Shown in pieces: positions 1-64,000 of a stretch of 64,000 bases of DNA. The translations under genes were made by a program, and so were the position numbers. Under the pieces are notes generated by a model. The model saw nothing but the letters and a program-made list of their open reading frames with translations, was not told the origin of the DNA and searched no databases. Positions within the stretch are counted from its first letter, which is position 1; the number at the start of each line of letters is the position of its first letter. This DNA comes from Bradyrhizobium hereditatis (GTDB lineage: Bacteria > Pseudomonadota > Alphaproteobacteria > Rhizobiales > Xanthobacteraceae), in assembly GCF_020329435.1 (NCBI RefSeq), contig NZ_JAGKJK010000002.1:1-64000 (forward strand). Direction: 5' to 3'.

Positions 1-210
1 GACCAAGAGCCCAACAAGATGACCTTACGCCGTCAAACGGCGGAGCATCCGTTCGGGACCATAAAGGCCTGGATGGGGGCGACGCACTTCCTGATGCGAA
101 GACAGCACAAGGTTGCGACCGAGATGGCGCTCAATGTGCTCGCCTACAATCTAAAACGTGTAATAGCCATTCTGGGCTGCCGAACACTGCTGGAAGCGAT
201 GCAGACGTAA
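1..210 (+). mobile_element. IS1182-family transposase, C-terminal end (cut by window edge)
   Basis: The reading frame is open from base 1 and ends at the TAA at 208-210, so the 5' part lies outside the window. The peptide carries the C-terminal signature I associate with IS1182-type DDE transposases: RRQTAEHPFGTIKAWMG followed by a run containing ATEMALNVLAYNLKR. This end normally holds the last catalytic acidic residue (the E of AEHPFG). Whether the element is complete cannot be judged here. A second, scrambled relic of the same family lies near 16.5-16.9 kb. Confidence 0.8.
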
Positions 211-396
211 AGGATTTTGCACTGGAGCCAACTCCAGATCCGGTCCCAGACCTCTCGACCTGCCACTCGACAAAAGGGTTATCACACAGCCTGGGCCAGA
301 GGCTGACATCGGCCGCACGGTCGACCTGCCGTACTGGCGAACATCAGGATAGGGCGTGCGACTAAATGCGTGGAGGTGACAAAAAGTTGGATCAGC

Positions 397-1158
397 TCAA
401 ATCGCGCGAGACCACGATAGACATCCAACAGCCAAAAGTGAGTTGCCGACGAACAGTGCACCATGCTTGTAGAGTGCTGTCGATCGGCTCGGATCAGACA
501 AATCTAAGGCCCACAACTCTCCAGACCTGTCGGACCAGATAAGCCGAGCGTCAACAGCTGCCGCAGCGGCTATGACGGTCTCCGCTTTCGCCGCCGGACC
601 GAAGTAAACCATGACCTGTGAGACATTGCGTGGCGGTATGGCCGACCACGCTCCGCCGACAAACACGGCGGCTGCGAGGACGGACGCAACAATGTGCCCT
701 GTACCCTCGTCGTGGCTTCCGCGCCGCATCAGCAGACCAAGAACGAGCGGAACAATGCCGAAGGTCGCGAACCAGATCAGGTCCCAAACCAGCGGGTTTG
801 CGGTATCCATTTTGATCCGGTGGATGCCTGTGATCCAATGGGAGAATACGCTGTCCACAACATGCCATACGCCAAAGCCAATCAGGGCATTTGCGAACAG
901 CCACCGGTCCGAGCGTGCCGCAGCGAACTCCCCTCTGGTCCGCCACAGCAGCAAGAGGCCCAAAGCAGCAATCAAGTACATCAGAGCGTGAAACAGGCCA
1001 TCGGCCAGAATTTGTACCCTAATATCACTGAAAGCGTGGGCTTGCAGCCCAGCCAGCAAGTGATGCCATTGCAGGATTTGATGCAGCAGGATTCCGTCAA
1101 AGAACCCGCCTAAGGCGAACCCCAATAAGTATCCGGACCAATGGTAACCACTGCTCAT
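397..1158 (-). CDS. DUF2243 family membrane protein
   Basis: This encodes a 253-residue hydrophobic protein with about four to six predicted membrane spans. The N-terminal block (GFALGGFFDGILLHQILQWH) and the later HVVDSVFSHW and GIHRIKMD blocks, rich in conserved His and Asp, match the DUF2243 family as I know it. The molecular function of that family is not established; conserved histidines in or near membrane helices suggest metal or haem binding, which is inference. The C-terminal 90 residues extend beyond the most conserved part of the family. The start ATG at 1158 leaves the full first helix intact. It stands alone, facing back toward the IS remnant. Confidence 0.75.
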   Translation of the reverse strand: MSSGYHWSGYLLGFALGGFFDGILLHQILQWHHLLAGLQAHAFSDIRVQILADGLFHALMYLIAALGLLLLWRTRGEFAAARSDRWLFANALIGFGVWHVVDSVFSHWITGIHRIKMDTANPLVWDLIWFATFGIVPLVLGLLMRRGSHDEGTGHIVASVLAAAVFVGGAWSAIPPRNVSQVMVYFGPAAKAETVIAAAAAVDARLIWSDRSGELWALDLSDPSRSTALYKHGALFVGNSLLAVGCLSWSRAI

Positions 1159-1210
1159 TTATGCGCAATCGCGTTCGATGTCGTAAGTTCCTTCCTAAAT
1201 GTCCGGTTTG

Positions 1211-1304
1211 GGGTCACAAGCGGCGGTCGAAGGATCGCTGATGCGAAGTCCGGACTGCCCTCAGTACCAGACCAGCCGCAGGCGACGAGGTTGGTCGGCT
1301 TGGG
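1211..1304. repeat. 94-bp dispersed repeat, copy 1
   Basis: These 94 bases recur at 5049-5142 in the same orientation with only about half a dozen differences, from GGGTCACAAGCGGCGGTCGA to GTTGGTCGGCTTGGG. The copy lies between DUF2243 and a small hypothetical gene. It contains no terminal inverted repeats that I can see and no convincing coding capacity. It resembles a degenerate intergenic repeat rather than an insertion sequence. Confidence 0.8.
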
Positions 1305-1378
1305 GTCCACAAGCGGACATGACAACTCATTTCTGGCGGAGAATAATGAGGCCGCCAATAAAGCGGCCTTACAGTCCG

Positions 1379-1852
1379 ATGGTTAGTAAAAAAGCGATCC
1401 ACGCATTGACCGAAAAGGTCAGCGGCATTCTCAACCGAGAATGGCACCCTATTCCTGGCGATTGCCCAGAAGATGAGTACAACTCCTACGCATTGAAGAT
1501 TGCCGGGATGGTTCTTCAGGGGGCGGATGATCATGCCATTATGCGATACTTGGAGCGATCTGAACGGCATGACATCGGCTTAGGCAGCTTCGATCATAAT
1601 CGCGCAAGCCAAGTCATCGCGGCCATTCGAACTCTGCCATCATCGAATTCGAACACCACATTTCCTGAACCTGTTGGACGGCGAAAGAGCGGCGGCGGTC
1701 GAGTACTGATGGCCGCCTTGGGTCAAAAGGCGCCGTTCGGAAGATCGTTCGGCTGCTTCCGGTTTACCCCGACAAGCCGACGCTCAAAGAGCCAGACCGG
1801 ACTTCGCTTTCGGGCCAGAAGCGGAAATTGCATTCGTTTGGAACAGGATTAA
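1379..1852 (+). CDS. hypothetical protein
   Basis: I take the ATG at 1379 because upstream in-frame codons fall inside the 94-bp repeat. The first 90 or so residues look like a folded acidic domain: a helix ending in LNREWHPI, then CPEDEYNSYALKIAGM, then a second helix with YLERSERHDIGLG. This resembles small uncharacterised alphaproteobacterial proteins of about 90-100 residues; no function is known to me. After about residue 90 the composition becomes Arg/Ser-rich and looks non-coding, so the original stop may have been lost and the last 60 residues may be read-through of intergenic DNA. Confidence 0.5.
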   Translation: MVSKKAIHALTEKVSGILNREWHPIPGDCPEDEYNSYALKIAGMVLQGADDHAIMRYLERSERHDIGLGSFDHNRASQVIAAIRTLPSSNSNTTFPEPVGRRKSGGGRVLMAALGQKAPFGRSFGCFRFTPTSRRSKSQTGLRFRARSGNCIRLEQD

Positions 1853-1946
1853 TTCCCCGCTTCATCTGCTCTCGGTTGGGGACGATTAGCTGCGCCTCGC
1901 ATCTACCGACTTAATAGGAGATCGCGAATACGGTCTTGGACATCAG

Positions 1947-2084
1947 CGATGGACGAGTGCTGCCTCCGCTGGTGCGGCCTTATTGGACCGCACGAATAGA
2001 AAACGGGACGCTACAGAAATTTCTGCTTCGGCGCGGCCATCCTGGCCGATGAGGATCAGTCCCGCTCCGCCATTAGCAACAGTG
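1947..2084 (-). pseudogene. duplicate of the 3' end of the 2386-3308 gene
   Basis: Read on the minus strand this stretch encodes VANGGAGLILIGQDGR and continues to ALVHR. That closely matches the C-terminal 45 residues of the damaged gene at 2386-3308 (VANGGAGLILIGRDGR to ALVDRWY). At DNA level the similarity runs over about 135 bases, direct to 2397-2531. There is no start codon or upstream coding sequence on this side. It is a gene fragment in the same orientation as its parent. Confidence 0.75.
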
Positions 2085-2094
2085 GAAGAAGATT

Positions 2095-2275
2095 ACGTTA
2101 GGGAGCTTTTCAGATTTGCTCGCTCTTCGTAACGCTTTGAATGCAGTAGGTTGTGGCATCGGAGACTCGGCTGGGGAGATTCTTGCTCGACCAGACTTTA
2201 CCCTCGGCGCCACGAAAGCAGACGTGGAGCTTTTTACGGTATCGGCGGCCGAACTCGGCTTTCAGACTTCCCGCG
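2095..2275 (+). pseudogene. inverted duplicate of the middle of the 2386-3308 gene
   Basis: On the plus strand this region encodes LRNALNAVGCGIGDSAGEIL followed by a segment ending in SAAELGFQT. That is a diverged copy of the central part of the minus-strand gene at 2386-3308 (LRNALNAKGCGVGDSAGEIL ... SAAELGFKT). The fragment is therefore inverted relative to its parent and relative to the neighbouring 3'-end copy at 1947-2084. It has no credible start and ends after a few unrelated residues. Confidence 0.75.
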
Positions 2276-2385
2276 GTAGTGATTGGTCAGAAACCTAAGG
2301 ACAGCCTGACTGTGTGTGGCTTTCCAGGGCACGCTGTGCGAGCTTCCGGCAATTGAAAAACGGCGTCTGACTGAACCTTTGTCGG

Positions 2386-3308
2386 CTAATACCAGCGATC
2401 GACGAGTGCTGCCTCCGCAGGTGCGGCTTTATTGGACTGCACGAATAGAAAACGGGACGCCACAGAAATTTGCGCGTCGACGCGGCCATCTCGGCCGATG
2501 AGGATTAGTCCCGCTCCGCCATTGGCTACAGTTAGAACGACGGGTTCGCCCTTCCCTGTTTTGATCGGTTCCATTCCGATGATCAGAAATTCACCGATCG
2601 GCTGATCTAAGTATTGAAGCCTCAGTTGCGGAGCGATTTCAGCTGCCGCAAGTCCAAACCTAGCTGTTGAGCACGGGCATAAATCTGTCCCAGCGACGCA
2701 GTCTCGGTCTTAAAGCCGAGTTCGGCCGCCGATACTGCAAAAAGCTCCACGACTGTTTTCGTGGCGCTGAGGGTAAAGGACGGTCGAGCGAGAATCTCCC
2801 CAGCCGAATCTCCAACGCCACAACCTTTTGCATTCAACGCGTTACGAAGCGCGAACGACTCTGAAAACGTCCCTACTGAAATCTTCTTCCAGACCGGAGC
2901 GTCGACGGCGGATCTGACTAGAACCTGCGTAACAGTAGGTGAAGGGATCTTGTTGAGCTTCAGTTGGTTCTGCAAAACATCTCTCGCCGTGCATTGAGCT
3001 TTAGCTTCGCTCGCGAATATGAGAATGCACGCGTTGCAGAGCATCAGATAGATGAGAGCACCGCTATTGTGCCATCCTGTCGAACTGTGCGGTGTTACGA
3101 GACCTCGCTGCGAGGCAACGTAGTCTATCTCACCGCGCGTGACACCAATATCCGTCAGCTCCCTTTCGCTTAGGTGGCACAACTGGGTTCGTAGCCGCCC
3201 GCGTTTGTGCCACTCTTGAAATGCATCCCAATATTTTTCGCGAGGGCTATAGACTTGCCGCTTTGCGGCTGTCTGTCGCAACTCGGTGGCGCCGTGGATC
3301 GTGCTCAT
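2386..3308 (-). pseudogene. DUF1127-fused secreted protein, frameshifted
   Basis: From the ATG at 3308 the frame encodes a DUF1127-like segment (WHKRGRLRTQ, LSERELTDIGVTRGEIDYV), then a hydrophobic stretch ending in ASEAKAQC that looks like a signal peptide, then a conserved domain (CTARDVLQNQL ... GCGVGDSAGEILARP). This frame stops at 2622, but a second frame continues as GLAAAEIAPQLRLQYLDQPI and runs to the stop at 2386 (ALVDRWY). One extra T in the run at 2656-2658 would restore a single frame of about 307 residues. Joining DUF1127 to a secreted protein is odd; the secreted part alone could start at the ATG at 3044. The function is unknown. Confidence 0.65.
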
Positions 3309-3460
3309 TGCGATTTGTCCCAGGCTGGACTGTTTCACCCGGCGAGGGTCCCGGACATGCGCCGGCGCGCTTAACATCCAGCTTACATTTTTCTTACCGC
3401 GGGCTTATTTTTGTGCTGCAACTGGCACTAGAGCTATCGGACGAAAAAAGGAACGGCAGT

Positions 3461-5038
3461 TTGCGCTATCTCTTCGAGGAGTTCGTATTCGATACGGACC
3501 GTCGCGAGCTACATCGCGGGGCAAACCTCGTCTCCATCACACCGCAGGTATTCGATCTACTCGACTATTTGATCCGGCACAGGGAGCGCGTTGTTAGCAA
3601 GGATGATCTCATCAGTGCTGTTTGGAATGGACGCATCGTCTCAGATGCTGCGCTGACGACCCGGCTGAATGCTGCTCGGGCCGCAATCGGTGACGGTGGT
3701 GACAAGCAGCGCCTAATAAAAACATTGCCGCGTAAAGGCGTTCGTTTCGTCGGCACAGTTCGGGAAGTTAAGACGTCCACAGATCAGCCGGTTGGCTCGG
3801 CGGCGCATGGCCGCGATATGACGCCTAGGTCGTCATCACCACGTCTGTCCATCGTGGTGTTGCCGTTCGATAACCTCAGCAGCGATCCCGAGCAAGGCTA
3901 CTTCGTCGATGGTGTGACCGAGAGCTTGACCACTGACTTGTCGCGCATCAGTGGCTCATTCGTTATCGGCCGGCACACCGCATTCACCTACAAAGGCAAG
4001 GCGGTCGATCTGAAGCAGGTCGGTCGCGAGCTAAACGTTCGGTACGTGCTTGAAGGCTCCGTGCAGCGCCGCGACAACAGACTTCGCGTCAACGTGCAGC
4101 TAATCGACGCCGAAACCGGCACCCAACTTTGGGCCGACCGCTTTGACAAACCCGTCTCCGACTTGTTCGACATGCAGGACGAGATCGTATCGCAGCTCGC
4201 TAACACACTGACAGCCAAACTCATAGCAGTAGAAGCGCGTCTGGCAGAGAGGTCGATGCAGCCCGACGCAACGGACCTGACTTTTCAGAGCAAAGCGTGT
4301 TTGTACAAGGCGACCACCGCCAAGCAGTTGATCCAAGCGCGCGGCTTTTTCGAACGTGCGTTGGCTATCGATCCGCGAAGTGTGGGAGCGTTGCTCGGTA
4401 TGGCAGTGAGCGACTTTCGAATGGCTTCCAGTCTGCTGGCTGATGATCGCATCGCGCGCTTTTCAGCTGCTGAAACAAAGGTGATCGAAGCGTTGTCAAT
4501 AGCGCCCGACCATTCATCGGCTCACATGATCTTGGGTGGCATCTGCATTTATACCAACCGCGCTGTCCAAGGGATCGCAGAGTGCGAACAGGCATTGCGA
4601 CTTGATCGCAATGAGGCCCACGCTCATAGTTCAATAGGGTTGGCAAAATACTACTTGGGTCGGCCTGCCGAGACCCAAGGCCATATACTCGATGCCCTCC
4701 GTCTCTCTCCTCGCGACAGTGGCGCCGCCGCGTGGATGGCCGTCGTCGGCGTGGCCAAGATACAGCTCGGCGTAGATGCCGAAGCCGCCGGTTGGCTACG
4801 GCGAAGTATTGAGGCGAACCGCAACTTTGCTTTCGGCCATTTTGGACTGGCCGCTGCGCTTGGTCTGCTCAGTGCTCTCGATCAAGCGCGTGCCGCCGTG
4901 AAGGCAGGACTTGCGCTCGACCCGAACTTTACTATCCAGCGCGTGCTTGCAACACAACTGAGCGACAATCCAACTTACCTTGCTGGGCGGGATCGCATTT
5001 GTGAGGGTATGCGCAAGGCTGGGGTGCCGGAGGGGTGA
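3461..5038 (+). CDS. winged-helix regulator with TPR repeats (CadC/adenylate-cyclase-like)
   Basis: I choose the TTG at 3461: it follows AAGGA with 8-base spacing and begins LRYLFEEFVFDTDRRELHRG, which is where this family normally starts. The frame is open further upstream (to 3221), but that part would overlap the divergent gene and looks non-coding. Residues 1-100 form an OmpR-type winged-helix DNA-binding domain (DDLISAVWNGRIVSDAALTT, LPRKGVRFVG). Residues 129-270 are a TolB-like segment (VLPFDNLSSDPEQGYF, DGVTESLTTDLSRI) found in predicted adenylate cyclases and CadC-like regulators. The rest is TPR-like repeats. No cyclase catalytic domain is present, so it is probably a transcription regulator with protein-interaction repeats. 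Confidence 0.75.
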   Translation: MRYLFEEFVFDTDRRELHRGANLVSITPQVFDLLDYLIRHRERVVSKDDLISAVWNGRIVSDAALTTRLNAARAAIGDGGDKQRLIKTLPRKGVRFVGTVREVKTSTDQPVGSAAHGRDMTPRSSSPRLSIVVLPFDNLSSDPEQGYFVDGVTESLTTDLSRISGSFVIGRHTAFTYKGKAVDLKQVGRELNVRYVLEGSVQRRDNRLRVNVQLIDAETGTQLWADRFDKPVSDLFDMQDEIVSQLANTLTAKLIAVEARLAERSMQPDATDLTFQSKACLYKATTAKQLIQARGFFERALAIDPRSVGALLGMAVSDFRMASSLLADDRIARFSAAETKVIEALSIAPDHSSAHMILGGICIYTNRAVQGIAECEQALRLDRNEAHAHSSIGLAKYYLGRPAETQGHILDALRLSPRDSGAAAWMAVVGVAKIQLGVDAEAAGWLRRSIEANRNFAFGHFGLAAALGLLSALDQARAAVKAGLALDPNFTIQRVLATQLSDNPTYLAGRDRICEGMRKAGVPEG

Positions 5039-5048
5039 CGTCCGCCCA

Positions 5049-5142
5049 GGGTCACAAGCGGCGGTCGAACGATCGCTGATGCGAAGTCCGGACTACCCTC
5101 AATACCAGACCAGCCGAAGGCGACGAAGTTGGTCGGCTTGGG
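5049..5142. repeat. 94-bp dispersed repeat, copy 2
   Basis: This is the second copy of the element at 1211-1304, in the same orientation, starting 10 bases after the stop of the winged-helix/TPR gene. Similarity drops sharply just after GGTCGGCTTGGG. It fills the short space between two convergent genes. I see no hairpin strong enough to call it a terminator. Confidence 0.8.
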
Positions 5143-5160
5143 ACCGCGAATGGACGAACT

Positions 5161-6357
5161 CTAACCTGATCCCTGTGCGAACGAATGCTCAAGGAAAAAA
5201 CGCAGCATTTCCCTCGTTGCGTCCGGTCCTTTCGGATCGGTGTAGGAGCCGGCAGGGCTGCCTCCGGACCACGCGTGTCCAGCGCCGTGGATATTCCAGT
5301 GCTCCAATATTCCCCGCCCACTCGCGTCGCTAAGGATCGTGCAGGTGTAGGCATGCCCTCCAGGCACCTGGCCGCGATTAGTGTTCTTTTGCAGCCTCAT
5401 GGCTCTCACAGACTGCTCAAGAATTTGATTGCCGTTGTTGGGATGAACGGTGGTGTCGCGATCTCCATGAAAAACAATGGTCGGGACAGGCGTCCCGTCG
5501 CCAAGAACAACACTGTGACTGGATCCGCCACCTTGTCGCATGGCGACCAACGCAGAAGGAAGGTCAATGGCGGCCCCGCAAGCAAGGCCCGAATGTACGC
5601 CGACTGCTGCGTACAGGTCTTTATAGGTATTACCCATGATAGCTGCAGCAGCAGCCCCGGCCGATAGTCCAGCGACATAGACACGATTTGGATCAATCGG
5701 AAAATCGCGCATTACCTGGCGAGTGATGCCGGCAATGATCGACGGTTCACCAATGCCCCGCTGCTGATCGGCTGCGCGAAACCAGTTCCAGCATTTCGCG
5801 CGGTTTGCCTCGCTGCGCTGTGCCGGATAGACCACAAAACAGGATTTTTCTTCAGCGATGAAGTTCATCCTCGTACCGGCGGCGAAATCGTCCGGGGACT
5901 GGGTGCAGCCGTGTAGCATCACGACCAGGGGAAGCGGTCGGCCCTGATTGCGGCTGGGGATGAAGAGCTTGTAGGCACGGCTTCCCGCCGCATTGCTGTA
6001 GCTAGCGTCGATGAACCGTGTGCCGTCGGGCACGATATCTGACGTGGACAGCGGCTTGCGCGCAGTCACACCTCGCGACACGAACCCACGGCGCTGCTTC
6101 GCGCGCTCGAGCAGCTCGCGTTGCAGGCGAGCTTTATCACGCGGCCGGTCCGGCCCAGTGTTCTCCTCAACAGCATTGGCTTTTGCGTCAATGATTAGTG
6201 GCTCTTTCAGTGCCGGCTGAGCACTGCGCGACTTCGAGTCTGGCGCGCTTTCGCCGCGCAGCATGCGTTGCAGCAGCGCGGTGGCCTCGGCTAGTCGGCC
6301 AGCGCGCGTGAGGCGTGTGGCTTCTCCAATCATGTCCTGTCGCAGCATCGCATTCAC
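5161..6357 (-). CDS. extracellular-type PHB depolymerase/esterase
   Basis: The 398-residue alpha/beta hydrolase belongs to the PHB depolymerase (LpqC-type) esterase family. The lipase box GLSAG places the nucleophile at Ser232. The acid is Asp299 or Asp301 in HGDRDTTVHPNNG and the base is His361 in GAGHAWSGG; HGCTQSPDDF near 149-158 forms the oxyanion region. The first 100 residues are a helical extension without a clear signal peptide, so intracellular action on PHB granules or oligomers is possible. The start is a GTG overlapping the stop of the upstream CopG gene as GTGA, so the two are translationally coupled. This coupling and the divergent PhaC-like gene suggest a polyhydroxyalkanoate role. 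Confidence 0.85.
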   Translation of the reverse strand: MNAMLRQDMIGEATRLTRAGRLAEATALLQRMLRGESAPDSKSRSAQPALKEPLIIDAKANAVEENTGPDRPRDKARLQRELLERAKQRRGFVSRGVTARKPLSTSDIVPDGTRFIDASYSNAAGSRAYKLFIPSRNQGRPLPLVVMLHGCTQSPDDFAAGTRMNFIAEEKSCFVVYPAQRSEANRAKCWNWFRAADQQRGIGEPSIIAGITRQVMRDFPIDPNRVYVAGLSAGAAAAAIMGNTYKDLYAAVGVHSGLACGAAIDLPSALVAMRQGGGSSHSVVLGDGTPVPTIVFHGDRDTTVHPNNGNQILEQSVRAMRLQKNTNRGQVPGGHAYTCTILSDASGRGILEHWNIHGAGHAWSGGSPAGSYTDPKGPDATREMLRFFLEHSFAQGSG

Positions 6358-6773
6358 CGCGTTCTATCGGCGAGCGCGGCCTTGACCGCCGGACTGGCCT
6401 GTAAAGCGCCCAGCACGGAGACGGAGGCGATCGTGGCGCGAGCAAGCTCGGGCGTCACATCCTGAGCGATGCTGGCAAGGCCCAAAACGTTGATGTGCAG
6501 CATCTCCCCGGCTCGGCGCGCCGCTTCGAGATCCTCTCGGCTGAAGTGCCTCAGGCCCAGATCTAGATTTTTCCGGGTTGCTGACCGTTTGAGGACGTCG
6601 GAATGACGTTCCAGTTGGTTGCGGATTGCCGTTCGAATGAAATCGGTTCGATTTGAATAGAAGCCCTCCTGCACCATCAGGTCGACCTGACCAAGATCGA
6701 CATAGCCAAGATTGATCGTGATCTTTTCGCTGTCCGGGGGCTTTGGCCGGAGTTCGCGAATGTTGTCTGCCAT
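6354..6773 (-). CDS. CopG/ribbon-helix-helix regulator
   Basis: This encodes about 139 residues. The N-terminal half has a ribbon-helix-helix pattern: a beta strand (KITINLGYVDLGQVD), then VQEGFYSNRTDFIRTAIR and NQLERH. The C-terminal half is helical and may mediate oligomerisation or ligand sensing. I prefer the ATG at 6773, which has AGGA 11 bases upstream; ATGs at 6785 and 6800 are possible, but the one at 6800 would overlap the palindrome at 6792-6809. The gene is coupled to the downstream depolymerase by a GTGA overlap. It is likely an autoregulated repressor of this operon and of the divergent PhaC-like gene, which is inference from position. Confidence 0.75.
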   Translation of the reverse strand: MADNIRELRPKPPDSEKITINLGYVDLGQVDLMVQEGFYSNRTDFIRTAIRNQLERHSDVLKRSATRKNLDLGLRHFSREDLEAARRAGEMLHINVLGLASIAQDVTPELARATIASVSVLGALQASPAVKAALADRTR

Positions 6774-6791
6774 AACGTGATCCATCCTGCT

Positions 6792-6809
6792 ACCATCCAT
6801 TTGGATGGT
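6792..6809. promoter_or_regulatory. palindromic candidate operator for the CopG regulator
   Basis: ACCATCCA, a two-base spacer and TGGATGGT form a perfect inverted repeat in the divergent intergenic region between the CopG gene and the PhaC-like gene. Further CCATCC-type half-sites flank it (TCCATCC at 6781-6787 and GGATGGA at 6814-6820). Ribbon-helix-helix proteins typically bind short tandem or inverted half-sites, so this is a plausible autoregulatory operator. Binding itself is inferred. Confidence 0.5.
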
Positions 6810-6887
6810 GTAGGGATGGAACGGCCATTTGTCAAGCGTGAAGGAACGCCGGTCGGTTTTCGTCTTTGACGTGCACCGGGGGCGACG

Positions 6888-7889
6888 ATGTTTCCGATTT
6901 TTTCGATTAGCGACGCCTACAGAAGGTCCCTCGGCGGCTTGCTGGAAAATGCCGGCTGCGGGCCGCATGAAGCAGCATGGGATCGCCTAGAGCATCCCGA
7001 TTTTCGACTGCGCCGCTACGCGCCCTTAGCGGCAGACCCTTTGCCGGTCTTGATCGTACCCGCCCCGATCAAGCGGGCATACATATTCGATCTCTTGCCG
7101 GGCGTGAGCGTCGTTCGGCGTCTCATCCAGGCGGGATTCGCCGTCTATCTGTACGAATGGCCAGAGGACCAGGATGGGAAGTCGGACCTCGAATCCAGCA
7201 TAAGCTCGCTCAGCCTTGCGGCTGAAATGATTGCGACCGAGCATCGCGGCCCATCCATCCTCATTGGGCACTCTCTTGGTGGGACCCTCGCCGCGGTCAC
7301 TGCGTCTATTGAGCCGCACCTCGTCAGCAAACTCGTGCTTGTTGAAGCTCCCCTGAAATTCGGCGAACAGACCGGAGCACTAGGTCCTCTTGTGCTGTCT
7401 TCGCCAACAGTGCCGCCCTGCTCTGTTCCGGGAAGCCTGCTCGATGTTGCCAGCGTTGTGGCGGCTCCGGAAGAATTCGTTATCGGGCGCTATAGCGATA
7501 GTTGCACGAGCATTCTGGATCCGGAAGCGTTAGCAATCCATCTTGCCGTCATTCGCTGGAGTCTGGACGAGTTCGCGCCTAGCGGCCCCTTGATCCAAGA
7601 TGTAATCGAGCTGCTCTATCGTGAAGACCGCTTCGCCCGAAACGATCTTCATGTGCTTGGGCGGGTCGCCCGATCGGACTTGCTGGGCAAACTGCCCATT
7701 GCGGCAATTGTCGATCATGCAAGCCGAGTGGTCCCATCCTCGTCCGTTTTGGGAGCGTTGAAGGACCCTTCGATCTTTCCTTATGAGCCGGAAGTCGGAG
7801 TGGCGCTTCAGCACGTCGGACCGCTTGTGGGCAGACAGGCGCATCGAGAAATCTGGCCGAAGCTAATCGATTGGATGCGCGGGCGTTAA
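6888..7889 (+). CDS. PhaC-like alpha/beta hydrolase
   Basis: The 333-residue protein shares the PHA synthase-type layout: an N-terminal block with RRYAPLAADPLPVLIVPAPI, then FDLLPGVSVVRRLIQAGFAVYLYEW, then a nucleophile elbow GHSLGG with Ser129. True PHA synthases carry Cys at the nucleophile position in G-x-C-x-G, so Ser here argues for a hydrolase or a PhaC-related esterase rather than a polymerase. No signal peptide is visible. A GGGGGCG stretch lies just before the ATG. It is divergent from the CopG-depolymerase operon, and the shared palindrome suggests joint control. Confidence 0.65.
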   Translation: MFPIFSISDAYRRSLGGLLENAGCGPHEAAWDRLEHPDFRLRRYAPLAADPLPVLIVPAPIKRAYIFDLLPGVSVVRRLIQAGFAVYLYEWPEDQDGKSDLESSISSLSLAAEMIATEHRGPSILIGHSLGGTLAAVTASIEPHLVSKLVLVEAPLKFGEQTGALGPLVLSSPTVPPCSVPGSLLDVASVVAAPEEFVIGRYSDSCTSILDPEALAIHLAVIRWSLDEFAPSGPLIQDVIELLYREDRFARNDLHVLGRVARSDLLGKLPIAAIVDHASRVVPSSSVLGALKDPSIFPYEPEVGVALQHVGPLVGRQAHREIWPKLIDWMRGR

Positions 7890-8472
7890 CCGGGACGTCG
7901 AGCGAAGGGGCAAATGTTCGATTTCCGCTTTGCTTCTACAATGGACCAATCCTCAGAAGCGGGATTTGGATATTTCCCGGCCTCTTCCCGTGTTCACCGA
8001 TAAGCAGACCATCAGTAGCCGGCATTAATGCATTGCGCGACGTGTCGGGGCGCCCCGTCCTTTGCTTTGACTTTGCCTGATGTTCTAGTTGTACGATCAT
8101 CGAACTATGAGCAAGTCCGTACGGCTGTTCAACGACCGACTTACTCGTTATCAGGAGAATGGCCGTGAAAAGCATTGCCACCGCAGCCGTCGCAAGCTGT
8201 AAAGGCAGGCAATTTGCCTCTCCTTCTTTCGCTTAGGACATTGCGGCGAACAGCCAACAGGCCGCGAAGAACCGAGGTCACTTCGCTAAAGTGTGTCGGA
8301 ATATAGCAACATGCGGGTAACTTCCGTCCCATGACCACCCCGATTTCCATTTTCCGGTCTTGTGACGCCATGCAATACAACCAAGATGCGCCGAGCAAGG
8401 CCTTCAATACGGGATCGGGAACAAGTGGAAACACGGCGGCGTTCCTCTATGTGGGCAACTATGGAGGCGCAA
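7890..8472. other. intergenic, no convincing gene
   Basis: Several frames are open for 60-100 codons on both strands, but none has a recognisable domain, a good ribosome site or family-like composition. A 25-codon plus-strand frame at 8159 has AGGAG directly abutting its ATG, too close for normal initiation. I see no RNA gene or insertion sequence. Confidence 0.5.
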
Positions 8473-8556
8473 ATGCCGGTATTCATCATGTGGGCCGTTC
8501 CTGCCGTCATCGTGATAGGTGGCGTCAGCTACTATTTAATTCGCGCGGTTCACTAA
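8473..8556 (+). CDS. 27-residue single-span membrane peptide
   Basis: The ATG at 8473 follows GGAGGCGCAA, a good ribosome site. The peptide begins MPVFIMWAVPAVIVIGG and ends YYLIRAVH: one hydrophobic helix with a short basic tail. A longer in-frame start exists at 8362 but adds only an Arg-rich stretch of non-coding character. Small one-span proteins of this kind are frequent beside stress genes in Bradyrhizobium-like genomes. The function is unknown. Confidence 0.5.
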   Translation: MPVFIMWAVPAVIVIGGVSYYLIRAVH

Positions 8557-8573
8557 CCGATGCAGAAACGGGG

Positions 8574-8620
8574 CCGAAGGCCGTCATCTCTGTTACTAAG
8601 TGTCATGTGGCGGCCTTCGG
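8574..8620 (+). terminator. hairpin downstream of the small membrane peptide
   Basis: CCGAAGGCCG at 8574-8583 and CGGCCTTCGG at 8611-8620 are perfect inverted repeats with a 27-base loop, starting 17 bases after the stop of the 27-residue gene. There is no T tract, so it could be a Rho-independent-like barrier or only an mRNA-stabilising structure. Confidence 0.35.
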
Positions 8621-8835
8621 CGCTTGTGCCCTTGGATAAGGGCGGTTTCGAAATTTTAAATAGTTTTCCGACTGAGCTCAATGACGCGAAATCTACGGAG
8701 GAGGTCACCAGACCTCCTCCGCTTCAGTGGAGAGATCAGTTATGCGCATCGCCTTGAGCTGTTCCTTGGCGTGCCATTGCCAATCATCCGCTGCTGGTTT
8801 TATTCCGGCATCACTAATCCAGATCGTCGCGCCAC

Positions 8836-8862
8836 AAAAAAAGCCCGCGGACGCCGGCTTCT
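8836..8862 (-). terminator. Rho-independent terminator of the CsbD gene
   Basis: Read on the minus strand, a GC-rich stem (AAGCC paired with GGCTT, with an inner GCG/CGC) is followed directly by seven T residues. It starts about 12 bases after the CsbD stop codon, as expected for an intrinsic terminator. Confidence 0.65.
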
Positions 8863-8873
8863 TACGTTCGGTT

Positions 8874-9077
8874 TCACCACTTCTGGCGATCGAACCAGTC
8901 GTTGATCTCTTTTCTGGCTTGGTCCTTGGCGTAGCCATACCGTTGCTGCAGCCGGCCTTCTAGCTGGTCCTGGCGGCCATCGATGACGTCGAGATCGTCA
9001 TCGGTAAGCTTTCCCCATTGCTGTTTGACCTTACCCTTTATCTCTTTCCAGTTTCCCTCAACGCGATTCCAATCCAT
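8874..9077 (-). CDS. CsbD family stress-response protein
   Basis: The 67-residue hydrophilic protein starts MDWNRVEGNWKEIKGKVKQQ and continues WGKLTDDDLDVIDGRQDQLEG, the hallmark of the CsbD family. Members are abundant under general stress, bind no known cofactor and have no defined activity. The frame is open upstream to 9311, but the ATG at 9077 is where the family always begins. It is monocistronic, with an intrinsic terminator just downstream. General-stress control is likely but no promoter motif was confirmed. Confidence 0.9.
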   Translation of the reverse strand: MDWNRVEGNWKEIKGKVKQQWGKLTDDDLDVIDGRQDQLEGRLQQRYGYAKDQARKEINDWFDRQKW

Positions 9078-9457
9078 CTCCGTCCTCGCTCGTTGCTGGG
9101 AATGATAACCGGGCACGGCACGCTTTCGTTCCGATCCGCAAGCCCCAGCAAGAGGCGCGTTGGTTCCGCAATACGACCAGCGCAGATCAAGTTGGAGGAT
9201 GACGCGTCGTTCCGAGAACCGCAGCCCGTTCCGGCGCCAAGCTTTCGATGCGGTGCCATAGTGGTGCATCTCTGCATCAGTCTGGTGGCGGCGAGCGCGC
9301 CTGCCGGACAAGCATCGCAGCGCAGCAGCGCCGCGTCTCGCTGCTGCTTTCTCGTGCAGAGGAACCAGTGCTCACGGTTTCGAATTGTGCATTCGAGAGG
9401 AAACACAGGAGCAATTCATCAAACGTGCTCTTGATCGCGTGATTACGGGAGCCGTCT
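9078..9457. other. intergenic region between CsbD and a small membrane gene
   Basis: This 380-base stretch must hold the divergent promoters for csbD and for the 9458-10396 pair. Frames open through it encode Arg/Ser-rich sequence with no domain. I could not pick out a convincing promoter. Confidence 0.45.
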
Positions 9458-9532
9458 ATGCACCAGCTTATTTATCTCATTGGATTGATCGTGGTGATCC
9501 TCGCTATTCTTTCCTTCTTCGGTCTACGCTGA
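9458..9532 (+). CDS. 24-residue membrane peptide
   Basis: The ATG at 9458 opens a 24-residue peptide, MHQLIYLIGLIVVILAILSF then FGLR, that is almost entirely one membrane helix. It ends at 9532, ten bases before the start of the larger membrane protein at 9542, so the two are probably cotranscribed. Very short one-helix proteins of this composition (LIYLIGLIVVILAILSF) recur in rhizobial genomes; their function is unknown to me. Confidence 0.6.
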   Translation: MHQLIYLIGLIVVILAILSFFGLR

Positions 9533-9541
9533 GCCAGGACC

Positions 9542-10396
9542 ATGACCACCATCGTCGAAGAAGAACTGGCTTACTCCAGCCCCGCACCCTTTCTGGCCTG
9601 GACGCCGGCCGTCGCCGGCGCGTTGATCGGGGCGGCCTTCTCAACGGTCCTGATTGCCTTCGGCACCGCCATTGGCCTCGGCGTTGCATCGGCCGCGCCG
9701 AGCTGGCGTGACGCTTCGGTTGCACTTTGGCTGTTGTCGGGCTTCTATTTGATCCTGGTGGCGTTGATCAGCTTTGGACTCGGCGGCTATGTTGCCGGGC
9801 GCATCCCGTCGAATAGGCCGACGACAGATTCGGGCGGCATCGAACTCCGGGACGGCCTGCATGGCCTGGCTGCCTGGGCTCTCGCGGTCGTTCTTACCGT
9901 CCTGATCAGCACCCTGATCGCTAATGCGGCCGCATCGCGCGCGTCCAGTGCGCAGAACATGCCTTCCGCGATGGCGGCGGAGCCTTTGCTGAGCTACGAG
10001 CTCGATCGCCTGTTCCGGCCAGCGCGACGCAATCCCAATGCCGAGACCGGCATGGAGCGCGCGGAAACCGGCCGGATCTTGCTAACGTCGTCCAGCCATA
10101 GCGGCGTCGCGGCCGAAGACCGTACCTACCTGGTGCAACTGGTGAACGGAATTGCCGGTCTCGCCGGTCCGGATGCCGAGCGCCGCGTCGACAACGTCAT
10201 CGCTGCCTCAAAGACAGCAATCGCCCGCTCCCGTCGCAGCGCCATCATCGCGGCCTTTTCGGTCGCGGCATCGATCCTGCTCGGCGCTGTTGTCGCATGG
10301 CTCGCGGCCTGCGAAGGCGGACGGCATCGCGACGGAGCGGCTCCTGAATGGCTGGCTACCCGTTCACTCGCACCGGGGAGACCAAGCGTCCGTTAG
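9542..10396 (+). CDS. membrane protein, function unknown
   Basis: The 284-residue protein has four to five predicted membrane helices: an N-terminal pair (AVAGALIGAAFSTVLIAFGT, then WLLSGFYLILVALISFGLGG), a third near ALAVVLTVLISTLIANAAA and a fourth at AAFSVAASILLGAVVAWLAA. A soluble loop of about 90 residues, rich in Arg and Ala, sits between the third and fourth. Glycine-rich packing in the N-terminal pair resembles small integral-membrane proteins found next to CsbD-type stress genes. No catalytic motif is visible. It follows the 24-residue gene by nine bases. Confidence 0.6.
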   Translation: MTTIVEEELAYSSPAPFLAWTPAVAGALIGAAFSTVLIAFGTAIGLGVASAAPSWRDASVALWLLSGFYLILVALISFGLGGYVAGRIPSNRPTTDSGGIELRDGLHGLAAWALAVVLTVLISTLIANAAASRASSAQNMPSAMAAEPLLSYELDRLFRPARRNPNAETGMERAETGRILLTSSSHSGVAAEDRTYLVQLVNGIAGLAGPDAERRVDNVIAASKTAIARSRRSAIIAAFSVAASILLGAVVAWLAACEGGRHRDGAAPEWLATRSLAPGRPSVR

Positions 10397-10623
10397 TCTC
10401 GCCGCACAGCGTTTTCACACAGCTAGGTCAAAATCCGACGTGGCAGTGGTAGTGGCCAAAGTCCTTCTTGGGTCAGAAAGCGAGATCGGGTCGGACTTGC
10501 AGACACTTCTGCTCTGCTCTCAACGGCGGACATCATCCGGCCCGCTGGGCATGTCGGCTAAGGCCAAGCCGCCGTAGGAACCTTCGCCCTGCCGCGCCGT
10601 TTGTTCTCTCGAGGAACAGTGTC

Positions 10624-12171
10624 ATGAACGTACGGGACGAGCACACCCGGTCGCTGTGGATGGATATTTCGGTCGCCGATGCTCCGGCGTTGTCGCGTGC
10701 GGAGCGTGCAGATGTCGCTGTGATCGGTTCCGGAATTGCCGGGCTGTCGGTCGCCTATGAGCTCGCCAATCGTGGACGTTCGGTCGTGGTTCTGGACCGC
10801 GGCGGCATTGGCAGCGGGATGACGGCGCGCACTACCGCGCATCTGGCAACGGCGCTCGACGACGGCTACGACGAACTGCTCAGAGTACGCGGCCATGACT
10901 GTGCGCGGCACTATTATCAGAGTGTCGTCACCGCGATCGATCGTGCGGAGGCCATTCAGCGCGCTGAGAAGATCGATTGCGATTTTCGACGGGTGGACGG
11001 TTACTGGGTGCTGGCGCCCGAGACACCCGCATCCGAGCTGGACCAGGAACTGGATTGCTGCCGCAAGCTCCAGATTGACGTCCAAGACTGCACGGAGCCT
11101 ACCCCGTTCCACGTCCGAGGCCTCGTGCGCTCGTTACGCTTTCCCCGGCAGGCGCGCCTGCATCCGACCAAATACCTCGCCGGTCTAGCCAGCGCGCTTC
11201 AGCGCAGGGGTGTGCGGCTCTACGCTGACAGCTGCGTCGAAAGCATCGATCAAAGCCAAGGCGACATGGTGGTGAAGACCACTTCGGGCCACGAACTGCG
11301 TGTGGCCGACGTAGTAGTCGCGACGAACTCGCCCATCAATGTGCGGGTGGCGATCCACACCAAGCAGGCGCCTTACCGTACCTACGCGCTCGCCGCGAAG
11401 ATTCCGGCCGGCGCGGTTGTGGATGCGCTCTATTGGGACACGCTCGATCCATATCACTACGTCCGGCTGCAGCCGCTTTCTGCCGATGAGGACATCGTGA
11501 TCATCGGCGGAGAAGATCACAAGTCCGGCGAAGCGGACGATGGCGCGCAGCGCTTTGCCGCGCTCGAGCGCTGGGCGCGCGATCGATTGCCGAGCCTGGG
11601 CGAAGTCAGCCATCGATGGTCAGGTCAGGTGCTCGAGCCAATTGACTATATTGGTTTCGTCGGTCATAGCCCCGATGAGGACCATGTCTTCGTCGTCAGC
11701 GGCGATTCCGGACAGGGCATCACCAACGGGCTTGTGGCCGGAATATTGATCGCGGATCTGATCACGACGGGCACGAGCCCGTGGAAACAGGTCTACTCCC
11801 CTTCCCGGAAGATCCAGAAGAACATCGGCGAGTTCATCAGCGAAAACATCACTCCGCTGAAGAACTTTGCGGAGTACCTTACGGCGAGTGAAATTGCGAG
11901 TGTCGAACGGCTTCGGCCGGGAGAGGGTCGCCTTGTCCGCAGCGGATTGAGAAAAATCGCGGCTTGTCGGGACCAGAACGGAAAGCTGCATCTGCATTCG
12001 GCAAGCTGCACTCATCTCGGCTGTGTTGTGCACTGGAATTCACTGGAGCAATGCTGGGATTGCCCATGTCACGGCTCGCAGTTCGCGCCTGATGGCACCG
12101 CGCTCAATGGCCCGGCGGTGTCGCCGCTGAGCGGCGTTGAGAAGCCGTCCGATCTCGAAGCGGCAGAGTGA
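10624..12171 (+). CDS. FAD-dependent oxidoreductase with C-terminal Rieske domain
   Basis: The 515-residue fusion starts at the ATG at 10624; an open upstream frame has no family similarity. Residues 30-400 are a D-amino-acid-oxidase-like FAD domain with the dinucleotide fold [15 protein letters not shown] and a late [10 protein letters not shown] motif that closes the FAD site. Residues 420-515 are a Rieske [2Fe-2S] domain: Cys462-x-His464 (CTHLGC) and Cys480-x-x-His483 (CPCHGS). The architecture matches the Bacillus YhfW-type family, whose substrate is undefined. The pairing suggests electron transfer from FAD through the cluster to an acceptor. No signal peptide is present, so it is cytoplasmic. 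It stands alone. Confidence 0.85.
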
Positions 12172-12371
12172 CCGGGCGCAGCCGGGGCGGCGCAGCGTAT
12201 GCCGCCCGGACTATAGCGCCGCCGCCTTGCGGTACGGCTGAGATGATCCGCCCAAATCCGATATCTTACTTTCACCGGAGGCGACTCCTTCAGAATCGCA
12301 TTGCCGCGGACGTAACAGCGGCGTCGATGTGAAGCAAGGTCTCGCGAGAAACCATGGACTCAGGCATCGCG

Positions 12372-12768
12372 CTATCGCTCGCGCCAACCCTTCATAATTT
12401 GGTCCGAAATCGGCTTGACCAGGTACGACAGCGCCGTGCGGTCGCCAGTCCGGATGAAGGCCTCGACCGGCATTCCCGGTACGAGCTTGAGGCCTTGGAG
12501 CCGCGCCATCTCGTGATCTGGCAGGCTGATTCGCACAGTGTAGAACCCTGCTCCGGTTTTTGCGTCATGTGTGACGTCGGCGGCAACCCCAATCACTTCG
12601 CCGTTCAGCTCGGGCGTCGTACGTAGATTGAATGCCGCGAAGCGGAGCAGCGCTCGTTGCCTGATCCGGACTTGGTCGACGTCCTGAGGGGCAACTCTGA
12701 GTTCAACGAGCAGCGGATCGCTCTCGGGCACGATCAGCATGATGGGGTCGCCCGGACTGATCAGATGG
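12372..12768 (-). pseudogene. HlyD-type secretion adaptor, C-terminal fragment
   Basis: The minus strand encodes the end of a type I secretion membrane-fusion protein: ISPGDPIMLIVPESDPLLVE, then QVRIRQRALLRFAAFNLRTT, ending YLVKPISDQIMKGWRER. This is the conserved C-terminal beta domain of the HlyD/PrtE family with an intact stop. Everything upstream of about 12768 is missing and is replaced by a resolvase fragment on the other strand. No ABC transporter or TolC partner is nearby. Confidence 0.8.
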
Positions 12769-12796
12769 GTGCATGGCGGTGCCGTTCAACACGACA

Positions 12797-13002
12797 TCGT
12801 GCGGGGCACGGTCGAGAGTGCAGTGCTCAGCGGGCTAAAGGCCGAATTGCGCGCGCCGAAAGTTATTTCGGAGTACGTACGCACATATCTCGAGGAGCGG
12901 AAGCGCCTCGCAGCTACGTCAAATGCAAAACGGCAGCGCCTTGAGCAGCAGCTTGAGCAACTAAACCGGGAAATCGAACGACTGGTGGATGCGATCGCAT
13001 AG
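12797..13002 (+). pseudogene. serine recombinase (resolvase/invertase), C-terminal fragment
   Basis: The frame carries the coiled-coil region of a large serine recombinase: ESAVLSGLKAEL, VISEYVRTYLEERKRLA and LEQLNREIERLVDAIA. The catalytic N-terminal domain is absent. The fragment ends at a TAG directly after DAIA, where the family usually continues, so it may also carry a nonsense change. It is joined to the HlyD fragment on one side and the Fic fragment on the other. Confidence 0.7.
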
Positions 13003-13039
13003 GGAATGGCGATCCATCCGTTCTCGGGTCGCGATTATT

Positions 13040-13848
13040 GTTTTTGACGTTGTAGATCGGTTTTAGGCGCCCGAAGGCAGCCGAAACATCCATCTCTCCC
13101 TCTTCAAGAAGCAGATGAATAATCGCTAGCTGTCGATCCGCAATCACGCGCTTCCGGCTACTTGCGAGACGATGGAATAGATCGTTGGAGATGTCTCTAA
13201 AGAGCGCCTTAGAAATGTTCGTGTTGATTTCATTTAGTAGGCGCTTGCATTGCACGGCGATGCCTGTGAGACCAAAAGCCAAAAACGCGGTCATGTCCCC
13301 GCCATTAGATTTTACCGAGGACAGAGTCCGCAGATAGCTGGTCTTTTCGTCGTAGTAGTAGTTGGAAAGCGCGATAAAAGTCCCATCGCGTGCGCGTTGC
13401 GGCATAAGCGCTTCAACGGCTCTGGCGTTTCTTCCGTTACCGTCTAAAAACGGATCCATCGCGCCGATATGATAATGAAACGCCAACGCGCGAATGAGAA
13501 TGTCATGCGCACGAAACTCGCCATTGACGGCGTCAATCAATTCATTGAACGCGCTCGTGCATTCCCGACCACCCTCTGACCCTCGATGACGAGGGGCGCC
13601 GAATGTGACATTCTCTCCGTCTTTTCGCAGACCGCCGGGCTCACAATGGTCATCATCGCAACCAGTAACTATTCGACGGTGTATGTCCCTGACCAACTCA
13701 GCGTCAATTGGCCGGTCGTCCGGAAGGGACGCCCAGCGCGTTCGTTCGAATCGGTATTTTAGTTCGCAGCTTCACGCCAAGCTGTTTCGCTTTTACCACC
13801 TCATTCCACACGCGCCTTGCCTGTAACCAGCTTGGGAGTGATCGGCAT
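13040..13848 (-). pseudogene. Fic-family protein, frameshifted and truncated, catalytic His replaced
   Basis: The frame starts at the ATG at 13848 (MPITPKLVTGKARVWNEVVK, then AKQLGVKLRTK). A frameshift near 13745-13770 moves coding to the frame that begins KYRFERTRWASLPDDRPID. It runs through FHYHIGAMDPFLDGNGRNAR to LKPIYNVKNNNRD, where similarity ends near 13040 at the resolvase junction. Fic proteins use HxFx(D/E)GNGRxxR, with His as the base for AMP transfer. Here the His is Asp (MDPF), a one-base change from CAT to GAT. Frameshift, lost C-terminus and lost catalytic residue together mark a dead gene. Confidence 0.75.
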
Positions 13849-14008
13849 GATCAAAGTATAAGTCCAAGGAAAGAGACAGCTTCTAGTGATCTGACGAGGA
13901 GGGCCACTCCCTCCCGAATTAGTAAGCGGCTGGACCAAAAAGCGAGCGGCACGCACTGTTAGTGATGAGATAAGCAGCGCGGTGATGCGGGACAGCTTCT
14001 ATAGGCGC

Positions 14009-14191
14009 TCACAAAGACCGCTGATCGATGCCCCCCACGGACGTTTCCCGATCCGCCTGAAGCTCAGCCTCAAGTTCTAAGATGATGATGTGTAGCAGAG
14101 TTGCAGCAAGTGGATCGGTGACTTCCCGCTCCAGCAGCCGATAGCGCGCGATCTGAACTTCTCGCTCTCTGAATTTGCGCTCCGTCACCAT
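14009..14191 (-). CDS. small hypothetical protein
   Basis: A 60-residue, mostly helical, charged protein: MVTERKFREREVQIARYRLL followed by EREVTDPLAATLLHIIILEL and a Glu-rich end. The composition and the LEREVTDPLAATLL segment resemble short uncharacterised alphaproteobacterial proteins predicted to form a helical hairpin. The function is unknown. The flanking 150-200 bases on each side hold no other gene. Confidence 0.55.
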   Translation of the reverse strand: MVTERKFREREVQIARYRLLEREVTDPLAATLLHIIILELEAELQADRETSVGGIDQRSL

Positions 14192-14393
14192 GTTCTGCCC
14201 TCCAACAAACCGACGCGGTGGCAGGCAACTTGTTTCGCTAGAATCTTCAGATCATTTTGTATGGTTTCTAATTAATGAATGCGGGCGGCGATGGCATAGG
14301 TCCTCCTTGCGATTGTTACTAGATTTCTCAGAGTGCTATTGCTTGCCGAGAGCACGATCGCCGCCCCCGCTCCCCATAGCGGATTCTCCGTGT

Positions 14394-14927
14394 TCACTTG
14401 GTCGGATCAGGTCGCGAACTTCCGACGGTAGCCGGAATTTTGTACTCACCGCGGAGTTCATCCCACAAGGCCGTGTCGCTGACCAGCACGACGTGGTACT
14501 CACCGCGGCCCGTGATCCCTGCATATTTTCCTGTGCCGCCAGTGAACTCGAAGGTGCCGCGGAACTCCTTCGGCTTCGCGTCCTTCAGGACGTACTTGGC
14601 AAAGACCTTGGATCCGTCGGCCTCTGTGAAGGTCTTATGGCCGCCGCTGGAAGTGCCAGCATCCGTCAGATCAACAACCTGATAGCGAGCTTTGTCGAGG
14701 AAGGGCTTGCCATCGGCGTTGAACACGGCGCCGTCGTATTCGGTGACCGACACCGTATGGTCAGCCCTGTCTTCCACCTTCACGCTCTTACTGGAGACGG
14801 CTACCAGAACGGCTCGACCGAACCATTGGCCCGCTTCTTCCGCCAAGACGGGGACAGCGCCCCCCGGGACTGCCAAAGCAAGCACAACACAACCGCACAT
14901 CCACGATGAATTGAGATGATATCTCAT
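14394..14927 (-). CDS. secreted hypothetical protein with beta-barrel-type motif
   Basis: I start at the ATG at 14927, preceded by GGAGGAAACC, although the frame is open to 15008. The 177-residue product has an N-terminal hydrophobic segment (CVVLALAVPGGAVPVLAEEA) that is a likely signal peptide with cleavage after VLA. The mature part is beta-rich and includes EFRGTFEFTGGTGKYAGITG followed by RGEY, a motif seen in allene-oxide-cyclase-like barrels and related periplasmic proteins. The enzyme activity, if any, is unknown. It is a single gene next to the decayed GGDEF-EAL gene. Confidence 0.6.
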   Translation of the reverse strand: MRYHLNSSWMCGCVVLALAVPGGAVPVLAEEAGQWFGRAVLVAVSSKSVKVEDRADHTVSVTEYDGAVFNADGKPFLDKARYQVVDLTDAGTSSGGHKTFTEADGSKVFAKYVLKDAKPKEFRGTFEFTGGTGKYAGITGRGEYHVVLVSDTALWDELRGEYKIPATVGSSRPDPTK

Positions 14928-15075
14928 GGTTTCCTCCCAGATGGATCGCAGGTTACGAATTTGTTGGGAGCAAGATCTCCATGATCCAGTTTCCACGATG
15001 CCAATCATACCACTGCTTCCAAGGAGGACTTGCGCAGAGCGATGTTTGGATAATGCGTCTATTAGACGCGTGATT

Positions 15076-16512
15076 ATGCATGTTTTCGTTCAGATCGCCG
15101 CGCTGTCAATCTCAAGGACTTTGTACGTCGATGCCAAGCAGAAGGTCGTGGTTTCGAACGCCAGATGCGCCGAGATCGACGGGCTAGATCGTGAGGAGAT
15201 AGGACCTGGCATCTCGCTCGCCGAGATCCTTCAGTACCGTCGCAGAAGAGGCACCAACTTCTCCGATGTTTCGGAAGACGCCTACCTGAAGGCGAACGTA
15301 AAGCAGGCAGCGAGTTATGCGAACTCGCCGATGGCCGCGTCATCTCGATCGCACGTCAGATGATGCCGGCCGGCGGGTGACCACACATGAAGACATCACA
15401 GACCGCGCCAGAAACGAAAAGAAGATCGCGTTCCTGGCGCAGCATGATCTGCTTACCGGCCTCGCGAACCGCGCAGTATTTTCCGAGAAAATAGAGAAGG
15501 CTGTTAGGCGCCTTCAGCGCCATGGCACCAAGTTTACGATGCTCATGCTCGATTTGGACAAGTTCAGGATGATCAACGACACGCTGGGGCACCGGCTCCT
15601 GATCGAGGTGGTGCGGCGGCTCAGATCCTTGCTCCGCGATACGGATGTTCTCGCTCGACTGGGTGGCGACGAATTTGCGATCATCCAGGAGAACGAAACC
15701 AATCAAAGGGAGGGCGCCATCGGCCTCGCGCTGCGGATCATCGATCTAATCGAGCAGCCATTCGATTTGTACGGTCAGCGTGTGGTGGTTGGCACGAGCA
15801 TTGGCATCGCCTCCGCTCCGGAGCACGGAGCTGATACAGAAACGCTGCTGCAGAAGACAGATCTCGCCCTGTATGCCGCCAAATCCAGGGGCAGGAACGA
15901 TTTTCATATATTCCAGTCCCATCTTAGTGAGGCCGCTGACTTGCAGAAATCAACCGAAAGCGAACTGCTGGATGCAATACTCCGCAACCAGTTCGAGCTG
16001 CATTATCAGCCTATACTCAAACCGTGACACGCGAAGTAATCGGTGCGGAAGCGTTCGTGCGCTGGCGCCACCCGTCCAAAGGCATTCTCTCCGCCGAGGA
16101 ATTCCTCACTCTAGCGGAATCGACGGATTTGATTGTGTCAATCGGCGAATGGATTCTGCAGCGAGCGTGCCAGGATGCCACTGCCTGGCCGCCCCATATT
16201 CGGGTCGCCGTGAACGTCGCGACGGCACAGTTCGAAAAAGGTAATCTCTTCGACGTCGTCTTGTGCGGCCTCGTAGATTCCGGCCTTCGCCGGAGCGGCT
16301 ACAGATCGAGATCGCCGACGCAGCATTGCTACATGCCGGCCGGCCCACCTGCTCGCGGTCCGTCGACTCAAGAATCTCGGCATCTCGATCGTGCTCGACA
16401 ATTGCGGAGAATGCTCCATGGTCAGTTATCCGCAGGGGTTTCCATTCGACAATCTGCAAATCGAGAGATCGATCGTGCAAGGCTCCGCAAATCGCAGGGA
16501 TTGGGATCGCTG
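15076..16512 (+). pseudogene. PAS-GGDEF-EAL cyclic-di-GMP protein, multiply frameshifted
   Basis: Domain order is preserved but spread over several frames. A PAS-like segment (LYVDAKQKVVVSNARCAEID, FSDVSEDAYLKANVKQA) lies at 15121-15310. A GGDEF domain (NEKKIAFLAQHDLLTGLANR, RLGGDEFAIIQENE) covers 15410-15900 and has a small in-frame loss after DTLGH. An EAL domain (GAEAFVRWRHPSKGILSAEE, LQIEIADAALLHA, NLQIERSIVQGSANRRDWD) runs to a stop near 16512. Frame changes occur near 15310, 15370, 16020 and 16290. The C-terminal part of EAL is replaced by an IS1182 relic, so insertion of that element probably began the decay. Confidence 0.8.
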
Positions 16513-16514
16513 AT

Positions 16515-16860
16515 TCATTCCCCCCAAAATGGGTGGAGATTTGAATCGATGATGGGTCCTCGGCAGGTCGATCAGGCGGCACTCCTTCACGAGTTCTCTC
16601 TTGAGCGACATGTTCTGGCCGGCCACTTGCTGAGGTCGATTGATCGCTTTGTCGATTTGTCAGAGGTTCGGGGCCATCTAGCGCCATCGGGATAACCTCG
16701 CTGGCAGCGCCCCACGCCGCATCATCGAGGGTTGCCAGATACTCCTTTACCGCGCGACTCGACTTCTTGGTATCGCGACCTCTGGTGCCAGTCCGGTCCC
16801 GCGATGACCGGTACTTGTGGCATCGGCAGCAATCAGGCTGGCACCAAAGCCTCAGCGGCC
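16515..16860. mobile_element. scrambled IS1182-family relic
   Basis: Plus strand 16549-16690 encodes the N-terminus of an IS1182-type transposase (MMGPRQVDQAALLHEFSLE, LLRSIDRFVDLSEVRGHLAP). Directly after it, the minus strand of about 16696-16860 encodes an internal part of the same type of protein (KKSSRAVKEYLATLDDAAWG, and GFGASLIAADA in a shifted frame). The middle has thus been inverted and the remainder lost. The relic separates the truncated EAL domain from the pap2-DUF3147 operon. The intact end at 1-210 belongs to the same family. Confidence 0.7.
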
Positions 16861-17334
16861 TCACGACGTCGCGGAGCCATTCGTGTTTTTCGAGAGCCGC
16901 GCCCTCCGCCCTGAGCGCATCTTGCGACGCGCGTACCAGGCCGCCATCGAAACTGTCAGCCAGGAAAGCGATGCACCGATGAAGCCGGCTGAGATGCTGA
17001 TTTCTACCGTCAACCAGAAGACAATCGCAAAAACCAGCAAACCGAGCGCACCCAGCGCGGCACCGGCGGCGTCGAGCGCGGCAGCCTCTTGACCGCGTCG
17101 TACACCGTTGAGCCCAGCTTCCCGCTTGCGGCGGAGTTCATGCTTCTCGATGAGGGTCGCGCTTGCGCAGAAGATGGCGGGCAGAGCGAGAAAGAGACCC
17201 CCAATAGATGCTCCATAACGGCTGCTGACGAGACCGGTGAAGACGGTCGCGGCGCCGCCAAGCGCGAAGCGGATCAGGTATTCGTACCAGCGGCTTTCCT
17301 GTAGCGATGACGGCGAAAAGCGGATCGGGGTCAT
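16861..17334 (-). CDS. DUF3147-like membrane protein 2
   Basis: The 157-residue protein has four predicted helices: YLIRFALGGAATVFTGLVSS, SIGGLFLALPAIFCASATLI, GALGLLVFAIVFWLTVEISI and ASLSWLTVSMAAWYARRK. A charged loop (EKHELRRKREAGLNGVRRGQ) lies between the second and third. This matches the DUF3147 family of small membrane proteins, whose role is unknown. Its ATG overlaps the stop of the preceding DUF3147 gene (ATGA at 17331-17334), so it is the last gene of a four-gene operon. Its 3' end lies at the IS1182 relic boundary, so the final residues may be altered. Confidence 0.7.
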   Translation of the reverse strand: MTPIRFSPSSLQESRWYEYLIRFALGGAATVFTGLVSSRYGASIGGLFLALPAIFCASATLIEKHELRRKREAGLNGVRRGQEAAALDAAGAALGALGLLVFAIVFWLTVEISISAGFIGASLSWLTVSMAAWYARRKMRSGRRARLSKNTNGSATS

Positions 17335-17678
17335 GCTTGCCCTCCGCCGAGCGTCAGCAGGGCGAAAGCGGCGATCAGCCAGACGACAAGTGACAGCAAA
17401 GTTGCCGTCGCCGCTCGCAGCCGCGCACGTACTAGGAGATGGCAGACGACAACGCTATAGACGGAGAGCGCAATCGCGCCCGCCATCATCGAACGGCTCT
17501 GCAGTGCTGCATAGCGGGCGCCGTGTTGGTAGATGGCGATGCCGAGAGTGGCGAGCGCGACAGAGGGCGCAGCGCCGAAAAGGCCCGCGAAGCTTTTGGG
17601 GCGCAGAAGGTCGCCCAGCATGGCGAAGGCCGAGACGACGGCGCCCCCGACGAGGAAGCGGACGACATACTCCGTCAT
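17331..17678 (-). CDS. DUF3147-like membrane protein 1
   Basis: Starting at the ATG at 17678 (MTEYVVRFLVGGAVVSAFAM), this 115-residue protein has four short hydrophobic helices and the RPKSFAGLFGAAPSVALATL segment typical of DUF3147. It is a paralogue of the next gene. Its start overlaps the ancestral stop of the upstream cupin gene (ATGA, 17675-17678) and its end overlaps the next start. Such coupling suggests the two DUF3147 proteins assemble together, which is inference. A frame open to 17846 upstream is antisense-like read-through of the cupin gene. Confidence 0.75.
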   Translation of the reverse strand: MTEYVVRFLVGGAVVSAFAMLGDLLRPKSFAGLFGAAPSVALATLGIAIYQHGARYAALQSRSMMAGAIALSVYSVVVCHLLVRARLRAATATLLSLVVWLIAAFALLTLGGGQA

Positions 17679-18279
17679 TTCGCTCTCTTCCAGAGTTTCG
17701 AGAGCGGCCCGCCGCCCCCGTAGACCGGGTCCTTGCGTGGCACCGGCACCTCCGGATCGTTTCCAGCGCGCGCGGATGGTCTTCGACGGTCGTGCACTCG
17801 TCGTATGTGCCGGTCGACAAGTAGGACCCGATGACGAGGAACTCATCGTCCGCTGAAAGGCACCGATGGCCGGTGCCGGCGGGAAGAACGGCGACGTCGC
17901 CAGCTTTCAGCGTGAAGATCCTGCCCTTGTTGCCGCCGAACCGAACGCGGCCCTTGCCGCGCGCGATGCCGAGGACCTCATGAATCCGGGAGCGATAGTG
18001 CACATAGTCGTAGATGCCGCCGCGCCAGGTGTCGCCCCATTTGTTGGCTTCGAACAAGTCCTCGATAACGTCCGCCGGGTCGTGGTGTTCGTCTAAATCG
18101 AGAGCGCCTCGATAGATGATCAGCGGCCATCGCGGATGATTGGGGACGAGACCGTCGTCCTTGAAGCGGACGGTGTGGGGTTTTCGCGCCCGCGCGAGGT
18201 CCGGAGCCTTCCGTCTGCCGGGTCGGCTGAGGCCGGTCGCGCGCTCCGTGTATTCCTTCAGATCTTCAAGAATCGGCAT
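17675..18279 (-). pseudogene. cupin-domain protein, single frameshift near the C-terminus
   Basis: From the ATG at 18279 (MPILEDLKEYTERATGLSRP) the frame encodes a cupin with YDYVHYRSRIHEVLGIARGK and GDVAVLPAGTGHRC, which supply the His/Glu metal ligands of the small beta barrel. After DHPRALET (about 17755-17765) the frame is lost and read-through enters the next gene. One reading-frame change restores PEVPVPRKDPVYGGGGPLSK then LWKRAK and a stop at 17675 that overlaps the next start as ATGA. The protein would be about 200 residues. Because the operon is otherwise intact, the indel may be recent or an error. Only the C-terminal tail is affected, so the barrel may still fold. Confidence 0.7.
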
Positions 18280-18898
18280 GATCGTTGTCCTTTGAAGCTT
18301 CGGCTGGATAGCCGGTCCACGGTCGCAGGAGCCGTTCGACAACCGCTACGAGCGCGAATCCCGCGACGACGTCGCTCACCCAGTGCGCCAGAACCACTAT
18401 GCGCGTCAGCGAGAGCCCGACCGCAAGCGCTCGGATCGCCCGGCGCGGGATGGCCGGCAACGCGCCGACCGCGGATGCCAGCGCCCCCATGTGCAGCGCG
18501 TGGCCAGAGGGAAACGCGTCGTCACGCTTGCCCGAGAACGGGATGCCGTGGATGTGCCCAATCACCGTTCTGCGGTCCGGACGGGTCTGGTCGAACAGGA
18601 GTTTCAAAGCGTGCGGCAACAGCGACGCCGCGACAGTGACCAGCAATGCATGGTTTCCGGCGCGCCGCAGCTGCTCCCCGCGCCCACGCGAGCAGAACCA
18701 ACCGGCAGTGGCCAGAACCAGAAGGACCTTCTCGTCCGCGCCCCAGGTCAGGGCGCGGGCGATCTCCTCCGGAGCGGGCGCGGTATCGCGCGCAATTGCA
18801 CGCGCGACCGCAACATCGGGCCCAGTCGGCCGGACCGTAATGGGAAAGCTTAGCCCGCGGCGAAAGCGACTGGTTCGAATTCTAGCTGCTGTACACAT
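18266..18898 (-). CDS. PAP2-family membrane phosphatase
   Basis: This 210-residue protein carries all three PAP2 phosphatase motifs in order: KLLFDQTRPDR (KX6RP), PSGHALHMG (PSGH) and SLTRIVVLAHWVSDVVAG (SRX5HX3D-type, with Thr-Arg and the catalytic His). Four to five helices surround them, placing the active site at the outer face of the inner membrane. Substrates of the family are lipid phosphates or undecaprenyl pyrophosphate. The start at 18898 has no clear ribosome site; a start some 20 residues downstream is possible. It overlaps the following cupin gene by 14 bases and heads the pap2-cupin-DUF3147-DUF3147 operon. Confidence 0.85.
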   Translation of the reverse strand: MCTAARIRTSRFRRGLSFPITVRPTGPDVAVARAIARDTAPAPEEIARALTWGADEKVLLVLATAGWFCSRGRGEQLRRAGNHALLVTVAASLLPHALKLLFDQTRPDRRTVIGHIHGIPFSGKRDDAFPSGHALHMGALASAVGALPAIPRRAIRALAVGLSLTRIVVLAHWVSDVVAGFALVAVVERLLRPWTGYPAEASKDNDHADS

Positions 18899-18941
18899 GT
18901 TTACGGCTCGGGTCGTCGGTATTCCAGATCGGCGGCCCGTT

Positions 18942-19031
18942 TCAATGAGCGATCATTACCGCCACGACGCCGAAGGCGAAGATGCAGGCGGCGACTAAGG
19001 ACCAAAAGGTAATTGCAATCTGCTTAGGCAT
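18942..19031 (-). CDS. 29-residue membrane peptide
   Basis: From the ATG at 19031 the peptide is MPKQIAITFWSLVAACIFAF followed by GVVAVMIAH, one membrane helix with a short polar start. The frame is open further upstream, but that part is Arg-rich and unlikely to be coding. The ribosome site is weak. Similar one-helix peptides occur in rhizobia; no function is known. Confidence 0.4.
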   Translation of the reverse strand: MPKQIAITFWSLVAACIFAFGVVAVMIAH

Positions 19032-19109
19032 AAGCTTTAAATTGCCGACGCACATTCCGAGTTCCAAGCATTGGATGCCCTTTTTAGCCCACCGGATTGA
19101 TGCGCTGCG

Positions 19110-19436
19110 ATGAAGCCGCCCGTGCACGCGAAACCAAAATCTTGGACGGAAGCGGAGAAGCGGCAATTGATGAAATTGGTGCGCGATGGCACGCGTATGC
19201 CTCAGATATCGGCAAAGCTAGGACGGTACGCCGGCACGAGACCTAGCTGCTTATCGGGCCCGTGCCGCTTTAACTTGGTCAAGCGCTTCGCTGCCCTCCC
19301 CGCCAGCGGTAAATTAGGAAGTTACACAACAATGGCGCGGTGTTGCGTTTCGGTAACCCGTTCTCTGCCTTCAAGCGATAAGCTCAGTCGTTTTGCGAGA
19401 CAGGCATATGGATGTGTATTTGAACACCAGACGTGA
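19110..19436 (+). CDS. hypothetical protein with HTH-like N-terminus, probably degenerate
   Basis: The first 45 residues (KSWTEAEKRQLMKLVRDGTR, MPQISAKLGRYAG) look like a SANT/Myb- or GcrA-type helix-turn-helix as found in short alphaproteobacterial proteins. After GRYAGTRPS the sequence loses any pattern and becomes Ser/Cys-rich, so a frameshift has probably replaced the original C-terminus. A real parent would be about 60 residues. The product as it stands is unlikely to be functional. Confidence 0.35.
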   Translation: MKPPVHAKPKSWTEAEKRQLMKLVRDGTRMPQISAKLGRYAGTRPSCLSGPCRFNLVKRFAALPASGKLGSYTTMARCCVSVTRSLPSSDKLSRFARQAYGCVFEHQT

Positions 19437-19604
19437 TCTGCTCGTTGTGAAGAAGGGATTTCCGATACCGCCTATTGCGCCGCCGGGAAAATGGCGCAAA
19501 GCAAGAAACGGGTTGTCAAAGTTAGCGAGGAGATTAGGTCAGCGCTTCAGACGCAGGGCTACTACATGCGCAAGCTGAGAGACCTGCATTCTGATCGAGA
19601 CTAG
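19408..19604 (+). pseudogene. small conserved hypothetical, single-base deletion
   Basis: From the ATG at 19408 the frame reads MDVYLNTRRDLLVVKKGFPI then PPIAPPGKWRKA. The next frame continues SKKRVVKVSEEIRSALQTQG followed by [14 protein letters not shown] and a stop at 19604. Adding one A to the AAA run near 19498-19500 would join them into a protein of about 65 residues. The lysine-rich C-terminal helix suggests nucleic-acid binding, but no function is known. The second part could also start on its own at the ATG at 19491. Confidence 0.45.
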
Positions 19605-19636
19605 TGGGGAACATCTATCGCAGCAGCTCTCCAGAA

Positions 19637-19722
19637 ATGTGCAATCTCTACAGCATCACGACGAACCAAGAAGCGATGCGCGCTCTTCCGCGTGATGAAT
19701 CGTTACGTCGGCAACCTGCCCC
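19637..19722 (+). pseudogene. SRAP (HMCES/YedK-like) N-terminal fragment
   Basis: The stretch begins [17 protein letters not shown], the typical N-terminus of SRAP-domain proteins in which Cys2 forms the covalent link to abasic DNA. In a shifted frame it continues [10 protein letters not shown]. It then stops abruptly and is joined to a manC-like fragment. Only about 28 residues of the roughly 220-residue family remain. Confidence 0.65.
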
Positions 19723-19723
19723 C

Positions 19724-19945
19724 CACCACCACCGCTCCGAGCACTGGATTGTCGTCCGTGGAGCCGCGCGTGTCACCGTCAACGATACGATCAAGACGGT
19801 GCACGAGAACGAATCGATCTACATTCCGATCGGCGCCGTGCACCGCCTGGAGAATCCGGGCAAGATCCTGCTCGAATTGATCGAGGTGCAGACCGGTAGC
19901 TATCTCGGCGAGGACGACATCATCCGCATCGAGGACGACTATCAG
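19724..19945 (+). pseudogene. mannose-1-phosphate guanylyltransferase, C-terminal cupin fragment
   Basis: [20 protein letters not shown], then [20 protein letters not shown] and [16 protein letters not shown] form the C-terminal phosphomannose-isomerase-type cupin of ManC/AlgA/XanB enzymes. The N-terminal nucleotidyltransferase domain is missing. GDP-mannose is the substrate of the GME-like enzyme encoded at 21955-22950, so the locus may once have had its own GDP-mannose supply. The next 250 bases have no clear coding sense. Confidence 0.75.
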
Positions 19946-20399
19946 TCGCACCTGACTTGGGGTCTTATGTCAAACAAATGTGGTTCTCATAACGACATAC
20001 GCAGAACCGCTGGAACAACGTGCGGATGGACGAGCGGAGGCGAAGGCGCGGACATTGCTGATCGAGAAGCTCAAATTCGGCTACGGCCATCCAATCCGGA
20101 GGTAAACCTATCCGACAGAAGACTGCCTGCCGAACTGCCAAAACACGGCAGCAGCCTTTGCCTCCGTTTCGGCCGGGCCATACTCTTCAAATTCGGGTGA
20201 TTTAACCGTTGCTCTGAACGTCAGCTAGTATGCCTCCGATAGGGTCAACGCACATGCTACGAGACGTGAAGAAATCCGAAGGTCTCTTCGCTCCATTGGA
20301 TTGAACAGATCAGATCGAGCACCCTCGAGAAACGCCAACATTCACAACGCCGGCTTTCCGACTGTGGAGTTCACTCGATTAAGGTCCGGGAAGTCGCAT

Positions 20400-21875
20400 T
20401 CACCTGGCGCCTCTGCCGCTCAGAACGACGATAACTGTCTGCAGCAGGATGTAGATGTCAAGCACCATGGACCAGTTTCGGATATAGAAGAGATCTTGCG
20501 CCTTCTGAACTTGCAAATCGCCGTTGCTCCGCGAAGAGATCTGCCACATTCCAGTGAGGCCGGGCGGAACGCTGACACGAATATTCCGAAACTCAGGATC
20601 AAAGCTGTTCATGTGATAAGTGGGAAAAGGCCGCGGACCCACAAGACTCATATCGCCAAGGATTACGTTCCAAAGCTGCGGCAACTCGTCAAGGCTGCTG
20701 CGCCGCATGAATCTTCCGATAATAGGCAGCACCCGAGGGTCGTGCACCAGCTTAAAAAATGATTGCCATTCCGCGCGCGCCTGCGGATCACCGCGTAGAT
20801 ACTCCTCCAACCGCTGCTCGGCATCAATATACATCGTGCGGAGTTTAAACGTTCGCAGTTTCGTCGCGTTGCGTCCTATGCGCTCCTGAACGTAGATGGC
20901 AGGACCGGGATCGACGAGCTTGATGGCAAACGCAAGAACGAGGATGACAGGCAACAACAGCAGCGCAAGCGGAACCGCTAAAAGAACATCGATTGCGCGC
21001 TTGAGCACCAGATTGTGTGGCAAATAGAGATCGCGCCGGATTTCAATTCCAATTGCTCCGCCGAGCATCCGCGTGCGCAGCCACAGGCTCTGCAAATTGT
21101 GTACATCCTCGACCAGCAGGAAGCGGCAAGACGACGTCCATGCCTTGGGCACGAGCGTAAGCGCGGAGAGTTCATCCACGGAGTCGAAAATCGCGAATTC
21201 GATATAAGGACTGATTCGATCCATATCCGCTATCGCTCCGATCAGCGGCAACGGAAGCGCCGCGTGATGCAAATCTCGGTCGCTGGAGGTCTTGATGAAT
21301 CCGATCGGCCTTAACCCGAGCGAGGGCTGATGCACAAGCAATTCCGCCATTTTTCGACTGTTCTCGCCACAGCCCACAAGGACAACCGAAGCGCCCCACA
21401 GGTCTAGACGGATCAGTAGAGTTCGGATCATCGCCTCAGTGTAGTGACCGAAGATCAGCAGACAAAGCCCGTCGCCCAATCCGGTCATAAGAAGCAAGCC
21501 CCACTGGGCATTCGGGACCCCCACCAGCAGTTCGACCGCCACCAGGCCGATGACACCGATCGCACGCAGCCGGAATCGCTCATATGAGCTAGGCCCACAT
21601 CCGGCGTATAGTCGAAGGCAAAAAAACGTCAAAATAAGCAGGGCTATCAGGAGGTGGATGGAGTCCGCCGGTTCGGCACCGGTCATCGCAATCAGCGATC
21701 GAGTAAGTGAAGTGGCAGCAAGGGCGGCAACGACATCGCCAAACGCCAACGTCGCTGCGACCATGGGCTTTCGCAATCGATCGGCAATCCCCGCATCACC
21801 CCTGCGCCAACCGTGATAGCGACTTTTCGGGGCGTCGCTTCGCGGAAGAATCGCGCCAGCGTCTACCATTTTCAC
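20400..21875 (-). CDS. polyprenyl-phosphate sugar-1-phosphate transferase (initiating enzyme)
   Basis: The 491-residue protein has the WcaJ/ExoY-like architecture. About four N-terminal helices come first, then a Rossmann-like CoA-binding-type domain around GASVVLVGCGENSRKMAELL, then a membrane-associated catalytic domain with KLRTFKLRTMYIDAE, RRSSLDELPQLWNVI and MSLVGPRPFPTYH. Enzymes of this type load hexose- or galactose-1-phosphate from a UDP-sugar onto undecaprenyl phosphate, starting repeat-unit synthesis at the inner membrane. It lies at one end of the exopolysaccharide cluster, next to the GME-like gene on the same strand. The donor sugar cannot be read from sequence. Confidence 0.9.
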   Translation of the reverse strand: MKMVDAGAILPRSDAPKSRYHGWRRGDAGIADRLRKPMVAATLAFGDVVAALAATSLTRSLIAMTGAEPADSIHLLIALLILTFFCLRLYAGCGPSSYERFRLRAIGVIGLVAVELLVGVPNAQWGLLLMTGLGDGLCLLIFGHYTEAMIRTLLIRLDLWGASVVLVGCGENSRKMAELLVHQPSLGLRPIGFIKTSSDRDLHHAALPLPLIGAIADMDRISPYIEFAIFDSVDELSALTLVPKAWTSSCRFLLVEDVHNLQSLWLRTRMLGGAIGIEIRRDLYLPHNLVLKRAIDVLLAVPLALLLLPVILVLAFAIKLVDPGPAIYVQERIGRNATKLRTFKLRTMYIDAEQRLEEYLRGDPQARAEWQSFFKLVHDPRVLPIIGRFMRRSSLDELPQLWNVILGDMSLVGPRPFPTYHMNSFDPEFRNIRVSVPPGLTGMWQISSRSNGDLQVQKAQDLFYIRNWSMVLDIYILLQTVIVVLSGRGAR

Positions 21876-21954
21876 CCTCTATCCGCTCTCAGTAGTTCAG
21901 CAACACATGCCCGCGTGACCGCATCCTGTTTGATCGGCCATCGCGATTACCTGC

Positions 21955-22950
21955 CTACTCGGCTGCGGTCTGCACAGGCTGATGCAGTCGCCCTGATACG
22001 CATGCTTCGATCCATCTATATGTCGGGATGAGCCCGACTCGCAGCGGCGTCTTGGGCTCCCAGCCGAGAACGCTTCTCAGTCGCGAATTGTCGCTATTAC
22101 GGCCGCGCACGCCTTGTGGACGAGAGGTGTCGTGCCGCTTGACCAGCTTCTTGCCTGCAATGCTCGATACAATGTCGACAAGCTCATCAACACTCACCAA
22201 CTCATCCGTGCCAAGATTGAGGGGCGCACTGTAGTCAGACCGCATAATGCGATGGATGCCTTCGACGCAATCATCGATGTACATGAACGATCGCGTCTGC
22301 AGTCCATCGCCCCAGATCTCGATTTCGCTTCCATCTGCAAGCAAGGCGACCTTCCGGCAAATTGCCGCGGGCGCTTTCTCGCGGCCTCCGTCAAAGGTAC
22401 CGAGCGGGCCATAGACATTGTGGAAGCGCACGACCCGTGTCTCAAAGTGCCAATCTTTGGTGAAGTATTGACAGAGTTTCTCGGTATAGAGCTTTTCAAG
22501 CCCGTAACCCTCCTCAGGGTCGGCGGGGAATGCGTCTTGCTCCCGCAGCGGCTCGACATCGGGCCTTTTCTGAAGGTACTGAGGGTATACGCATGCCGAA
22601 GACGAAAACAATAACCGCCTTACTCCGTTTGCGCGGGCCGCGCTGAGCATATGAGCGTTGATGAGCGTATTGTTCAAAGTGATGCTCGCATGCGCTGCAC
22701 TGATGTAGCCGATTCCTCCCATGTCGGCGGCGAGGTGATAGACCTCGTCGATATTCTTGGTCACCTTCAGGCATTCGGAATGATTCCGCAGGTCCGAGAT
22801 AACGAACTCGTTGGCATCGGTTCCTTCAAATTCCGGAGCCTTGATGTCGGCACCGCGCACGACGTATCCACGTTTGACGAGATACTTGACGAGATGGTGG
22901 CCGATAAATCCGCCTGCGCCGCTTACAAGAATCCTCGGCTCGTTTGACAT
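21955..22950 (-). CDS. GDP-mannose 3,5-epimerase-like enzyme
   Basis: The 331-residue extended short-chain dehydrogenase matches GDP-mannose 3,5-epimerase, best known from plant ascorbate synthesis. It has the NAD motif GAGGFIG (11-17), a GGIGYI segment (79-83), SSACVYPQ with Cys120, the YGLEK motif with Tyr149 and Lys153, GGREKAPAA with Lys192, and GVRGRNSDN with Arg282/284. In plant GME the equivalent Cys and Lys act as acid and base for C3/C5 inversion. The product would be GDP-L-galactose or GDP-L-gulose. It shares a strand with the initiating transferase, 79 bases upstream of it, and probably supplies an L-sugar to the polymer. Confidence 0.8.
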   Translation of the reverse strand: MSNEPRILVSGAGGFIGHHLVKYLVKRGYVVRGADIKAPEFEGTDANEFVISDLRNHSECLKVTKNIDEVYHLAADMGGIGYISAAHASITLNNTLINAHMLSAARANGVRRLLFSSSACVYPQYLQKRPDVEPLREQDAFPADPEEGYGLEKLYTEKLCQYFTKDWHFETRVVRFHNVYGPLGTFDGGREKAPAAICRKVALLADGSEIEIWGDGLQTRSFMYIDDCVEGIHRIMRSDYSAPLNLGTDELVSVDELVDIVSSIAGKKLVKRHDTSRPQGVRGRNSDNSRLRSVLGWEPKTPLRVGLIPTYRWIEACVSGRLHQPVQTAAE

Positions 22951-23199
22951 GGCAATCGCTCCCTCAGCATCTCCTTCAGCGCTTCGATGACAATACTTGC
23001 GATCGATGCGATTTGATCACTGCAACAAGGGAGTAATCCGGATTGCCCTCCAACCTAGCTGGTGGGCTGTGGCGTGCCGTTGCCGCGAGTTGGCGTGACA
23101 ATCCGCTCGAGATGAGGCAAACGCACCGTCTGGGACCGAATTCGAATCTCCAGGTCTCGAATCGCCGACAATGGACTCCCGCGTGCCGACGCCGTGTGA

Positions 23200-24660
23200 T
23201 CACCAGGGCGAACTGGCAGGCTGAGAGGCGGTCAGTAGATGTGGGGGCATACGGTTTTGCAGTCGAACGCGCTCCACTGGCCCTTCAGGATCTCGTTTTC
23301 CCATTTGAGACGGACGCAGACTGGACTGACTGGCCGAAGCGCTCCGGGGCAGCGATTCGCGAGACAGCAACTTCTTGACATGGATGACATCGCCCGGCTC
23401 GAGAGTCGTTGTCTCGATTGCCTGGAAGACGGTGGCCTCGCCGTTTCGAATACGCGTGATACTGAAGGAGCGAGCGGCTTCGGCTCCGCTCACATTGCCG
23501 GCCTGCTGTAGCTTTAGCTCGCGAATCTCGCGCGCCGACGGCAGCGTAACATCCACCTCCCTGAGACGCTCGCGCACGTCTCGCAGTTCGGCAATGACTT
23601 GCCTCTTGAAGGACGCCTCGGCCTCATAGATCTTGAGGTCGAGCTCACCGGCCTGCACGTGCAGACGCAACAGCTGGGTTGTAATCCTCCAAAGCTCGTT
23701 TTCATGGTTCGCCTCCATGAGCCTGAGCTGCAGCTCCGCGTTGACGACGCCCAGGCCCTGCTTGACCAGCCGGCTATATTGATCGGCTTGCTGCTTGACG
23801 ACCTCAAGCTGCTTCTTCGCGGCCGCAATCTGCCCGTTGAAGGACTCGATCTCTCTTTCGATGCGCGGTTTTTGCGAACGCAGCAAAGTTAGCTGCTGTT
23901 GCAGGATGGCATCCTGCGTATCGAAGGTATCCGCCTCGTCCGCGACTACGCTCGACGGCTGCTGCGGCGGCGTGTCGTCGCCGGACATGGGCGCTCCTTC
24001 CGCGCCCTGCGGGGTAGGCGGCAAGAAGGTCTTCATGCCGTCCCGTTGCGCTTCGAGCCGCGCACGGCGGGCGAGCAAGGCCTGCTGTTGGAGCGTCAGC
24101 CGGCGCACACGCTCGTCCGCCAGAAGGAATTCGGAAACGCCCGTCTCCTGAAGGAGTTGAGGGAGCCCGAATCCGCCAGCAACAGCTACAGCGCTCTGCA
24201 CGGTGCTGCCGTACCGGAACGGATAGGCGCCGGGTGTGCGTACATCGCCTAAGATATACAGCGGTCGGAGCTCGCTGATCCGCACGCTCACTAACGGTTG
24301 TCGGAGAATTCCATCGGCGAGCCGGTCTCGAACAAGATTTTGGCACTCGAGAGTCGTGAGATCCTTAACTTCAATCGCGCCGACCAGTGGCAGCACAATA
24401 TTGCCTGCGCCATCGATAAGCATGTCGCCGGATAATTCCGCCTGTCCGAAAACGGTCACAGTGATCCGATCGCCCGGCCCTAGCCTATGGGTGCGACCGT
24501 CTCCCGCAGACTCGGCGCGGAGGGGAAAAGAGAAAGCGAGTGCACCAAGCAGAGCTGCCGCTCCTAAAGATCGATATACCACGCTCGCACAACAGCGCCC
24601 GATCGTGCCGGTCATTGCCGTCCGACCAGATGTCATGGCGTTCCTCTCGCGAGTTTCCAC
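23200..24660 (-). CDS. ExoF-like polysaccharide export protein (OPX family)
   Basis: The start is a GTG at 24660 with GGAGG nearby. The 486-residue protein has a signal peptide (LGAALLGALAFSFPLRA), then a poly-export domain beginning HRLGPGDRITVTVFGQAELS and VLPLVGAIEVK, and an SLBB-like segment (YILGDVRTPGAYPFRYGSTV). A long coiled coil (about 255-385, rich in Gln, Arg, Glu) is followed by a second beta segment with LEPGDVIHVKK. This matches rhizobial ExoF rather than Wza: periplasmic, with no obvious lipobox. It probably works with the Wzz-like protein encoded at 32871. A 250-base gap separates it from the GME-like gene. Confidence 0.8.
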   Translation of the reverse strand: METRERNAMTSGRTAMTGTIGRCCASVVYRSLGAAALLGALAFSFPLRAESAGDGRTHRLGPGDRITVTVFGQAELSGDMLIDGAGNIVLPLVGAIEVKDLTTLECQNLVRDRLADGILRQPLVSVRISELRPLYILGDVRTPGAYPFRYGSTVQSAVAVAGGFGLPQLLQETGVSEFLLADERVRRLTLQQQALLARRARLEAQRDGMKTFLPPTPQGAEGAPMSGDDTPPQQPSSVVADEADTFDTQDAILQQQLTLLRSQKPRIEREIESFNGQIAAAKKQLEVVKQQADQYSRLVKQGLGVVNAELQLRLMEANHENELWRITTQLLRLHVQAGELDLKIYEAEASFKRQVIAELRDVRERLREVDVTLPSAREIRELKLQQAGNVSGAEAARSFSITRIRNGEATVFQAIETTTLEPGDVIHVKKLLSRESLPRSASASQSSLRPSQMGKRDPEGPVERVRLQNRMPPHLLTASQPASSPW

Positions 24661-24925
24661 TCTCGCACCTCCGACCGAAGGCTTGCCGACAGCGCCGCAG
24701 CGTTCCTGAACAAGCTAACGGCGGTCCACACGCCATCGGGGACGAACAGTGGCTATGGAAGAGGCTCTCAGTGAGTACCTCGCGGGTATGCGCGGATACT
24801 TCGCTCTCTATCGTCCGCGTTCTGTGCTGCCCCCAATGAGCACTTCTCATAGTTCGTCCTGCCCGTCACAGTTCCGAACCAGCTCCGACAGGGGCTCCTG
24901 TCGCGACAATAACCGGGAGGTGTTG

Positions 24926-25906
24926 GTGAAAAAGCGGGTTCTTGTGACCGGTGGTGCGGGCTTTCTGGGTTCGCATCTGTGTGCACGGCTGCTCGAGCAG
25001 GAGTGCCAGGTTCTCTGCGTCGACAATTATTTTACAGGTGCGCGCTGCAACATCGAACCGTTGCTCCGCCACCCCGCCTTCGAGGTCATGCGCCACGATG
25101 TGACCTTTCCTCTGTATGTCGAGGTGGACGAGATCTACAACCTCGCGTGCCCGGCCTCGCCGATCCACTATCAGCATGATCCAGTTCAAACGACGAAGAC
25201 GAGCGTCATTGGAGCGATCAACATGTTGGGTCTCGCAAAGCGCTTGCGTGCTCGCATTTTGCAGGCGTCCACCAGCGAGGTATACGGCGATCCCGACGTC
25301 CATCCGCAGCCGGAGGAGTACCGCGGTTACGTTAATTTGGCAGGCCCGCGCGGTTGCTATGACGAAGGCAAACGCTGCGCCGAGACGCTGTTCTATGACT
25401 ACAAGCGCCAGCACCGGCTCTCCATAAGGGTCGCGCGCATCTTCAATACATATGGCCCCAACATGCACCCGCAGGACGGGCGCGTCGTGTCCAGTTTCAT
25501 CATCCAAGCGCTGAAAAACGAGCCGATTACCATATATGGGTCGGGGTCACAGACGAGATCGTTCTGTTATGTCGACGATCTCACCGACGGCCTCATGCGT
25601 TTGATGAATGTCGAGGGCGACGTCGAGGGACCGATCAACCTCGGCAACCCCATCGAAACGACCATTTCGGAGCTGGCCGGGCTTATCATCTCCCTCGTTG
25701 GCTCGCGTTCCAGGCTCGAGTTCCGAGCGCTGCCACAGGACGACCCCCGACAACGGTGCCCCGACATCACGCGCGCCAAACAGATCCTGCACTGGCTGCC
25801 AGCGGTGCCGCTCAAGGAAGGCCTGAGCCGCACCATCCGCTACTTCGACAACCTGCTCTCGAGCCCAAGTGAAGCAAAGAGGATCTTATGGAAGGTCGCC
25901 AGCTAA
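24926..25906 (+). CDS. UDP-glucuronate decarboxylase (UDP-xylose synthase)
   Basis: I choose the GTG at 24926, five bases after GGGAGG; the longer open frame from 24749 lacks similarity. The 326-residue enzyme begins with [15 protein letters not shown] and continues with [20 protein letters not shown], the catalytic STSEVYGDP and YDEGKR (Tyr-x-x-x-Lys), [20 protein letters not shown] and [15 protein letters not shown]. These are diagnostic of UXS. It oxidises and decarboxylates UDP-glucuronic acid to UDP-xylose. The nucleotide-sugar dehydrogenase at 45311 could supply its substrate. It is divergent from the ExoF-like gene. Confidence 0.9.
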
Positions 25907-26759
25907 GGTCCGGCAGCCTAATCCGCGACGATCGGGTCGACGTTCCTGGTGTCGGTGTCAGCCCCCCTTAACATCGATAACGCGATCGCAACAATTGAGC
26001 GCTGGAACAGGAATCGCACCCGCAATTGCACCGTGTAACCGGTGTCCACGGCGTGCTGGAGAGCCGGCGCGACCAGCGCCTCTGCGCCGCATTCACAATG
26101 AGGCCCGCTTGGTGACCCCCGACGGCATGCCGCTCGTTTCGCCTTCGCGCGTCCTTGGAAGAATCGCACGGCACGCGCCTATGGTCCCGATCTGATGCAC
26201 AGAATGACGACCGGCATTCCTAAGTATGGCGGCTCCGAAGGCTCAGCCTACAAGCTCAAGCAGGCTCACCTCTAATAGGTCTATAGAGTTCCATATACGC
26301 CCAGAGTTCCAATAGAGATGTTCTTGAAATCCTAAGGCTGAGGCTCGGGTTTCTCCGATCCGACCCGGCACCGCACTCTTGCACCGGTTGCTTGTCGGGG
26401 TAATCAAAAGGGAGTAGCGCGACCAATCGCCGCCAATATTTCCTTGCGATCTTCAAAGGTGTATATGGATACGCGCAATTACTAACGTCTTACAAGTTTC
26501 GCGAGTACCCTTTGATTTTGGCGGCGAGATTTTTCGTCTAGAAGTAGAGAGGAGGAGCGCGACCGACTGAAGACGCCAGCACGCTCGACATCAAGATTTT
26601 ACGCCGCCCAAGAAGCAAGACTTAGCGTCGACAATCCCCAAAATGAGAAGGACTGATCCCTTGGGTGTTCGATAGGCCAGTCCAACATCTGTTTCGTTCG
26701 CCTGCACGCTGGGAGGGTCACCATTCCAAATCTTTTACGCCTGCGCTTGGAGGGTTACC
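25907..26759. other. 850-bp region without a recognisable gene
   Basis: Frames of up to 108 codons occur on both strands but show no domain and a codon pattern unlike neighbours. The right end holds an imperfect direct repeat: GCCTGCACGCTGGGAGGGTC at 26701-26720 and GCCTGCGCTTGGAGGGTTAC at 26740-26759, the second copy forming the ribosome site of the LuxR gene. The region probably contains the promoter of that regulator. Confidence 0.5.
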
Positions 26760-27608
26760 ATGAAGAGGCGACAATCTTTTGCAACCATACTCCTTGGTAA
26801 AAGTATTCTACTCAGAGAAGGACTTGCGAGGATCCTGCACTCGGCAAATTTTCGCATTTTAGCCTCAGTCTTATGCGCCGACGACGTGCTGCCGGGCAAA
26901 CTCCAACTACACCAGCCGCTTTTTCTCATTGTGCACACTGGCGAGGATTTTGACACTGCGCTTGAACAAGTCGGCCTTCTCAGGGACCGCCACCCGGACG
27001 GGCGCATCGCGATCGTGACCGACCATTATCGGATGGGCGAGGTGGTCTCTGCGTTTCGCGCGGGCGCCAACGGCTATTTCGCTGACGTCATGAGGTGCGA
27101 TGCATTCATCAAGTCCATGGAATTGGTGATGATGGGCGAAACGGTTTTCCCGCCCGCATTTCTGTCATCCGTTCTGAGTCCCGAGGATGGCCTCCGCGCG
27201 GCGGTACGGCGCAACGAAGGGAACGAGGCGCCCCTCATTACGGACGAGGGCGCACTCGCACCACAGCTTTCCGAACGGGAGAAAGCCATCCTGAGCTACC
27301 TAATCAACGGCGATTCGAACAAATGCATAGCGCGAAAAATTGATATCGCGGAGGCGACCGTTAAGGTCCACGTAAAGGCGATCCTGCGCAAGATCCGGGT
27401 TCACAACCGGACGCAGGCGGCAATCTGGGGGATGAACAACGGGCCACTGACACGACTGGCGAACAACAACAGCCCGCCCTCTACCTGCGATGTGAGAAAG
27501 TCGCTCCCAAATCTCAATGAGACAACGCCGGAACTTAAGCAAATCGATGTACGCGCCAACAGCCGCGATCAATCCTCAATCAAATCACGTCGAGATGTCT
27601 CGCATTGA
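26760..27608 (+). CDS. LuxR/NarL-type regulator with degenerate receiver domain
   Basis: The ATG follows GGAGGGTTACC. Residues 1-125 have the fold of a response-regulator receiver, but the phosphorylation site is gone. The N-terminal acidic pair is Gly-Lys (ILLGKSILLREGL), the strand that should carry the phospho-acceptor Asp reads LFLIVHTGED, and the conserved Lys of GYxxK is absent (GYFADV). Residues 168-225 are a complete LuxR-type helix-turn-helix (LSEREKAILSYLINGDSNKC, EATVKVHVKAILRKIRVHNR). The C-terminal 55 residues are polar and probably disordered. It sits inside the exopolysaccharide locus and likely regulates it independently of phosphorylation. Confidence 0.8.
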   Translation: MKRRQSFATILLGKSILLREGLARILHSANFRILASVLCADDVLPGKLQLHQPLFLIVHTGEDFDTALEQVGLLRDRHPDGRIAIVTDHYRMGEVVSAFRAGANGYFADVMRCDAFIKSMELVMMGETVFPPAFLSSVLSPEDGLRAAVRRNEGNEAPLITDEGALAPQLSEREKAILSYLINGDSNKCIARKIDIAEATVKVHVKAILRKIRVHNRTQAAIWGMNNGPLTRLANNNSPPSTCDVRKSLPNLNETTPELKQIDVRANSRDQSSIKSRRDVSH

Positions 27609-27911
27609 TCGCCCGATCCGCTAGAACGAAGGTCATCCTGGCACCGCACGCACTGGCAAATAGCCGACGATCTCGCGAAGATTGATGACTGGATTTCTGT
27701 TCGTCTGACCGTGCTCTTGCCAACGCTCGGCGTACGGACCGTCTCTACTTTGATATCGTCGATGCCCGGACTTTAGTCATTCGCCGAGAGCATTCAGCGG
27801 ATCCCATCGGCCAGAACGATCGGCCCGCCTCATACCGCCGAAAGGCTATACCGAGCTGAAAGCCGCGCACCGATCGCGTGGCGGATCGCACCATGTCAGT
27901 CAACGGTCAGC
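27609..27911. other. 303-bp intergenic region
   Basis: This lies between the convergent LuxR and SAF-domain dehydrogenase genes. I see no coding frame with family resemblance and no clear terminator hairpin with a T tract. Confidence 0.45.
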
Positions 27912-29261
27912 TCAGACTGCGACGTGTCGTCCGGTCCCTTGCGTGGTAGTCAACAGATCCACGAGCCATGTTTCGCCGCGGAACTTACAATACTGTTCCG
28001 CTCGCAACCTATCCGCGAGGCGGCCGGCCGGCAGCACGACGTCGTCGTAAGTGATGACCGCATCCTTGGCAATGTTGCGCGTCAACCGGCACCCCTCCAC
28101 CAGGCCCTCCGGCAAGTAACGCCCTGCGCTCATTTCATCGGCATTCACGGCCTCGCCGTAAGTCATGTACATGCCATAGTCGTCGAGCACCTCGCCGGCG
28201 TTGAGATCGCGCTTGGCAACGGCGCACACCTCCACCACGGGGCCGCCAAGTGGCTTCGTGGTGGGATCGCGGAACAGCACAGCGCGCGCGATCGCGTTCG
28301 GCGCTTCGAAATGTACCAGATGATAGGGAATGAAGAAGGAATACAGCGGCCCTGGTCCCATCTTGTACAGGTTCAAATAGTGCTGCTGCTTGGGGTCGGG
28401 ATGCTCGGCCAGGCAAAAGACCTTGGTCAACGGCGTCCCAACGACATAATCCACCGCGCCGCCCAGCTCGCGCAGCTCCGTTACGTCGTAGAGTTCGCCA
28501 ATTTTCAGAACATCGCCCGTGTATTGAAATCCGCGGGACATGCCCCGCTGGCGCACCTTGAATCCCGTGGCGTTCGCGACAATGCTCTGCTCGAAGCTGA
28601 TCTTCGAGCCATCGGCGAAGCTTGTCACCATGGAGGCGTTCTGTCCCCAACGGTCGGCGAAGCCCTGTTGCGTGGTTGGATTACGATAAGGGTCCTGAAG
28701 ACCTTTCACATTCCCCATGAGGCGAGGCGTGAGGCCAAGGCCTTTCACCCAGCGATACAAGTTCATCTGCACGCCCGGTTCGTCGCCCTCGCAGCCAGTA
28801 AGGATGACGCTATGCTGGTCGGCATAGGTCTGGAGGATGGGGCCGATGGTGCCATCGAGTTCGGCGTTCATCAGCACGACATGCTTGCGGTGCCTAAACG
28901 CCTCAAGCACGACGTGGGCACCGTACTCCACCGAGCCAGTGACGTCGACGATCACATCGAGGTGCAGCGAGCGTGCGAGGAGCATCGGATCAGCGGTCGC
29001 CACCTGCCGACCACGTTCGAGGGCACTATCGAATTTGAGCTGCGACTCCGCCATGACGATGTCTTCGCAGCCCGCATAACCGAAGACCGCAAGGGCTCTC
29101 TCGGGACGTCGGTTGGATATGGCATCAACACGCATGCCAGGCGTGCTATGGACGATCTGGTTCGTCAAGCCTTGGCACATGAAGCCAGCGCCGACGATCC
29201 CGACGCGGATAGGCTGGTTCTGATTGGCTCGCATCTTCAATGCCGTATCTAGGATCCACAT
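27912..29261 (-). CDS. SAF-domain NAD(P)-dependent dehydrogenase (homoserine dehydrogenase-like)
   Basis: The 449-residue protein starts after AAGGAGCCTCC. Residues 18-165 are an NAD(P)-binding domain (VGIVGAGFMCQGL, DVIVDVTGSVEYGAHVVLEA). The middle has TGCEGDEPGVQMNLYRWVKG and GNVKGLQDPYRNPTTQQGFA, and residues 345-430 are a SAF domain (AVAKRDLNAGEVLDDYGMYM, CRLTRNIAKDAVITYDDVVL). This matches the family annotated as predicted homoserine dehydrogenases (COG4091). No threonine-pathway gene is nearby; it is the last gene of a five-gene nucleotide-sugar cassette, so oxidation or branching of a sugar is more likely. The substrate is unknown. Confidence 0.75.
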   Translation of the reverse strand: MWILDTALKMRANQNQPIRVGIVGAGFMCQGLTNQIVHSTPGMRVDAISNRRPERALAVFGYAGCEDIVMAESQLKFDSALERGRQVATADPMLLARSLHLDVIVDVTGSVEYGAHVVLEAFRHRKHVVLMNAELDGTIGPILQTYADQHSVILTGCEGDEPGVQMNLYRWVKGLGLTPRLMGNVKGLQDPYRNPTTQQGFADRWGQNASMVTSFADGSKISFEQSIVANATGFKVRQRGMSRGFQYTGDVLKIGELYDVTELRELGGAVDYVVGTPLTKVFCLAEHPDPKQQHYLNLYKMGPGPLYSFFIPYHLVHFEAPNAIARAVLFRDPTTKPLGGPVVEVCAVAKRDLNAGEVLDDYGMYMTYGEAVNADEMSAGRYLPEGLVEGCRLTRNIAKDAVITYDDVVLPAGRLADRLRAEQYCKFRGETWLVDLLTTTQGTGRHVAV

Positions 29262-29313
29262 GGAGGCTCCTTCGCCACCCCATAGCCCCGAGCCGCCTTC
29301 TTTGCAGCAACGT

Positions 29314-29892
29314 TCAGGCAGGCGCGGGTGCGGGCGACATTCTGCGCTTCAGCGCGTCCTCGATCTCGCGCAACGGGCGGAACGCCTGATCCTTTGGCGA
29401 CATCACCGAAACCGGCAGCGGCCATTTGAGCCCCAACCGCGGATCGTCGTAGCGCAGCCCGCCCTCGGCGGTCGGCGCGTAGAATTCGCCCACCTGATAG
29501 CTCGTATCCGTATTGTCACGCAGCGCTTGGTAGCCATGCGCGAAACGCTCCGGCACGTAGAGCGCCGTCATATTGTCCTCGTCGAGCTCGACGGAAATAT
29601 GCTCGAGGTAGGTCTGGCTCTCGGGCCGCAGATCGACAATAATGTCGAGGATGGCACCGCGCGTACATCGTACCAGCTTGCTCTCGGCAGCAGGTGGAAA
29701 CTGAAAGTGCATGCCGCGTAACGTGCCCTTTTTTCGGTTTGAGGCAACATTGGCCTGGGCAATCACAGGCTTCAGCCCGTGTTCCCGGAATTCGTGTTGG
29801 CAGAACGAGCGGGCAAAAAACCCCCGCTCGTCCGTCCTACGCTCGAGATCGATGATGAAGGCGCCTTTAAGCTTTGTTTCGGTAAAGATCAT
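29314..29892 (-). CDS. rfbC: dTDP-4-dehydrorhamnose 3,5-epimerase-like (RmlC/RfbC family)
   Basis: I start at the ATG at 29892, which has GGGAGAGAACG before it and matches the family start (MIFTETKLKGAFIIDLERRT). The 192-residue cupin has DERGFFARSFCQHEF, RGMHFQFPPAAESKLVRCTR (with the catalytic-base-type His), ALYVPERFAHGYQAL and NTDTSYQVGEFYAP. RmlC enzymes epimerise C3 and/or C5 of a 4-keto nucleotide sugar. No dTDP-glucose pathway genes (rmlA, rmlB, rmlD) are in the window. Its partner genes point to a CDP-activated sugar, so the symbol marks family only. It follows the NAD-epimerase gene by 13 bases. Confidence 0.8.
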   Translation of the reverse strand: MIFTETKLKGAFIIDLERRTDERGFFARSFCQHEFREHGLKPVIAQANVASNRKKGTLRGMHFQFPPAAESKLVRCTRGAILDIIVDLRPESQTYLEHISVELDEDNMTALYVPERFAHGYQALRDNTDTSYQVGEFYAPTAEGGLRYDDPRLGLKWPLPVSVMSPKDQAFRPLREIEDALKRRMSPAPAPA

Positions 29893-29905
29893 CGTTCTCT
29901 CCCGT

Positions 29906-30970
29906 CTAGCCGCTGGCGACGGCACGCTCGGGCGCGGCGGCCGGGCAATGTCTCAGATCGTCAGCAAGAATGCCGTCAGCGATCAGTTTCTGGATGTGAC
30001 CGATGCGCTGGTACCGCGGACCCTCGAATTCCTCGAGCGTCAGCTTCGATTGGCAATAAGCGTTGTAGAGCTGCTCGGCCCCGCGCCGCGCATCCCACTG
30101 CGGCTTGAAGGAGGGCAGCACGCGCGCGATCTTGTCGAAATTGACACGGTAGGACCGGGTGTCAGGGCTCGCATCAGGAGCGATCTCGAGCCGGCAGCCC
30201 GGAACCACATCGGCGACGATCGCGGCGATATCCCGGATGCGGTAGTTGTGCGCGGTTTGGCCGACGTTGAATGCCTGATTGAAGACCAGGTCCGTCGGTG
30301 CTTCGAGCGCGGCGATGAAGGCGCGTGAAATGTCTTCGACGTGAACGATCGGTCGCCAGGGCGATCCATCCGACTTCAGATATATCAGAGCCTTGGTGAC
30401 CGCCCAGGCCACTAAATTGTTCAGCACAATGTCGAAGCGCATGCGTGGCGAGACGCCATAGGCGGTCGCCGGACGCATGTAGGTCGGGCAGAAGCGACTG
30501 CCGGCGAGCAAGGAAATATCGCGCTCGGATCGGACCTTGGACTTGCCATAGGCGGTGACCGGGTTCAGCGCGCCCATCTCATCGAGCATAGCCTCGCCTG
30601 CCTGCCCGTAATTGCTGCACGAGGAGGCCAGCAGAAACCGCTTCACGCCTGCCTCCTTAGCAAGCGTGGCCAAGCGCACGCTGCCGTGATGGTTGATCTC
30701 GTAGGTGAGTTGGGGCCGAAAATTTCCGAGTGGGTCGTTCGACAGAGCGCACAGATGGATGATGGCGTCGAGCCCTTTGAGATCTTCGCGCGCAACATCG
30801 CGGATGTCTTTGCAAATATGCGGCACAGGCGCAATACTGCCGCCTATCTCGAAGGTGCAACGCTCATAGAGATTGCTGTCGAGGCCGATCACTTCGTGGC
30901 CAGACCGCAGCAGCATCGGGACCATGACCGTCCCAATGTAACCTAAATGTCCTGTCACCAGAACACGCAT
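29906..30970 (-). CDS. NAD-dependent sugar epimerase/dehydratase
   Basis: The 354-residue extended SDR has [19 protein letters not shown] at its N-terminus, [16 protein letters not shown], the catalytic SSCSNYG and YGKSKVRSE (Tyr-x-x-x-Lys) and [20 protein letters not shown]. The [10 protein letters not shown] version and ALSNDPLG are typical of a subfamily in surface-polysaccharide loci, distinct from GalE, RmlB and GME. It may act as a 4,6-dehydratase or 4-ketoreductase on a CDP- or UDP-sugar; sequence alone does not decide. The gene lies 15 bases after the PIG-L gene, so the two are cotranscribed. Confidence 0.8.
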
Positions 30971-30985
30971 CGCCGTTCACCCTGT

Positions 30986-31639
30986 TCACCGGACCACAAT
31001 CTTCCGTCCATGGAAGGCTTCTGCGAAACCGTCCGGCGCGCGGCATTCCGCGCCCCGCAGACGCGCCAGACCCATGAAGGTTTGCGCGTCGAACCAGTCC
31101 TTTGAGCGTTGCGTGCCGAAATGGTCGTAGAGAAGCTTTGCCTTGCGCTCCATTAGCGCCCTGCTGGCCGGGATGAAGACGTTCGGCTGGCTTAGATCGC
31201 CATCCCATTTCGGAATCTCGTATTCGAGGATCGCGTGGTCGCGAAATGTGCTCCACGTCAGCATGGACACTTCACGATGATCCTGATGTGCATCGTCGCG
31301 CGAGTGGCACAGGATCACATCAGGCGACGTGCGTCGTTTCAGCGCCTCGAACCAGATCTTGATGTCGGCTCCCTGGTACGGGAAGAAGCCGTCCTTGAAC
31401 TCCGCCAAGTCGATGACCGACCGCGCTGCATCGGCTAGAAATGCCTGTGCGGATGCACGCGCTTCGTCAGAGCGTGGACCGGAGGCGCTGAGCACCGCCC
31501 AGTGCACGTCCAAGCGCACGCCGCGATCGATCCAGCCCAGGATCGTTGCTCCGGCGCCGATTTCGATGTCGTCTGAATGAGCACCGATACAAAGGACGGA
31601 GAGGCGGTCGCCCGAACCTGCAAATCCAAAGAGCTTCAT
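30986..31639 (-). CDS. PIG-L family N-deacetylase
   Basis: The 217-residue protein has the LmbE/PIG-L zinc-binding motifs AHSDDIEIGAG (AHPDDxxxG) and HQDHREVSM (HxxDH) in a Rossmann-like fold. Family members remove N-acetyl groups from GlcNAc-containing lipids, mycothiol precursors, antibiotics and nucleotide sugars. Its start overlaps the stop of the cytidylyltransferase gene as ATGA, so it should be made in step with that enzyme. The likely substrate is an N-acylated intermediate of the same cassette, or an acetylated sugar of the polymer. No signal peptide is present, so it is cytoplasmic. Confidence 0.85.
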   Translation of the reverse strand: MKLFGFAGSGDRLSVLCIGAHSDDIEIGAGATILGWIDRGVRLDVHWAVLSASGPRSDEARASAQAFLADAARSVIDLAEFKDGFFPYQGADIKIWFEALKRRTSPDVILCHSRDDAHQDHREVSMLTWSTFRDHAILEYEIPKWDGDLSQPNVFIPASRALMERKAKLLYDHFGTQRSKDWFDAQTFMGLARLRGAECRAPDGFAEAFHGRKIVVR

Positions 31640-32451
31640 CCAGTCTTCCTCCCGGCATCGACCGGGGCGGCCCGGGAGTTCCGATTGAGGAGCCAGGGCA
31701 TCGTGCCTTTCTCGACGAGGTCCTCGAGGATCTGCTTGTCCTTCAGCGTGTCCATCGGGCGCCAGAAGCCCTCGTGCCGGAAGGCCATGAGCTGGTCGGC
31801 TTCGATCAATCGTTGAAATGGCGCTTCGACCAGTTCATCGCCTTCGCGCATGTAGTCGAATATTTCCTTGCGGAAGATGAAGAAGCCGCCGTTAATCCAG
31901 AGATTGGCGTCCTCGCTGGCGCGGATGCGCTCGACCTTGCCGCTTCGCAGCATATCAACCATATGCAGGCTGAACGACGGCCGCACCGCAGTGAAGCACG
32001 CAATTTTGCCACTCGCCCGGAAGGCCTTGATCATTTCAGGCAACTTGACATTGGACAGGCCGTCGCTGTAGTTGGCGAGGAACATCTCCTCGCCCGCGAC
32101 ATGCTCGCGCACGGCCCACAGCCGCTCGCCGATGTTGCGCCAGATGCCCGTGTCGATCATCGTGATCCGCCAGTCCTGCTGTGGATCACCGAGGATCTCG
32201 ACCTTATTGCCAAAGCCCGTAACGACGCAGTCGGCATAACTCTGCGGCTTGTAGTTCAGGAAGAAGTCTTTGATGACGTTCGCCTTGTAGCCAAGACACA
32301 AGACGAAGTCCTTATGGCCGAACTGGCTGTAGTAGTGCATCAGGTGCCAGAGGATCGGCCTGTCGCCGATCGGAATCATCGGCTTCGGGATAGTTTCGGA
32401 CACGTCCCGAATACGCATACCGAGGCCGCCGCAGAACAGGACTGTTTTCAT
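31636..32451 (-). CDS. rfbF: glucose-1-phosphate cytidylyltransferase
   Basis: The 271-residue protein begins MKTVLFCGGLGMRIRDVSET and continues IPKPMIPIGDRPILWHLMHY, the signature of RfbF/DdhA enzymes. Later features include WRITMIDTGIWRNIGERLW and YSDGLSNVKLPEM. These enzymes make CDP-glucose from CTP and glucose 1-phosphate, normally for 3,6-dideoxyhexoses with CDP-glucose 4,6-dehydratase (RfbG) next. No clear RfbG is seen here; the epimerase at 29906 may fill that step. It heads the minus-strand cassette rfbF, PIG-L, NAD-epimerase, rmlC-like, SAF dehydrogenase. Confidence 0.85.
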   Translation of the reverse strand: MKTVLFCGGLGMRIRDVSETIPKPMIPIGDRPILWHLMHYYSQFGHKDFVLCLGYKANVIKDFFLNYKPQSYADCVVTGFGNKVEILGDPQQDWRITMIDTGIWRNIGERLWAVREHVAGEEMFLANYSDGLSNVKLPEMIKAFRASGKIACFTAVRPSFSLHMVDMLRSGKVERIRASEDANLWINGGFFIFRKEIFDYMREGDELVEAPFQRLIEADQLMAFRHEGFWRPMDTLKDKQILEDLVEKGTMPWLLNRNSRAAPVDAGRKTG

Positions 32452-32870
32452 CTCTCAGCCGTCTTTGTCGGGTGTGTGCGTCGCATGTCGGCTTGCATCC
32501 CATCTCAATGCCGTCTCTCGGAACTTGAGATTCTCTGGACGTACATTCATCGTGCCTGGGGCGAATTAGCCTAAACTTCCGTCTCACCGAAATATGAGCG
32601 CAAGCTCGCCGGCTTTTTCTCAAACGGCTCTATCTCACAACGACTTCGAAGGGCCGAGTATTCTCGAGTGAGTTCGCCAGGATACTAGTGAAGCCTGTCG
32701 GCGGCAGTGCACGGAGTCAACGAACCATCCGGGGTACTCACCCTGGAAGACTGTACGCCGGCGGAAATAACCGAAAAAAACTTGGCACCGCGTCTTCGAG
32801 GTAGTCATCTTGCAGCGCATACGCCGCCCAAAGCGCTGCGCGCTGCGCGCTCCGATCAGATATTGAATCA
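32452..32870. other. divergent promoter region of the polysaccharide cassettes
   Basis: These 419 bases separate the minus-strand rfbF cassette from the plus-strand Wzz-like gene and must hold both promoters. Open frames here lack any domain. I could not identify a specific promoter or operator by eye. Confidence 0.45.
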
Positions 32871-33830
32871 ATGATGAATACACCGCTCAAATTCAATCAT
32901 GAAAAGCCGCCCGATTTTCAGCACGAGGGTTCGGATTTTCGAGCCCACTACGTGGATGTCGCCGCCCAAGCGCTAGTCTCGATTTGGCGGCACAGAAGGC
33001 GCATCGCATCCCTCGTGGCGCTGGCGCTCGCGGTCGCGAGCATCTTCATACCCCTGATGCCGCGTAAGTATTCGGCGGAGGCTCTCATCTATCCGAATCT
33101 GTTCTTCTCCCATGAGCAGGGGAAGGCCGTACCCTTGGGAACCGTTGACGCGGCGTCGATGGTCACCAGCGAGGCTCGTCTGATCCGTTCCGACGCAATC
33201 GTGCGGGCGGTCGTAAAGCGACTTGGGCTGGATCCCATGGCCGCGAACTCGCGCTCGTGGGCCACGCAGGGCCTGGATTGGATTCGGGTCAAGCTTCTAC
33301 CGGAAACCCGTAACCATTCGCCATTCGATCGCACCGTCGCGATGTTGCGCAACAAAGTGACGGTAACGAACGACACACGTTCATACCTTATCTCTATTTC
33401 CTTTACGGCGACGTCCGCCGACCAGGCCGCGCGGGTCGTCAACGCCTTCGCCATCGAATACCTCCGGGACAAGGACCTGCAACGGAGACGGGATGCCGCT
33501 GCGGCAGCCCACGGTGAACTGGGGCGTCAACTCGCGATCTACGGCGAAAAGCATCCGAACGTCTTGCAGGCCGGGGCCGCACTGAATGCTGCACGCGCAG
33601 CCCTGAGCGCCGCCATGAATCCGGACGATGCTGACCAAAACGGCCTTGTGAGTAATGAAAGCGTCAAGCTGGCCATACCAAATCGGACACCGACGAGCCC
33701 GAAGGGATTCGTGATCCTGGGGGTGTCATTCATATTGGCTTTGCTGGCCGGCATCGGCCTGGCCGTCTGGCACGATCGCATGATCTCCAGACAGAACGTT
33801 GATCATCGGCAGCATCCGCGTTTGCTCTGA
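32871..33830 (+). CDS. Wzz/GumC-like chain-length co-polymerase without kinase domain
   Basis: The 319-residue protein has a short cytoplasmic start, a first membrane helix (ASLVALALAVASIFIPLMP), a periplasmic region with RKYSAEALIYP and the helical domain found in Wzz proteins (RSYLISISFTATSADQAARV, VNAFAIEYLRDKDLQRR), and a second helix (FVILGVSFILALLAGIGLAV). The Pro-rich segment just before it (NRTPTSPKG) is the usual Wzz signature. No Walker motifs or tyrosine-rich tail follow, so this is a kinase-less polymer-length regulator. It starts the plus-strand block with the flippase and polymerase genes. Confidence 0.8.
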   Translation: MMNTPLKFNHEKPPDFQHEGSDFRAHYVDVAAQALVSIWRHRRRIASLVALALAVASIFIPLMPRKYSAEALIYPNLFFSHEQGKAVPLGTVDAASMVTSEARLIRSDAIVRAVVKRLGLDPMAANSRSWATQGLDWIRVKLLPETRNHSPFDRTVAMLRNKVTVTNDTRSYLISISFTATSADQAARVVNAFAIEYLRDKDLQRRRDAAAAAHGELGRQLAIYGEKHPNVLQAGAALNAARAALSAAMNPDDADQNGLVSNESVKLAIPNRTPTSPKGFVILGVSFILALLAGIGLAVWHDRMISRQNVDHRQHPRLL

Positions 33831-33885
33831 AACCAGTTCTGATCTGCATCTCCTGGTGGGGATAACGACTGCCGAGGGCATTTCC

Positions 33886-35196
33886 ATGAGCGCCAAACCT
33901 CTCATCGAGAAAGCATCATGGACGCTCGTCGACCAGGGTGTAGTGAGCTTCGGCAATTTCCTGCTGAACTTGCTGCTCGCGCGCACTCTCAGCGAAGAGG
34001 ACTACGGGGAATTCGCTCTTTTCCTGGGTGCCATCTTCATCCTGCGGAACATCGATTACTCACTCATTTCCTACCCGCTCTCGCTGCGCCTGTGCATCGC
34101 GAGTGATGAGGAGCGCGCCGGTCTGCTCGGAAACACGGTCCTGCTCGCCGCGACTCTGGCTCTCGTGCTGGTCGTGGTCATGGCGCTTGGAACCACGCTG
34201 CTGGAGTTCGACAATATCGTGTTGCCGGCCTGCCTCTGCTATTTGTGCTGGCAGGCGCAAGAGACTTCGCGGCGATGCCTGCTCGCCGATTTCCTTTATC
34301 GCGCGGCGGTGGCCGGAGACGGTATCGCCTTTGTCGGACAGGCCCTGCTGGTCGGGCTTCTGGCTTGGCTCGATGCCATCACCCTCCCGGCCGCGCTCTA
34401 TGTGATGTCGGTGACCTTCGGCATCGGTGCCATCGTGCATGCGTCGAAGCTACGATATGCTTGGCCGGATTTTGCCGACGCGCGGCTATTGGCGCGTGAG
34501 TATCTTTCGATCGGCAAATGGTCTCTCATCAATTACCAGTTGGTGCTTACCCGCTTTCAGCTCCTTCCGTGGGTGCTGGCGGCCTTTGCAGGTACCGCGG
34601 CGACCGCATCGCTTCAAGCCGGCCTGAACATCGCTAACATGATGAACCCGATCATCATGGGGATGGGCAACGCCATACCGCAGCTCGCCGCTCACGCATA
34701 CCGCGCAGGGGACACGATCGGTGCGGCGCGCGCAGTCTATGGCTATGTCCTCTTTGGTTTGGGCCCGATACTTCTCATTGCTGTCGTAGCCGTTCTGATG
34801 CCGGAGCTGCTTCTGCGGTTGGCATATGGTCCGTCATCGCCCTACCTCACCCTGGCCACGGGCTTGCAGCTCCTCGCGGCCGCCTGCGTGCTCGAATACA
34901 TCGCGGAAATGATCAACAAAACCCTCCTCGGCGTTCAAGCCGGCAGCCTCGCCTCTCTGGTCAATGTCTTGGCCCTCGGCGCGGCGGTGGTGCTGGCCTT
35001 TGCGCTCATCGGCCAGCTCGGCGCGTTCGGGGCATGCGTGGCTCTGTTGCTCGCCAACCTGGTGCGTGCAACCGGCGCCGTGATCGCGATCGCCTGGCTG
35101 ATCGCCAACGAAAGATCACGCGCGCCGGTGCGATCCGCGGCGGCAGTCAGCCCAGTCCCGATCGACAAGACCCACGCTGCCCCCACAGAACGATGA
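33886..35196 (+). CDS. polysaccharide flippase (Wzx/MATE-like)
   Basis: I start at the ATG at 33886 (GAGGG nearby); the frame from 33799 overlaps the previous gene. The 436-residue protein has about 12 hydrophobic helices and the typical flippase start SWTLVDQGVVSFGNFLLNLL then LARTLSEEDYGEFALFLGAI. A pattern of charged residues in the helices (for example NYQLVLTRFQ) also fits. Proteins of this class move the undecaprenyl-linked repeat unit across the inner membrane. It lies 55 bases after the Wzz-like gene and 12 before the polymerase gene, in one transcription unit. Confidence 0.8.
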   Translation: MSAKPLIEKASWTLVDQGVVSFGNFLLNLLLARTLSEEDYGEFALFLGAIFILRNIDYSLISYPLSLRLCIASDEERAGLLGNTVLLAATLALVLVVVMALGTTLLEFDNIVLPACLCYLCWQAQETSRRCLLADFLYRAAVAGDGIAFVGQALLVGLLAWLDAITLPAALYVMSVTFGIGAIVHASKLRYAWPDFADARLLAREYLSIGKWSLINYQLVLTRFQLLPWVLAAFAGTAATASLQAGLNIANMMNPIIMGMGNAIPQLAAHAYRAGDTIGAARAVYGYVLFGLGPILLIAVVAVLMPELLLRLAYGPSSPYLTLATGLQLLAAACVLEYIAEMINKTLLGVQAGSLASLVNVLALGAAVVLAFALIGQLGAFGACVALLLANLVRATGAVIAIAWLIANERSRAPVRSAAAVSPVPIDKTHAAPTER

Positions 35197-35208
35197 AGGA
35201 TTGCAGCA

Positions 35209-36594
35209 ATGTCCGACGCGCAAGGAACATTGGCTGACACGTTGAAAAGAGAATCCCGGGACGCGCTTTCCGCAGGCGACCGTTATCTGGCCCTGCTCGC
35301 TATCGTGTTGCTGGGTTATGCACTCATGGGGAAGGGCTTCGCCTATCTCGGCTTCCCGCCGCTCTACGTGGGCGAGATGGCCTTCCTCACCGGCATCGTT
35401 GTCTTTCTCCGGATCGGCGCGTATGTCGGCACGCTCGCGACGCTGCCGGCGCTCCTGCTAGCCGCGCTGATGGCTTTGGTCCTCGCGCGCACGCTTCCGT
35501 TCGTTGGCTTGTACGGGTTCGACTCCCTGCGCGATAGCGCCATCATCATTTATGGCGGTTTTGCCTTCATTGTTATTAGTCTGTTGCTCGAGGATGCGCG
35601 CCGCATCAACGTCATGCTTCGCTACTACAGGATCATGCTGGCGAGCTTTCCCGCCATGTTAGTGGGGTTATTGCTTGCCAAGTACTGGGGCAACGACATT
35701 CCACGGCTGTACGGTCCAGTGCCGATCGTGGATATAGGTCCAAGCGCGGTGGGAACGCATTTGGCCGGCGGCATGGTTTTCGCCTTGATCGGCTATCGTA
35801 AAGTCTCTTTTTTCTGGATTGTCGTCTGGTTCGCTATGCTGGTTCTGGTCAGCGCGACCAATCGTGGCGCAACGCTTGCCGTCATCGTACCAGTCACGAT
35901 AGCAATGCTCGCGCTCGGACGGTACCGTCTGATGCTCGCGACTGTGGTGGTGACCGTGGGCGTATTCGCCGCTCTTCTCGCGCTCGAGTCTACCTTCGGC
36001 GCTTACGAGGAAGCCAGGGGTGGTTCGTGGGAGCGCCCGGTCAGCGCGCACCAGATTGTCGAAAACGCCAAGAGCATCATCGGACAATCCGGCGAGCAAA
36101 CGGAAGGCACCAAACTATGGCGTCTGAATTGGTGGGACGTCATCATCAACGATACCATCTATGGACCCAATTTCTGGACCGGCCGAGGCTTCGGGATTAA
36201 TCTCGCCGACGCCGACGGTTTCTTCGAGGGTAGCATCGGTGGGCGCGATCCTCGTCCGCCAACGCGCAGTCCGCATAACGCGCACATGACCCTGTTGGCG
36301 CGCGCTGGGGTTCCCGGCCTGGTGCTGTGGGCGCTTGTCCTCGTGTCCTGGTTTGGCATGCTGATGAGAGCGATACTCACGGCCCGCGCCCGCGGACATA
36401 AACAGTGGGCCGACCTGTTCTTGTTCATCGGCTGCTATGCCGCGGCGATCCTTATCAATGCGACGTTCGACGTCGTGCTCGAGGGTCCAATGCAGGGCAT
36501 CTGGTTCTGGTGCCTGTTCGGCTTCGGCGTTGGATCTGTGATGATCTATCGGGCTCAGCCTTTCAACGGATTTCGTTGGTATACCGGGTTCTAG
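35209..36594 (+). CDS. O-antigen ligase/Wzy-like polysaccharide polymerase
   Basis: The 461-residue membrane protein has 10-12 helices and a large periplasmic loop between about residues 265 and 355. The loop contains IYGPNFWTGRGFGINLAD and RSPHNAHMTLLARAGVPGLV. The SPHNxxLxxLxxxGxxG-type motif is diagnostic of the O-antigen ligase/polymerase superfamily (PF04932). In a Wzx/Wzy cluster it is most likely the polymerase joining repeat units in the periplasm. Its start is 12 bases after the flippase stop. A ligase role cannot be excluded. Confidence 0.8.
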   Translation: MSDAQGTLADTLKRESRDALSAGDRYLALLAIVLLGYALMGKGFAYLGFPPLYVGEMAFLTGIVVFLRIGAYVGTLATLPALLLAALMALVLARTLPFVGLYGFDSLRDSAIIIYGGFAFIVISLLLEDARRINVMLRYYRIMLASFPAMLVGLLLAKYWGNDIPRLYGPVPIVDIGPSAVGTHLAGGMVFALIGYRKVSFFWIVVWFAMLVLVSATNRGATLAVIVPVTIAMLALGRYRLMLATVVVTVGVFAALLALESTFGAYEEARGGSWERPVSAHQIVENAKSIIGQSGEQTEGTKLWRLNWWDVIINDTIYGPNFWTGRGFGINLADADGFFEGSIGGRDPRPPTRSPHNAHMTLLARAGVPGLVLWALVLVSWFGMLMRAILTARARGHKQWADLFLFIGCYAAAILINATFDVVLEGPMQGIWFWCLFGFGVGSVMIYRAQPFNGFRWYTGF

Positions 36595-36998
36595 GCTAAA
36601 GCGAAACTGAGTGTTCGGTCGGTTGGAGAAAGGAGCAGGTGAGCATATCCAAAGCTACCGATAGCTGCGCGTGGTCCTATTGCTCGATCCTTCATACATC
36701 ACTATGCGGGGCGTCACTCCCGATGATCTTGCCGAGCCGGCGATCGGTATCCCCCGCGCAGTGAAAGCATCGCGAGCAAAACATCGGAGGGTGAGAGGAT
36801 TACGCCAGTATGCGTTAGTGGTAGCCCAAAATCTCGCTAACGATCACCAAGGACCGTAGTGCAGCCAAAGCCGAACTGCCCCATGGTTATCAGCATAGGA
36901 GGCGTTCCGATGGAGAAGGCCATGTCGGCTTGGCGGACCTGATGGCGCCATGCCTATCGATGGTGGCGCCCTGCTACAACAACGCAGAAGTCCGCGCT
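36595..36998. other. intergenic region upstream of a WecG relic
   Basis: About 400 bases without a supported gene. The sequence is AT-richer than the flanks (for example ACTATGCGGGGCGTCACTCC near 36701). I see no terminator with a T tract after the polymerase gene. It leads into a glycosyltransferase remnant and then into the asnB gene. Confidence 0.4.
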
Positions 36999-37101
36999 GC
37001 CATTCACCAGGGTGCGTTCATTTTCGCCGCTCCGGATTTCGTGTGAGTGGCGTTGGCCGGCGTGCTGAAGGAACTGTGGATCATCGACAATCAAGACCGG
37101 A
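36999..37101 (+). pseudogene. WecG/TagA-type glycosyltransferase fragment
   Basis: The frame AIHQGAFIFAAPDFV, a TGA stop, then VALAGVLKELWIIDNQDR mirrors the full gene at 44493-45323 (ADPDFVWVALPGVRMERW, IIDNQ). The TGA at 37044-37046 sits exactly where Trp is encoded in the full copy. About 35 residues survive. It ends ten bases before the asnB start. Confidence 0.65.
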
Positions 37102-37110
37102 AGGCTCCTC

Positions 37111-39114
37111 GTGTGCGGCATCGCAGGCTTCCTTGACCCCAGCAGCAATCGCGGTCCCGAATGGATGCGCCGACATCTCATCGACATGACGAACTCCCTC
37201 GCACACCGTGGACCCGACGACGAGGGTACCTGGGTCGACCCGATCGCTGGAATCGCGCTCGGAAATCGAAGGCTGGCGATCATCGACCTTTCACCCGAGG
37301 GCCATCAGCCCATGCACTCCGCATCGGGTCGGTACGTGATCACGTACAACGGTGAGATCTACAACGCCGCGGCGATCGCTCGGACGCTCGAGTCGGCAGG
37401 TCTGGCGCCACGCTGGCGCGGTCACTCGGACACCGAGGTGATCCTTGCGGCCATCGAAGCTTGGGGCCTCGACAGCGCGCTCGAATCGTTCAACGGCATG
37501 TTCGCGTTCGCGCTCTGGGACGCCCGCAAGCGAACACTGTGCCTAGTGCGAGATCGACTCGGCGTAAAGCCCCTCTACTACGGTCGCCTCAACGGCGCAC
37601 TCGTATTCGGTTCGGAATTGAAGGCGATTTCGGTCCATCCATACGCAGCACTGACGATCGACCGCGACTGGCTGGATCGGTACCTACGCGGGATACACCG
37701 ACGATCCGAGGACACGATCTACCGCGGAGTTCGCGGCATCCGCCCAGGAACGCATGTGACGTTTGACCACAGTATGCAGGTGCATGAGCACGTGTACTGG
37801 TCGGCGACTGACAAGGCCGAGATCGGACACCAGGATCGCTTCTCGGGAAGCGAGGCAGACGCCGTCGAGCGGTTGGACAGCTTGTTGAGGGACGCGATCC
37901 GCTTGCGCACGGTCAGCGACGTTCCGCTGGGGGTCCTGCTTTCGGGCGGGATCGATTCCTCGACGGTGCTCGCGCTTCTGCAGCATGACAGCCCGAGGAG
38001 GATCCGAAGCTTCTCGATCGGCTTTCCCGATTCGGGCCTCGATGAGGCGCCTGCCGCGCGGAAGATCGCGGCTCACATCGGGTCGGATCACACCGAGCTC
38101 TACATGGCGCCGAACGATATCATCCAGCTTATCCCTTCGCTCGCTCGGCTGTCCGACCAACCGCAATCCGATCCGTCCTACGTATCCAATCACGTCGCCT
38201 ACCGGCTTGCTGGACAGAGCGTGACCGTTACATTGTGTGGCGACGGAGGCGACGAGCTATTCGCGGGCTACCACCGCCATCGATGGCTGCCAAGAGTGTG
38301 CCGACGGCTCGGTTGGGTGCCGGCCGGGCTCCGGGAGCAAGGAGCGCGAGCGCTGACGGCGATCTCACCGGCGACGTGGGACAAGTTCTTCGACATCATC
38401 GAGCCGGCGGTCCCTCCCCGGCTACGGGAGCGAACCCCTGGCGCCAAGCTCCACCGATTGGCACGCTGGATGGTCTCTGCCTCCGACGAAGAGATGTACC
38501 GTGTACTATCCACCCGGTGGGATCCCGGTGACCGACTCGTCGTCGGTCACGATCCCGAGCAACCGCCAACCGATTTTGCATTCGTTCGACTGAACGGCGA
38601 ATTCGAGATTTTGGAGCGGATGCTCGCTCATGAACTCGTCACGACCTTCGTGGACACGCAGCTCAAGAAGGTCGATCGCGCGAGCATGACCGTAAGCGTA
38701 GAGGCGCGCGTGCCGTTCATGGACTATCGCGTCGTCGAATTCTCCTTCACTCTGCCGCCTGACCTGAAGGTGCGCGGCGAGACGGGGAAGTATATCCTTC
38801 GCCGGGTTCTCCACCGACACGTTCCCGAAGCATTGTATCGGCGACCCAAGATGGGATTCCATCTGCCGTTGAGCACGTGGCTCAGAGGACCCCTGAGGGA
38901 ATGGACCGAGGACCTATTGCACCCAAGTAGCATCCGCCAAGAGGGACTGTTGGACCCAGATCCGATCCGAGTGAAGTGGCACGAACATCTGACCGGCCGG
39001 CGAGATCGCGCTGACCATCTTTGGCCGGTGCTCATGTTCAGGTCCTGGCTTAGGCATCATGGTCCTGGAGTCTCCAGCGTGCTTGAGGATCGGAGGCCGG
39101 TGGGTGTTCACTGA
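37111..39114 (+). CDS. asnB: glutamine-hydrolysing asparagine synthetase-like amidotransferase
   Basis: The GTG at 37111 gives MCGIAGFLDP, with Cys2 as the glutaminase nucleophile after Met removal. The N-terminal class II amidotransferase domain shows LAHRGPDDEG, GNRRLAIIDLSPEG and TYNGEIYN. The synthetase domain has LLSGGIDSSTVLALL (PP-loop), LCGDGGDELFAGY and KKVDRASMTVSVEARVPFMD. The 667 residues are typical of family members in polysaccharide and antibiotic loci, which amidate uronic acids or other carboxylates. Its neighbour is a GMC oxidoreductase overlapping by 11 bases. With a nucleotide-sugar dehydrogenase in the locus, a uronamide is a reasonable guess. Confidence 0.9.
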   Translation: MCGIAGFLDPSSNRGPEWMRRHLIDMTNSLAHRGPDDEGTWVDPIAGIALGNRRLAIIDLSPEGHQPMHSASGRYVITYNGEIYNAAAIARTLESAGLAPRWRGHSDTEVILAAIEAWGLDSALESFNGMFAFALWDARKRTLCLVRDRLGVKPLYYGRLNGALVFGSELKAISVHPYAALTIDRDWLDRYLRGIHRRSEDTIYRGVRGIRPGTHVTFDHSMQVHEHVYWSATDKAEIGHQDRFSGSEADAVERLDSLLRDAIRLRTVSDVPLGVLLSGGIDSSTVLALLQHDSPRRIRSFSIGFPDSGLDEAPAARKIAAHIGSDHTELYMAPNDIIQLIPSLARLSDQPQSDPSYVSNHVAYRLAGQSVTVTLCGDGGDELFAGYHRHRWLPRVCRRLGWVPAGLREQGARALTAISPATWDKFFDIIEPAVPPRLRERTPGAKLHRLARWMVSASDEEMYRVLSTRWDPGDRLVVGHDPEQPPTDFAFVRLNGEFEILERMLAHELVTTFVDTQLKKVDRASMTVSVEARVPFMDYRVVEFSFTLPPDLKVRGETGKYILRRVLHRHVPEALYRRPKMGFHLPLSTWLRGPLREWTEDLLHPSSIRQEGLLDPDPIRVKWHEHLTGRRDRADHLWPVLMFRSWLRHHGPGVSSVLEDRRPVGVH

Positions 39115-40717
39115 CGCAAGATACATCGCCGCGGGCTCGACGCTGCAGGCCGACATCTGCATCGTCGGCGCAGGGATCGCCGGGATCTCGATCGCGCGGG
39201 AGTTCATCGGTCGGTCTGAGAGAGTCGTACTCCTCGAAGGAGGCGACCTCGAATTCACGAAGTCCCTTCGCGACCTACCAACCGTGCTGCGACGACATAC
39301 GCTGGGTGAGCAAGCACTGGCCAGCGGCCTCAACGCTGGACAACCCTACTATCCGCTCCGGTTCACAAGGGTGCGCGCGTTCGGCGGCTCGTCGCGGGCA
39401 TGGCACGAACGTCGCGGCGTTCACGCCCGACCGCTCGACGCGATCGATTTCCGGACACGAGACGGTTTGCCGGAGCACGGCTGGCCAATCGACAGGGCGC
39501 AGCTCGAGCCCTTCTACCAACGGGCCCAACAGGTGTGCGGGTTGGGCCCGTTCGCCTACGATGCGAAGACATGGGAGGCCCAAGGCTACGGGACTCCGCT
39601 ACCTCTGGATCCTAAGCTCGTCGAATCGGTGATCTTCCAGTTTGGCAGGAACAGCAGATTCGACCGATACGAGGATGACTTCGCGCGGGCCGAGAACGTC
39701 AACCTCGTGCTCCACGCCACCGCCGTGCACCTCGCCGACAGCGGCGGGCGCGTGGTCCGGACGGACTGTGCGACGTTGTCAGGCAACCGATTCGGCGTCC
39801 ACGCACGGACGTTCGTTCTCGCCGCGGGAGCGATCGAGACCGCTCGCCTGCTGCTGGTCTCGAGGGACAGCCAGCCCGCTGGCATTGGCAATGACCGCGA
39901 TCTGGTGGGCCGGTCCTTCATGGAACATCCGGATGTCACAACAGGATACCTGATTCCCGATCCGAAGCTCGACCAAAACGCGTTCAGGCTGTACCAGCAC
40001 CAGCGCGCTGGGGAGCACGTCACGGTCGAAGCCATGTTTCGGTTAAGTGACTCTGCTCTGAGCACAGAGCGACTGCTCAATGCCGTGCTGCGTCTACGAC
40101 ATACCTACCGCTCTGGTATGACGCCGGCCGTGCGATCGGCCCAGATCGTCCGCAGATCGGTGCACCACGGAGTTGCGACGCCGGGGCTGGCGAGGCACGC
40201 GCTGAGGACCATTCTGGGCGCACCGCAGATCATCCGCCACTATGCGACCTGGCGCTCCGGGCGCCCACCGGAGGTCTTCGGCATCGACGTGATGGCCGAG
40301 CAGGCGCCGACGATGTCCTCTAGGGTGAGACTCGCGCGACGCCGAGATCGACTCGGCGTCCCCATGACGATCCTCGATTGGCGGCTGACGAGCATGGACT
40401 GGGGCTCGATCCGGCGGACCATGGAGATCTTCGGCGACGCCGTCCGTGAGGCAGGCGTGGGCACTGTGATCTCGACCCTTGGAGACGGGAAGCATTCGCC
40501 GGCGGTGTTCGGCAACTGGCACCACCTCGGTACGACACGGATGCACAACGACCCCACTCGTGGAGTCGTGGACGAGAACTGTCGGGTACACGAGATGACC
40601 AACCTCTATATCGCCGGAGGATCGGTCTTTCCCACCGGCGGCTATGCCAACCCGTCGCTGACCATCGTCGCGCTCTCGCTTCGGCTCGCCGATCACCTCA
40701 GATCGACGCCGAACTAG
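39104..40717 (+). CDS. GMC-family FAD oxidoreductase
   Basis: I prefer the GTG at 39104, seven bases after GGAGG; the ATG at 39059 would overlap asnB by 56 bases. The 537-residue flavoprotein has the FAD fold (ADICIVGAGIAGISIAREFI), a GGSSRAWHERRG block, FVLAAGAIETARLLLVS and the C-terminal GNWHHLGTTRMHNDPTRGVV and GGSVFPTGGYANPSLTIVAL. The His of NWHHLG is the usual catalytic base. GMC enzymes oxidise primary or secondary hydroxyls of sugars or alcohols. Overlap with asnB implies linked action: for example oxidation of a sugar to a carboxylate followed by amidation. No signal peptide is seen. Confidence 0.85.
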   Translation: MFTDARYIAAGSTLQADICIVGAGIAGISIAREFIGRSERVVLLEGGDLEFTKSLRDLPTVLRRHTLGEQALASGLNAGQPYYPLRFTRVRAFGGSSRAWHERRGVHARPLDAIDFRTRDGLPEHGWPIDRAQLEPFYQRAQQVCGLGPFAYDAKTWEAQGYGTPLPLDPKLVESVIFQFGRNSRFDRYEDDFARAENVNLVLHATAVHLADSGGRVVRTDCATLSGNRFGVHARTFVLAAGAIETARLLLVSRDSQPAGIGNDRDLVGRSFMEHPDVTTGYLIPDPKLDQNAFRLYQHQRAGEHVTVEAMFRLSDSALSTERLLNAVLRLRHTYRSGMTPAVRSAQIVRRSVHHGVATPGLARHALRTILGAPQIIRHYATWRSGRPPEVFGIDVMAEQAPTMSSRVRLARRRDRLGVPMTILDWRLTSMDWGSIRRTMEIFGDAVREAGVGTVISTLGDGKHSPAVFGNWHHLGTTRMHNDPTRGVVDENCRVHEMTNLYIAGGSVFPTGGYANPSLTIVALSLRLADHLRSTPN

Positions 40718-40858
40718 AGACCCCATTATGTCGAATGCCCCTCAGCAAAATGAGGTGGGATCTGGAGTGCCGGCCGCGATCGGTCTGACCTGCGGATTGC
40801 GGCTGGCGCAGCGGTGAAGGGTAGGCTGAATTGTCGCCTTCGAGAACGTGGGGGGCGC

Positions 40859-42352
40859 ATGATGGACGCAATGGCAATGGGAGCATGGATTCGAAGTTCG
40901 ACAGCGCGAAGGACAGTTATCGGCACGTTGGCTCTTAGCAGCGTGTTGATCCTTACCGCGGCCGCCCTCGTCAAGGTCAACAGTTCATCCTGTCCCCTCG
41001 ATGCGATCGCCATTGAGCCTGGCAGCTCGATCCAGGCAGCGGTCGACATCTCTGGCGAGGGCGCCGTGTTCTGCCTGAAGGAAGGAATACACAGGGCGCA
41101 AGCCGTTCGCCCACGGCCGGGGCAGATATTCTACGGGGAGAGCGGAACCGTTCTGAACGGCAGCAGACTGCTGGACGGTTTCAGACGCGAGAAGAACTAT
41201 TGGGTGGCGAACAGCCAACTCCAACGTATTCCCCGACATGGCGAATGCCTGCCGAGCGCGCCGGCCTGCGACCAGCCCGAAGCGGTTTTCATTGACGACA
41301 AGCCGCTCACGAAGGTGCTGAGCAAGGATGCGCTTGCAAGCAATGAAGTTTACATCGATTACGCAGGCGGCCGGGTCTATGTCGCCGACGACCCGACGAA
41401 CCACAAGGTCGAGGCGACAATCGCCACGTTTGCCTTCGAAAGCGATGCGTCCGATGTGGTGATCAGCAACCTCACGGTCGAGAAGTATGGGAGCCGGGCG
41501 CAAAAAGGTGCCATCCACGCTCGCGAGGGCGCACGATGGATGATCGAAAACTGTATAGTGCGGCTCAACAGCGGTAGCGGGATCGGCGTCGGGACCGGAA
41601 CTCGCGTGCACAACTGCGACATCCATCACAACGGCCAGATCGGCATCGCGGGCAACGGCAAGGACATCCTCATCGAGGATAACCGCATCTGGTCAAACAA
41701 CATCTATGGCTTCGATCCAGAATGGGAGGCTGGCGGAGCCAAGATCGCTCGGAGCAGCGGCGTCACGTTCCGTCGTAATCATGTCAATGATAACAATGGT
41801 ATTGGGCTGTGGTGCGATATCGAATGTCGCAACGTCATTTACGAAGACAATATCGTCGAGAACAATCAGTACAACGGCATCTTCCACGAGATTTCGTTCA
41901 ACGCGGTGATCCGCAGGAACGTGGTGCGGCATAATGGACGTGGGAGAAGCTGGTTTTGGCGAGCCGATATTGCCATTGCCGCGTCGCAGGACGTGGAGGT
42001 GACCGGCAATACGGTGACGGTTGAGCCCGGGGCGTGCGGCATTATGCTGATCGATCAAGGACGCCGCAGCGAGAAAGGCGCGATGTACAAAACGCGCAAT
42101 AACACCGTTCGCGCCAACGAAATGACATTCGAGGGAGCCCCCTGTGCTGGAGGTGCCTCAGACACAAAGCCCGAGAACGAGAATTTTGGCATCATTAGCA
42201 ATGGCAACAATCGGTTCGACGCCAACACCTATCGTGTTCGAGGCACGAGTGGCCCGGCTCGCTTCGTTTGGGACGAGGACGTGACCGACTGGGACGGATT
42301 CCGGCGCAAGGGCCTGGAGCAGAGCGGTCGCCAGGTCTTGTCCGACAAATGA
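40859..42352 (+). CDS. exported right-handed parallel beta-helix protein
   Basis: From the ATG at 40859 the 497-residue protein has an N-terminal hydrophobic anchor or signal (TVIGTLALSSVLILTAAALV). After a lead-in with IEPGSSIQAAVDISGEGAVF it forms repeated coils rich in Asn and Val/Ile: DVVISNLTVEKYG, WMIENCIVRLNSGSGIGVG, RVHNCDIHHNGQIGIAGNGK, DILIEDNRIWSNN, VIYEDNIVENNQYNGIFHE and others. This is the parallel beta-helix fold of pectate lyases, mannuronan epimerases and polysaccharide-modifying enzymes. Several Asp/Asn/His positions could form a catalytic groove, but no family signature decides. In this locus it probably trims, epimerises or modifies the polymer in the periplasm. Confidence 0.75.
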   Translation: MMDAMAMGAWIRSSTARRTVIGTLALSSVLILTAAALVKVNSSSCPLDAIAIEPGSSIQAAVDISGEGAVFCLKEGIHRAQAVRPRPGQIFYGESGTVLNGSRLLDGFRREKNYWVANSQLQRIPRHGECLPSAPACDQPEAVFIDDKPLTKVLSKDALASNEVYIDYAGGRVYVADDPTNHKVEATIATFAFESDASDVVISNLTVEKYGSRAQKGAIHAREGARWMIENCIVRLNSGSGIGVGTGTRVHNCDIHHNGQIGIAGNGKDILIEDNRIWSNNIYGFDPEWEAGGAKIARSSGVTFRRNHVNDNNGIGLWCDIECRNVIYEDNIVENNQYNGIFHEISFNAVIRRNVVRHNGRGRSWFWRADIAIAASQDVEVTGNTVTVEPGACGIMLIDQGRRSEKGAMYKTRNNTVRANEMTFEGAPCAGGASDTKPENENFGIISNGNNRFDANTYRVRGTSGPARFVWDEDVTDWDGFRRKGLEQSGRQVLSDK

Positions 42353-42533
42353 TGGCCGCGCTTCTCCGGGCTGCGATTCAGTTGATCATTCTGAAGGAGT
42401 ACCTCCAAACTCGGTGTCCCGGCGCCGTCGACAGGTGCGGATGGCCGCAAAGTGGTACCGCGCAGGCGGTCGTTGATCTGAGCCGTTACGACCGACATGA
42501 TCGGCGCTGATCAAAGCAGGATGCTCAAGCCCG

Positions 42534-43496
42534 ATGCCTAAACTCTCGATCGGAATCCCGGTATTCAATGGAGAGGAGTTCTTGTCGGAGCTGCTGGACA
42601 GCTTTTTGGCGCAGACCTTTCGGGATTTCGAGATCCTGATTTGCGATAACGCTTCGAGCGATCGCACTCCACAGATCTGTCGCGAATATGTACGGAACGA
42701 TGCTCGCGTTCATTATGTCCGCAATCAGCGGAACCTCGGAGCTGTTGCTAACTTCAATCGAGTGTTCGAGCTGTCGAAGGCGCCCTTGTTCAAATGGGCT
42801 GCCCACGATGACCTCTATCATGAGACCTACCTGGAGGCGTGCGTCAGGTTGCTCGAAGAGAATCCGGATGTCGTCCTGGCTCACACCGGTACTGCCTTCA
42901 TCGACGAAAAAGGCGAGCTGCTCCCCTTCGAACAGGAGACAGGAAGCTTTGTCGATCCTACAAATCAAAGGCGGTATTGGGCGGACGTCCCTGGCATAGG
43001 CGATGCGCCTGTGGCCATCAGCCGGTTTTGGCAGGTGCTCACGCGCGCCCGCTGGGGGACTCACATGTTTGGCGTCGTCCGTCGTGACATTCTGAAGCAA
43101 ACATCTCTCCTGCCCAATTTCGCCGGCAGTGATCGCGCAATGCTGGCAGAACTGGCTCTGCTTGGCCGTTTCCGGTGCGCAAACGAGCGATTGTTCCTAA
43201 AGCGCTTCCATGCCAACGTCTCGGCCGCTCTTGACCTCAAGGAGCTGAGAGGTTTCCTTAGCACTGACGGCAAGCGCTATTCACGACGACTGCGGCAAAT
43301 CAAGGCTTTCTTCGGTGCGCCAATTGGCAAACCGATTGGTATCGTGAGCAAGTCGGTGTGCCTCATGCTGGTGGCTGCACATAGCGCCAAGATCACCGTC
43401 CAGTCGATAGGTCAAAATGACCCGCGCATGGCGGCCCGTGGTTATGGGTGGCCGGGAGCGCTTGCCCCGCGGATCCGCCAGAGGCGACGCGGCTAA
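42534..43496 (+). CDS. family 2 glycosyltransferase
   Basis: The 320-residue GT-A enzyme starts MPKLSIGIPVFNGEEFLSEL. It has the nucleotide-binding ILICDNASSDRTPQICREYV, WAAHDDLYHETYLE with the DxD-like Asp pair, and GVVRRDILKQT. A C-terminal amphipathic segment (IGIVSKSVCLMLVAAHSAK) may attach it to the membrane. It is the clearest repeat-unit glycosyltransferase of the cluster besides the WecG-type enzyme. It is convergent with the methyltransferase gene, overlapping by four bases. Donor and acceptor are unknown. Confidence 0.85.
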   Translation: MPKLSIGIPVFNGEEFLSELLDSFLAQTFRDFEILICDNASSDRTPQICREYVRNDARVHYVRNQRNLGAVANFNRVFELSKAPLFKWAAHDDLYHETYLEACVRLLEENPDVVLAHTGTAFIDEKGELLPFEQETGSFVDPTNQRRYWADVPGIGDAPVAISRFWQVLTRARWGTHMFGVVRRDILKQTSLLPNFAGSDRAMLAELALLGRFRCANERLFLKRFHANVSAALDLKELRGFLSTDGKRYSRRLRQIKAFFGAPIGKPIGIVSKSVCLMLVAAHSAKITVQSIGQNDPRMAARGYGWPGALAPRIRQRRRG

Positions 43497-44386
43497 ACTT
43501 TCTGTCCAAGCCTTGGCTCGACCTCCGGTGCGATGGACTTGGTCGGCCGTAGATGAACCCAGAGATGCCAGCCAAGGAGACGGCCGAGCGGCAGCCAAGA
43601 TACGCGCAGCGGCGGCCCATGCATCCAACGCTTATAGGCACGGGCCACGTGGAATGAAGGGAAGTCCTGGCGCACTTCCCGCAGGCCATAGACCTTGGAA
43701 TAGGGGTTGCTCGGCCCATCGGTGTTGCGGTGGATGAAGTTGCTCATCTTCAGATAGTTTCTCAACCCCATCCTGCGGGCGTTGACGACATGCTCGCCGT
43801 AGACGCCGCCGGGATCGAGATTGAGGCCCCAGAGGGCCAGCAGGCCGAGACGGCGCAGCAGACTAATCGCGACCAGATAGTTGAACGACCATTTGGCGTA
43901 GACCATCATGATCAGCTCGCCATCAGGCTTGAGCACGCGAGCGATCTCGCGTTCGGCCAGCCGAATGTCGGGGATATGGTGTAGCACCCCGTGACTGAAC
44001 ACCTTGTCGAAGGTGTTGTCGGGATAGGGGATGGCCAGCGCGCTGCCTTGCTTCAGCTCGTCATAGGGCAGCCGACGCAGCTGCAGCCGGGTGCGCAGCC
44101 GGGCTACGGACTCCGCCGTGAGGTCCAGCCCCGACCAGCGCGCTCCTCGGCGGATGATCTGCTCCGAATCAGTGCCCTGGCCGAGGCCGATCTCGAGCAC
44201 TTTCGCGCCACGGAAGTCGATGCCATCGAGGCAGCCCAGGATGTGACCCTCGCGGCTATAGCGGAAGGCGTCGTATTGCCAGAAGAACGCTTCGTAGTCG
44301 CCACGGAAGGCCTGATCGAGGCTGCCGACCTGCTGATCGCCGCAAGGATGAGCCTGCCAGAACGCTTGGATCTGCGCTTCGTTCAT
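43493..44386 (-). CDS. SAM-dependent methyltransferase
   Basis: The 297-residue class I methyltransferase has motif I VLEIGLGQGTDSEQIIRRGA, GLDLTAESVARLRTRL, and FSHGVLHHIPDIRLAEREIA followed by RVLKPDGELIMMVYAKWSFN. The methyltransferase-11/25 type fold is followed by about 110 residues with a basic, Trp-rich end that could bind membrane or polymer. Its place between a glycosyltransferase and WecG suggests O-methylation of a sugar in the polymer. Its upstream neighbour on the strand, the WecG-type gene, is 106 bases away, so they are probably one transcription unit. Confidence 0.8.
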   Translation of the reverse strand: MNEAQIQAFWQAHPCGDQQVGSLDQAFRGDYEAFFWQYDAFRYSREGHILGCLDGIDFRGAKVLEIGLGQGTDSEQIIRRGARWSGLDLTAESVARLRTRLQLRRLPYDELKQGSALAIPYPDNTFDKVFSHGVLHHIPDIRLAEREIARVLKPDGELIMMVYAKWSFNYLVAISLLRRLGLLALWGLNLDPGGVYGEHVVNARRMGLRNYLKMSNFIHRNTDGPSNPYSKVYGLREVRQDFPSFHVARAYKRWMHGPPLRVSWLPLGRLLGWHLWVHLRPTKSIAPEVEPRLGQKV

Positions 44387-44492
44387 GGGTGCCCTTCCAA
44401 GGCTTATCGTGAGGTTTGCAGCCGTGAAGCTGACAACTGGAAGCGCCCAACCTTTTTCAGTCAGGCGATTAACTTGCCTGACGGACCTTTCT

Positions 44493-45323
44493 TTAGGCCC
44501 GCCTGCGCAGGACGTCCCAGAGCAAATAGAATAGGAATATAGAATTATATCGGAGATAACGCGGGCCCAGTCGGAGCGGCTCCTTGCTTAACCGGTAAGC
44601 CCAGGTCAACCCCATCCGTTGCATCCACGGCGGAGCGAACGACTGGCGGCCGCTGAGCAGCGCAAATGCATCTCCCACCGCGAGGAACACACCGCGCCGG
44701 TACCGCGCCTGATTGTCGATGATCCACCGTTCCATCCGCACGCCGGGCAACGCGACCCACACGAAATCCGGATCGGCGTTATTGATGGTATCGGCGAACG
44801 AAACCTCGTCGGCCTCTGTGAAGGGCCGAAACGGCGGGCTAAGCATGCCTACAATTTTAATATCCGGTTGCAATTGGACCAGCGCGCGTCGCAGCTCCAC
44901 GAGGCATTCCTCGGAATCACCGAAAAAAAAATGCCGCCAGGGTCGAGGCGTGTGCCGCAATGTGTGTCGCATAAAATATGGACCATATACCCGGTCCTTC
45001 AGGCCGGCTCCGCGAAAGTTGAGCGCCCAAACCACCGGCATCCCGTCCGGCAACACCAGGTCGAAACGGGCCAGTACCCGGGCGAATTCGGAGTTGTGCC
45101 GGGCCTCGCCAAGGATGTGAGTGTTGGATGGACAGACCGCTGTGGCCCGCGGTTCACGAGCGAGCGCCTTGATTCGCTCCAGCGCGGAATCGTAAGTGAC
45201 ACAAGCGACGGCCGTTCCCAAAAGCACGATGGAGTCCAATGATCCATTAGTTGAATACGCCGCATCGGGCTGCGCGCAGCAGGAGAGACCGGCATAGGTC
45301 GGGTTTTCACTCACAATTGCCAT
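44493..45323 (-). CDS. WecG/TagA/CpsF-family glycosyltransferase
   Basis: From the ATG at 45323 the 276-residue protein carries the GT26 signature: TAVCPSNTHILGEARHNSEF, LARFDLVLPDGMPVVWALNF, FFFGDSEECLVELRRALVQL and ADPDFVWVALPGVRMERW with FLAVGDAFALLSG. GT26 enzymes add N-acetylmannosamine(-uronate) or similar sugars to undecaprenyl-linked acceptors. A C-terminal hydrophobic tail (YNSIFLFYLLWDVLRRR) suits membrane association. The start overlaps the end of the dehydrogenase gene by 13 bases. A stop-containing fragment of a paralogue lies at 36999. Confidence 0.85.
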   Translation of the reverse strand: MAIVSENPTYAGLSCCAQPDAAYSTNGSLDSIVLLGTAVACVTYDSALERIKALAREPRATAVCPSNTHILGEARHNSEFARVLARFDLVLPDGMPVVWALNFRGAGLKDRVYGPYFMRHTLRHTPRPWRHFFFGDSEECLVELRRALVQLQPDIKIVGMLSPPFRPFTEADEVSFADTINNADPDFVWVALPGVRMERWIIDNQARYRRGVFLAVGDAFALLSGRQSFAPPWMQRMGLTWAYRLSKEPLRLGPRYLRYNSIFLFYLLWDVLRRRA

Positions 45324-46564
45324 GGCGTGAAGACCCTGTTTCCCGCGGTAACGGCTAAGTCCCGGTACTGAGGCCAGGGACAACAAATAACGACGAGATC
45401 CACACCGGGATCTTTTTTGAATTCGTCCCAGTTCGAGATCATCTCGAACTCGTGGAGGCTCGGAGCATTGACAGGGGTTGCAGCGAAGTCATGGACGAGG
45501 ACGCGATTGCCGCGCCGTTTGAGCCGTTGCGCCAGAAAAAGTCCCGCCGCTTCCTCGGTAATATACGTGTTCGGCTTGTACGCAACGCCGAGAACCGCAA
45601 CCACGTCGCCTGGCCTGGTCATTTCCTCTATTTTCTCGACCAACTCTTCCTTGGTTCGCTCGTTCACCCGGTCCGAAGCCTCTGCGAGCGGCGCTTCCAG
45701 TCCGACCTGCCGCGCAGTGTAAGCCAGCAGACGGTTGTCGCGCGGGAAACAGGGGCCTCCATAGCTTAAACCGGCGCGCAGGTATTTTTTCCCAATACGG
45801 CTGTCGTTGCCGAGAGCGTCGAGTATTGCATGAATATCGGCCTGTGGATGACGCGCTGCAATAAGCCGCAACTGATTGGTAAAGCTGATCTTCATGGTGA
45901 TGTAGCTGTTCAGCGAAATTTTCGTCAGCTCCGCGCTGACGATGGACATGCGCGCGATCCGCGGTGAATTGCGGTTGTATTTCCTGTAGAGGTGTTCCAG
46001 GGCCGCGCCGCCTTGGGGATCCGATTCGCCAATCAACACCAGGTCCGGTTCCAGCAAACCATTGATCACGTCGCCCAGTGCAATGAATTCGGGATTGTAA
46101 CAGACGCTGAAATCCCGGCCGCAAATACCATCGAGCTCGCGTTCTAACGTCGGAATTAGAACCGCATCGATGGCGCCGGGCGTGGTCGTTGAACTGCAAA
46201 CAAACAGATGATTCTTCTTGCCGGCGTCCTTCATTGCCCTGGCCACCGGCTGCATGGCCTTCAACAAAAATTCGTTCGAAAAACTACCGTCCGGAAGGCT
46301 CGGGGACGGGGGAATAAAGAACGTGACATCCGTAGCAACAGTTTCTCGGGCATCGAGAGTGGCACGAAATCGTGACTGTCCGGCTCGGATAGTTTCGGCG
46401 AGTAGCGGCTCATCTAGCGGCGCGAGACCCTCGTTGATCTTTCTGACCTTCTCCTGATCAATGTCCACTCCCACAACTTCAAAACCGCGTGCTGCCAGAG
46501 TCGCAGCTATGCACGCGCCCAGTTTCCCCAAACCGCAAACCGAAGCGGTCTTGATCGAGTTCAT
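45311..46564 (-). CDS. nucleotide-sugar dehydrogenase (UDP-glucose/GDP-mannose dehydrogenase family)
   Basis: From the ATG at 46564 (MNSIKTASVCGLGKLGACIA) the 417-residue enzyme has the N-terminal NAD fold, YNPEFIALGDV, a central helix with ELTKISLNSYITMKISFTN and the catalytic Cys in GLSYGGPCFPRDNRLLAYTA. The C-terminal domain has VLGVAYKPNTYITEEAAG. These enzymes oxidise a hexose C6 twice to a uronate. UDP-glucuronate would feed the UDP-xylose synthase at 24926, but UDP-HexNAc or GDP-mannose cannot be excluded. A longer start at 46630 would overlap the preceding gene by 25 bases. Confidence 0.85.
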   Translation of the reverse strand: MNSIKTASVCGLGKLGACIAATLAARGFEVVGVDIDQEKVRKINEGLAPLDEPLLAETIRAGQSRFRATLDARETVATDVTFFIPPSPSLPDGSFSNEFLLKAMQPVARAMKDAGKKNHLFVCSSTTTPGAIDAVLIPTLERELDGICGRDFSVCYNPEFIALGDVINGLLEPDLVLIGESDPQGGAALEHLYRKYNRNSPRIARMSIVSAELTKISLNSYITMKISFTNQLRLIAARHPQADIHAILDALGNDSRIGKKYLRAGLSYGGPCFPRDNRLLAYTARQVGLEAPLAEASDRVNERTKEELVEKIEEMTRPGDVVAVLGVAYKPNTYITEEAAGLFLAQRLKRRGNRVLVHDFAATPVNAPSLHEFEMISNWDEFKKDPGVDLVVICCPWPQYRDLAVTAGNRVFTPWQL

Positions 46565-46605
46565 GTCGGGTGAAAGTTCACCTCGACGTCGCTCGGTTAC
46601 GCGGG

Positions 46606-47820
46606 CTATCTCGATACTGTCTGCGAACATGAGGATTCCCCCAAGTACATGAAGGTGTCATCCGTCAATGAGCCATTCTTGAGCACCTGTTCTGCGATCG
46701 CGACACCGCCGGCATTCGATGCAGCCTTGTCCGCCGTTGCGCGCGCGCCGGCCTGGATGGAGGAAAGAGAGGCTCGGGGGCACGCGTCAATGGAGGCGCG
46801 TTCGAGCCAGATTTCGCGCCACCACAAATGGATGCTGCGAGGACAGAACATCCGCTTACCGTGATAGAGCGCTTTGCAGCTGACGCCTTCCAGAATAACC
46901 GCCGGCGTCTTCATCCGCCTCAGTTGTCCCGTTTGTTCGTCCACGAAGCGTTCGACGCAGGCTTTGACGCGAAAGACCTTGCCGCAGAATGGCACAAGCT
47001 CGGCGTCGAACCTGAGACCTCTGTTCGAAAGGCCGACGTCCAGCGTCGCAAGGATTTCTCCATAGGATCTTACCCGCACCAAGTCGCCCGGCCGAAGACC
47101 GAGATCGCGTCTGGGCGTGGGCTGACCGAGCGGGATCGCTCCCCTCAATCGCGGGAACGGAACACCGCCGGTGAGAGCCTGGATTCGATTATATAGCCAA
47201 CGGGCTGGGCCTCCCCATCTGTCGCTGAAGGCCAGCGTTCCATAGTAGTAGAACAAATACAAAAAGCCGCGAGCTATCTCCGGCAACGTTGTGTTGCCTG
47301 ACCGATATGAATCCACATACTGGCGGACATCCCACAAACTGAGCGGTGTCGTATAGTTGAGCAGTTCGGTGGCCTGACAGCAATATCTGGCTTCTCCGTC
47401 GGAGCCTCGGCGCTTTGTGGCGCCTAGGACGTCGCTTTCCGTGCAACGTGGCGGTGAACGCGCCTCCTCGCTCGGCGACTGGACGGGTTTCGGCACGTAC
47501 TGGACCTTCCCAGGCCCGTCGACGGGTTTGAGCCAGGCGCTCTTCCAGAATATGAGGCAGCCGGCCTGACATCCACCGTACGCCTGACCATCGCAGCGGA
47601 GACTGAGATGGAATCCGTCTTGCAGGCGTCGCCCTGCATACTGCCCGCTGACCGTATCGCACGTCTTGTACGCGCTCTTGTAAATACGAAAGCGGTGACC
47701 GCAATATCTGAACATTTGCGGCATGAAGGGGAGACCTTCGAGGCGTCCATCCTTGTCGAGTGTCCTGAGAATGTCCTCCTTGCTCAAGACCTCTACCCAG
47801 TCGCCTGCACACGCTTTCAT
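46606..47820 (-). CDS. protein with two copies of a cysteine-rich domain, unknown function
   Basis: This 404-residue protein repeats one domain. Copy 1 (about 5-95) reads GDWVEVLSKEDILRTLDKDG, FRYCGHRFRIYKSAYKTCDT, LRCDGQAYGGCQAGCLIFWK. Copy 2 (about 245-345) reads GDLVRVRSYGEILATLDVGL, PFCGKVFRVKACVERFVDEQ, GVSCKALYHG, CPRSIHLWWREIWLER. Shared features are a Gly-Asp-x-Val strand, EIL-x-TLD, a CG-x-x-FR strand, further Cys and a final Trp-Lys/Arg-Glu/Ser-x-W-L. The cysteine spacing suggests a metal site in an SH3-like barrel, which is inference. A helical linker joins the copies. I cannot assign a function. It is upstream of the dehydrogenase gene in the exopolysaccharide operon. Confidence 0.65.
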   Translation of the reverse strand: MKACAGDWVEVLSKEDILRTLDKDGRLEGLPFMPQMFRYCGHRFRIYKSAYKTCDTVSGQYAGRRLQDGFHLSLRCDGQAYGGCQAGCLIFWKSAWLKPVDGPGKVQYVPKPVQSPSEEARSPPRCTESDVLGATKRRGSDGEARYCCQATELLNYTTPLSLWDVRQYVDSYRSGNTTLPEIARGFLYLFYYYGTLAFSDRWGGPARWLYNRIQALTGGVPFPRLRGAIPLGQPTPRRDLGLRPGDLVRVRSYGEILATLDVGLSNRGLRFDAELVPFCGKVFRVKACVERFVDEQTGQLRRMKTPAVILEGVSCKALYHGKRMFCPRSIHLWWREIWLERASIDACPRASLSSIQAGARATADKAASNAGGVAIAEQVLKNGSLTDDTFMYLGESSCSQTVSR

Positions 47821-48319
47821 GCCAACGTCCCATCAGTCCGGAAAGGTGACCTTCGAGCTACTGACTACGAACACCAACAGCCGCTGACATGGCGACCGTG
47901 GTCCCCTTGGTCAGACTTTAAACCGATCTCTTTGATGAGCCAGATTTCGAAAAAGGCGACATGACTATTCTTAAGGGGTATTCCTTACGAGGATGTCGGG
48001 CGCAGTGCAGAACAACAGCCCCCGCGCAAGATGTCATGCAAAAGCACAAGGACATCCAATGGCCTCGTGGCATCGCTGCGCTGGATGTCGCGATATGGCG
48101 ACATCGATCTGATCTGAAAAGCTGACGGGGTTACGACTGGACACATCGCTTCCGAAAGATCGCCGATGGCTGGCTGAAGTACCATCATCAGGGACGGGGC
48201 CAGCACGCCGAGCAAGAGTGACGAGCGTAGCCAGGAAGCGTGTTCATCCCCAAAAACTCCCTTCGTCATCAAGCCGTCCAGCCGGCGCCGTCATCGGGCC
48301 CCATAGATGAACCTCCCCC
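47821..48319. other. 500-bp intergenic region, one doubtful small frame
   Basis: A 95-codon minus-strand frame at 47985-48272 encodes a peptide with one hydrophobic stretch (SSLLLGVLAPSLMMVLQPAI). It has no recognisable family and no good ribosome site; I do not call it a gene. The region probably carries the promoter of the minus-strand block 43493-47820. Confidence 0.4.
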
Positions 48320-50686
48320 TCACTCTCGCAACGCATTCAAACGATCCTTCGCCTCCTGAATGCCGTCGGCGAGCGCCTTCGCGTAGAGCTCGCGCGCCTT
48401 CGCTACTTCGCCGCGCGCTCCAAAGGCGCGCCAGGCGGATAGAATTGCGGGATCATAGGTCTCCGCAAGCATAAAGCTTGCTTTTGGATTCCCGATCTTG
48501 GCGGCGCGCTCGAGCACGATCCGTGCCGCGCCGACATTTCCCTGGCCAAGCAGCGCACCGGCGCGTGCAATCAATCGCGCCGCTTGCGGATTGCCTTCTG
48601 CCTCGGCGTCTGCAGGCCTCCCCACCGCTGCCGCTTCTTTGGCTTGCATTGCACCTGATCCTGTACGGACGGCGGCTTGGAAATCCACCGCAAGGCCGAC
48701 CGTCACGCGCTCGTCCATGGATCGCCGTACCGATTTAGTATCCTGAGCCATTGCTTCGGTCCTGTGGCGCCCCCGCTGCGGAGATTGTTGCAGCTCCGCG
48801 ATCTCGCGCTCCGCAATCTGCTTGTGCTGCTCGGATTCTGCATCTGTCTTACGGGCTCGTGCTGTCTGCGTCTCGATCTCACTACGAGCCGCCGCAAGCT
48901 CGCTCATCAGCACGGCGACACGAGCCCGCGCCTCCTCGATCGCGCGACGGTGTTGCTCGGTGCTCGCCATCACCTCTTGTCGCGCGGTATCGGCTTCCTT
49001 TACGAGGGCGGCTGTCTTTTTTTTCTCCTCTTGCAGGGACCGTCGCAGTTCCGTGACTTCGCCATCCGCTGCCTGTGTCAACTGGCCGGCTTCTTCGCCC
49101 GCTTGCCGTGCCCGTGCTGAATGCGTCTCGATCTCGGTGCGCGCCGCCGCAAGCTCGCTCATCAGCGCGGCGACACGAGCCCGCGCCTCCTCGATCGCGC
49201 GACGGTGTTGCTCGGTGCTCGCCATCACCGCTTGTCGCGCGGTATCGGCTTCCTTTACGAGGGCGGCTGTCTTTTTTTTCTCCTCTTGCAGGGACCGTCG
49301 CAGTTCCGTGACTTCGCCATCTGCTGCCTGTCTCAACTGGCCGGCTTCTTCGCCCGCTTGCCGTGCCCGTGCTGAATGCGTCTCGATCTCGGTGCGCGCC
49401 GCCGCAAGCTCGCTCATCAGCGCGGCGACACGAGCCCGCGCCTCCTCGATCGCGCGACGGTGTTGCTCGGTGCTCGCCATCACCGCTTGTCGCGCGGCAT
49501 CGGCTTCCTTTACGAGGGCGGCTGTCTTTTTTTTCTCCTCTTGCAGGGACCGTCGCAGTTCCGCGACTTCGCCATCCGCTGCCTGTCTCAACTGGCCGGC
49601 TTCTTCGCCCGCTTGCCGTGCCCGCTCTGAATGCATCTCGATCTCGGTGCGCGCCGCTGCAAGTTCGCTCGCCAGCTTCGCGACACGAGCCCGCTCTTCG
49701 TCAATCGCCCGGCGCTGTTGCTCGGTGCTCGCCATCACCTCTTGTCGCGCGGCATCGGCTTCCTTCACGAAGGCGGCTGTCTTTTTTTGCTCCTCTTGTA
49801 GGGAGCGTCGCAGTTCCGTGACTTCGCCATCCGCTGCCTGTCTCAACTGGCCGGCTTCTTCGCCCGCTTGCCGTGCCCGTGCTGAATGCGTCTCGATCTC
49901 GGTGCGCGCCGCTGCAAGTTCGCTCGCCAGCTTCGCGACACGAGCCCGCTCTTCGTCAATCGCCCGACGCTGTTGCTCGGTGCTCGCCATCACCGCTTGT
50001 CGCGCGGCATCGGCTTCCTTCACGAAGGCGGCTGTCTTTTTTTGCTCCTCTTGTAGGGAGCGTCGCAGTTCCGTGACTTCGCCATCCGCTGCCTGTCTCA
50101 ACTGGCCGGCTTCTTCGCCCGCTTGCCGTGCCCGTGCTGAATGCGTCTCGATCTCGGTGCGCGCCGCTGCAAGTTCGCTGGCAAGCGCGGCGCTATGAGC
50201 GCGCTCCTCGTCGAGCGCGCGGCGATGCTGCTCGGCGTTCGCCGAGATCGCCTGTCGTGTGGCAGCGGCCTGCTTGAGGAGGGTGGCGGTCTTTTCGCGC
50301 TCCTGCTCGAGCGATTGCGCGGCCGCTGCGACTGCCGCCTGCAACTGCGCATGGAGCCCGTCGATTGTGCGCCGGGCCTCGGCCAGTTCATTCGCCAAAG
50401 CCTCTGCCTTCTGCTTGTTCTGCTGGAATTGTCGCGCCTCCGGGGTAGGGAGCGCCACCGACTGCTGAACCTGCACGACGGTCTCCCTCGCCGATCCGCT
50501 TTTCGCCTGGTCGACCTCGGCTCGCTGAGGCGCAGATAATGCAGGGTCACCCGGCTCCGGAAGCGCGAATCGAATTTCTTCCACTACGGCGTGGAAATAG
50601 ACCATTATCGCCGCTGCGATCACGCTTGCGGCTGTCCAAATTGCAAATCGCCGGCCCGCGGGCCCGAACTTGGTTACTTGATCCAT
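48320..50686 (-). CDS. membrane-anchored coiled-coil repeat protein with C-terminal TPR/Sel1-like segment
   Basis: The 788-residue protein has a short cytoplasmic start, one membrane helix (FAIWTAASVIAAAIMVYFHA), and then about 600 residues of Glu/Arg/Ala-rich coiled coil made of 85-residue repeats. Each unit contains RRAIDEERARVA, SELAAARTEIE, RARQAGEEAGQLRQAADGEV and TELRRSLQEE. The C-terminal 90 residues are a TPR/Sel1-like hairpin set (ARAGALLGQGNVGAARIVLE, ARELYAKALADGIQEAK). The topology suggests a long rod projecting into the periplasm, capped by a binding domain. It ends the exopolysaccharide locus, so a scaffold or length-setting role is possible. That is inference; no close functional relative is known to me. 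Confidence 0.75.
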   Translation of the reverse strand: MDQVTKFGPAGRRFAIWTAASVIAAAIMVYFHAVVEEIRFALPEPGDPALSAPQRAEVDQAKSGSARETVVQVQQSVALPTPEARQFQQNKQKAEALANELAEARRTIDGLHAQLQAAVAAAAQSLEQEREKTATLLKQAAATRQAISANAEQHRRALDEERAHSAALASELAAARTEIETHSARARQAGEEAGQLRQAADGEVTELRRSLQEEQKKTAAFVKEADAARQAVMASTEQQRRAIDEERARVAKLASELAAARTEIETHSARARQAGEEAGQLRQAADGEVTELRRSLQEEQKKTAAFVKEADAARQEVMASTEQQRRAIDEERARVAKLASELAAARTEIEMHSERARQAGEEAGQLRQAADGEVAELRRSLQEEKKKTAALVKEADAARQAVMASTEQHRRAIEEARARVAALMSELAAARTEIETHSARARQAGEEAGQLRQAADGEVTELRRSLQEEKKKTAALVKEADTARQAVMASTEQHRRAIEEARARVAALMSELAAARTEIETHSARARQAGEEAGQLTQAADGEVTELRRSLQEEKKKTAALVKEADTARQEVMASTEQHRRAIEEARARVAVLMSELAAARSEIETQTARARKTDAESEQHKQIAEREIAELQQSPQRGRHRTEAMAQDTKSVRRSMDERVTVGLAVDFQAAVRTGSGAMQAKEAAAVGRPADAEAEGNPQAARLIARAGALLGQGNVGAARIVLERAAKIGNPKASFMLAETYDPAILSAWRAFGARGEVAKARELYAKALADGIQEAKDRLNALRE
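48888..50260. repeat. tandem 255-bp (85-codon) repeats inside the coiled-coil gene
   Basis: The motif GCCGCCGCAAGCT (or GCCGCTGCAAGTT) recurs at 48888, 49143, 49398, 49653, 49908 and 50163, exactly 255 bases apart each time. Neighbouring units differ at only a few positions: for example Lys/Gln in QEE(K/Q)KKTAA, and Thr/Ala in the aspartate-anchored segment. Exact 85-codon spacing keeps the reading frame. Copies 48888-49650 form one close subgroup and 49653-50163 another, which suggests stepwise duplication. Confidence 0.9.
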
Positions 50687-51384
50687 TGTTCTCTCGCCGG
50701 GAATATTGCCCCGCCGAAATTGGACACCAGTGCGACGGCGTAAGCTTGCTGGGATCGTCGTTTTTCAACGGCCCAACCGCCGGCCTTAGGCGGACTAGTG
50801 GGCGACTTCGTGAGTCCCGCTCGCATCGTCCTCGAGTATTACGGTTTTGCCGAGTGTTACAGTCTTGCCGTCTCTTGGCGCGGTCTCGATCGGCTGGGGC
50901 ATGAAAAAAGCGCGATCTGACGTGGGGTTACCTAACCCCATTCATGCACAGCCCGCAATGTGCTCAAAGCACCCCTTAGTGTGCTCAAGGTACCCCTTTT
51001 GGTTCTGTTCCAGATAGTCCTTTCGGGGAAGCGCACGCGACGTTGCTTGCCGCTCGCACGTCTGAGGGCTGGCCCCAAACTGGGGAGGGTACTTCGGAAT
51101 AAAACCGGTGAGGCGGCTGTGCCTGCTGGAGTGTTGATCCTGATCTTGCTTGCCTAAGTTCGACAGTGCCGTGGCGGCGATTGGACTTCTTGCGAGCAGC
51201 CTTGGCCGGAGCTGGATGTTTCGCACTCCAGTGCTTTTTGGATTTTGCTCTAGGTTCGATTGGCTAGGCTGATGCTCCTGTTCAACTCCGCTTCGCCTGC
51301 TCGCTCCTGTAGCGTTTGGCCAACCAGATGCGAGGCTACGATCTGAGCACTCCATCCGAGGTGCTGCGCTCGGCAGATTTCAAT
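50687..51384. other. 700-bp intergenic region
   Basis: No gene is supported. A perfect palindrome GGGGTTAcc-TAACCCC lies near 50923-50940. Three short imperfect repeats of a GTGCTCAAxGxACCCCTT type occur at about 50958-50999. Open frames on both strands have no domain. The promoter of the coiled-coil gene should lie at the left end. Confidence 0.4.
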
Positions 51385-51560
51385 TCAAAGCTCGGCAATC
51401 AGCCGGACCACGCTCTGACGTAGCCACGCGTGCGCGGCATCGTGATCGTAGGAAGCATGCCAGAGCAACTGAAAAGGCACCTCCTGCAACTCCACGGGAG
51501 GCGGGCTGAGGCTGAGCCTGAGTTCGGTGGCGAACGGGCGAGCTAGTCGCGCGTGCCGGT
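51385..51560 (-). pseudogene. LysR-type regulator, C-terminal remnant
   Basis: The last 55 residues of a minus-strand frame (LSPPPVELQEVPFQLLWHAS, then YDHDAAHAWLRQSVVRLIAE) resemble the end of LysR effector domains, where a beta strand ending LLWHxRxDxDPAHxWLR is usual. The upstream part of the frame to 51870 is Arg/Ser-rich and not LysR-like, and no HTH domain is nearby. I call it a remnant with modest confidence. Confidence 0.45.
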
Positions 51561-51859
51561 GCACACGTCGTGCAAACGCCGCCCCAGCTGAATGGAGTAC
51601 GCTTTCGTTCCAGTACTCATCGGTCGTTGGTTTTGAAGCTCCTGGACGTGGCGCATCGGCGGTCGACGCCACAGCCACACGGCCCCAGCTCGTCCCTCTA
51701 TCCCCAAGGTGCTGGGGCTTCCTTGGCCTTAGACGTACGCTTGTCAGGTCTTCATGTTCCGCCACTTGGCAGCGGAGATATTGCCTCACTGCAGGGGCAG
51801 CCCTCAACGACCGACGGCGAGCCGCTGTAGTGGTGTCTTGCCCGATTCTGTTGCGCGCT

Positions 51860-52420
51860 TCATTTCGCAACGCGCGCTTCCTCTTTCTTGCTCACATGCC
51901 AGATCAGGACGTGATAGTGTGGCACGTCCACTCCGGGGTGACCCGGGTTGAAGTAGAGATTGACGTGGTCAACTGGTCCGGCGAACCCAGGCGCCTCCAT
52001 TGACTTGTGATCGTCGATGTCTTTTGTCGGGACCATATACAACGTCGCTACCAAACGATCTTTGCGATCGAAGCACAGGAAGGGCCCTAGCGGCAAAGTT
52101 TCGGGTTTGACAAAGACAATGCCAAGCCCAGGAAAGAACTTTGGGAAGTTCACAAACTCGCTGAGCCGCTTGTATCCGTTCTTTTCGGCAATCTTGCGCT
52201 GATTTGGAAGCGAACGAAAGACGTGATACTTTCTGTGCGCTTTGCCGCTTCGGCGAGCGGTTGTTTTTGCTCTCCGGCCCACGTGCAATTGCAAGCTAGT
52301 CGGTGCGAGCGCCTCCCACTGCGCGCGTTCGGCTTGCGCAGGTTGGGCGGCAGGCCGCCTCACGTCGCTGATCAACCCGAGCAATGCAATTAGTGCTGCG
52401 GCGGCAAGTTGATTGCGCAT
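51860..52420 (-). CDS. secreted hypothetical protein
   Basis: From the ATG at 52420 (GGGAGATCTCA upstream) the 186-residue product begins MRNQLAAAALIALLGLISDV, a probable signal peptide. The conserved half is C-terminal: FFPGLGIVFVKPETLPLGPF, ATLYMVPTKDIDDHKSMEAP and HVNLYFNPGHPGVDVPHYHV followed by LIWHVSKKEE. The cluster of His and Asp (DHVNLYF, GVDVPHYHV) suggests a metal site of a kind seen in small periplasmic proteins of unknown role. A frame open to 52471 is less likely to be used. It is the gene after the TAXI protein on the same strand. Confidence 0.6.
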   Translation of the reverse strand: MRNQLAAAALIALLGLISDVRRPAAQPAQAERAQWEALAPTSLQLHVGRRAKTTARRSGKAHRKYHVFRSLPNQRKIAEKNGYKRLSEFVNFPKFFPGLGIVFVKPETLPLGPFLCFDRKDRLVATLYMVPTKDIDDHKSMEAPGFAGPVDHVNLYFNPGHPGVDVPHYHVLIWHVSKKEEARVAK

Positions 52421-52528
52421 TGAGATCTCCCAACGTTTGCTCACCTGCCCTCCTTGCGTTCTCGCCACCACCGCAGGAAATCCTGGAACAATGCTTCGCG
52501 GTCCTGCGGATTGCTGATCGAATGCTGC

Positions 52529-53635
52529 TTAAGGAACTGGTCGGACGCGTTTGCGAAGCGCGGTTTCTCCCGCCGATTGGCGCTCGAGCCAGCGCTCCGC
52601 AGGACGAAATCGCTGCCAACCGGGTAGCTGCGCCGCCAAGGTCACCTCACGCCATTTGGGGTGATGACCGTCGCCGAGAAATTCAGGAAACCGCGAGAAC
52701 AGGGTCTGGACAAACAGTTCCAGGAGCTGAAACCGCTCCTTACGGATCGGCCAGTTATAGGCGAAAAGAGCGGATTGGATCGCGATCGTGTCCACGCTTT
52801 CACCGGTCGCGATGATGTTTGGATAGTCCTCGTGATGGAAAGCCGATGGCAGGAAATCACGCTCCAGTGCCGGGGAATACGGGATCGGCAGGAAGCGAAT
52901 GCCATCGGATTGCGCGTAGCGCGCGAGGAAGTTGACCGGCTTTCCCGACACCAACAGGGTCGCGACAATTTGCCCGTTCCGCATCCCATCCAGCGCGGCA
53001 TCCAGCCCCAGGTTCACTTCGCTGATCTTCACGTCCAGACCGTTGAACACCTCACGGCCAAGCATAGCACCGGCGCTTCCCTCCTCCCCCAGATTGACCG
53101 TCTGTCCCGCCAGATCTGTCAGATCTCTGATCTCCGGCCGCGCAAGGAGATGGAACTCTTCGGAAAAAAGGGGCACGATGTAGACAAGCTTGCCGCGGAT
53201 ATCGCCGAACGTCTTCGCTTCCCGGAGCCGATCGACCAAGACCACAGGCGCTATCGCCATATCGGCACCTGCCAGGGTGAGTATATCCAGGATATTGCGG
53301 CTGCCACCGTTTCCGACCATGGGCATTACCCGCAGTGCCATCTCGCCGCGAGGACCGGTCTCTTGGCCGCTCTCCAGCACGGTTGCAATTTCTTGAGCTA
53401 TAGCGAATTCGCTGCTGTGCGGCGCACCGGAAACCAAACCTGCGGTGTACCGGATCTCAGATGTTCCCACTGCCTTTCTGGGGGCGCTTTCCTTCCGCGA
53501 AGACATATTCGCGGGTTCACGCAGAGAGACGGATGGTCGTGTTTGCGCGAGGGATCCCTGCACCTGTTCGCCGAGCGAGGCCGCTGCAATGAACGCGGTG
53601 AAGAAGCCGATCCGAACCGCTCCGCAAACCCTCAT
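52529..53635 (-). CDS. TAXI-type TRAP solute-binding protein
   Basis: The 368-residue protein has an N-terminal hydrophobic segment (IGFFTAFIAAASLGEQVQGS) as likely signal, a linker, then the TAXI family core: YTAGLVSGAPHSSEFAIAQE, MPMVGNGGSRNILDILTLAG with DMAIAPVVLVDRL, and DLAGQTVNLGEEGSAGAMLG. TAXI proteins capture organic acids or amino acids in the periplasm for a fused DctQM permease. No such permease is adjacent; the nearest TRAP permease (56405-58305) has its own DctP. It is therefore an orphan. The C-terminal tail is Arg-rich. Confidence 0.7.
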   Translation of the reverse strand: MRVCGAVRIGFFTAFIAAASLGEQVQGSLAQTRPSVSLREPANMSSRKESAPRKAVGTSEIRYTAGLVSGAPHSSEFAIAQEIATVLESGQETGPRGEMALRVMPMVGNGGSRNILDILTLAGADMAIAPVVLVDRLREAKTFGDIRGKLVYIVPLFSEEFHLLARPEIRDLTDLAGQTVNLGEEGSAGAMLGREVFNGLDVKISEVNLGLDAALDGMRNGQIVATLLVSGKPVNFLARYAQSDGIRFLPIPYSPALERDFLPSAFHHEDYPNIIATGESVDTIAIQSALFAYNWPIRKERFQLLELFVQTLFSRFPEFLGDGHHPKWREVTLAAQLPGWQRFRPAERWLERQSAGETALRKRVRPVP

Positions 53636-53965
53636 CGTTCAAACCTGTCCGTAGACCAGGCGTGACATCCTTTAACCGTAAGCGAGAATGCTTGGACCGA
53701 CAAGTCACCCTTTAGGGTGATCTCAGAAACGCGCCACATCTCGGCCTCAGTTGAAAATTCGCGCGCTGCGCGCACGGCTCTTCCTTCCACGATCACGGGC
53801 TCAGCTCGTGCCGTCCGTCGAGAAGTAACCCGTCCCATGACACGACGCCGGACGTAAAGAGCGCGTTCGCGTGGATCGAGCCTGACCTGGCGGGCATTGC
53901 GTAGACGGCCCGAGGCTCCCACCCCGTGTCGGAGAAGATCGCGCAATCCGGCATCGGCCGAACAG

Positions 53966-54171
53966 GCGCTTGAATACACGCTTGCCGCCAATCCCCTGGT
54001 CGGCATCCGCGAGCAGGAGATCTGGGATTTTTCCGGAAAGCTGTTCGAGCAGATAGCGATCAATCCTACGCTCGCCGCAAAGCATTACATGTCCTATATC
54101 GGCGAGCTGGGCCGCATTGTGAGCGGCGATTGCGCGCTTGCGCCTGATGCCAGGGACAAGCGCGTCGCCGA
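53966..54171 (+). pseudogene. PHA synthase (PhaC) N-terminal remnant
   Basis: The frame ALEYTLAANPLVGIREQEIW, then LFEQIAINPTLAAKHYMSYI, then GELGRIVSGDCALAPDARDK followed by RVAD resembles the N-terminal helical region of class I/II PhaC enzymes (NPLVG..., ...NP..AA.HYLSFLGELGRI..G, ...PD.KDRRFAD). It stops at a junction with the MFS fragment near 54171 on the other strand. The catalytic domain is absent. Its start is not defined. Confidence 0.6.
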
Positions 54172-54980
54172 CAGGGGCGCAATGCGCCAGAAGCGCAAGT
54201 CCGAATAGATAGCCCTGAGAGTGAGCCCCTGACGAGCGCTCGCTGAGCTCACGGCAGGTTCCGGCACGATGAAATAAATGAGTCCCGCTGTTGCGACCGT
54301 CGCAAACGTCAGCACTTCAAACAGACCTCGCCAGCCGATCCAATCCAGCAACCATTCCGCCGGAGCCGTTGCGGTAGCAGTCCCTAATGATCCGAGCATG
54401 ATCATGTAGCCGTTGACAAGCGCCACGCGCTCCTTCGGAAACCAGACGACGATGGCCTTTAACCCCGCCATCAATGCACCTGCGACGCCAAGTCCGATCG
54501 TTGCGCGGGCAACGAGAAGCTCCGCAAACCCCGATGCTGTGCCAAATAGCGTTGCACCTCCAGCCGCTATGACCAGGAGCGCGCCTGAACTCGTCTCGGG
54601 CCAAAACGATCCAGCAGCACCCCTATGGGGATCTGAGCGGCCGCAAAGAACAGGAAGTAGACCGACGCAAGCAAACCGATGTCTGCGGCATCGAGCCCAA
54701 ACTCCGATATTAGCTGACCCGACACTGAGCTCGTGATGGTCCGAAAGAGATCGGAGAGATAGTAGCCCGCAACAAAGAGGAAGAAGACGCACGCAATTAG
54801 CCGCCACTTTTGAAGCGGGCTTCTGGAGCCAAGAGACGCCTCTGCCGGCTTCGGCTCAACATTTGACGATACGGCCGGCTCCGTTGGCGCTCCAGCCTTG
54901 CTCTTCTCACGCCGGCGAGCAGAACGAATTCGGGAGGTGCCGAAAGTTGGAGTTGCTGCCGTCCTCCCGGGCGGCAGCAC
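54172..54980 (-). pseudogene. MFS transporter, frameshifted and truncated
   Basis: The N-terminal part (from 54980) has a charged start, helix IACVFFLFVAGYYLSDLFRT and IGLLASVYFLFFAAAQIPIG with VLLDRFGPRRVQ, the A-motif-like loop between helices 2 and 3. A one-base loss near 54590 moves coding to a second frame (ALLVIAAGGATLFGTASGFA, GLIYFIVPEPAVSSASARQG). It continues to FWRIAPLSAT, where the gene is cut near 54172 by the phaC fragment. About six of twelve helices remain. It cannot encode a working transporter. Confidence 0.75.
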
Positions 54981-55432
54981 TCAGTTTGTCTTGGATGTCT
55001 TCATCGGTTTCCGAGGCGGTTTCCTCATTCACTTGTTTCGACCCGCGACCGCTTGGCCCGCCCTCGCCGATCTCGAGGTCGGACTGGTCGAGGTTTGCGG
55101 CGCCGAGCCGGTAGAAAATCGTGTTGTCACGAGGGAACGAATCGTCCCCCGGACAATCTGGTTCTAATTCTACAGCAAGCGGTACCCTGTGGCGACGAGC
55201 AGAACAGATTGTCCGTTTTGCTCGCCCCGATGTCCTATTCTACGACGAGTACGTAATCGACCTGTACCGTCGGATCTGCGGGCTGTATCGAATGGGGTGA
55301 AGATAGAGAGACAAAGGGAAAGTTGCAAAGCAATCCGGCCGCGCCACGTCCTTCCACAAAAAGCGTCGCACGAGACCCATTTTGTTCTCGACGACCACTC
55401 CGCGAAGGTCTTGGAAAATAAGGATTTTCCTT

Positions 55433-55508
<76 letters not shown>

Positions 55509-55683
55509 GGATGCTGGGTCCGGAAAACCCTTGCGAGGGGCGTCGTTTAGCAAAGCGATCCCGGGATGTCCAGCAAGCCGGCGGAAGTTTTCCCGGGCTT
55601 TGGTGGACCGCCCGAACGGCAAAAAGCCGCTGGGTTTCAGCGGCTTCTGCCAATGTTCGGATCAGGCCTTGGTCGGCGGCGCC

Positions 55684-56271
55684 TCAGAGCCGCTCGTGGC
55701 CGCCCCGGTCCGGGCCACCATCCCGGTCATAGCGGTCGCGGTCATAGCCGCGATGGCGGTCAAAGTCGCGGTCCCGGCCCATTTCGCGCTCGAACCGGCG
55801 GTGGTGCCAGCTGTCCCGGCCGGCGAACCGGTCCATCCGGGTCAGCACAGCGAGCCGCCGCTTCTGGCTATCATCCAGCGTCTTGTAGAGCGGGTCGGCC
55901 GCATCGGCGATCTTCTTCATGGCCGCCGCGCTGGCCGCCATGTTGTCGGCGCGCTCGCGCAGGCGCGACACCGGATCGTCCGGCTTCTGGCTGGAATCGT
56001 CCCGCGACGCGCCCATGCGCGCATTGGCGCGATCGATCTTGAGCTTGGCGAACTCCCTGACCGCGGCCTCGACCGGCGGCCACAGCTTCTCCTGCTCGGC
56101 CGTCAATTTGAGGCCGGCATGGACGGCCGCGATGCGCGCGTCGGCATAGGCCGCCCGGTCCTCCGGGCTCATCCGCATATGGCCGTAGCCCCAATGACGG
56201 TGCTGGGCGTAGACGGCGGTCGAACCGGCGATGGCAAGAACCGCGACCGCAGCGATGGCGAAACTCCTCAT
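55684..56271 (-). CDS. Spy/CpxP-family LTxxQ periplasmic protein
   Basis: The 195-residue protein has a signal peptide (MRSFAIAAVAVLAIAGSTAV then YAQ), followed by helical segments with LKLTAEQEKLWPPVEAAVRE and LDDSQKRRLAVL, which are the two LTxxQ-type motifs of the Spy/CpxP fold. The C-terminus is a low-complexity Asp/Arg/His tail (DRDFDRHRGYDRDRYDRDGG) that could bind metal. Spy-like proteins act as ATP-independent periplasmic chaperones or envelope-stress modulators. It is a single gene between the tRNA and the TRAP operon. Confidence 0.8.
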   Translation of the reverse strand: MRSFAIAAVAVLAIAGSTAVYAQHRHWGYGHMRMSPEDRAAYADARIAAVHAGLKLTAEQEKLWPPVEAAVREFAKLKIDRANARMGASRDDSSQKPDDPVSRLRERADNMAASAAAMKKIADAADPLYKTLDDSQKRRLAVLTRMDRFAGRDSWHHRRFEREMGRDRDFDRHRGYDRDRYDRDGGPDRGGHERL

Positions 56272-56404
56272 GCGAACCTCCTCTGGAAAGGTTGCCTGAG
56301 GATGGCTCCGGCCCTGCCAGTCTTCAACTTAACGTTTGGCAAGGGGCACTTCCCTTACCAACATGTAATGTGGCGCCCTTTGATCCAGTGCAATGCGCGA
56401 CCAG

Positions 56405-57730
56405 CTACAGCATTCCGAGCACACGCGGCAGCCACAGCGACAATTCCGGGATGTAGGTGATCAGGCCGAGGAAGACCAGCAGCGTAATCAGCCACGGCAG
56501 CACCGCGATCGACAGCTCAGTGATGCCCATCTTGGCGATGCCGGAGGCGACATAGAGATTAAGCCCGACCGGCGGATGGCACATGCCGATCTCCATGTTG
56601 ACTACGATGATGATGCCGAAATGAACGGGATCGATGCCGAGCTTGACCGCGATCGGATAGAGGATCGGCGCCATGATCAGCACGATCGACGACGGCTCCA
56701 TCACGTTGCCTGCGAGCAGCAGCAAGAGGTTCACCACCAAGAGGAAGGTGATCCAGTTGATGCCGCTGCCGGTGATCCAGTTGGACATCGCCTGCGGGAT
56801 CTGCTCGCTCGTCATCAGGAACGAGAACAGCACCGCGTTGGTGACGATGTAGAGGATCATCGCGCTCATGTTCGCGGAGACGAGCAGGACCTTCGGCACG
56901 TCCTTCCACTTCAGGTCCTTGTAGATGAACATCTCGATCAGGAAGGCGTAGACCGCGCTCATCGCGGCGGCTTCCGTCGGCGTGAACCAGCCGGCATAGA
57001 TGCCGCCCAGCACCACGACGATCAGGGAAATTCCCCAGATCGAGTCCATGAAGGCTTTGATGGCCTCACCCCACGATGCCTTCTCGACCCGCGGGATGTT
57101 GTTCTTCCAGGCGCGATACCACGTGGTCGAGGACAGCATGATCGCCAGGATCATTCCCGGCACCATCCCGGCCATGAACAACTGCCCGACTGAGGCGGAG
57201 CCGACTTTCTCGCCGTTCGGGCCCAAATATACGGCGCCGCTGGTTGCGACCGAATAGATCACCATGATGATCGACGGCGGAATCAGGTTGCCGAGCGCGC
57301 CGCCAGTGACGATCACGCCGGCGGCAAAGCGCCGGGGATAGCCGACCTGCAACATGGCAGGCAGCATGATCGAACCGATGGCGACCACGGTCGCGGGCGA
57401 CGATCCCGACACGGCCGAAAACAGCGCCGCCGACATTGTGGCGGCAATGCCGAGGCCGCCGGGCCAATGGCCGATCATGGTGCGCGCGAACGCGATCATT
57501 CTTCGCGCCACGCCGCCATGGGTGAGGAAGTTGCCGGCGAGGATGAAGAACGGGATCGCCATGATCTCGAACTTCTCGATGCCGGTGAACAGCTTTAGCG
57601 CCACCGATTCGATCGGCACCGACGTGAAGGTGAACAGGAACGTCAGCACCGTGAGGCCGAGCGCAATTGAGATCGGCATGCCCGTCAGCATCAGCGCAAC
57701 GAGCAGGCCGAAGATGATCGCGGCGGTCAT
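56405..57730 (-). CDS. dctM: TRAP transporter large permease (DctM)
   Basis: The 441-residue protein has about 12-13 helices and the DctM hallmarks: LTGMPISIALGLTVLTFLF, ETMAIPFFILAGNFLTHGGV-type segment (EIMAIPFFILAGNFLTHGGV), GGLGIAATMSAALFSAVSGS, AFLIEMFIYKD and PILYPIAVKLGIDPVHFGII followed by MCHPPVGLNLYV. It drives Na+/H+-coupled uptake of the ligand delivered by DctP. Its start overlaps the DctQ stop as ATGA at 57727-57730. It is the last gene of a dctP-dctQ-dctM operon. Confidence 0.92.
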   Translation of the reverse strand: MTAAIIFGLLVALMLTGMPISIALGLTVLTFLFTFTSVPIESVALKLFTGIEKFEIMAIPFFILAGNFLTHGGVARRMIAFARTMIGHWPGGLGIAATMSAALFSAVSGSSPATVVAIGSIMLPAMLQVGYPRRFAAGVIVTGGALGNLIPPSIIMVIYSVATSGAVYLGPNGEKVGSASVGQLFMAGMVPGMILAIMLSSTTWYRAWKNNIPRVEKASWGEAIKAFMDSIWGISLIVVVLGGIYAGWFTPTEAAAMSAVYAFLIEMFIYKDLKWKDVPKVLLVSANMSAMILYIVTNAVLFSFLMTSEQIPQAMSNWITGSGINWITFLLVVNLLLLLAGNVMEPSSIVLIMAPILYPIAVKLGIDPVHFGIIIVVNMEIGMCHPPVGLNLYVASGIAKMGITELSIAVLPWLITLLVFLGLITYIPELSLWLPRVLGML

Positions 57731-58305
57731 CGGGCGATCCCCCCGGCGCCGACCCCGGGCGCATCGATTTCGACGCCCTCAACCTGGGTTTCGTCGTGAT
57801 GCGGCAGATGGCCGGTGTGCCAGAATTTCCAGGCCACCTGCAGGAAGCGGAAGCACATCAAATAGGACCCGAGCGGGACACAGAGATAGATGATCCAGAT
57901 TGGCAGTTCGAGGTCGGGCGAGACCTGGTCGGTGTAGTAGAGGCCATGGACGAACTTCGCGCCCATTGATCCGACTACCGCCGTGAACAGCGCACCACAC
58001 AGCAGGCCGAAAAGGATCGTACCCTTTCGTATCGGAGGACGGAGCTTGTTCACCAGCACGTCGACGCCGACATGGATGCCGGTGCGCACGCCATAGGCGG
58101 CGCCGAACTTCGCCATCCACACGAACATGTAGATGCAGACCTCCTGCGCCCAGGACAGGTTGATCGGAAACAGGATGTCGTAGAGGAAGGGAACGCCGAC
58201 CAGATAGCGATGCATCACCGCGACGAAGATGATCAGGGTCGCGGCTGCGATCAGCACCGTAATCAGCAGTTCCTCAAGCCGGTCAAGGATGCGAAGCAGT
58301 ATCAA
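57727..58305 (-). CDS. dctQ: TRAP transporter small permease (DctQ)
   Basis: I start at the TTG at 58305, which has GGGGGG five to ten bases upstream; the ATG at 58341 would precede that ribosome site. The 192-residue protein has four helices (ELLITVLIAAATLIIFVAVM, WAQEVCIYMFVWMAKFGAAY with the conserved Glu-Val, FGLLCGALFTAVVGSMGAKF, and IWIIYLCVPLGSYLMCFRFL), as expected of DctQ. It bridges to DctM. The gene lies 122 bases after dctP, with a strong hairpin between them. Confidence 0.88.
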   Translation of the reverse strand: MILLRILDRLEELLITVLIAAATLIIFVAVMHRYLVGVPFLYDILFPINLSWAQEVCIYMFVWMAKFGAAYGVRTGIHVGVDVLVNKLRPPIRKGTILFGLLCGALFTAVVGSMGAKFVHGLYYTDQVSPDLELPIWIIYLCVPLGSYLMCFRFLQVAWKFWHTGHLPHHDETQVEGVEIDAPGVGAGGIAR

Positions 58306-58386
58306 TGTCCCCCCTTTAGGCCGGACCCCGGAGGCCCTCACCTTCCATTCCTTCGCGGCTCATCGCCGCTCGCCCCGAAAATGCGA

Positions 58387-58414
58387 GGGCTTCCGTGCCG
58401 TGGCACGGAAGCCC
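58387..58414 (-). promoter_or_regulatory. 13-bp hairpin between dctP and dctQ
   Basis: GGGCTTCCGTGCC at 58387-58399 and GGCACGGAAGCCC at 58402-58414 form a perfect 13-bp stem with a two-base centre. There is no T tract on the minus strand. Such stems after TRAP binding-protein genes usually protect the upstream mRNA or partly stop transcription, so more DctP is made than permease. The role here is inferred. Confidence 0.6.
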
Positions 58415-58427
58415 GATCAGCATCGAC

Positions 58428-59429
58428 TCAGTTCGTCGCGCCCCTCGTCTCCTTCAGGAACTCGTCGATCAGCGGCTGACCGACGCGGCCGGCGACATCC
58501 TTGTAGACCGGGTCCATCGCCTTGCGCATGGCGGCGTCCTGCTCCGGCGTGAGCGAGATGATCTCGGTCTTGCCGCTCTTCTTGATGTCGGCGAGCGCGT
58601 CGTCGTTTTCCTTCGCCGACTGGCCGTTGCCGTAGGCGGTGGCCTCCTTCATGGCCTTCTCGCATTGTGCGCGGATATCCGCCGGCAGGCCTTCCCAGAA
58701 CTTCTTGTTTGTGACCACGACGTAACCGATGTAGCCGTGGTTGGTGTTGGTCATGTACTTCTGCACCTCATGCATTTTCTGGGTGTAGATGTTCGACCAG
58801 GTGTTCTCCTGTCCGTCGACCACGCCGGTCTGCAGGGCCTGGTAGACTTCGGAGAATGCCATCACCTGCGGGATCACGCCGAGTGTACGGAACTGCGCTT
58901 CCAGCACCTTTGACGACTGGATGCGGAATTTGAGGCCCTTGTAGTCGGCCGGCGAGATCAGCTTCTTGTTCGCGCTCATCTGCTTGAAGCCGTTGTCCCA
59001 ATAGGCAAGGCCGATCATGCCCTTCGGTTCGAGCAGTTTTAGAAGCCTGGCGCCGAGCGGGCCGTCGGTGACTTTGCGCAGCGTTTTCAGATCGGGAAGG
59101 ATGTAGGGCAGGTCGAATACCTCGAATTCCTTCACCCCGATCGGGCCGAACTTTGAGTTCGACGGCGCCAGCATCTGCACCGCACCTAACTGCAGCGCCT
59201 CCAGCTCTTCCTTGTCCTTGTAAAGCTGCGAGTTCGGATAGACTTCGACCTTGACCTTGCCTTCGGTGTACTTCTCGGCCAGTTCCTTGAACTTCTCGGC
59301 CGCCAGCCCCTTCGGCGTATTGGTCGCCACCACATGGCTGAACTTGATCACGATCGGCGATTGCGCCGCAGCGGGTCCGACCAGAGCGAGAGCCGCGATC
59401 GATGCCGCGGCCAAAATCAGCTTGCGCAT
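58428..59429 (-). CDS. dctP: TRAP transporter solute-binding protein (DctP)
   Basis: From the ATG at 59429 (AAGGGAGGAAAC upstream) the 333-residue protein has a signal peptide (MRKLILAAASIAALALVGPA then AAQ). The DctP core has IKFSHVVATNTPKGLAAEKF, VEVYPNSQLYKDKEELEALQ, FDLPYILPD, GLKFRIQSSKVLEAQFRTLG and YQALQTGVVDGQENTWSNIY. The conserved Arg in FRIQ (for the ligand carboxylate) and the Asn-Thr segment are present. Ligands of this family are dicarboxylates, sialic acid or related acids. It is the first gene of the operon and is followed by the hairpin. Confidence 0.92.
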   Translation of the reverse strand: MRKLILAAASIAALALVGPAAAQSPIVIKFSHVVATNTPKGLAAEKFKELAEKYTEGKVKVEVYPNSQLYKDKEELEALQLGAVQMLAPSNSKFGPIGVKEFEVFDLPYILPDLKTLRKVTDGPLGARLLKLLEPKGMIGLAYWDNGFKQMSANKKLISPADYKGLKFRIQSSKVLEAQFRTLGVIPQVMAFSEVYQALQTGVVDGQENTWSNIYTQKMHEVQKYMTNTNHGYIGYVVVTNKKFWEGLPADIRAQCEKAMKEATAYGNGQSAKENDDALADIKKSGKTEIISLTPEQDAAMRKAMDPVYKDVAGRVGQPLIDEFLKETRGATN

Positions 59430-60432
59430 GTTTCCTCCCTTATTTTCTTCGGAGCGCGAGCGCGACTCCGAAGCTTGCATGCCAAATGCACCAATACAGA
59501 CAAGCCAGCCCAATTGCCATTGCCCGTTAGCAGGGTCAGGCGCCGCCAATCTTGCTGCGCTGCAAAATTCGGCCCGCGCGGCTTGGCGCAGGATCGTGCC
59601 GGAGCTGTACTGCCAGCGTCCAATAAACCTTCGCTATGGCTGATTTCCTCGATACGAAAGGCTCCACTTTCGGCGCCGCAACGGTCGACTGTCATCCCCG
59701 CTAAGGCGGGGTACGCCGTGGCTTATCGGTTCAATCACTGCTGTCTCTGGAAACTGGATCGTCCGCCCCAGTGCGCAATTGCGCACAAGGTGGACGATGA
59801 CAACTGAATACGAGGCCGCATTCTCGCGGCGCATCGCGCCCGAGGTTTGCATCGTCTTGCCCTCACCGAATTCAGAGGGCGCAGGGAAGACCGGGTGCTG
59901 GCTGCACCCGCGGTCTCGTGTGCCGTTGCGCATAGCAAGAAGCGCACACGAGCATACAGGTACAGCGGAAACACTCCGGCCTTCCCTGCACAATGGCTTT
60001 ACGGCTTATACGTGATCTCCCTGGTGAACGGCTCTTTTGCCACCATCGCTACGCAGGGACTCCCGCGCAACTTAACGCCAGCACCGCGGCGTCCAGACCA
60101 CACGACTTCGCCGTACGCTTCCGGCGCGCAACGTCTCTCGCGCCATCTGCGTCCATCGCATCTCACCGCGCGTTCGTGACGTTGGCCGCCGCCCCTCATC
60201 TTGCCGTGAGACGAGCGGAGTTATGCGACTGATTTGGGTGAAAACGGAAGCGGAATATTTTTGATTCCGGGACTTGACACGATTTCTGAAAATCAGAAGT
60301 GATTTGCTGTCGTGCCATTTGGTCGCGGCCCGCCGCATCAAGTCGCGCTTGTGCGCAAAGCAAATAAGCCGGCAGCTGTAGGGTGGGCAAGGCCAACAGG
60401 TCGCGCGAACGCGCGCCCGATGACAGGCTCCG

Positions 60433-60479
60433 CGTGCCCACCATCTAACAGTCACGATCGGTGATGGACGGTGGGCACG
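60433..60479. repeat. GTGCCCACC palindromic repeat, copy 1
   Basis: CGTGCCCACC at 60433-60442 and GGTGGGCACG at 60470-60479 form an inverted repeat with a 27-base loop. The same arms recur at 60905-60950. A related GTAGGGTGGGCAA lies upstream at about 60379. Confidence 0.65.
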
Positions 60480-60904
60480 TCGCTTGCGCTCCTGTGCCTA
60501 CCCTATCGCAGCTACGTGAGTTCGGATTGGCGGTCACTAACGAAACGGTAATCTCTGTTTCGTCGGGGCGGCTTGACGAAACACCCGACCCGATTGACGA
60601 AACCATTTTTCTGATTTCTCGAAAACGTCCTGAAATAGAAGTCTGGCAACATGGCAGGCTGATGAATCCCCCTGCGTCTCGCCAGACCAGCGGCGAGACC
60701 AGCGCAGAACTGGAAATGCCATGCTCGCCGAAAAGTATATTCTGCTTTTGGAAACGATCCGCAGCCTGGCCGAGCTCAGCCCGGCCTATGCCGATGGAAC
60801 TCCGAGAGTCATCAGCACCTCGCCGCACGTTCCCGTCCAGTTGCCGCGCGCTAGTCAGAAGTAGCGGCAACGGTCGTCGAACGAAGGTTGCGTAAAGCGA
60901 CCAG

Positions 60905-60950
60905 CGTGCCCACCATCAAGCGGCGCGGTTGATGATAGATGGTGGGCACG
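60905..60950. repeat. GTGCCCACC palindromic repeat, copy 2
   Basis: CGTGCCCACCATC at 60905-60917 and GATGGTGGGCACG at 60938-60950 form a perfect 13-bp inverted repeat with a 20-base loop. It is the better preserved of two copies that bracket the 60.5-60.9 kb block. Confidence 0.7.
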
Positions 60951-61133
60951 GCGCAGGTGCGCCTTGATCCACGGCGCCTCGCCCTCGAGCCAGGCCCGTT
61001 CGATTTCATGTGTCCCTCGCCACGCGACGACTCTCGCCGGCTCCCGAGGTGCCAGAGCTGCACCGATGCTCCCGGAACAAATGCCCGCACAGCAATTTGG
61101 TTTGAAGCGCGCACCGGCAGAAGGCGGAGCACG

Positions 61134-61592
61134 ATGATCCATCTCGAAAAGGAAATGACCTATCGCGTCAAGACCAGCCATCCGCTGGGTCCGACATACG
61201 GCTCGCCGCGTGCGACCCTGCAATACTGGCAGGTGGCTGAAGCCGAACTGAGTGGTCCCCGGATCAAGGCCCAATTGGCCGCGACCGGGCTCGACTGGAT
61301 GCAGGTGAGCGAGGACGGCTTTTGGCGGCCGAATGTGCGCGCGCAATTCCTGACCCATGATGGCGCCGTGGTGCTGATGAGCTACATCGGGCTGGTCGAA
61401 CAAACGGCGTCATTCAAGCGAGCCGCCGAGGCCAATGAGCCGACCGACTGGGACGATCAGTACATGCGGCTGTCCGTGACCTTCAACACCGGCGACGCCC
61501 GATATGCGTGGATGAATCAAAGCCTGTTCATCGCGGCAGGCCGGCTGCTCGGTACCGGCCATATCGAGTATTCGATATTTCGGATAACGTAG
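61134..61592 (+). CDS. DUF3237 family protein
   Basis: I start at the ATG at 61134 (GGCGGAGCACG before it), although the frame is open from 60939. The 152-residue protein has a beta-rich pattern with ADGxxDWxxVxxDG-like TGLDWMQVSEDGFWRPNVRA, FLTHDGAVVLMSYIGLVE and the C-terminal FNTGDARYAWMNQSLFIAAG followed by RLLGTGHIEYSIFRI, typical of the DUF3237 calycin-like fold. No enzymatic role is established for the family. It is a single gene facing the CcdA-thioredoxin pair, with a long palindromic repeat between them. Confidence 0.75.
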   Translation: MIHLEKEMTYRVKTSHPLGPTYGSPRATLQYWQVAEAELSGPRIKAQLAATGLDWMQVSEDGFWRPNVRAQFLTHDGAVVLMSYIGLVEQTASFKRAAEANEPTDWDDQYMRLSVTFNTGDARYAWMNQSLFIAAGRLLGTGHIEYSIFRIT

Positions 61593-61810
61593 TTTCCGAG
61601 CGCGCCCCCGCCATCAGGCGACGCGAACCAAGCTAGCCAGGACCGGCGGACTGGCCGCGGACCAGGATGGAAGCCCGGGCGCAACGACGCCGCGTTAGGC
61701 GATGCGCACCATCCGGCCCTGAATCCGCTATCCTTCGTGCAACCTGCCGGCACAATTTCTAGAGCATGATGATTTTTGGTTAGATCAATTTGGCCGCAGA
61801 CGCGCTTCAA

Positions 61811-61926
61811 CCTCTCCCGCTCGCGGGGGAGGTCGGCGCGAAGCGCCGGGTGGGGGCTCTCTCCACTCGGGCAGTATCGCCCGCGGCGACACCCCCACCC
61901 CAACCCTCCCCCGCAAGCGGGAGAGG
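61811..61926. repeat. large palindromic intergenic repeat
   Basis: CCTCTCCCGCTCGCGGGGGA at 61811 and TCCCCCGCAAGCGGGAGAGG ending at 61926 are inverted arms matching at 21 of 22 positions. They are extended inwards by GGGTGGGGGCT and ACCCCCACCCC. Each arm is itself palindromic. This is the common alphaproteobacterial intergenic element of CTCTCCCGC type. Lying between convergent genes, it may end transcription from both sides. Confidence 0.85.
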
Positions 61927-61963
61927 GAGCGCACCTTCTTCGTGGTCGCGATCGAGTCATGCT

Positions 61964-62686
61964 TTAGAACCGCGTCGTCACATTGGTCAGCCATTCCGGA
62001 GAAACTTCAACCAGGAAGGCTTCGAGCGCTTTGTCCGCTCCCGAGATGACGAGCACGCCTGCGACGAGTAGCAGAAGACCGAGCGCAGATTTCATTCCGC
62101 TACCCGCAGCCAGCAATCGGCCGCGCCAGCGCGCGATCGTTTCCCGCGAAAGCCATCCCAACCCCACCAATGGCAGTGCCGCACCGACACCGAACGCGAG
62201 CATTGTCAGTGCCACCTGACCAAGATCCCTGCCCTGGGCGGCCAGCAACGACGCTGCGCCAAGCGTTGGCCCCACGCAAGGGCTCCATACGGCGCCCAGC
62301 AGGACCCCGATCCAAAACTGTCCGGCAACGCCGTTTGCGCGGCTCGTTGCCAGCCTGCTGTCGGCCCAATTTCCGATCGGACCTGCTGCAACCGCGATCT
62401 GCGCCTGTAACCGCGGAGCGACGAGCACGATGCCAACAAGCATGATCAGCGTCGCCGCGACGTAGCGCAGCCGGTCGCCATCCAATCCGATCGAGTGACC
62501 GGCCGTCGCCAGAAATAATCCGATGCCGACAAACGAGACGCACAACCCGGCAGCAAGCGCCAAAGGTCCCTGACGATGGCTCGATGCCGCGGCGGCCAGC
62601 ACGATTGGAACTATCGGCAGCACGCAAGGCGAGAGGATCGAAACGATTCCCGCAAGAAACGCCAAAGCCGTACTGCCGATCGTCAT
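61964..62686 (-). CDS. ccdA: CcdA-type thiol transporter (short DsbD homologue)
   Basis: The 240-residue protein has six helices. The first carries ALAFLAGIVSILSPCVLPIV with the redox Cys, and the fourth carries WIGVLLGAVWSPCVGPTLGA with its partner Cys. These two SPC(V)xP motifs are characteristic of CcdA, which passes electrons from cytoplasmic thioredoxin across the membrane. The thioredoxin-like gene 51 bases upstream is the likely periplasmic receiver. No cytochrome c maturation genes are adjacent. Confidence 0.85.
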   Translation of the reverse strand: MTIGSTALAFLAGIVSILSPCVLPIVPIVLAAAASSHRQGPLALAAGLCVSFVGIGLFLATAGHSIGLDGDRLRYVAATLIMLVGIVLVAPRLQAQIAVAAGPIGNWADSRLATSRANGVAGQFWIGVLLGAVWSPCVGPTLGAASLLAAQGRDLGQVALTMLAFGVGAALPLVGLGWLSRETIARWRGRLLAAGSGMKSALGLLLLVAGVLVISGADKALEAFLVEVSPEWLTNVTTRF

Positions 62687-62737
62687 CGCCGCTTTCCCAT
62701 TCCCAAGTCATCCTCGCCGGCGCGCTCGTCAACAAAG

Positions 62738-63130
62738 TCAAATGGCTTTTCCGACCATGGCGAAGATCGAATTCCGCCTGGTATCGCCAACCGAGCGGGC
62801 GGCTTCCTTGTCGCCCTTGAAGGCAATCAGCGTCGATTGCGCACGGACGCCGAACCGATTGAGCAGATCCTTCTGGCTGTCGAAATCGATGACGAAATAG
62901 ACGAGATCCTTGAATCTTGGATCGGCCCTCAGATCACTCAGGATCGGGGCCTGCGCTTTGCAAGTCGGGCACCACGGCGCATGAACTGCAATCAGAATTG
63001 GCTTGCCGGCTTTCTGGGCTGCAGCGAAGGCCTTGGCATCGAACGCAAACGCGTTATCCGCGAACGCCGGCGAAGCGGCGAGCGTTCCGGCAGCGAGCGC
63101 GGCTCCAAGAATGAATCGGCGGGTCAGCAT
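62738..63130 (-). CDS. exported thioredoxin-like protein
   Basis: From the ATG at 63130 (AAGGAGAATGCC upstream) the 130-residue product has a Tat/Sec-like signal (MLTRRFILGAALAAGTLAAS then PAFA) with a twin-Arg pair. The mature thioredoxin fold has the active site APWCPTCKAQAPILSDL and a cis-Pro replacement region around RAQSTLIAF. It lies directly upstream of ccdA, so CcdA probably keeps the WCPTC pair reduced for repair of periplasmic thiols. The cis-Pro loop carries Ser-Thr (AQSTLI), which is a common variant. The frame open to 63199 is not needed. Confidence 0.85.
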   Translation of the reverse strand: MLTRRFILGAALAAGTLAASPAFADNAFAFDAKAFAAAQKAGKPILIAVHAPWCPTCKAQAPILSDLRADPRFKDLVYFVIDFDSQKDLLNRFGVRAQSTLIAFKGDKEAARSVGDTRRNSIFAMVGKAI

Positions 63131-63338
63131 GGCATTCTCCTTGTTGATCTGCATAATTTCGTTTTGGAGGCCGCAAATGTTACGTGTGCGCTGCAGCATG
63201 GGCTTCGCTGGGGTTCACGACTGGAGGTTCGAGGCAACCGCGGCAAAGGTTACGGCCCGGCGGAAAATTCTTGTCTGTCGTCGCCGGATGGGCGGTGTAT
63301 CCAGACCGGGCATCGGGTGAGAAAACGTCACAGGAGCG

Positions 63339-64000
63339 TCACCGGAGCGCATCAAGCAGCGCCCTGGTTTCCCGCAGATCGGGCGTGTCGAAACCTTCTG
63401 TGAACCAGCCATAGGCTGGCGCGAGCAGATCATGGGCCTGCTGCGGCTTGCCCTGATCACGCCAGACCCGGGCCAAGCTGGTGGCGGCGCGCAGCTCCAG
63501 GGCCTTCGCTTTCTGGCGACCCGCCACTTCAAGCGCACGCCGAAAGCACGCTTCCACTTCGATCCCGTCGCTGCCTCGCCTTGCCACCGTCAGTTCCCCG
63601 ATCAAGCGATAGATTTCGGCTTCCCATCGCCGTTCACCAGTCTGCTCAACAGCGGCCGCAGCCTCGGCCAGCGCGGTCAATCCTTGCTCGATTTCTCCGG
63701 CCCGCGCCGAAGCTTCAGCCAGCAGCGCGAGATAATACGGTCGACGGATGCGCACGTTCGTCGTCTCGACGGCGGCGAGACCGCTGCGAGCTTCCGCGAT
63801 CGCTTCCACAGCCTGTCCGCGCTCCGCGATCGCCCAGCCCCGCAAGATGCTTCCCGCCGGGCGCGCCGCCACCGGCGCAGCGGCAGTTCGAGCTCTTCCT
63901 CGCGGCCGACCAGCGGGGTTAGACCGGCCGAATGGAAGGCTTCAAACCGGCTCTCGACGGCGCTCGACCGAAGCACCTGATAGGCCTGGACGGGCTGCGG
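63339..64000 (-). pseudogene. class III adenylate cyclase/AAA-ATPase-TPR protein, internally deleted
   Basis: Minus strand 64000-63875 encodes the linker and start of the ATPase domain of a large cyclase-ATPase protein (AYQVLRSSAVESRFEAFHSA, then GLTPLVGREEELELPLRRWR). Directly afterwards, in another frame, 63872-63339 encodes its C-terminal TPR-like part (SILRGWAIAERGQAVEAIAE, EIYRLIGELTVARRGSDGIE, DLRETRALLDALR). Several hundred residues of the ATPase domain, including the Walker A motif, are missing at the junction near 63870. The gene continues beyond the window, where its cyclase domain should lie. The product cannot be a complete ATPase. Confidence 0.7.

What the first reader, a model, noticed from the sequence alone, without database searches (positions are those of the whole stretch)
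27912..32451. Five-gene cassette for an uncharacterised CDP-activated sugar
Cytidylyltransferase, PIG-L deacetylase, NAD-epimerase, RmlC-like epimerase and SAF-domain dehydrogenase are tightly packed (overlap of 4, gaps of 15 and 13, then 52 bases). There is no canonical CDP-glucose 4,6-dehydratase. A deacetylase and a homoserine-dehydrogenase-like enzyme do not fit any CDP-sugar pathway I know, so this could be a new one, perhaps a branched or amino sugar.
Basis: partly seen in the sequence, partly recalled or inferred. Interest (0 to 1): 0.7.

Follow-up and report, generated by a model that had tools for sequence, protein, structure and literature searches.

The report
Branched-sugar cassette with DXR-like reductoisomerase
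Five packed genes in this seemingly Bradyrhizobium-like genome likely make a rare branched sugar for the cell surface, and one of them, a relative of an isoprenoid-pathway enzyme, is predicted to contract the sugar ring, a step whose enzyme was still unidentified for the similar sugar DHHS.

Summary
In detail: five minus-strand genes with exactly the stated overlap and gaps. The 'homoserine-dehydrogenase-like' enzyme is a relative of DXR-II (DRL_cat, 149 bits), the alternative isoprenoid reductoisomerase. It sits beside an RmlC-type 3,5-epimerase in 76 of 80 related loci from several phyla. Sister loci keep this core but swap the enzyme that makes the 4-keto sugar: either a Cj1427-like C4-dehydrogenase, often with L-2-hydroxyglutarate oxidase, or a true CDP-glucose 4,6-dehydratase. 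This points to the order NDP-hexose, 4-keto-hexose, 3,5-epimer, then DRL. DXR chemistry maps one-to-one onto streptose-type ring contraction, so I predict a 3-C-hydroxymethyl pentose like dihydrohydroxystreptose (DHHS). The two organisms named as makers of streptose and DHHS, Streptomyces griseus and Coxiella, are both in the published list of DRL relatives. Against it: no activity is shown, simple C4 reduction remains possible, and the window's cytidylyltransferase and PIG-L form a divergent pair of unknown substrate. New variant of a known kind.

The parts
31636..32451 (-). RfbF-like nucleotidyltransferase of a divergent kind ('CYT-B')
   Evidence: TIGR02623 229.7 bits, below its cut-off of 300.25; best solved relative 1tzf, glucose-1-phosphate cytidylyltransferase; motif NIGxRL/ANYSDGL and no EKP, always with PIG-L in the sister loci read
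30986..31639 (-). PIG-L family hydrolase, substrate unknown
   Evidence: PF02585 51.8 bits, cut-off 28.2; metal motifs AHSDDIEIG and HQDH in the sequence
29906..30970 (-). SDR, predicted NDP-hexose C4-dehydrogenase (Cj1427-like)
   Evidence: closest solved relative by sequence 6vo6, E 1.6e-30 against 4e-17 for the next; title of 6vo6 is Cj1427; SSCSxYG in 53 of 54 SDR proteins; paired with LhgO in part of the sister loci
29314..29892 (-). RmlC-type 3,5-epimerase
   Evidence: TIGR01221 165.4 bits over the cut-off of 155.75; beside DRL in 76 of 80 loci
27912..29261 (-). DXR-II-like oxidoreductase (DRL_cat + SAF), predicted ring-contracting reductoisomerase
   Evidence: PF21135 149.4 bits, cut-off 27; 3upl/3upy E 1e-60; own clade of 85 rows, SH-aLRT 99
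46606..47820 (-). Cys-rich protein of unknown family seen only with the CYT-B/PIG-L type; possible sixth partner
   Evidence: no Pfam or NCBIfam match; 20 of 20 loci in its cluster carry PIG-L; found in 3 of 398 genomes, all three with CYT-B and PIG-L

Best explanation
The cassette likely builds a nucleotide-activated branched pentose for a surface polysaccharide: the SDR would oxidise C4 of an NDP-hexose, the RmlC-type enzyme would epimerise C3 and C5, and the DXR-II-like protein would then contract the ring and reduce it with NAD(P)H to a 3-C-hydroxymethyl pentose of the dihydrohydroxystreptose type. Shown by calls: the families, their order, their co-occurrence and the swaps between sister loci. 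Inferred: every reaction. The ring step follows from chemistry: DXR acts on a ketone with hydroxyls on the next two carbons, breaks the bond between those two, joins the far carbon to the ketone carbon and turns the middle carbon into an aldehyde that NADPH reduces. A 4-keto-hexose offers the same pattern (C4 ketone, C3 and C2 hydroxyls), and the same moves give a five-membered ring with C3 as a hydroxymethyl branch. Because nothing removes O6, the product would keep the 6-hydroxyl, which explains why no 4,6-dehydratase is needed. The role of PIG-L and the exact sugar phosphate taken by the cytidylyltransferase are open.
For: (1) RmlC beside DRL, same strand, within 1.5 kb, in 76 of 80 loci. 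(2) Of 53 loci with at least 5 kb on both sides, 43 hold a cytidylyltransferase, a 4-keto-forming enzyme and RmlC. (3) The 4-keto step is swapped cleanly: L-2-hydroxyglutarate oxidase (LhgO) stands in 18 of 80 loci, 17 of them with the SDR; CDP-glucose 4,6-dehydratase stands in 6, none with the SDR or LhgO. Representatives pass the NCBIfam cut-offs: LhgO 612 bits, dehydratase 528 bits. RefSeq annotation on two Deinococcus plasmids reads rfbF-lhgO-SDR-rfbC-SAF/Gfo and on a Persicobacter plasmid rfbG-rfbC-rfbC-SAF. (4) Cj1427, the SDR's closest solved relative by sequence, is a C4-dehydrogenase whose bound NADH is re-oxidised by alpha-ketoglutarate to L-2-hydroxyglutarate: LhgO would recycle exactly that. 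(5) DRL keeps one lysine of the DXR-II pair K191/K193 in 85 of 85 rows (the multiple alignment pairs it with K193, the pairwise one with K191; the other is lost), N238 in 84 of 85 and H323 in 85 of 85, while T229 is I/V/L in 85 of 85 and R320 is kept in 0 of 85: a DXR-like core without DXP's phosphate anchors. (6) The DRL catalytic domain has 70 shared and only 5 differing fixed columns between the two cytidylyltransferase types, and no fixed difference was found between the dehydratase and the other canonical-RfbF loci. (7) The published DLO1 list holds Coxiella burnetii and Streptomyces griseus, the two organisms whose sugars are DHHS and streptose. By accession order the Coxiella entry is CBU_1836, beside the SDR CBU_1837 and the epimerase CBU_1838 (inferred). 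(8) The window's genome has a normal Dxr-I (457 bits), so this gene is not needed for isoprenoids.
Confidence: 0.5

Rival explanations
1. DRL is a plain C4-reductase, an unrelated stand-in for RmlD: the cassette makes an ordinary L-configured NDP-hexose (and NDP-L-rhamnose where the dehydratase is present), without a branch.
For: DRL occupies the slot that RmlD holds after RmlC; its N-terminal domain is a NAD(P) Rossmann fold; nothing measured here tells reduction from rearrangement.
Against: The only activity that PMC3847144 names for the family is a reductoisomerase; part of the DXR-II active site is kept; in three loci without DRL the SDR-RmlC-CYT-B-PIG-L set stands with a C-methyltransferase instead, so the branch-making step seems to be what varies; Coxiella makes DHHS and not rhamnose.
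Confidence: 0.27
2. PIG-L and the divergent cytidylyltransferase mark an amino sugar: an N-acetylated NDP-sugar is made, deacetylated, oxidised, epimerised and then rearranged or reduced by DRL.
For: CYT-B lacks the EKP motif (40 of 40 readable) and occurs with PIG-L in all 42 proteins read; PIG-L enzymes are amide hydrolases (family knowledge).
Against: DRL's catalytic domain hardly differs between this type and the canonical RfbF type (70 shared, 5 fixed differences); a 2-amino group would suit the retro-aldol step less well (inference).
Confidence: 0.2
3. Two modules in one place: CYT-B with PIG-L makes a different residue, and SDR-RmlC-DRL works on another NDP-hexose from central metabolism.
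For: CYT-B with PIG-L, SDR and RmlC also occurs without DRL (L193-L195); in L039 an LhgO-SDR-RmlC-DRL set and an SDR-CYT-B-PIG-L set lie kilobases apart; Coxiella's proposed pathway uses TDP.
Against: In the window and many loci all five are packed together, and the own genome shows no second RfbF-like gene at E <= 1e-30 (6 of 19 candidates scored).
Confidence: 0.15
4. The DRL gene is an isoprenoid DXR-II or a homoserine dehydrogenase that happens to lie here.
For: Sequence similarity to both families.
Against: Dxr-I is present in the genome; DXR-II anchor residues are lost; the clade is separate from the rows I took as DXR-II-like; NF004976 27.6 against 205; near-constant RmlC neighbour.
Confidence: 0.03

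Closest known systems
DXR-II / DRL (Brucella, 3upl and 3upy) and the uncharacterised DLO1 group (PMC3847144)
   Same: DRL_cat and SAF architecture; one lysine of the K191/K193 pair, the GDxP motif, N238 and H323 kept
   Different: T229, R320 and the other lysine lost; own clade; beside RmlC in glycan loci; no DXR function expected
dTDP-dihydrostreptose and DHHS pathways (StrM/StrL; CBU1834-1838), PMC9095892
   Same: 4-keto sugar, double 3,5-epimerisation by an RmlC type, ring contraction with reduction; DHHS keeps O6 as predicted here
   Different: there TDP-linked and the ring step proposed for an RmlD paralog; here a CDP-type transferase and a DXR-II-like enzyme
UDP-apiose synthase (recalled, not tested here)
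   Same: ring contraction of a 4-keto nucleotide sugar to a hydroxymethyl-branched furanose with reduction
   Different: an SDR that also decarboxylates UDP-glucuronate; unrelated to DRL
Campylobacter heptose route Cj1427-Cj1430-Cj1428 (PMC10680097)
   Same: C4-dehydrogenase, then C3/C5-epimerase, then NADPH reductase, without dehydration
   Different: GDP-heptose; the last enzyme is a C4-reductase and no branch forms
CDP-glucose pathways (RfbF, RfbG)
   Same: canonical RfbF and RfbG stand in sister loci with RmlC and DRL
   Different: the window has neither a canonical RfbF nor an RfbG

Membership tests
DXR-II (isoprenoid type II reductoisomerase) | DRL_cat catalytic domain | tested here: met
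   PF21135 149.4 bits, cut-off 27
DXR-II (isoprenoid type II reductoisomerase) | substrate and dimer residues K191, K193, T229, R320 | tested here: not met
   window has one lysine of the pair (K186; N184 faces the other), I221 for T229 and I311 for R320
DXR-II (isoprenoid type II reductoisomerase) | falls in the DXR-II clade | tested here: not met
   85 sugar-type rows are one side of a branch (99), the 16 rows that I took as DXR-II-like by profile score another (quick tree with long-branch warnings)
DXR-II (isoprenoid type II reductoisomerase) | replaces DXR in vivo | not testable with these tools
   needs complementation
DLO1 group of PMC3847144 | clade membership with the published DLO1 sequences | tested here: inconclusive
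   a hydrophobic residue at position 229 fits DLO1; the published sequences themselves were not fetched
RfbF, glucose-1-phosphate cytidylyltransferase | TIGR02623 equivalog cut-off | tested here: not met
   229.7 against 300.25; a canonical sister copy scores 469.5
RfbF, glucose-1-phosphate cytidylyltransferase | EKP motif (recalled as the sugar-phosphate contact) | tested here: not met
   absent in the window and in 40 of 40 readable CYT-B proteins; present in 17 of 22 readable CYT-A, the other 5 read EKA
RfbG, CDP-glucose 4,6-dehydratase (for the SDR) | TIGR02622 equivalog cut-off | tested here: not met
   23.1 against 278.45
Cj1427-type C4-dehydrogenase (for the SDR) | closest solved relative | tested here: inconclusive
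   6vo6 clearly first by sequence but tied with GalE structures by fold
Cj1427-type C4-dehydrogenase (for the SDR) | alpha-ketoglutarate-dependent turnover | not testable with these tools
   LhgO in 18 of 80 sister loci but none over the cut-off in the own genome
RmlC 3,5-epimerase | TIGR01221 cut-off and catalytic His/Tyr | tested here: met
   165.4 against 155.75; His and Tyr align by eye with solved RmlC chains
PIG-L deacetylase family | PF02585 and metal motifs | tested here: met
   51.8 against 28.2; AHSDDIEIG and HQDH
PIG-L deacetylase family | amide hydrolysis of a GlcNAc-type sugar | not testable with these tools
   weak relation to BshB1 only (54.1 against 182.5)
DHHS/streptose-type pathway | a candidate for each of three steps: C4 oxidation, 3,5-epimerisation, ring contraction | tested here: met
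   SDR, RmlC and DRL packed together; candidates by homology only
DHHS/streptose-type pathway | product is a 3-C-hydroxymethyl pentose | not testable with these tools
   needs enzyme assay or glycan analysis

The most novel reading that the evidence does not exclude
A whole clade of DXR-II-like proteins, spread over several bacterial phyla, is the missing streptose/DHHS-type synthase: isoprenoid reductoisomerase chemistry reused to contract the ring of nucleotide sugars, fed by interchangeable 4-keto-forming enzymes, with LhgO recycling the C4-dehydrogenase's acceptor. Hydroxystreptose-like sugars would then be common in bacterial surface glycans rather than unique to Coxiella.
Probability: 0.45. 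Interest if true: 0.85.

Novelty: new variant of a known kind. Interest (0 to 1): 0.68.

Why it matters
A 2022 study (PMC9095892, passages read) states that the two remaining enzymes of DHHS biosynthesis, which make the 4-keto sugar and contract the ring, are still to be identified. This work names a candidate family for each, in harmless culturable bacteria, with a natural variant that uses ordinary CDP-glucose and CDP-glucose 4,6-dehydratase, so that the test substrate can be made with known enzymes. It would also give a function to a group of DXR-like oxidoreductases described as uncharacterised in 2013, and a reason why L-2-hydroxyglutarate oxidase sits in polysaccharide operons.

Tried and rejected
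Rejected: isoprenoid DXR-II (Dxr-I present, anchor residues lost); homoserine dehydrogenase; SDR as hidden 4,6-dehydratase (SSCSxYG motif in 53 of 54 SDR proteins); glucose 1-phosphate as a safe substrate for the window's transferase.

Led nowhere: the RmlC Phe-to-Tyr change as a sign of a 6-hydroxyl substrate (also in the dehydratase type and absent in most plasmid loci). A structure model of the Cys-rich protein at 46606-47820 (mean pLDDT 79) gave only weak matches to nitrile hydratase beta subunits (best E 4.7e-4, TM 0.17 by query length); I draw nothing from it. From memory the S. griseus accession might lie at the edge of the streptomycin cluster; unverified. The protein-database search lists only its best 120 hits, all close relatives.

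The multiple alignment pairs the kept lysine with K193, the pairwise one with K191; I now claim one lysine of the pair. The odds rest on gene context and are unchanged.

Paper searches. By titles and abstract starts none showed a DRL in a sugar pathway (one search listed 40 of 360 papers); the library lacks most subscription journals.
Full report
What is there. Window 27912-32451 (minus strand) holds, in order of transcription, a nucleotidyltransferase, a PIG-L hydrolase, an extended SDR, an RmlC-type epimerase and an NAD(P)-binding protein with a SAF domain. The genes lie in what reads as a polysaccharide locus: polyprenyl glycosylphosphotransferase (20400-21875), Wza-like exporter (23200-24660), flippase (33799-35196), O-antigen-ligase-like protein (35209-36594), asparagine synthase (37111-39114), GMC-type oxidoreductase (39059-40717), a glycosyltransferase (42534-43496) and a UDP-glucose/GDP-mannose dehydrogenase (45311-46630) (only the last was checked against Pfam; the other names are my reading of the sequences).

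The odd enzyme. The SAF protein matches PF21135, 'Oxidoreductase DRL, catalytic domain', at 149 bits, and its only solved relatives at E <= 0.001 are the Brucella structures 3upl and 3upy (E 1e-60). DRL is DXR-II, a reductoisomerase that turns DXP into the branched MEP (PMC3847144; parts 1-3 of 8 read, passages). That paper found two further groups, DLO1 and DLO2, of unknown function; four tested members did not replace DXR. Of the residues it names, this clade keeps one lysine of the K191/K193 pair (85 of 85 rows; which of the two depends on the alignment), has I/V/L for T229 (85 of 85) and keeps R320 in 0 of 85. A quick tree of 130 rows puts the 85 sugar-type rows on one side of a branch (SH-aLRT 99), with long-branch warnings. 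Inside it a 52-row clade (100) holds the window and the DRL of all 41 CYT-B loci and of none of the 22 loci that have only canonical RfbF. The window's genome has an ordinary Dxr-I and a second DRL-family gene of another kind on contig 35.

Conservation. One scan of named genomes gave 80 loci with a close relative of this protein (174 confirmed, best 80 kept). RmlC lies on the same strand within 1.5 kb in 76 of 80; in three misses (L005, L073, L077) the DRL starts within 1 kb of the contig end, and in L078 RmlC is 6.7 kb away. Of 53 loci with at least 5 kb on both sides, 43 have a cytidylyltransferase, a 4-keto-forming enzyme and RmlC; 7 lack the 4-keto enzyme, 1 lacks the transferase and 2 have RmlC alone. 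All five gene types of the window occur in 31 of 80 loci (29, plus 2 that also have LhgO).

Three ways to the 4-keto sugar. (a) Canonical RfbF, L-2-hydroxyglutarate oxidase, SDR, RmlC, DRL: 14 of 80 loci, mostly cyanobacteria, and on two Deinococcus plasmids by RefSeq annotation. (b) RfbF, CDP-glucose 4,6-dehydratase, RmlC, DRL: 6 of 80 loci; on a Persicobacter plasmid the dehydratase stands with two RmlC copies and DRL, without an annotated RfbF in the stretch. (c) The window's type: divergent transferase CYT-B with PIG-L in 41 of 80 loci, of which 31 have the SDR within the stretch. LhgO stands in 18 of 80 loci, with the SDR in 17, and never with the dehydratase; 2 of the 18 are CYT-B loci. 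NCBIfam confirms LhgO (612 bits, cut-off 299), RfbG (528, 278) and RfbF (470, 300) on representatives. The SDR's closest solved relative by sequence is 6vo6, whose title is Cj1427. Cj1427 oxidises C4 of GDP-heptose and has its bound NADH re-oxidised by alpha-ketoglutarate to L-2-hydroxyglutarate (PMC10680097, passages read; PMC7949155, passages, also names alpha-ketoglutarate). An oxidase for that very by-product between RfbF and the SDR fits this mechanism; the dehydratase type does not need it and does not have it.

Controls. In 398 genomes drawn from the window's phylum, 53 have a DRL_cat match at 75 places (78 rows, three places split in two; my count). RmlC lies within 3 kb at only 2 of the 75, the window and G139, both of the sugar type. 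I scanned 46 of the 75 places with my own profile: sugar-type proteins score 676 or more, all others 331 or less; the remaining places were judged by RmlC position alone. A third sugar-type copy (G139, L147) has a transferase and the SDR but no RmlC in its 16 kb. In 396 genomes of the phylum of L050's genome (a Gaiellaceae record), 63 have a match. Of ten neighbourhoods that I picked, mostly low-scoring ones, 4 have RmlC next to DRL (L254-L257), 2 have it 3 to 6 kb away (L253, L258) and 4 have none (one of these ends at a contig end); the 30 short stretches (3.5 kb or less) round top-scoring matches have none. So the link is a trait of part of the family, not of DRL in general. Six plasmid loci that I fetched from 92 records with a match all have RmlC beside or near DRL; I chose them from the top of the list.

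RmlC. Linked and unlinked copies differ: 68 of 73 readable linked proteins (of 77 read) have FAHGY where 27 of 27 readable unlinked ones (of 30) have FAHGF. The DHHS epimerase CBU1838 is said to have Met in place of a conserved Phe, read by its authors as room for the 6-hydroxyl; that it is the same position is my count along the sequence. I do not press this: the dehydratase type has Tyr too, and 5 of 7 RmlC copies in plasmid loci have Phe.

Why ring contraction. From established DXR chemistry: ketone C2 with hydroxyls on C3 and C4; the C3-C4 bond breaks, C2-C4 forms, C3 becomes an aldehyde and is reduced. A 4-keto-hexose maps as C4, C3, C2. The product is a furanose with C3 as hydroxymethyl: dihydrostreptose if O6 was lost, DHHS if kept. 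(PMC9095892 describes the broken bond as C3-C4; my mapping is my own.) That paper (abstract and passages) proposes for DHHS a C4 oxidase, double epimerisation and a streptose-synthase-like step, shows the epimerase, saw no rearrangement by it and states that the two other activities remain to be identified; it favours an RmlD paralog for the ring step. The DLO1 list contains Coxiella burnetii and Streptomyces griseus, the two organisms that paper names. CBU_1910 is NP_820887; CBU_1829 pairs with NP_820808 by list order (my pairing); UniProt numbers of CBU_1829 and CBU_1835 are spaced as an unbroken run would be. Hence DLO1 entry NP_820815 is most likely CBU_1836, next to the SDR CBU_1837 and the epimerase CBU_1838. 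This is inference; I could not read the locus, and I do not know whether it falls inside the clade tested here. That the DRL catalytic domain is nearly the same in all types (70 fixed columns shared, 5 differing, for 22 canonical-RfbF against 41 CYT-B rows; no fixed difference for the 6 dehydratase loci against the other 16) argues for one chemistry throughout.

What is not explained. CYT-B never has the EKP motif (40 of 40 readable) and always has PIG-L (42 of 42 proteins, one of them the own genome's L003). In 398 genomes CYT-B proper (over 350 bits) occurs in five. Two have a sugar-type DRL beside it. In the other three (L193-L195) SDR, RmlC, CYT-B and PIG-L stand without DRL in the stretch but with a C-methyltransferase and a DUF4910 protein (Pfam on L193; the other two by sight). 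So the same front end seems to feed two branch-making enzymes. What PIG-L removes, and from what, is unknown. A Cys-rich family without Pfam or NCBIfam match (window 46606-47820) occurs in 3 of 398 genomes, all with CYT-B and PIG-L, and in 20 of 20 loci of its cluster with PIG-L; it may be part of this type.

Verdict. The finding is a widespread nucleotide-sugar pathway whose last enzyme comes from the DXR-II superfamily; the best reading is a ring-contracted branched pentose. I give the ring contraction 0.5 and the broader claim of a 4-keto-hexose, 3,5-epimerase, DRL pathway about 0.85.

Noticed in passing
window 46606-47820 (-): Cys-rich protein family with no Pfam or NCBIfam match, two similar halves, found in 3 of 398 genomes, all with CYT-B and PIG-L.
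   Followed up: partly
L193, L194, L195: SDR, RmlC, CYT-B and PIG-L without DRL, but with a zinc-binding C-methyltransferase and a DUF4910 (M28-peptidase-like) protein: probably C-methyl branched sugars from the same front end.
   Followed up: partly
L025 and L057: Two different DRL copies in one locus (L025 also has both cytidylyltransferase kinds), perhaps two branched sugars.
   Followed up: no
G000 contig 35, 151804-152355 (L084, L157): A second DRL-family gene of another clade in the same genome, without an RmlC neighbour; function unknown.
   Followed up: partly
L256, L257: More distant DRL proteins (280-286 bits in my profile) also lie next to RmlC, so the sugar link may reach deeper into the family.
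   Followed up: partly
window 37111-40717: Asparagine synthase and a GMC-type oxidoreductase (names by sight) in the same polysaccharide locus; asnB also stands near the Deinococcus cassette (L201).
   Followed up: no
window 27924-29252 (+): A 442-codon open frame runs antisense to the DRL gene; most likely a shadow of high-GC coding sequence.
   Followed up: no
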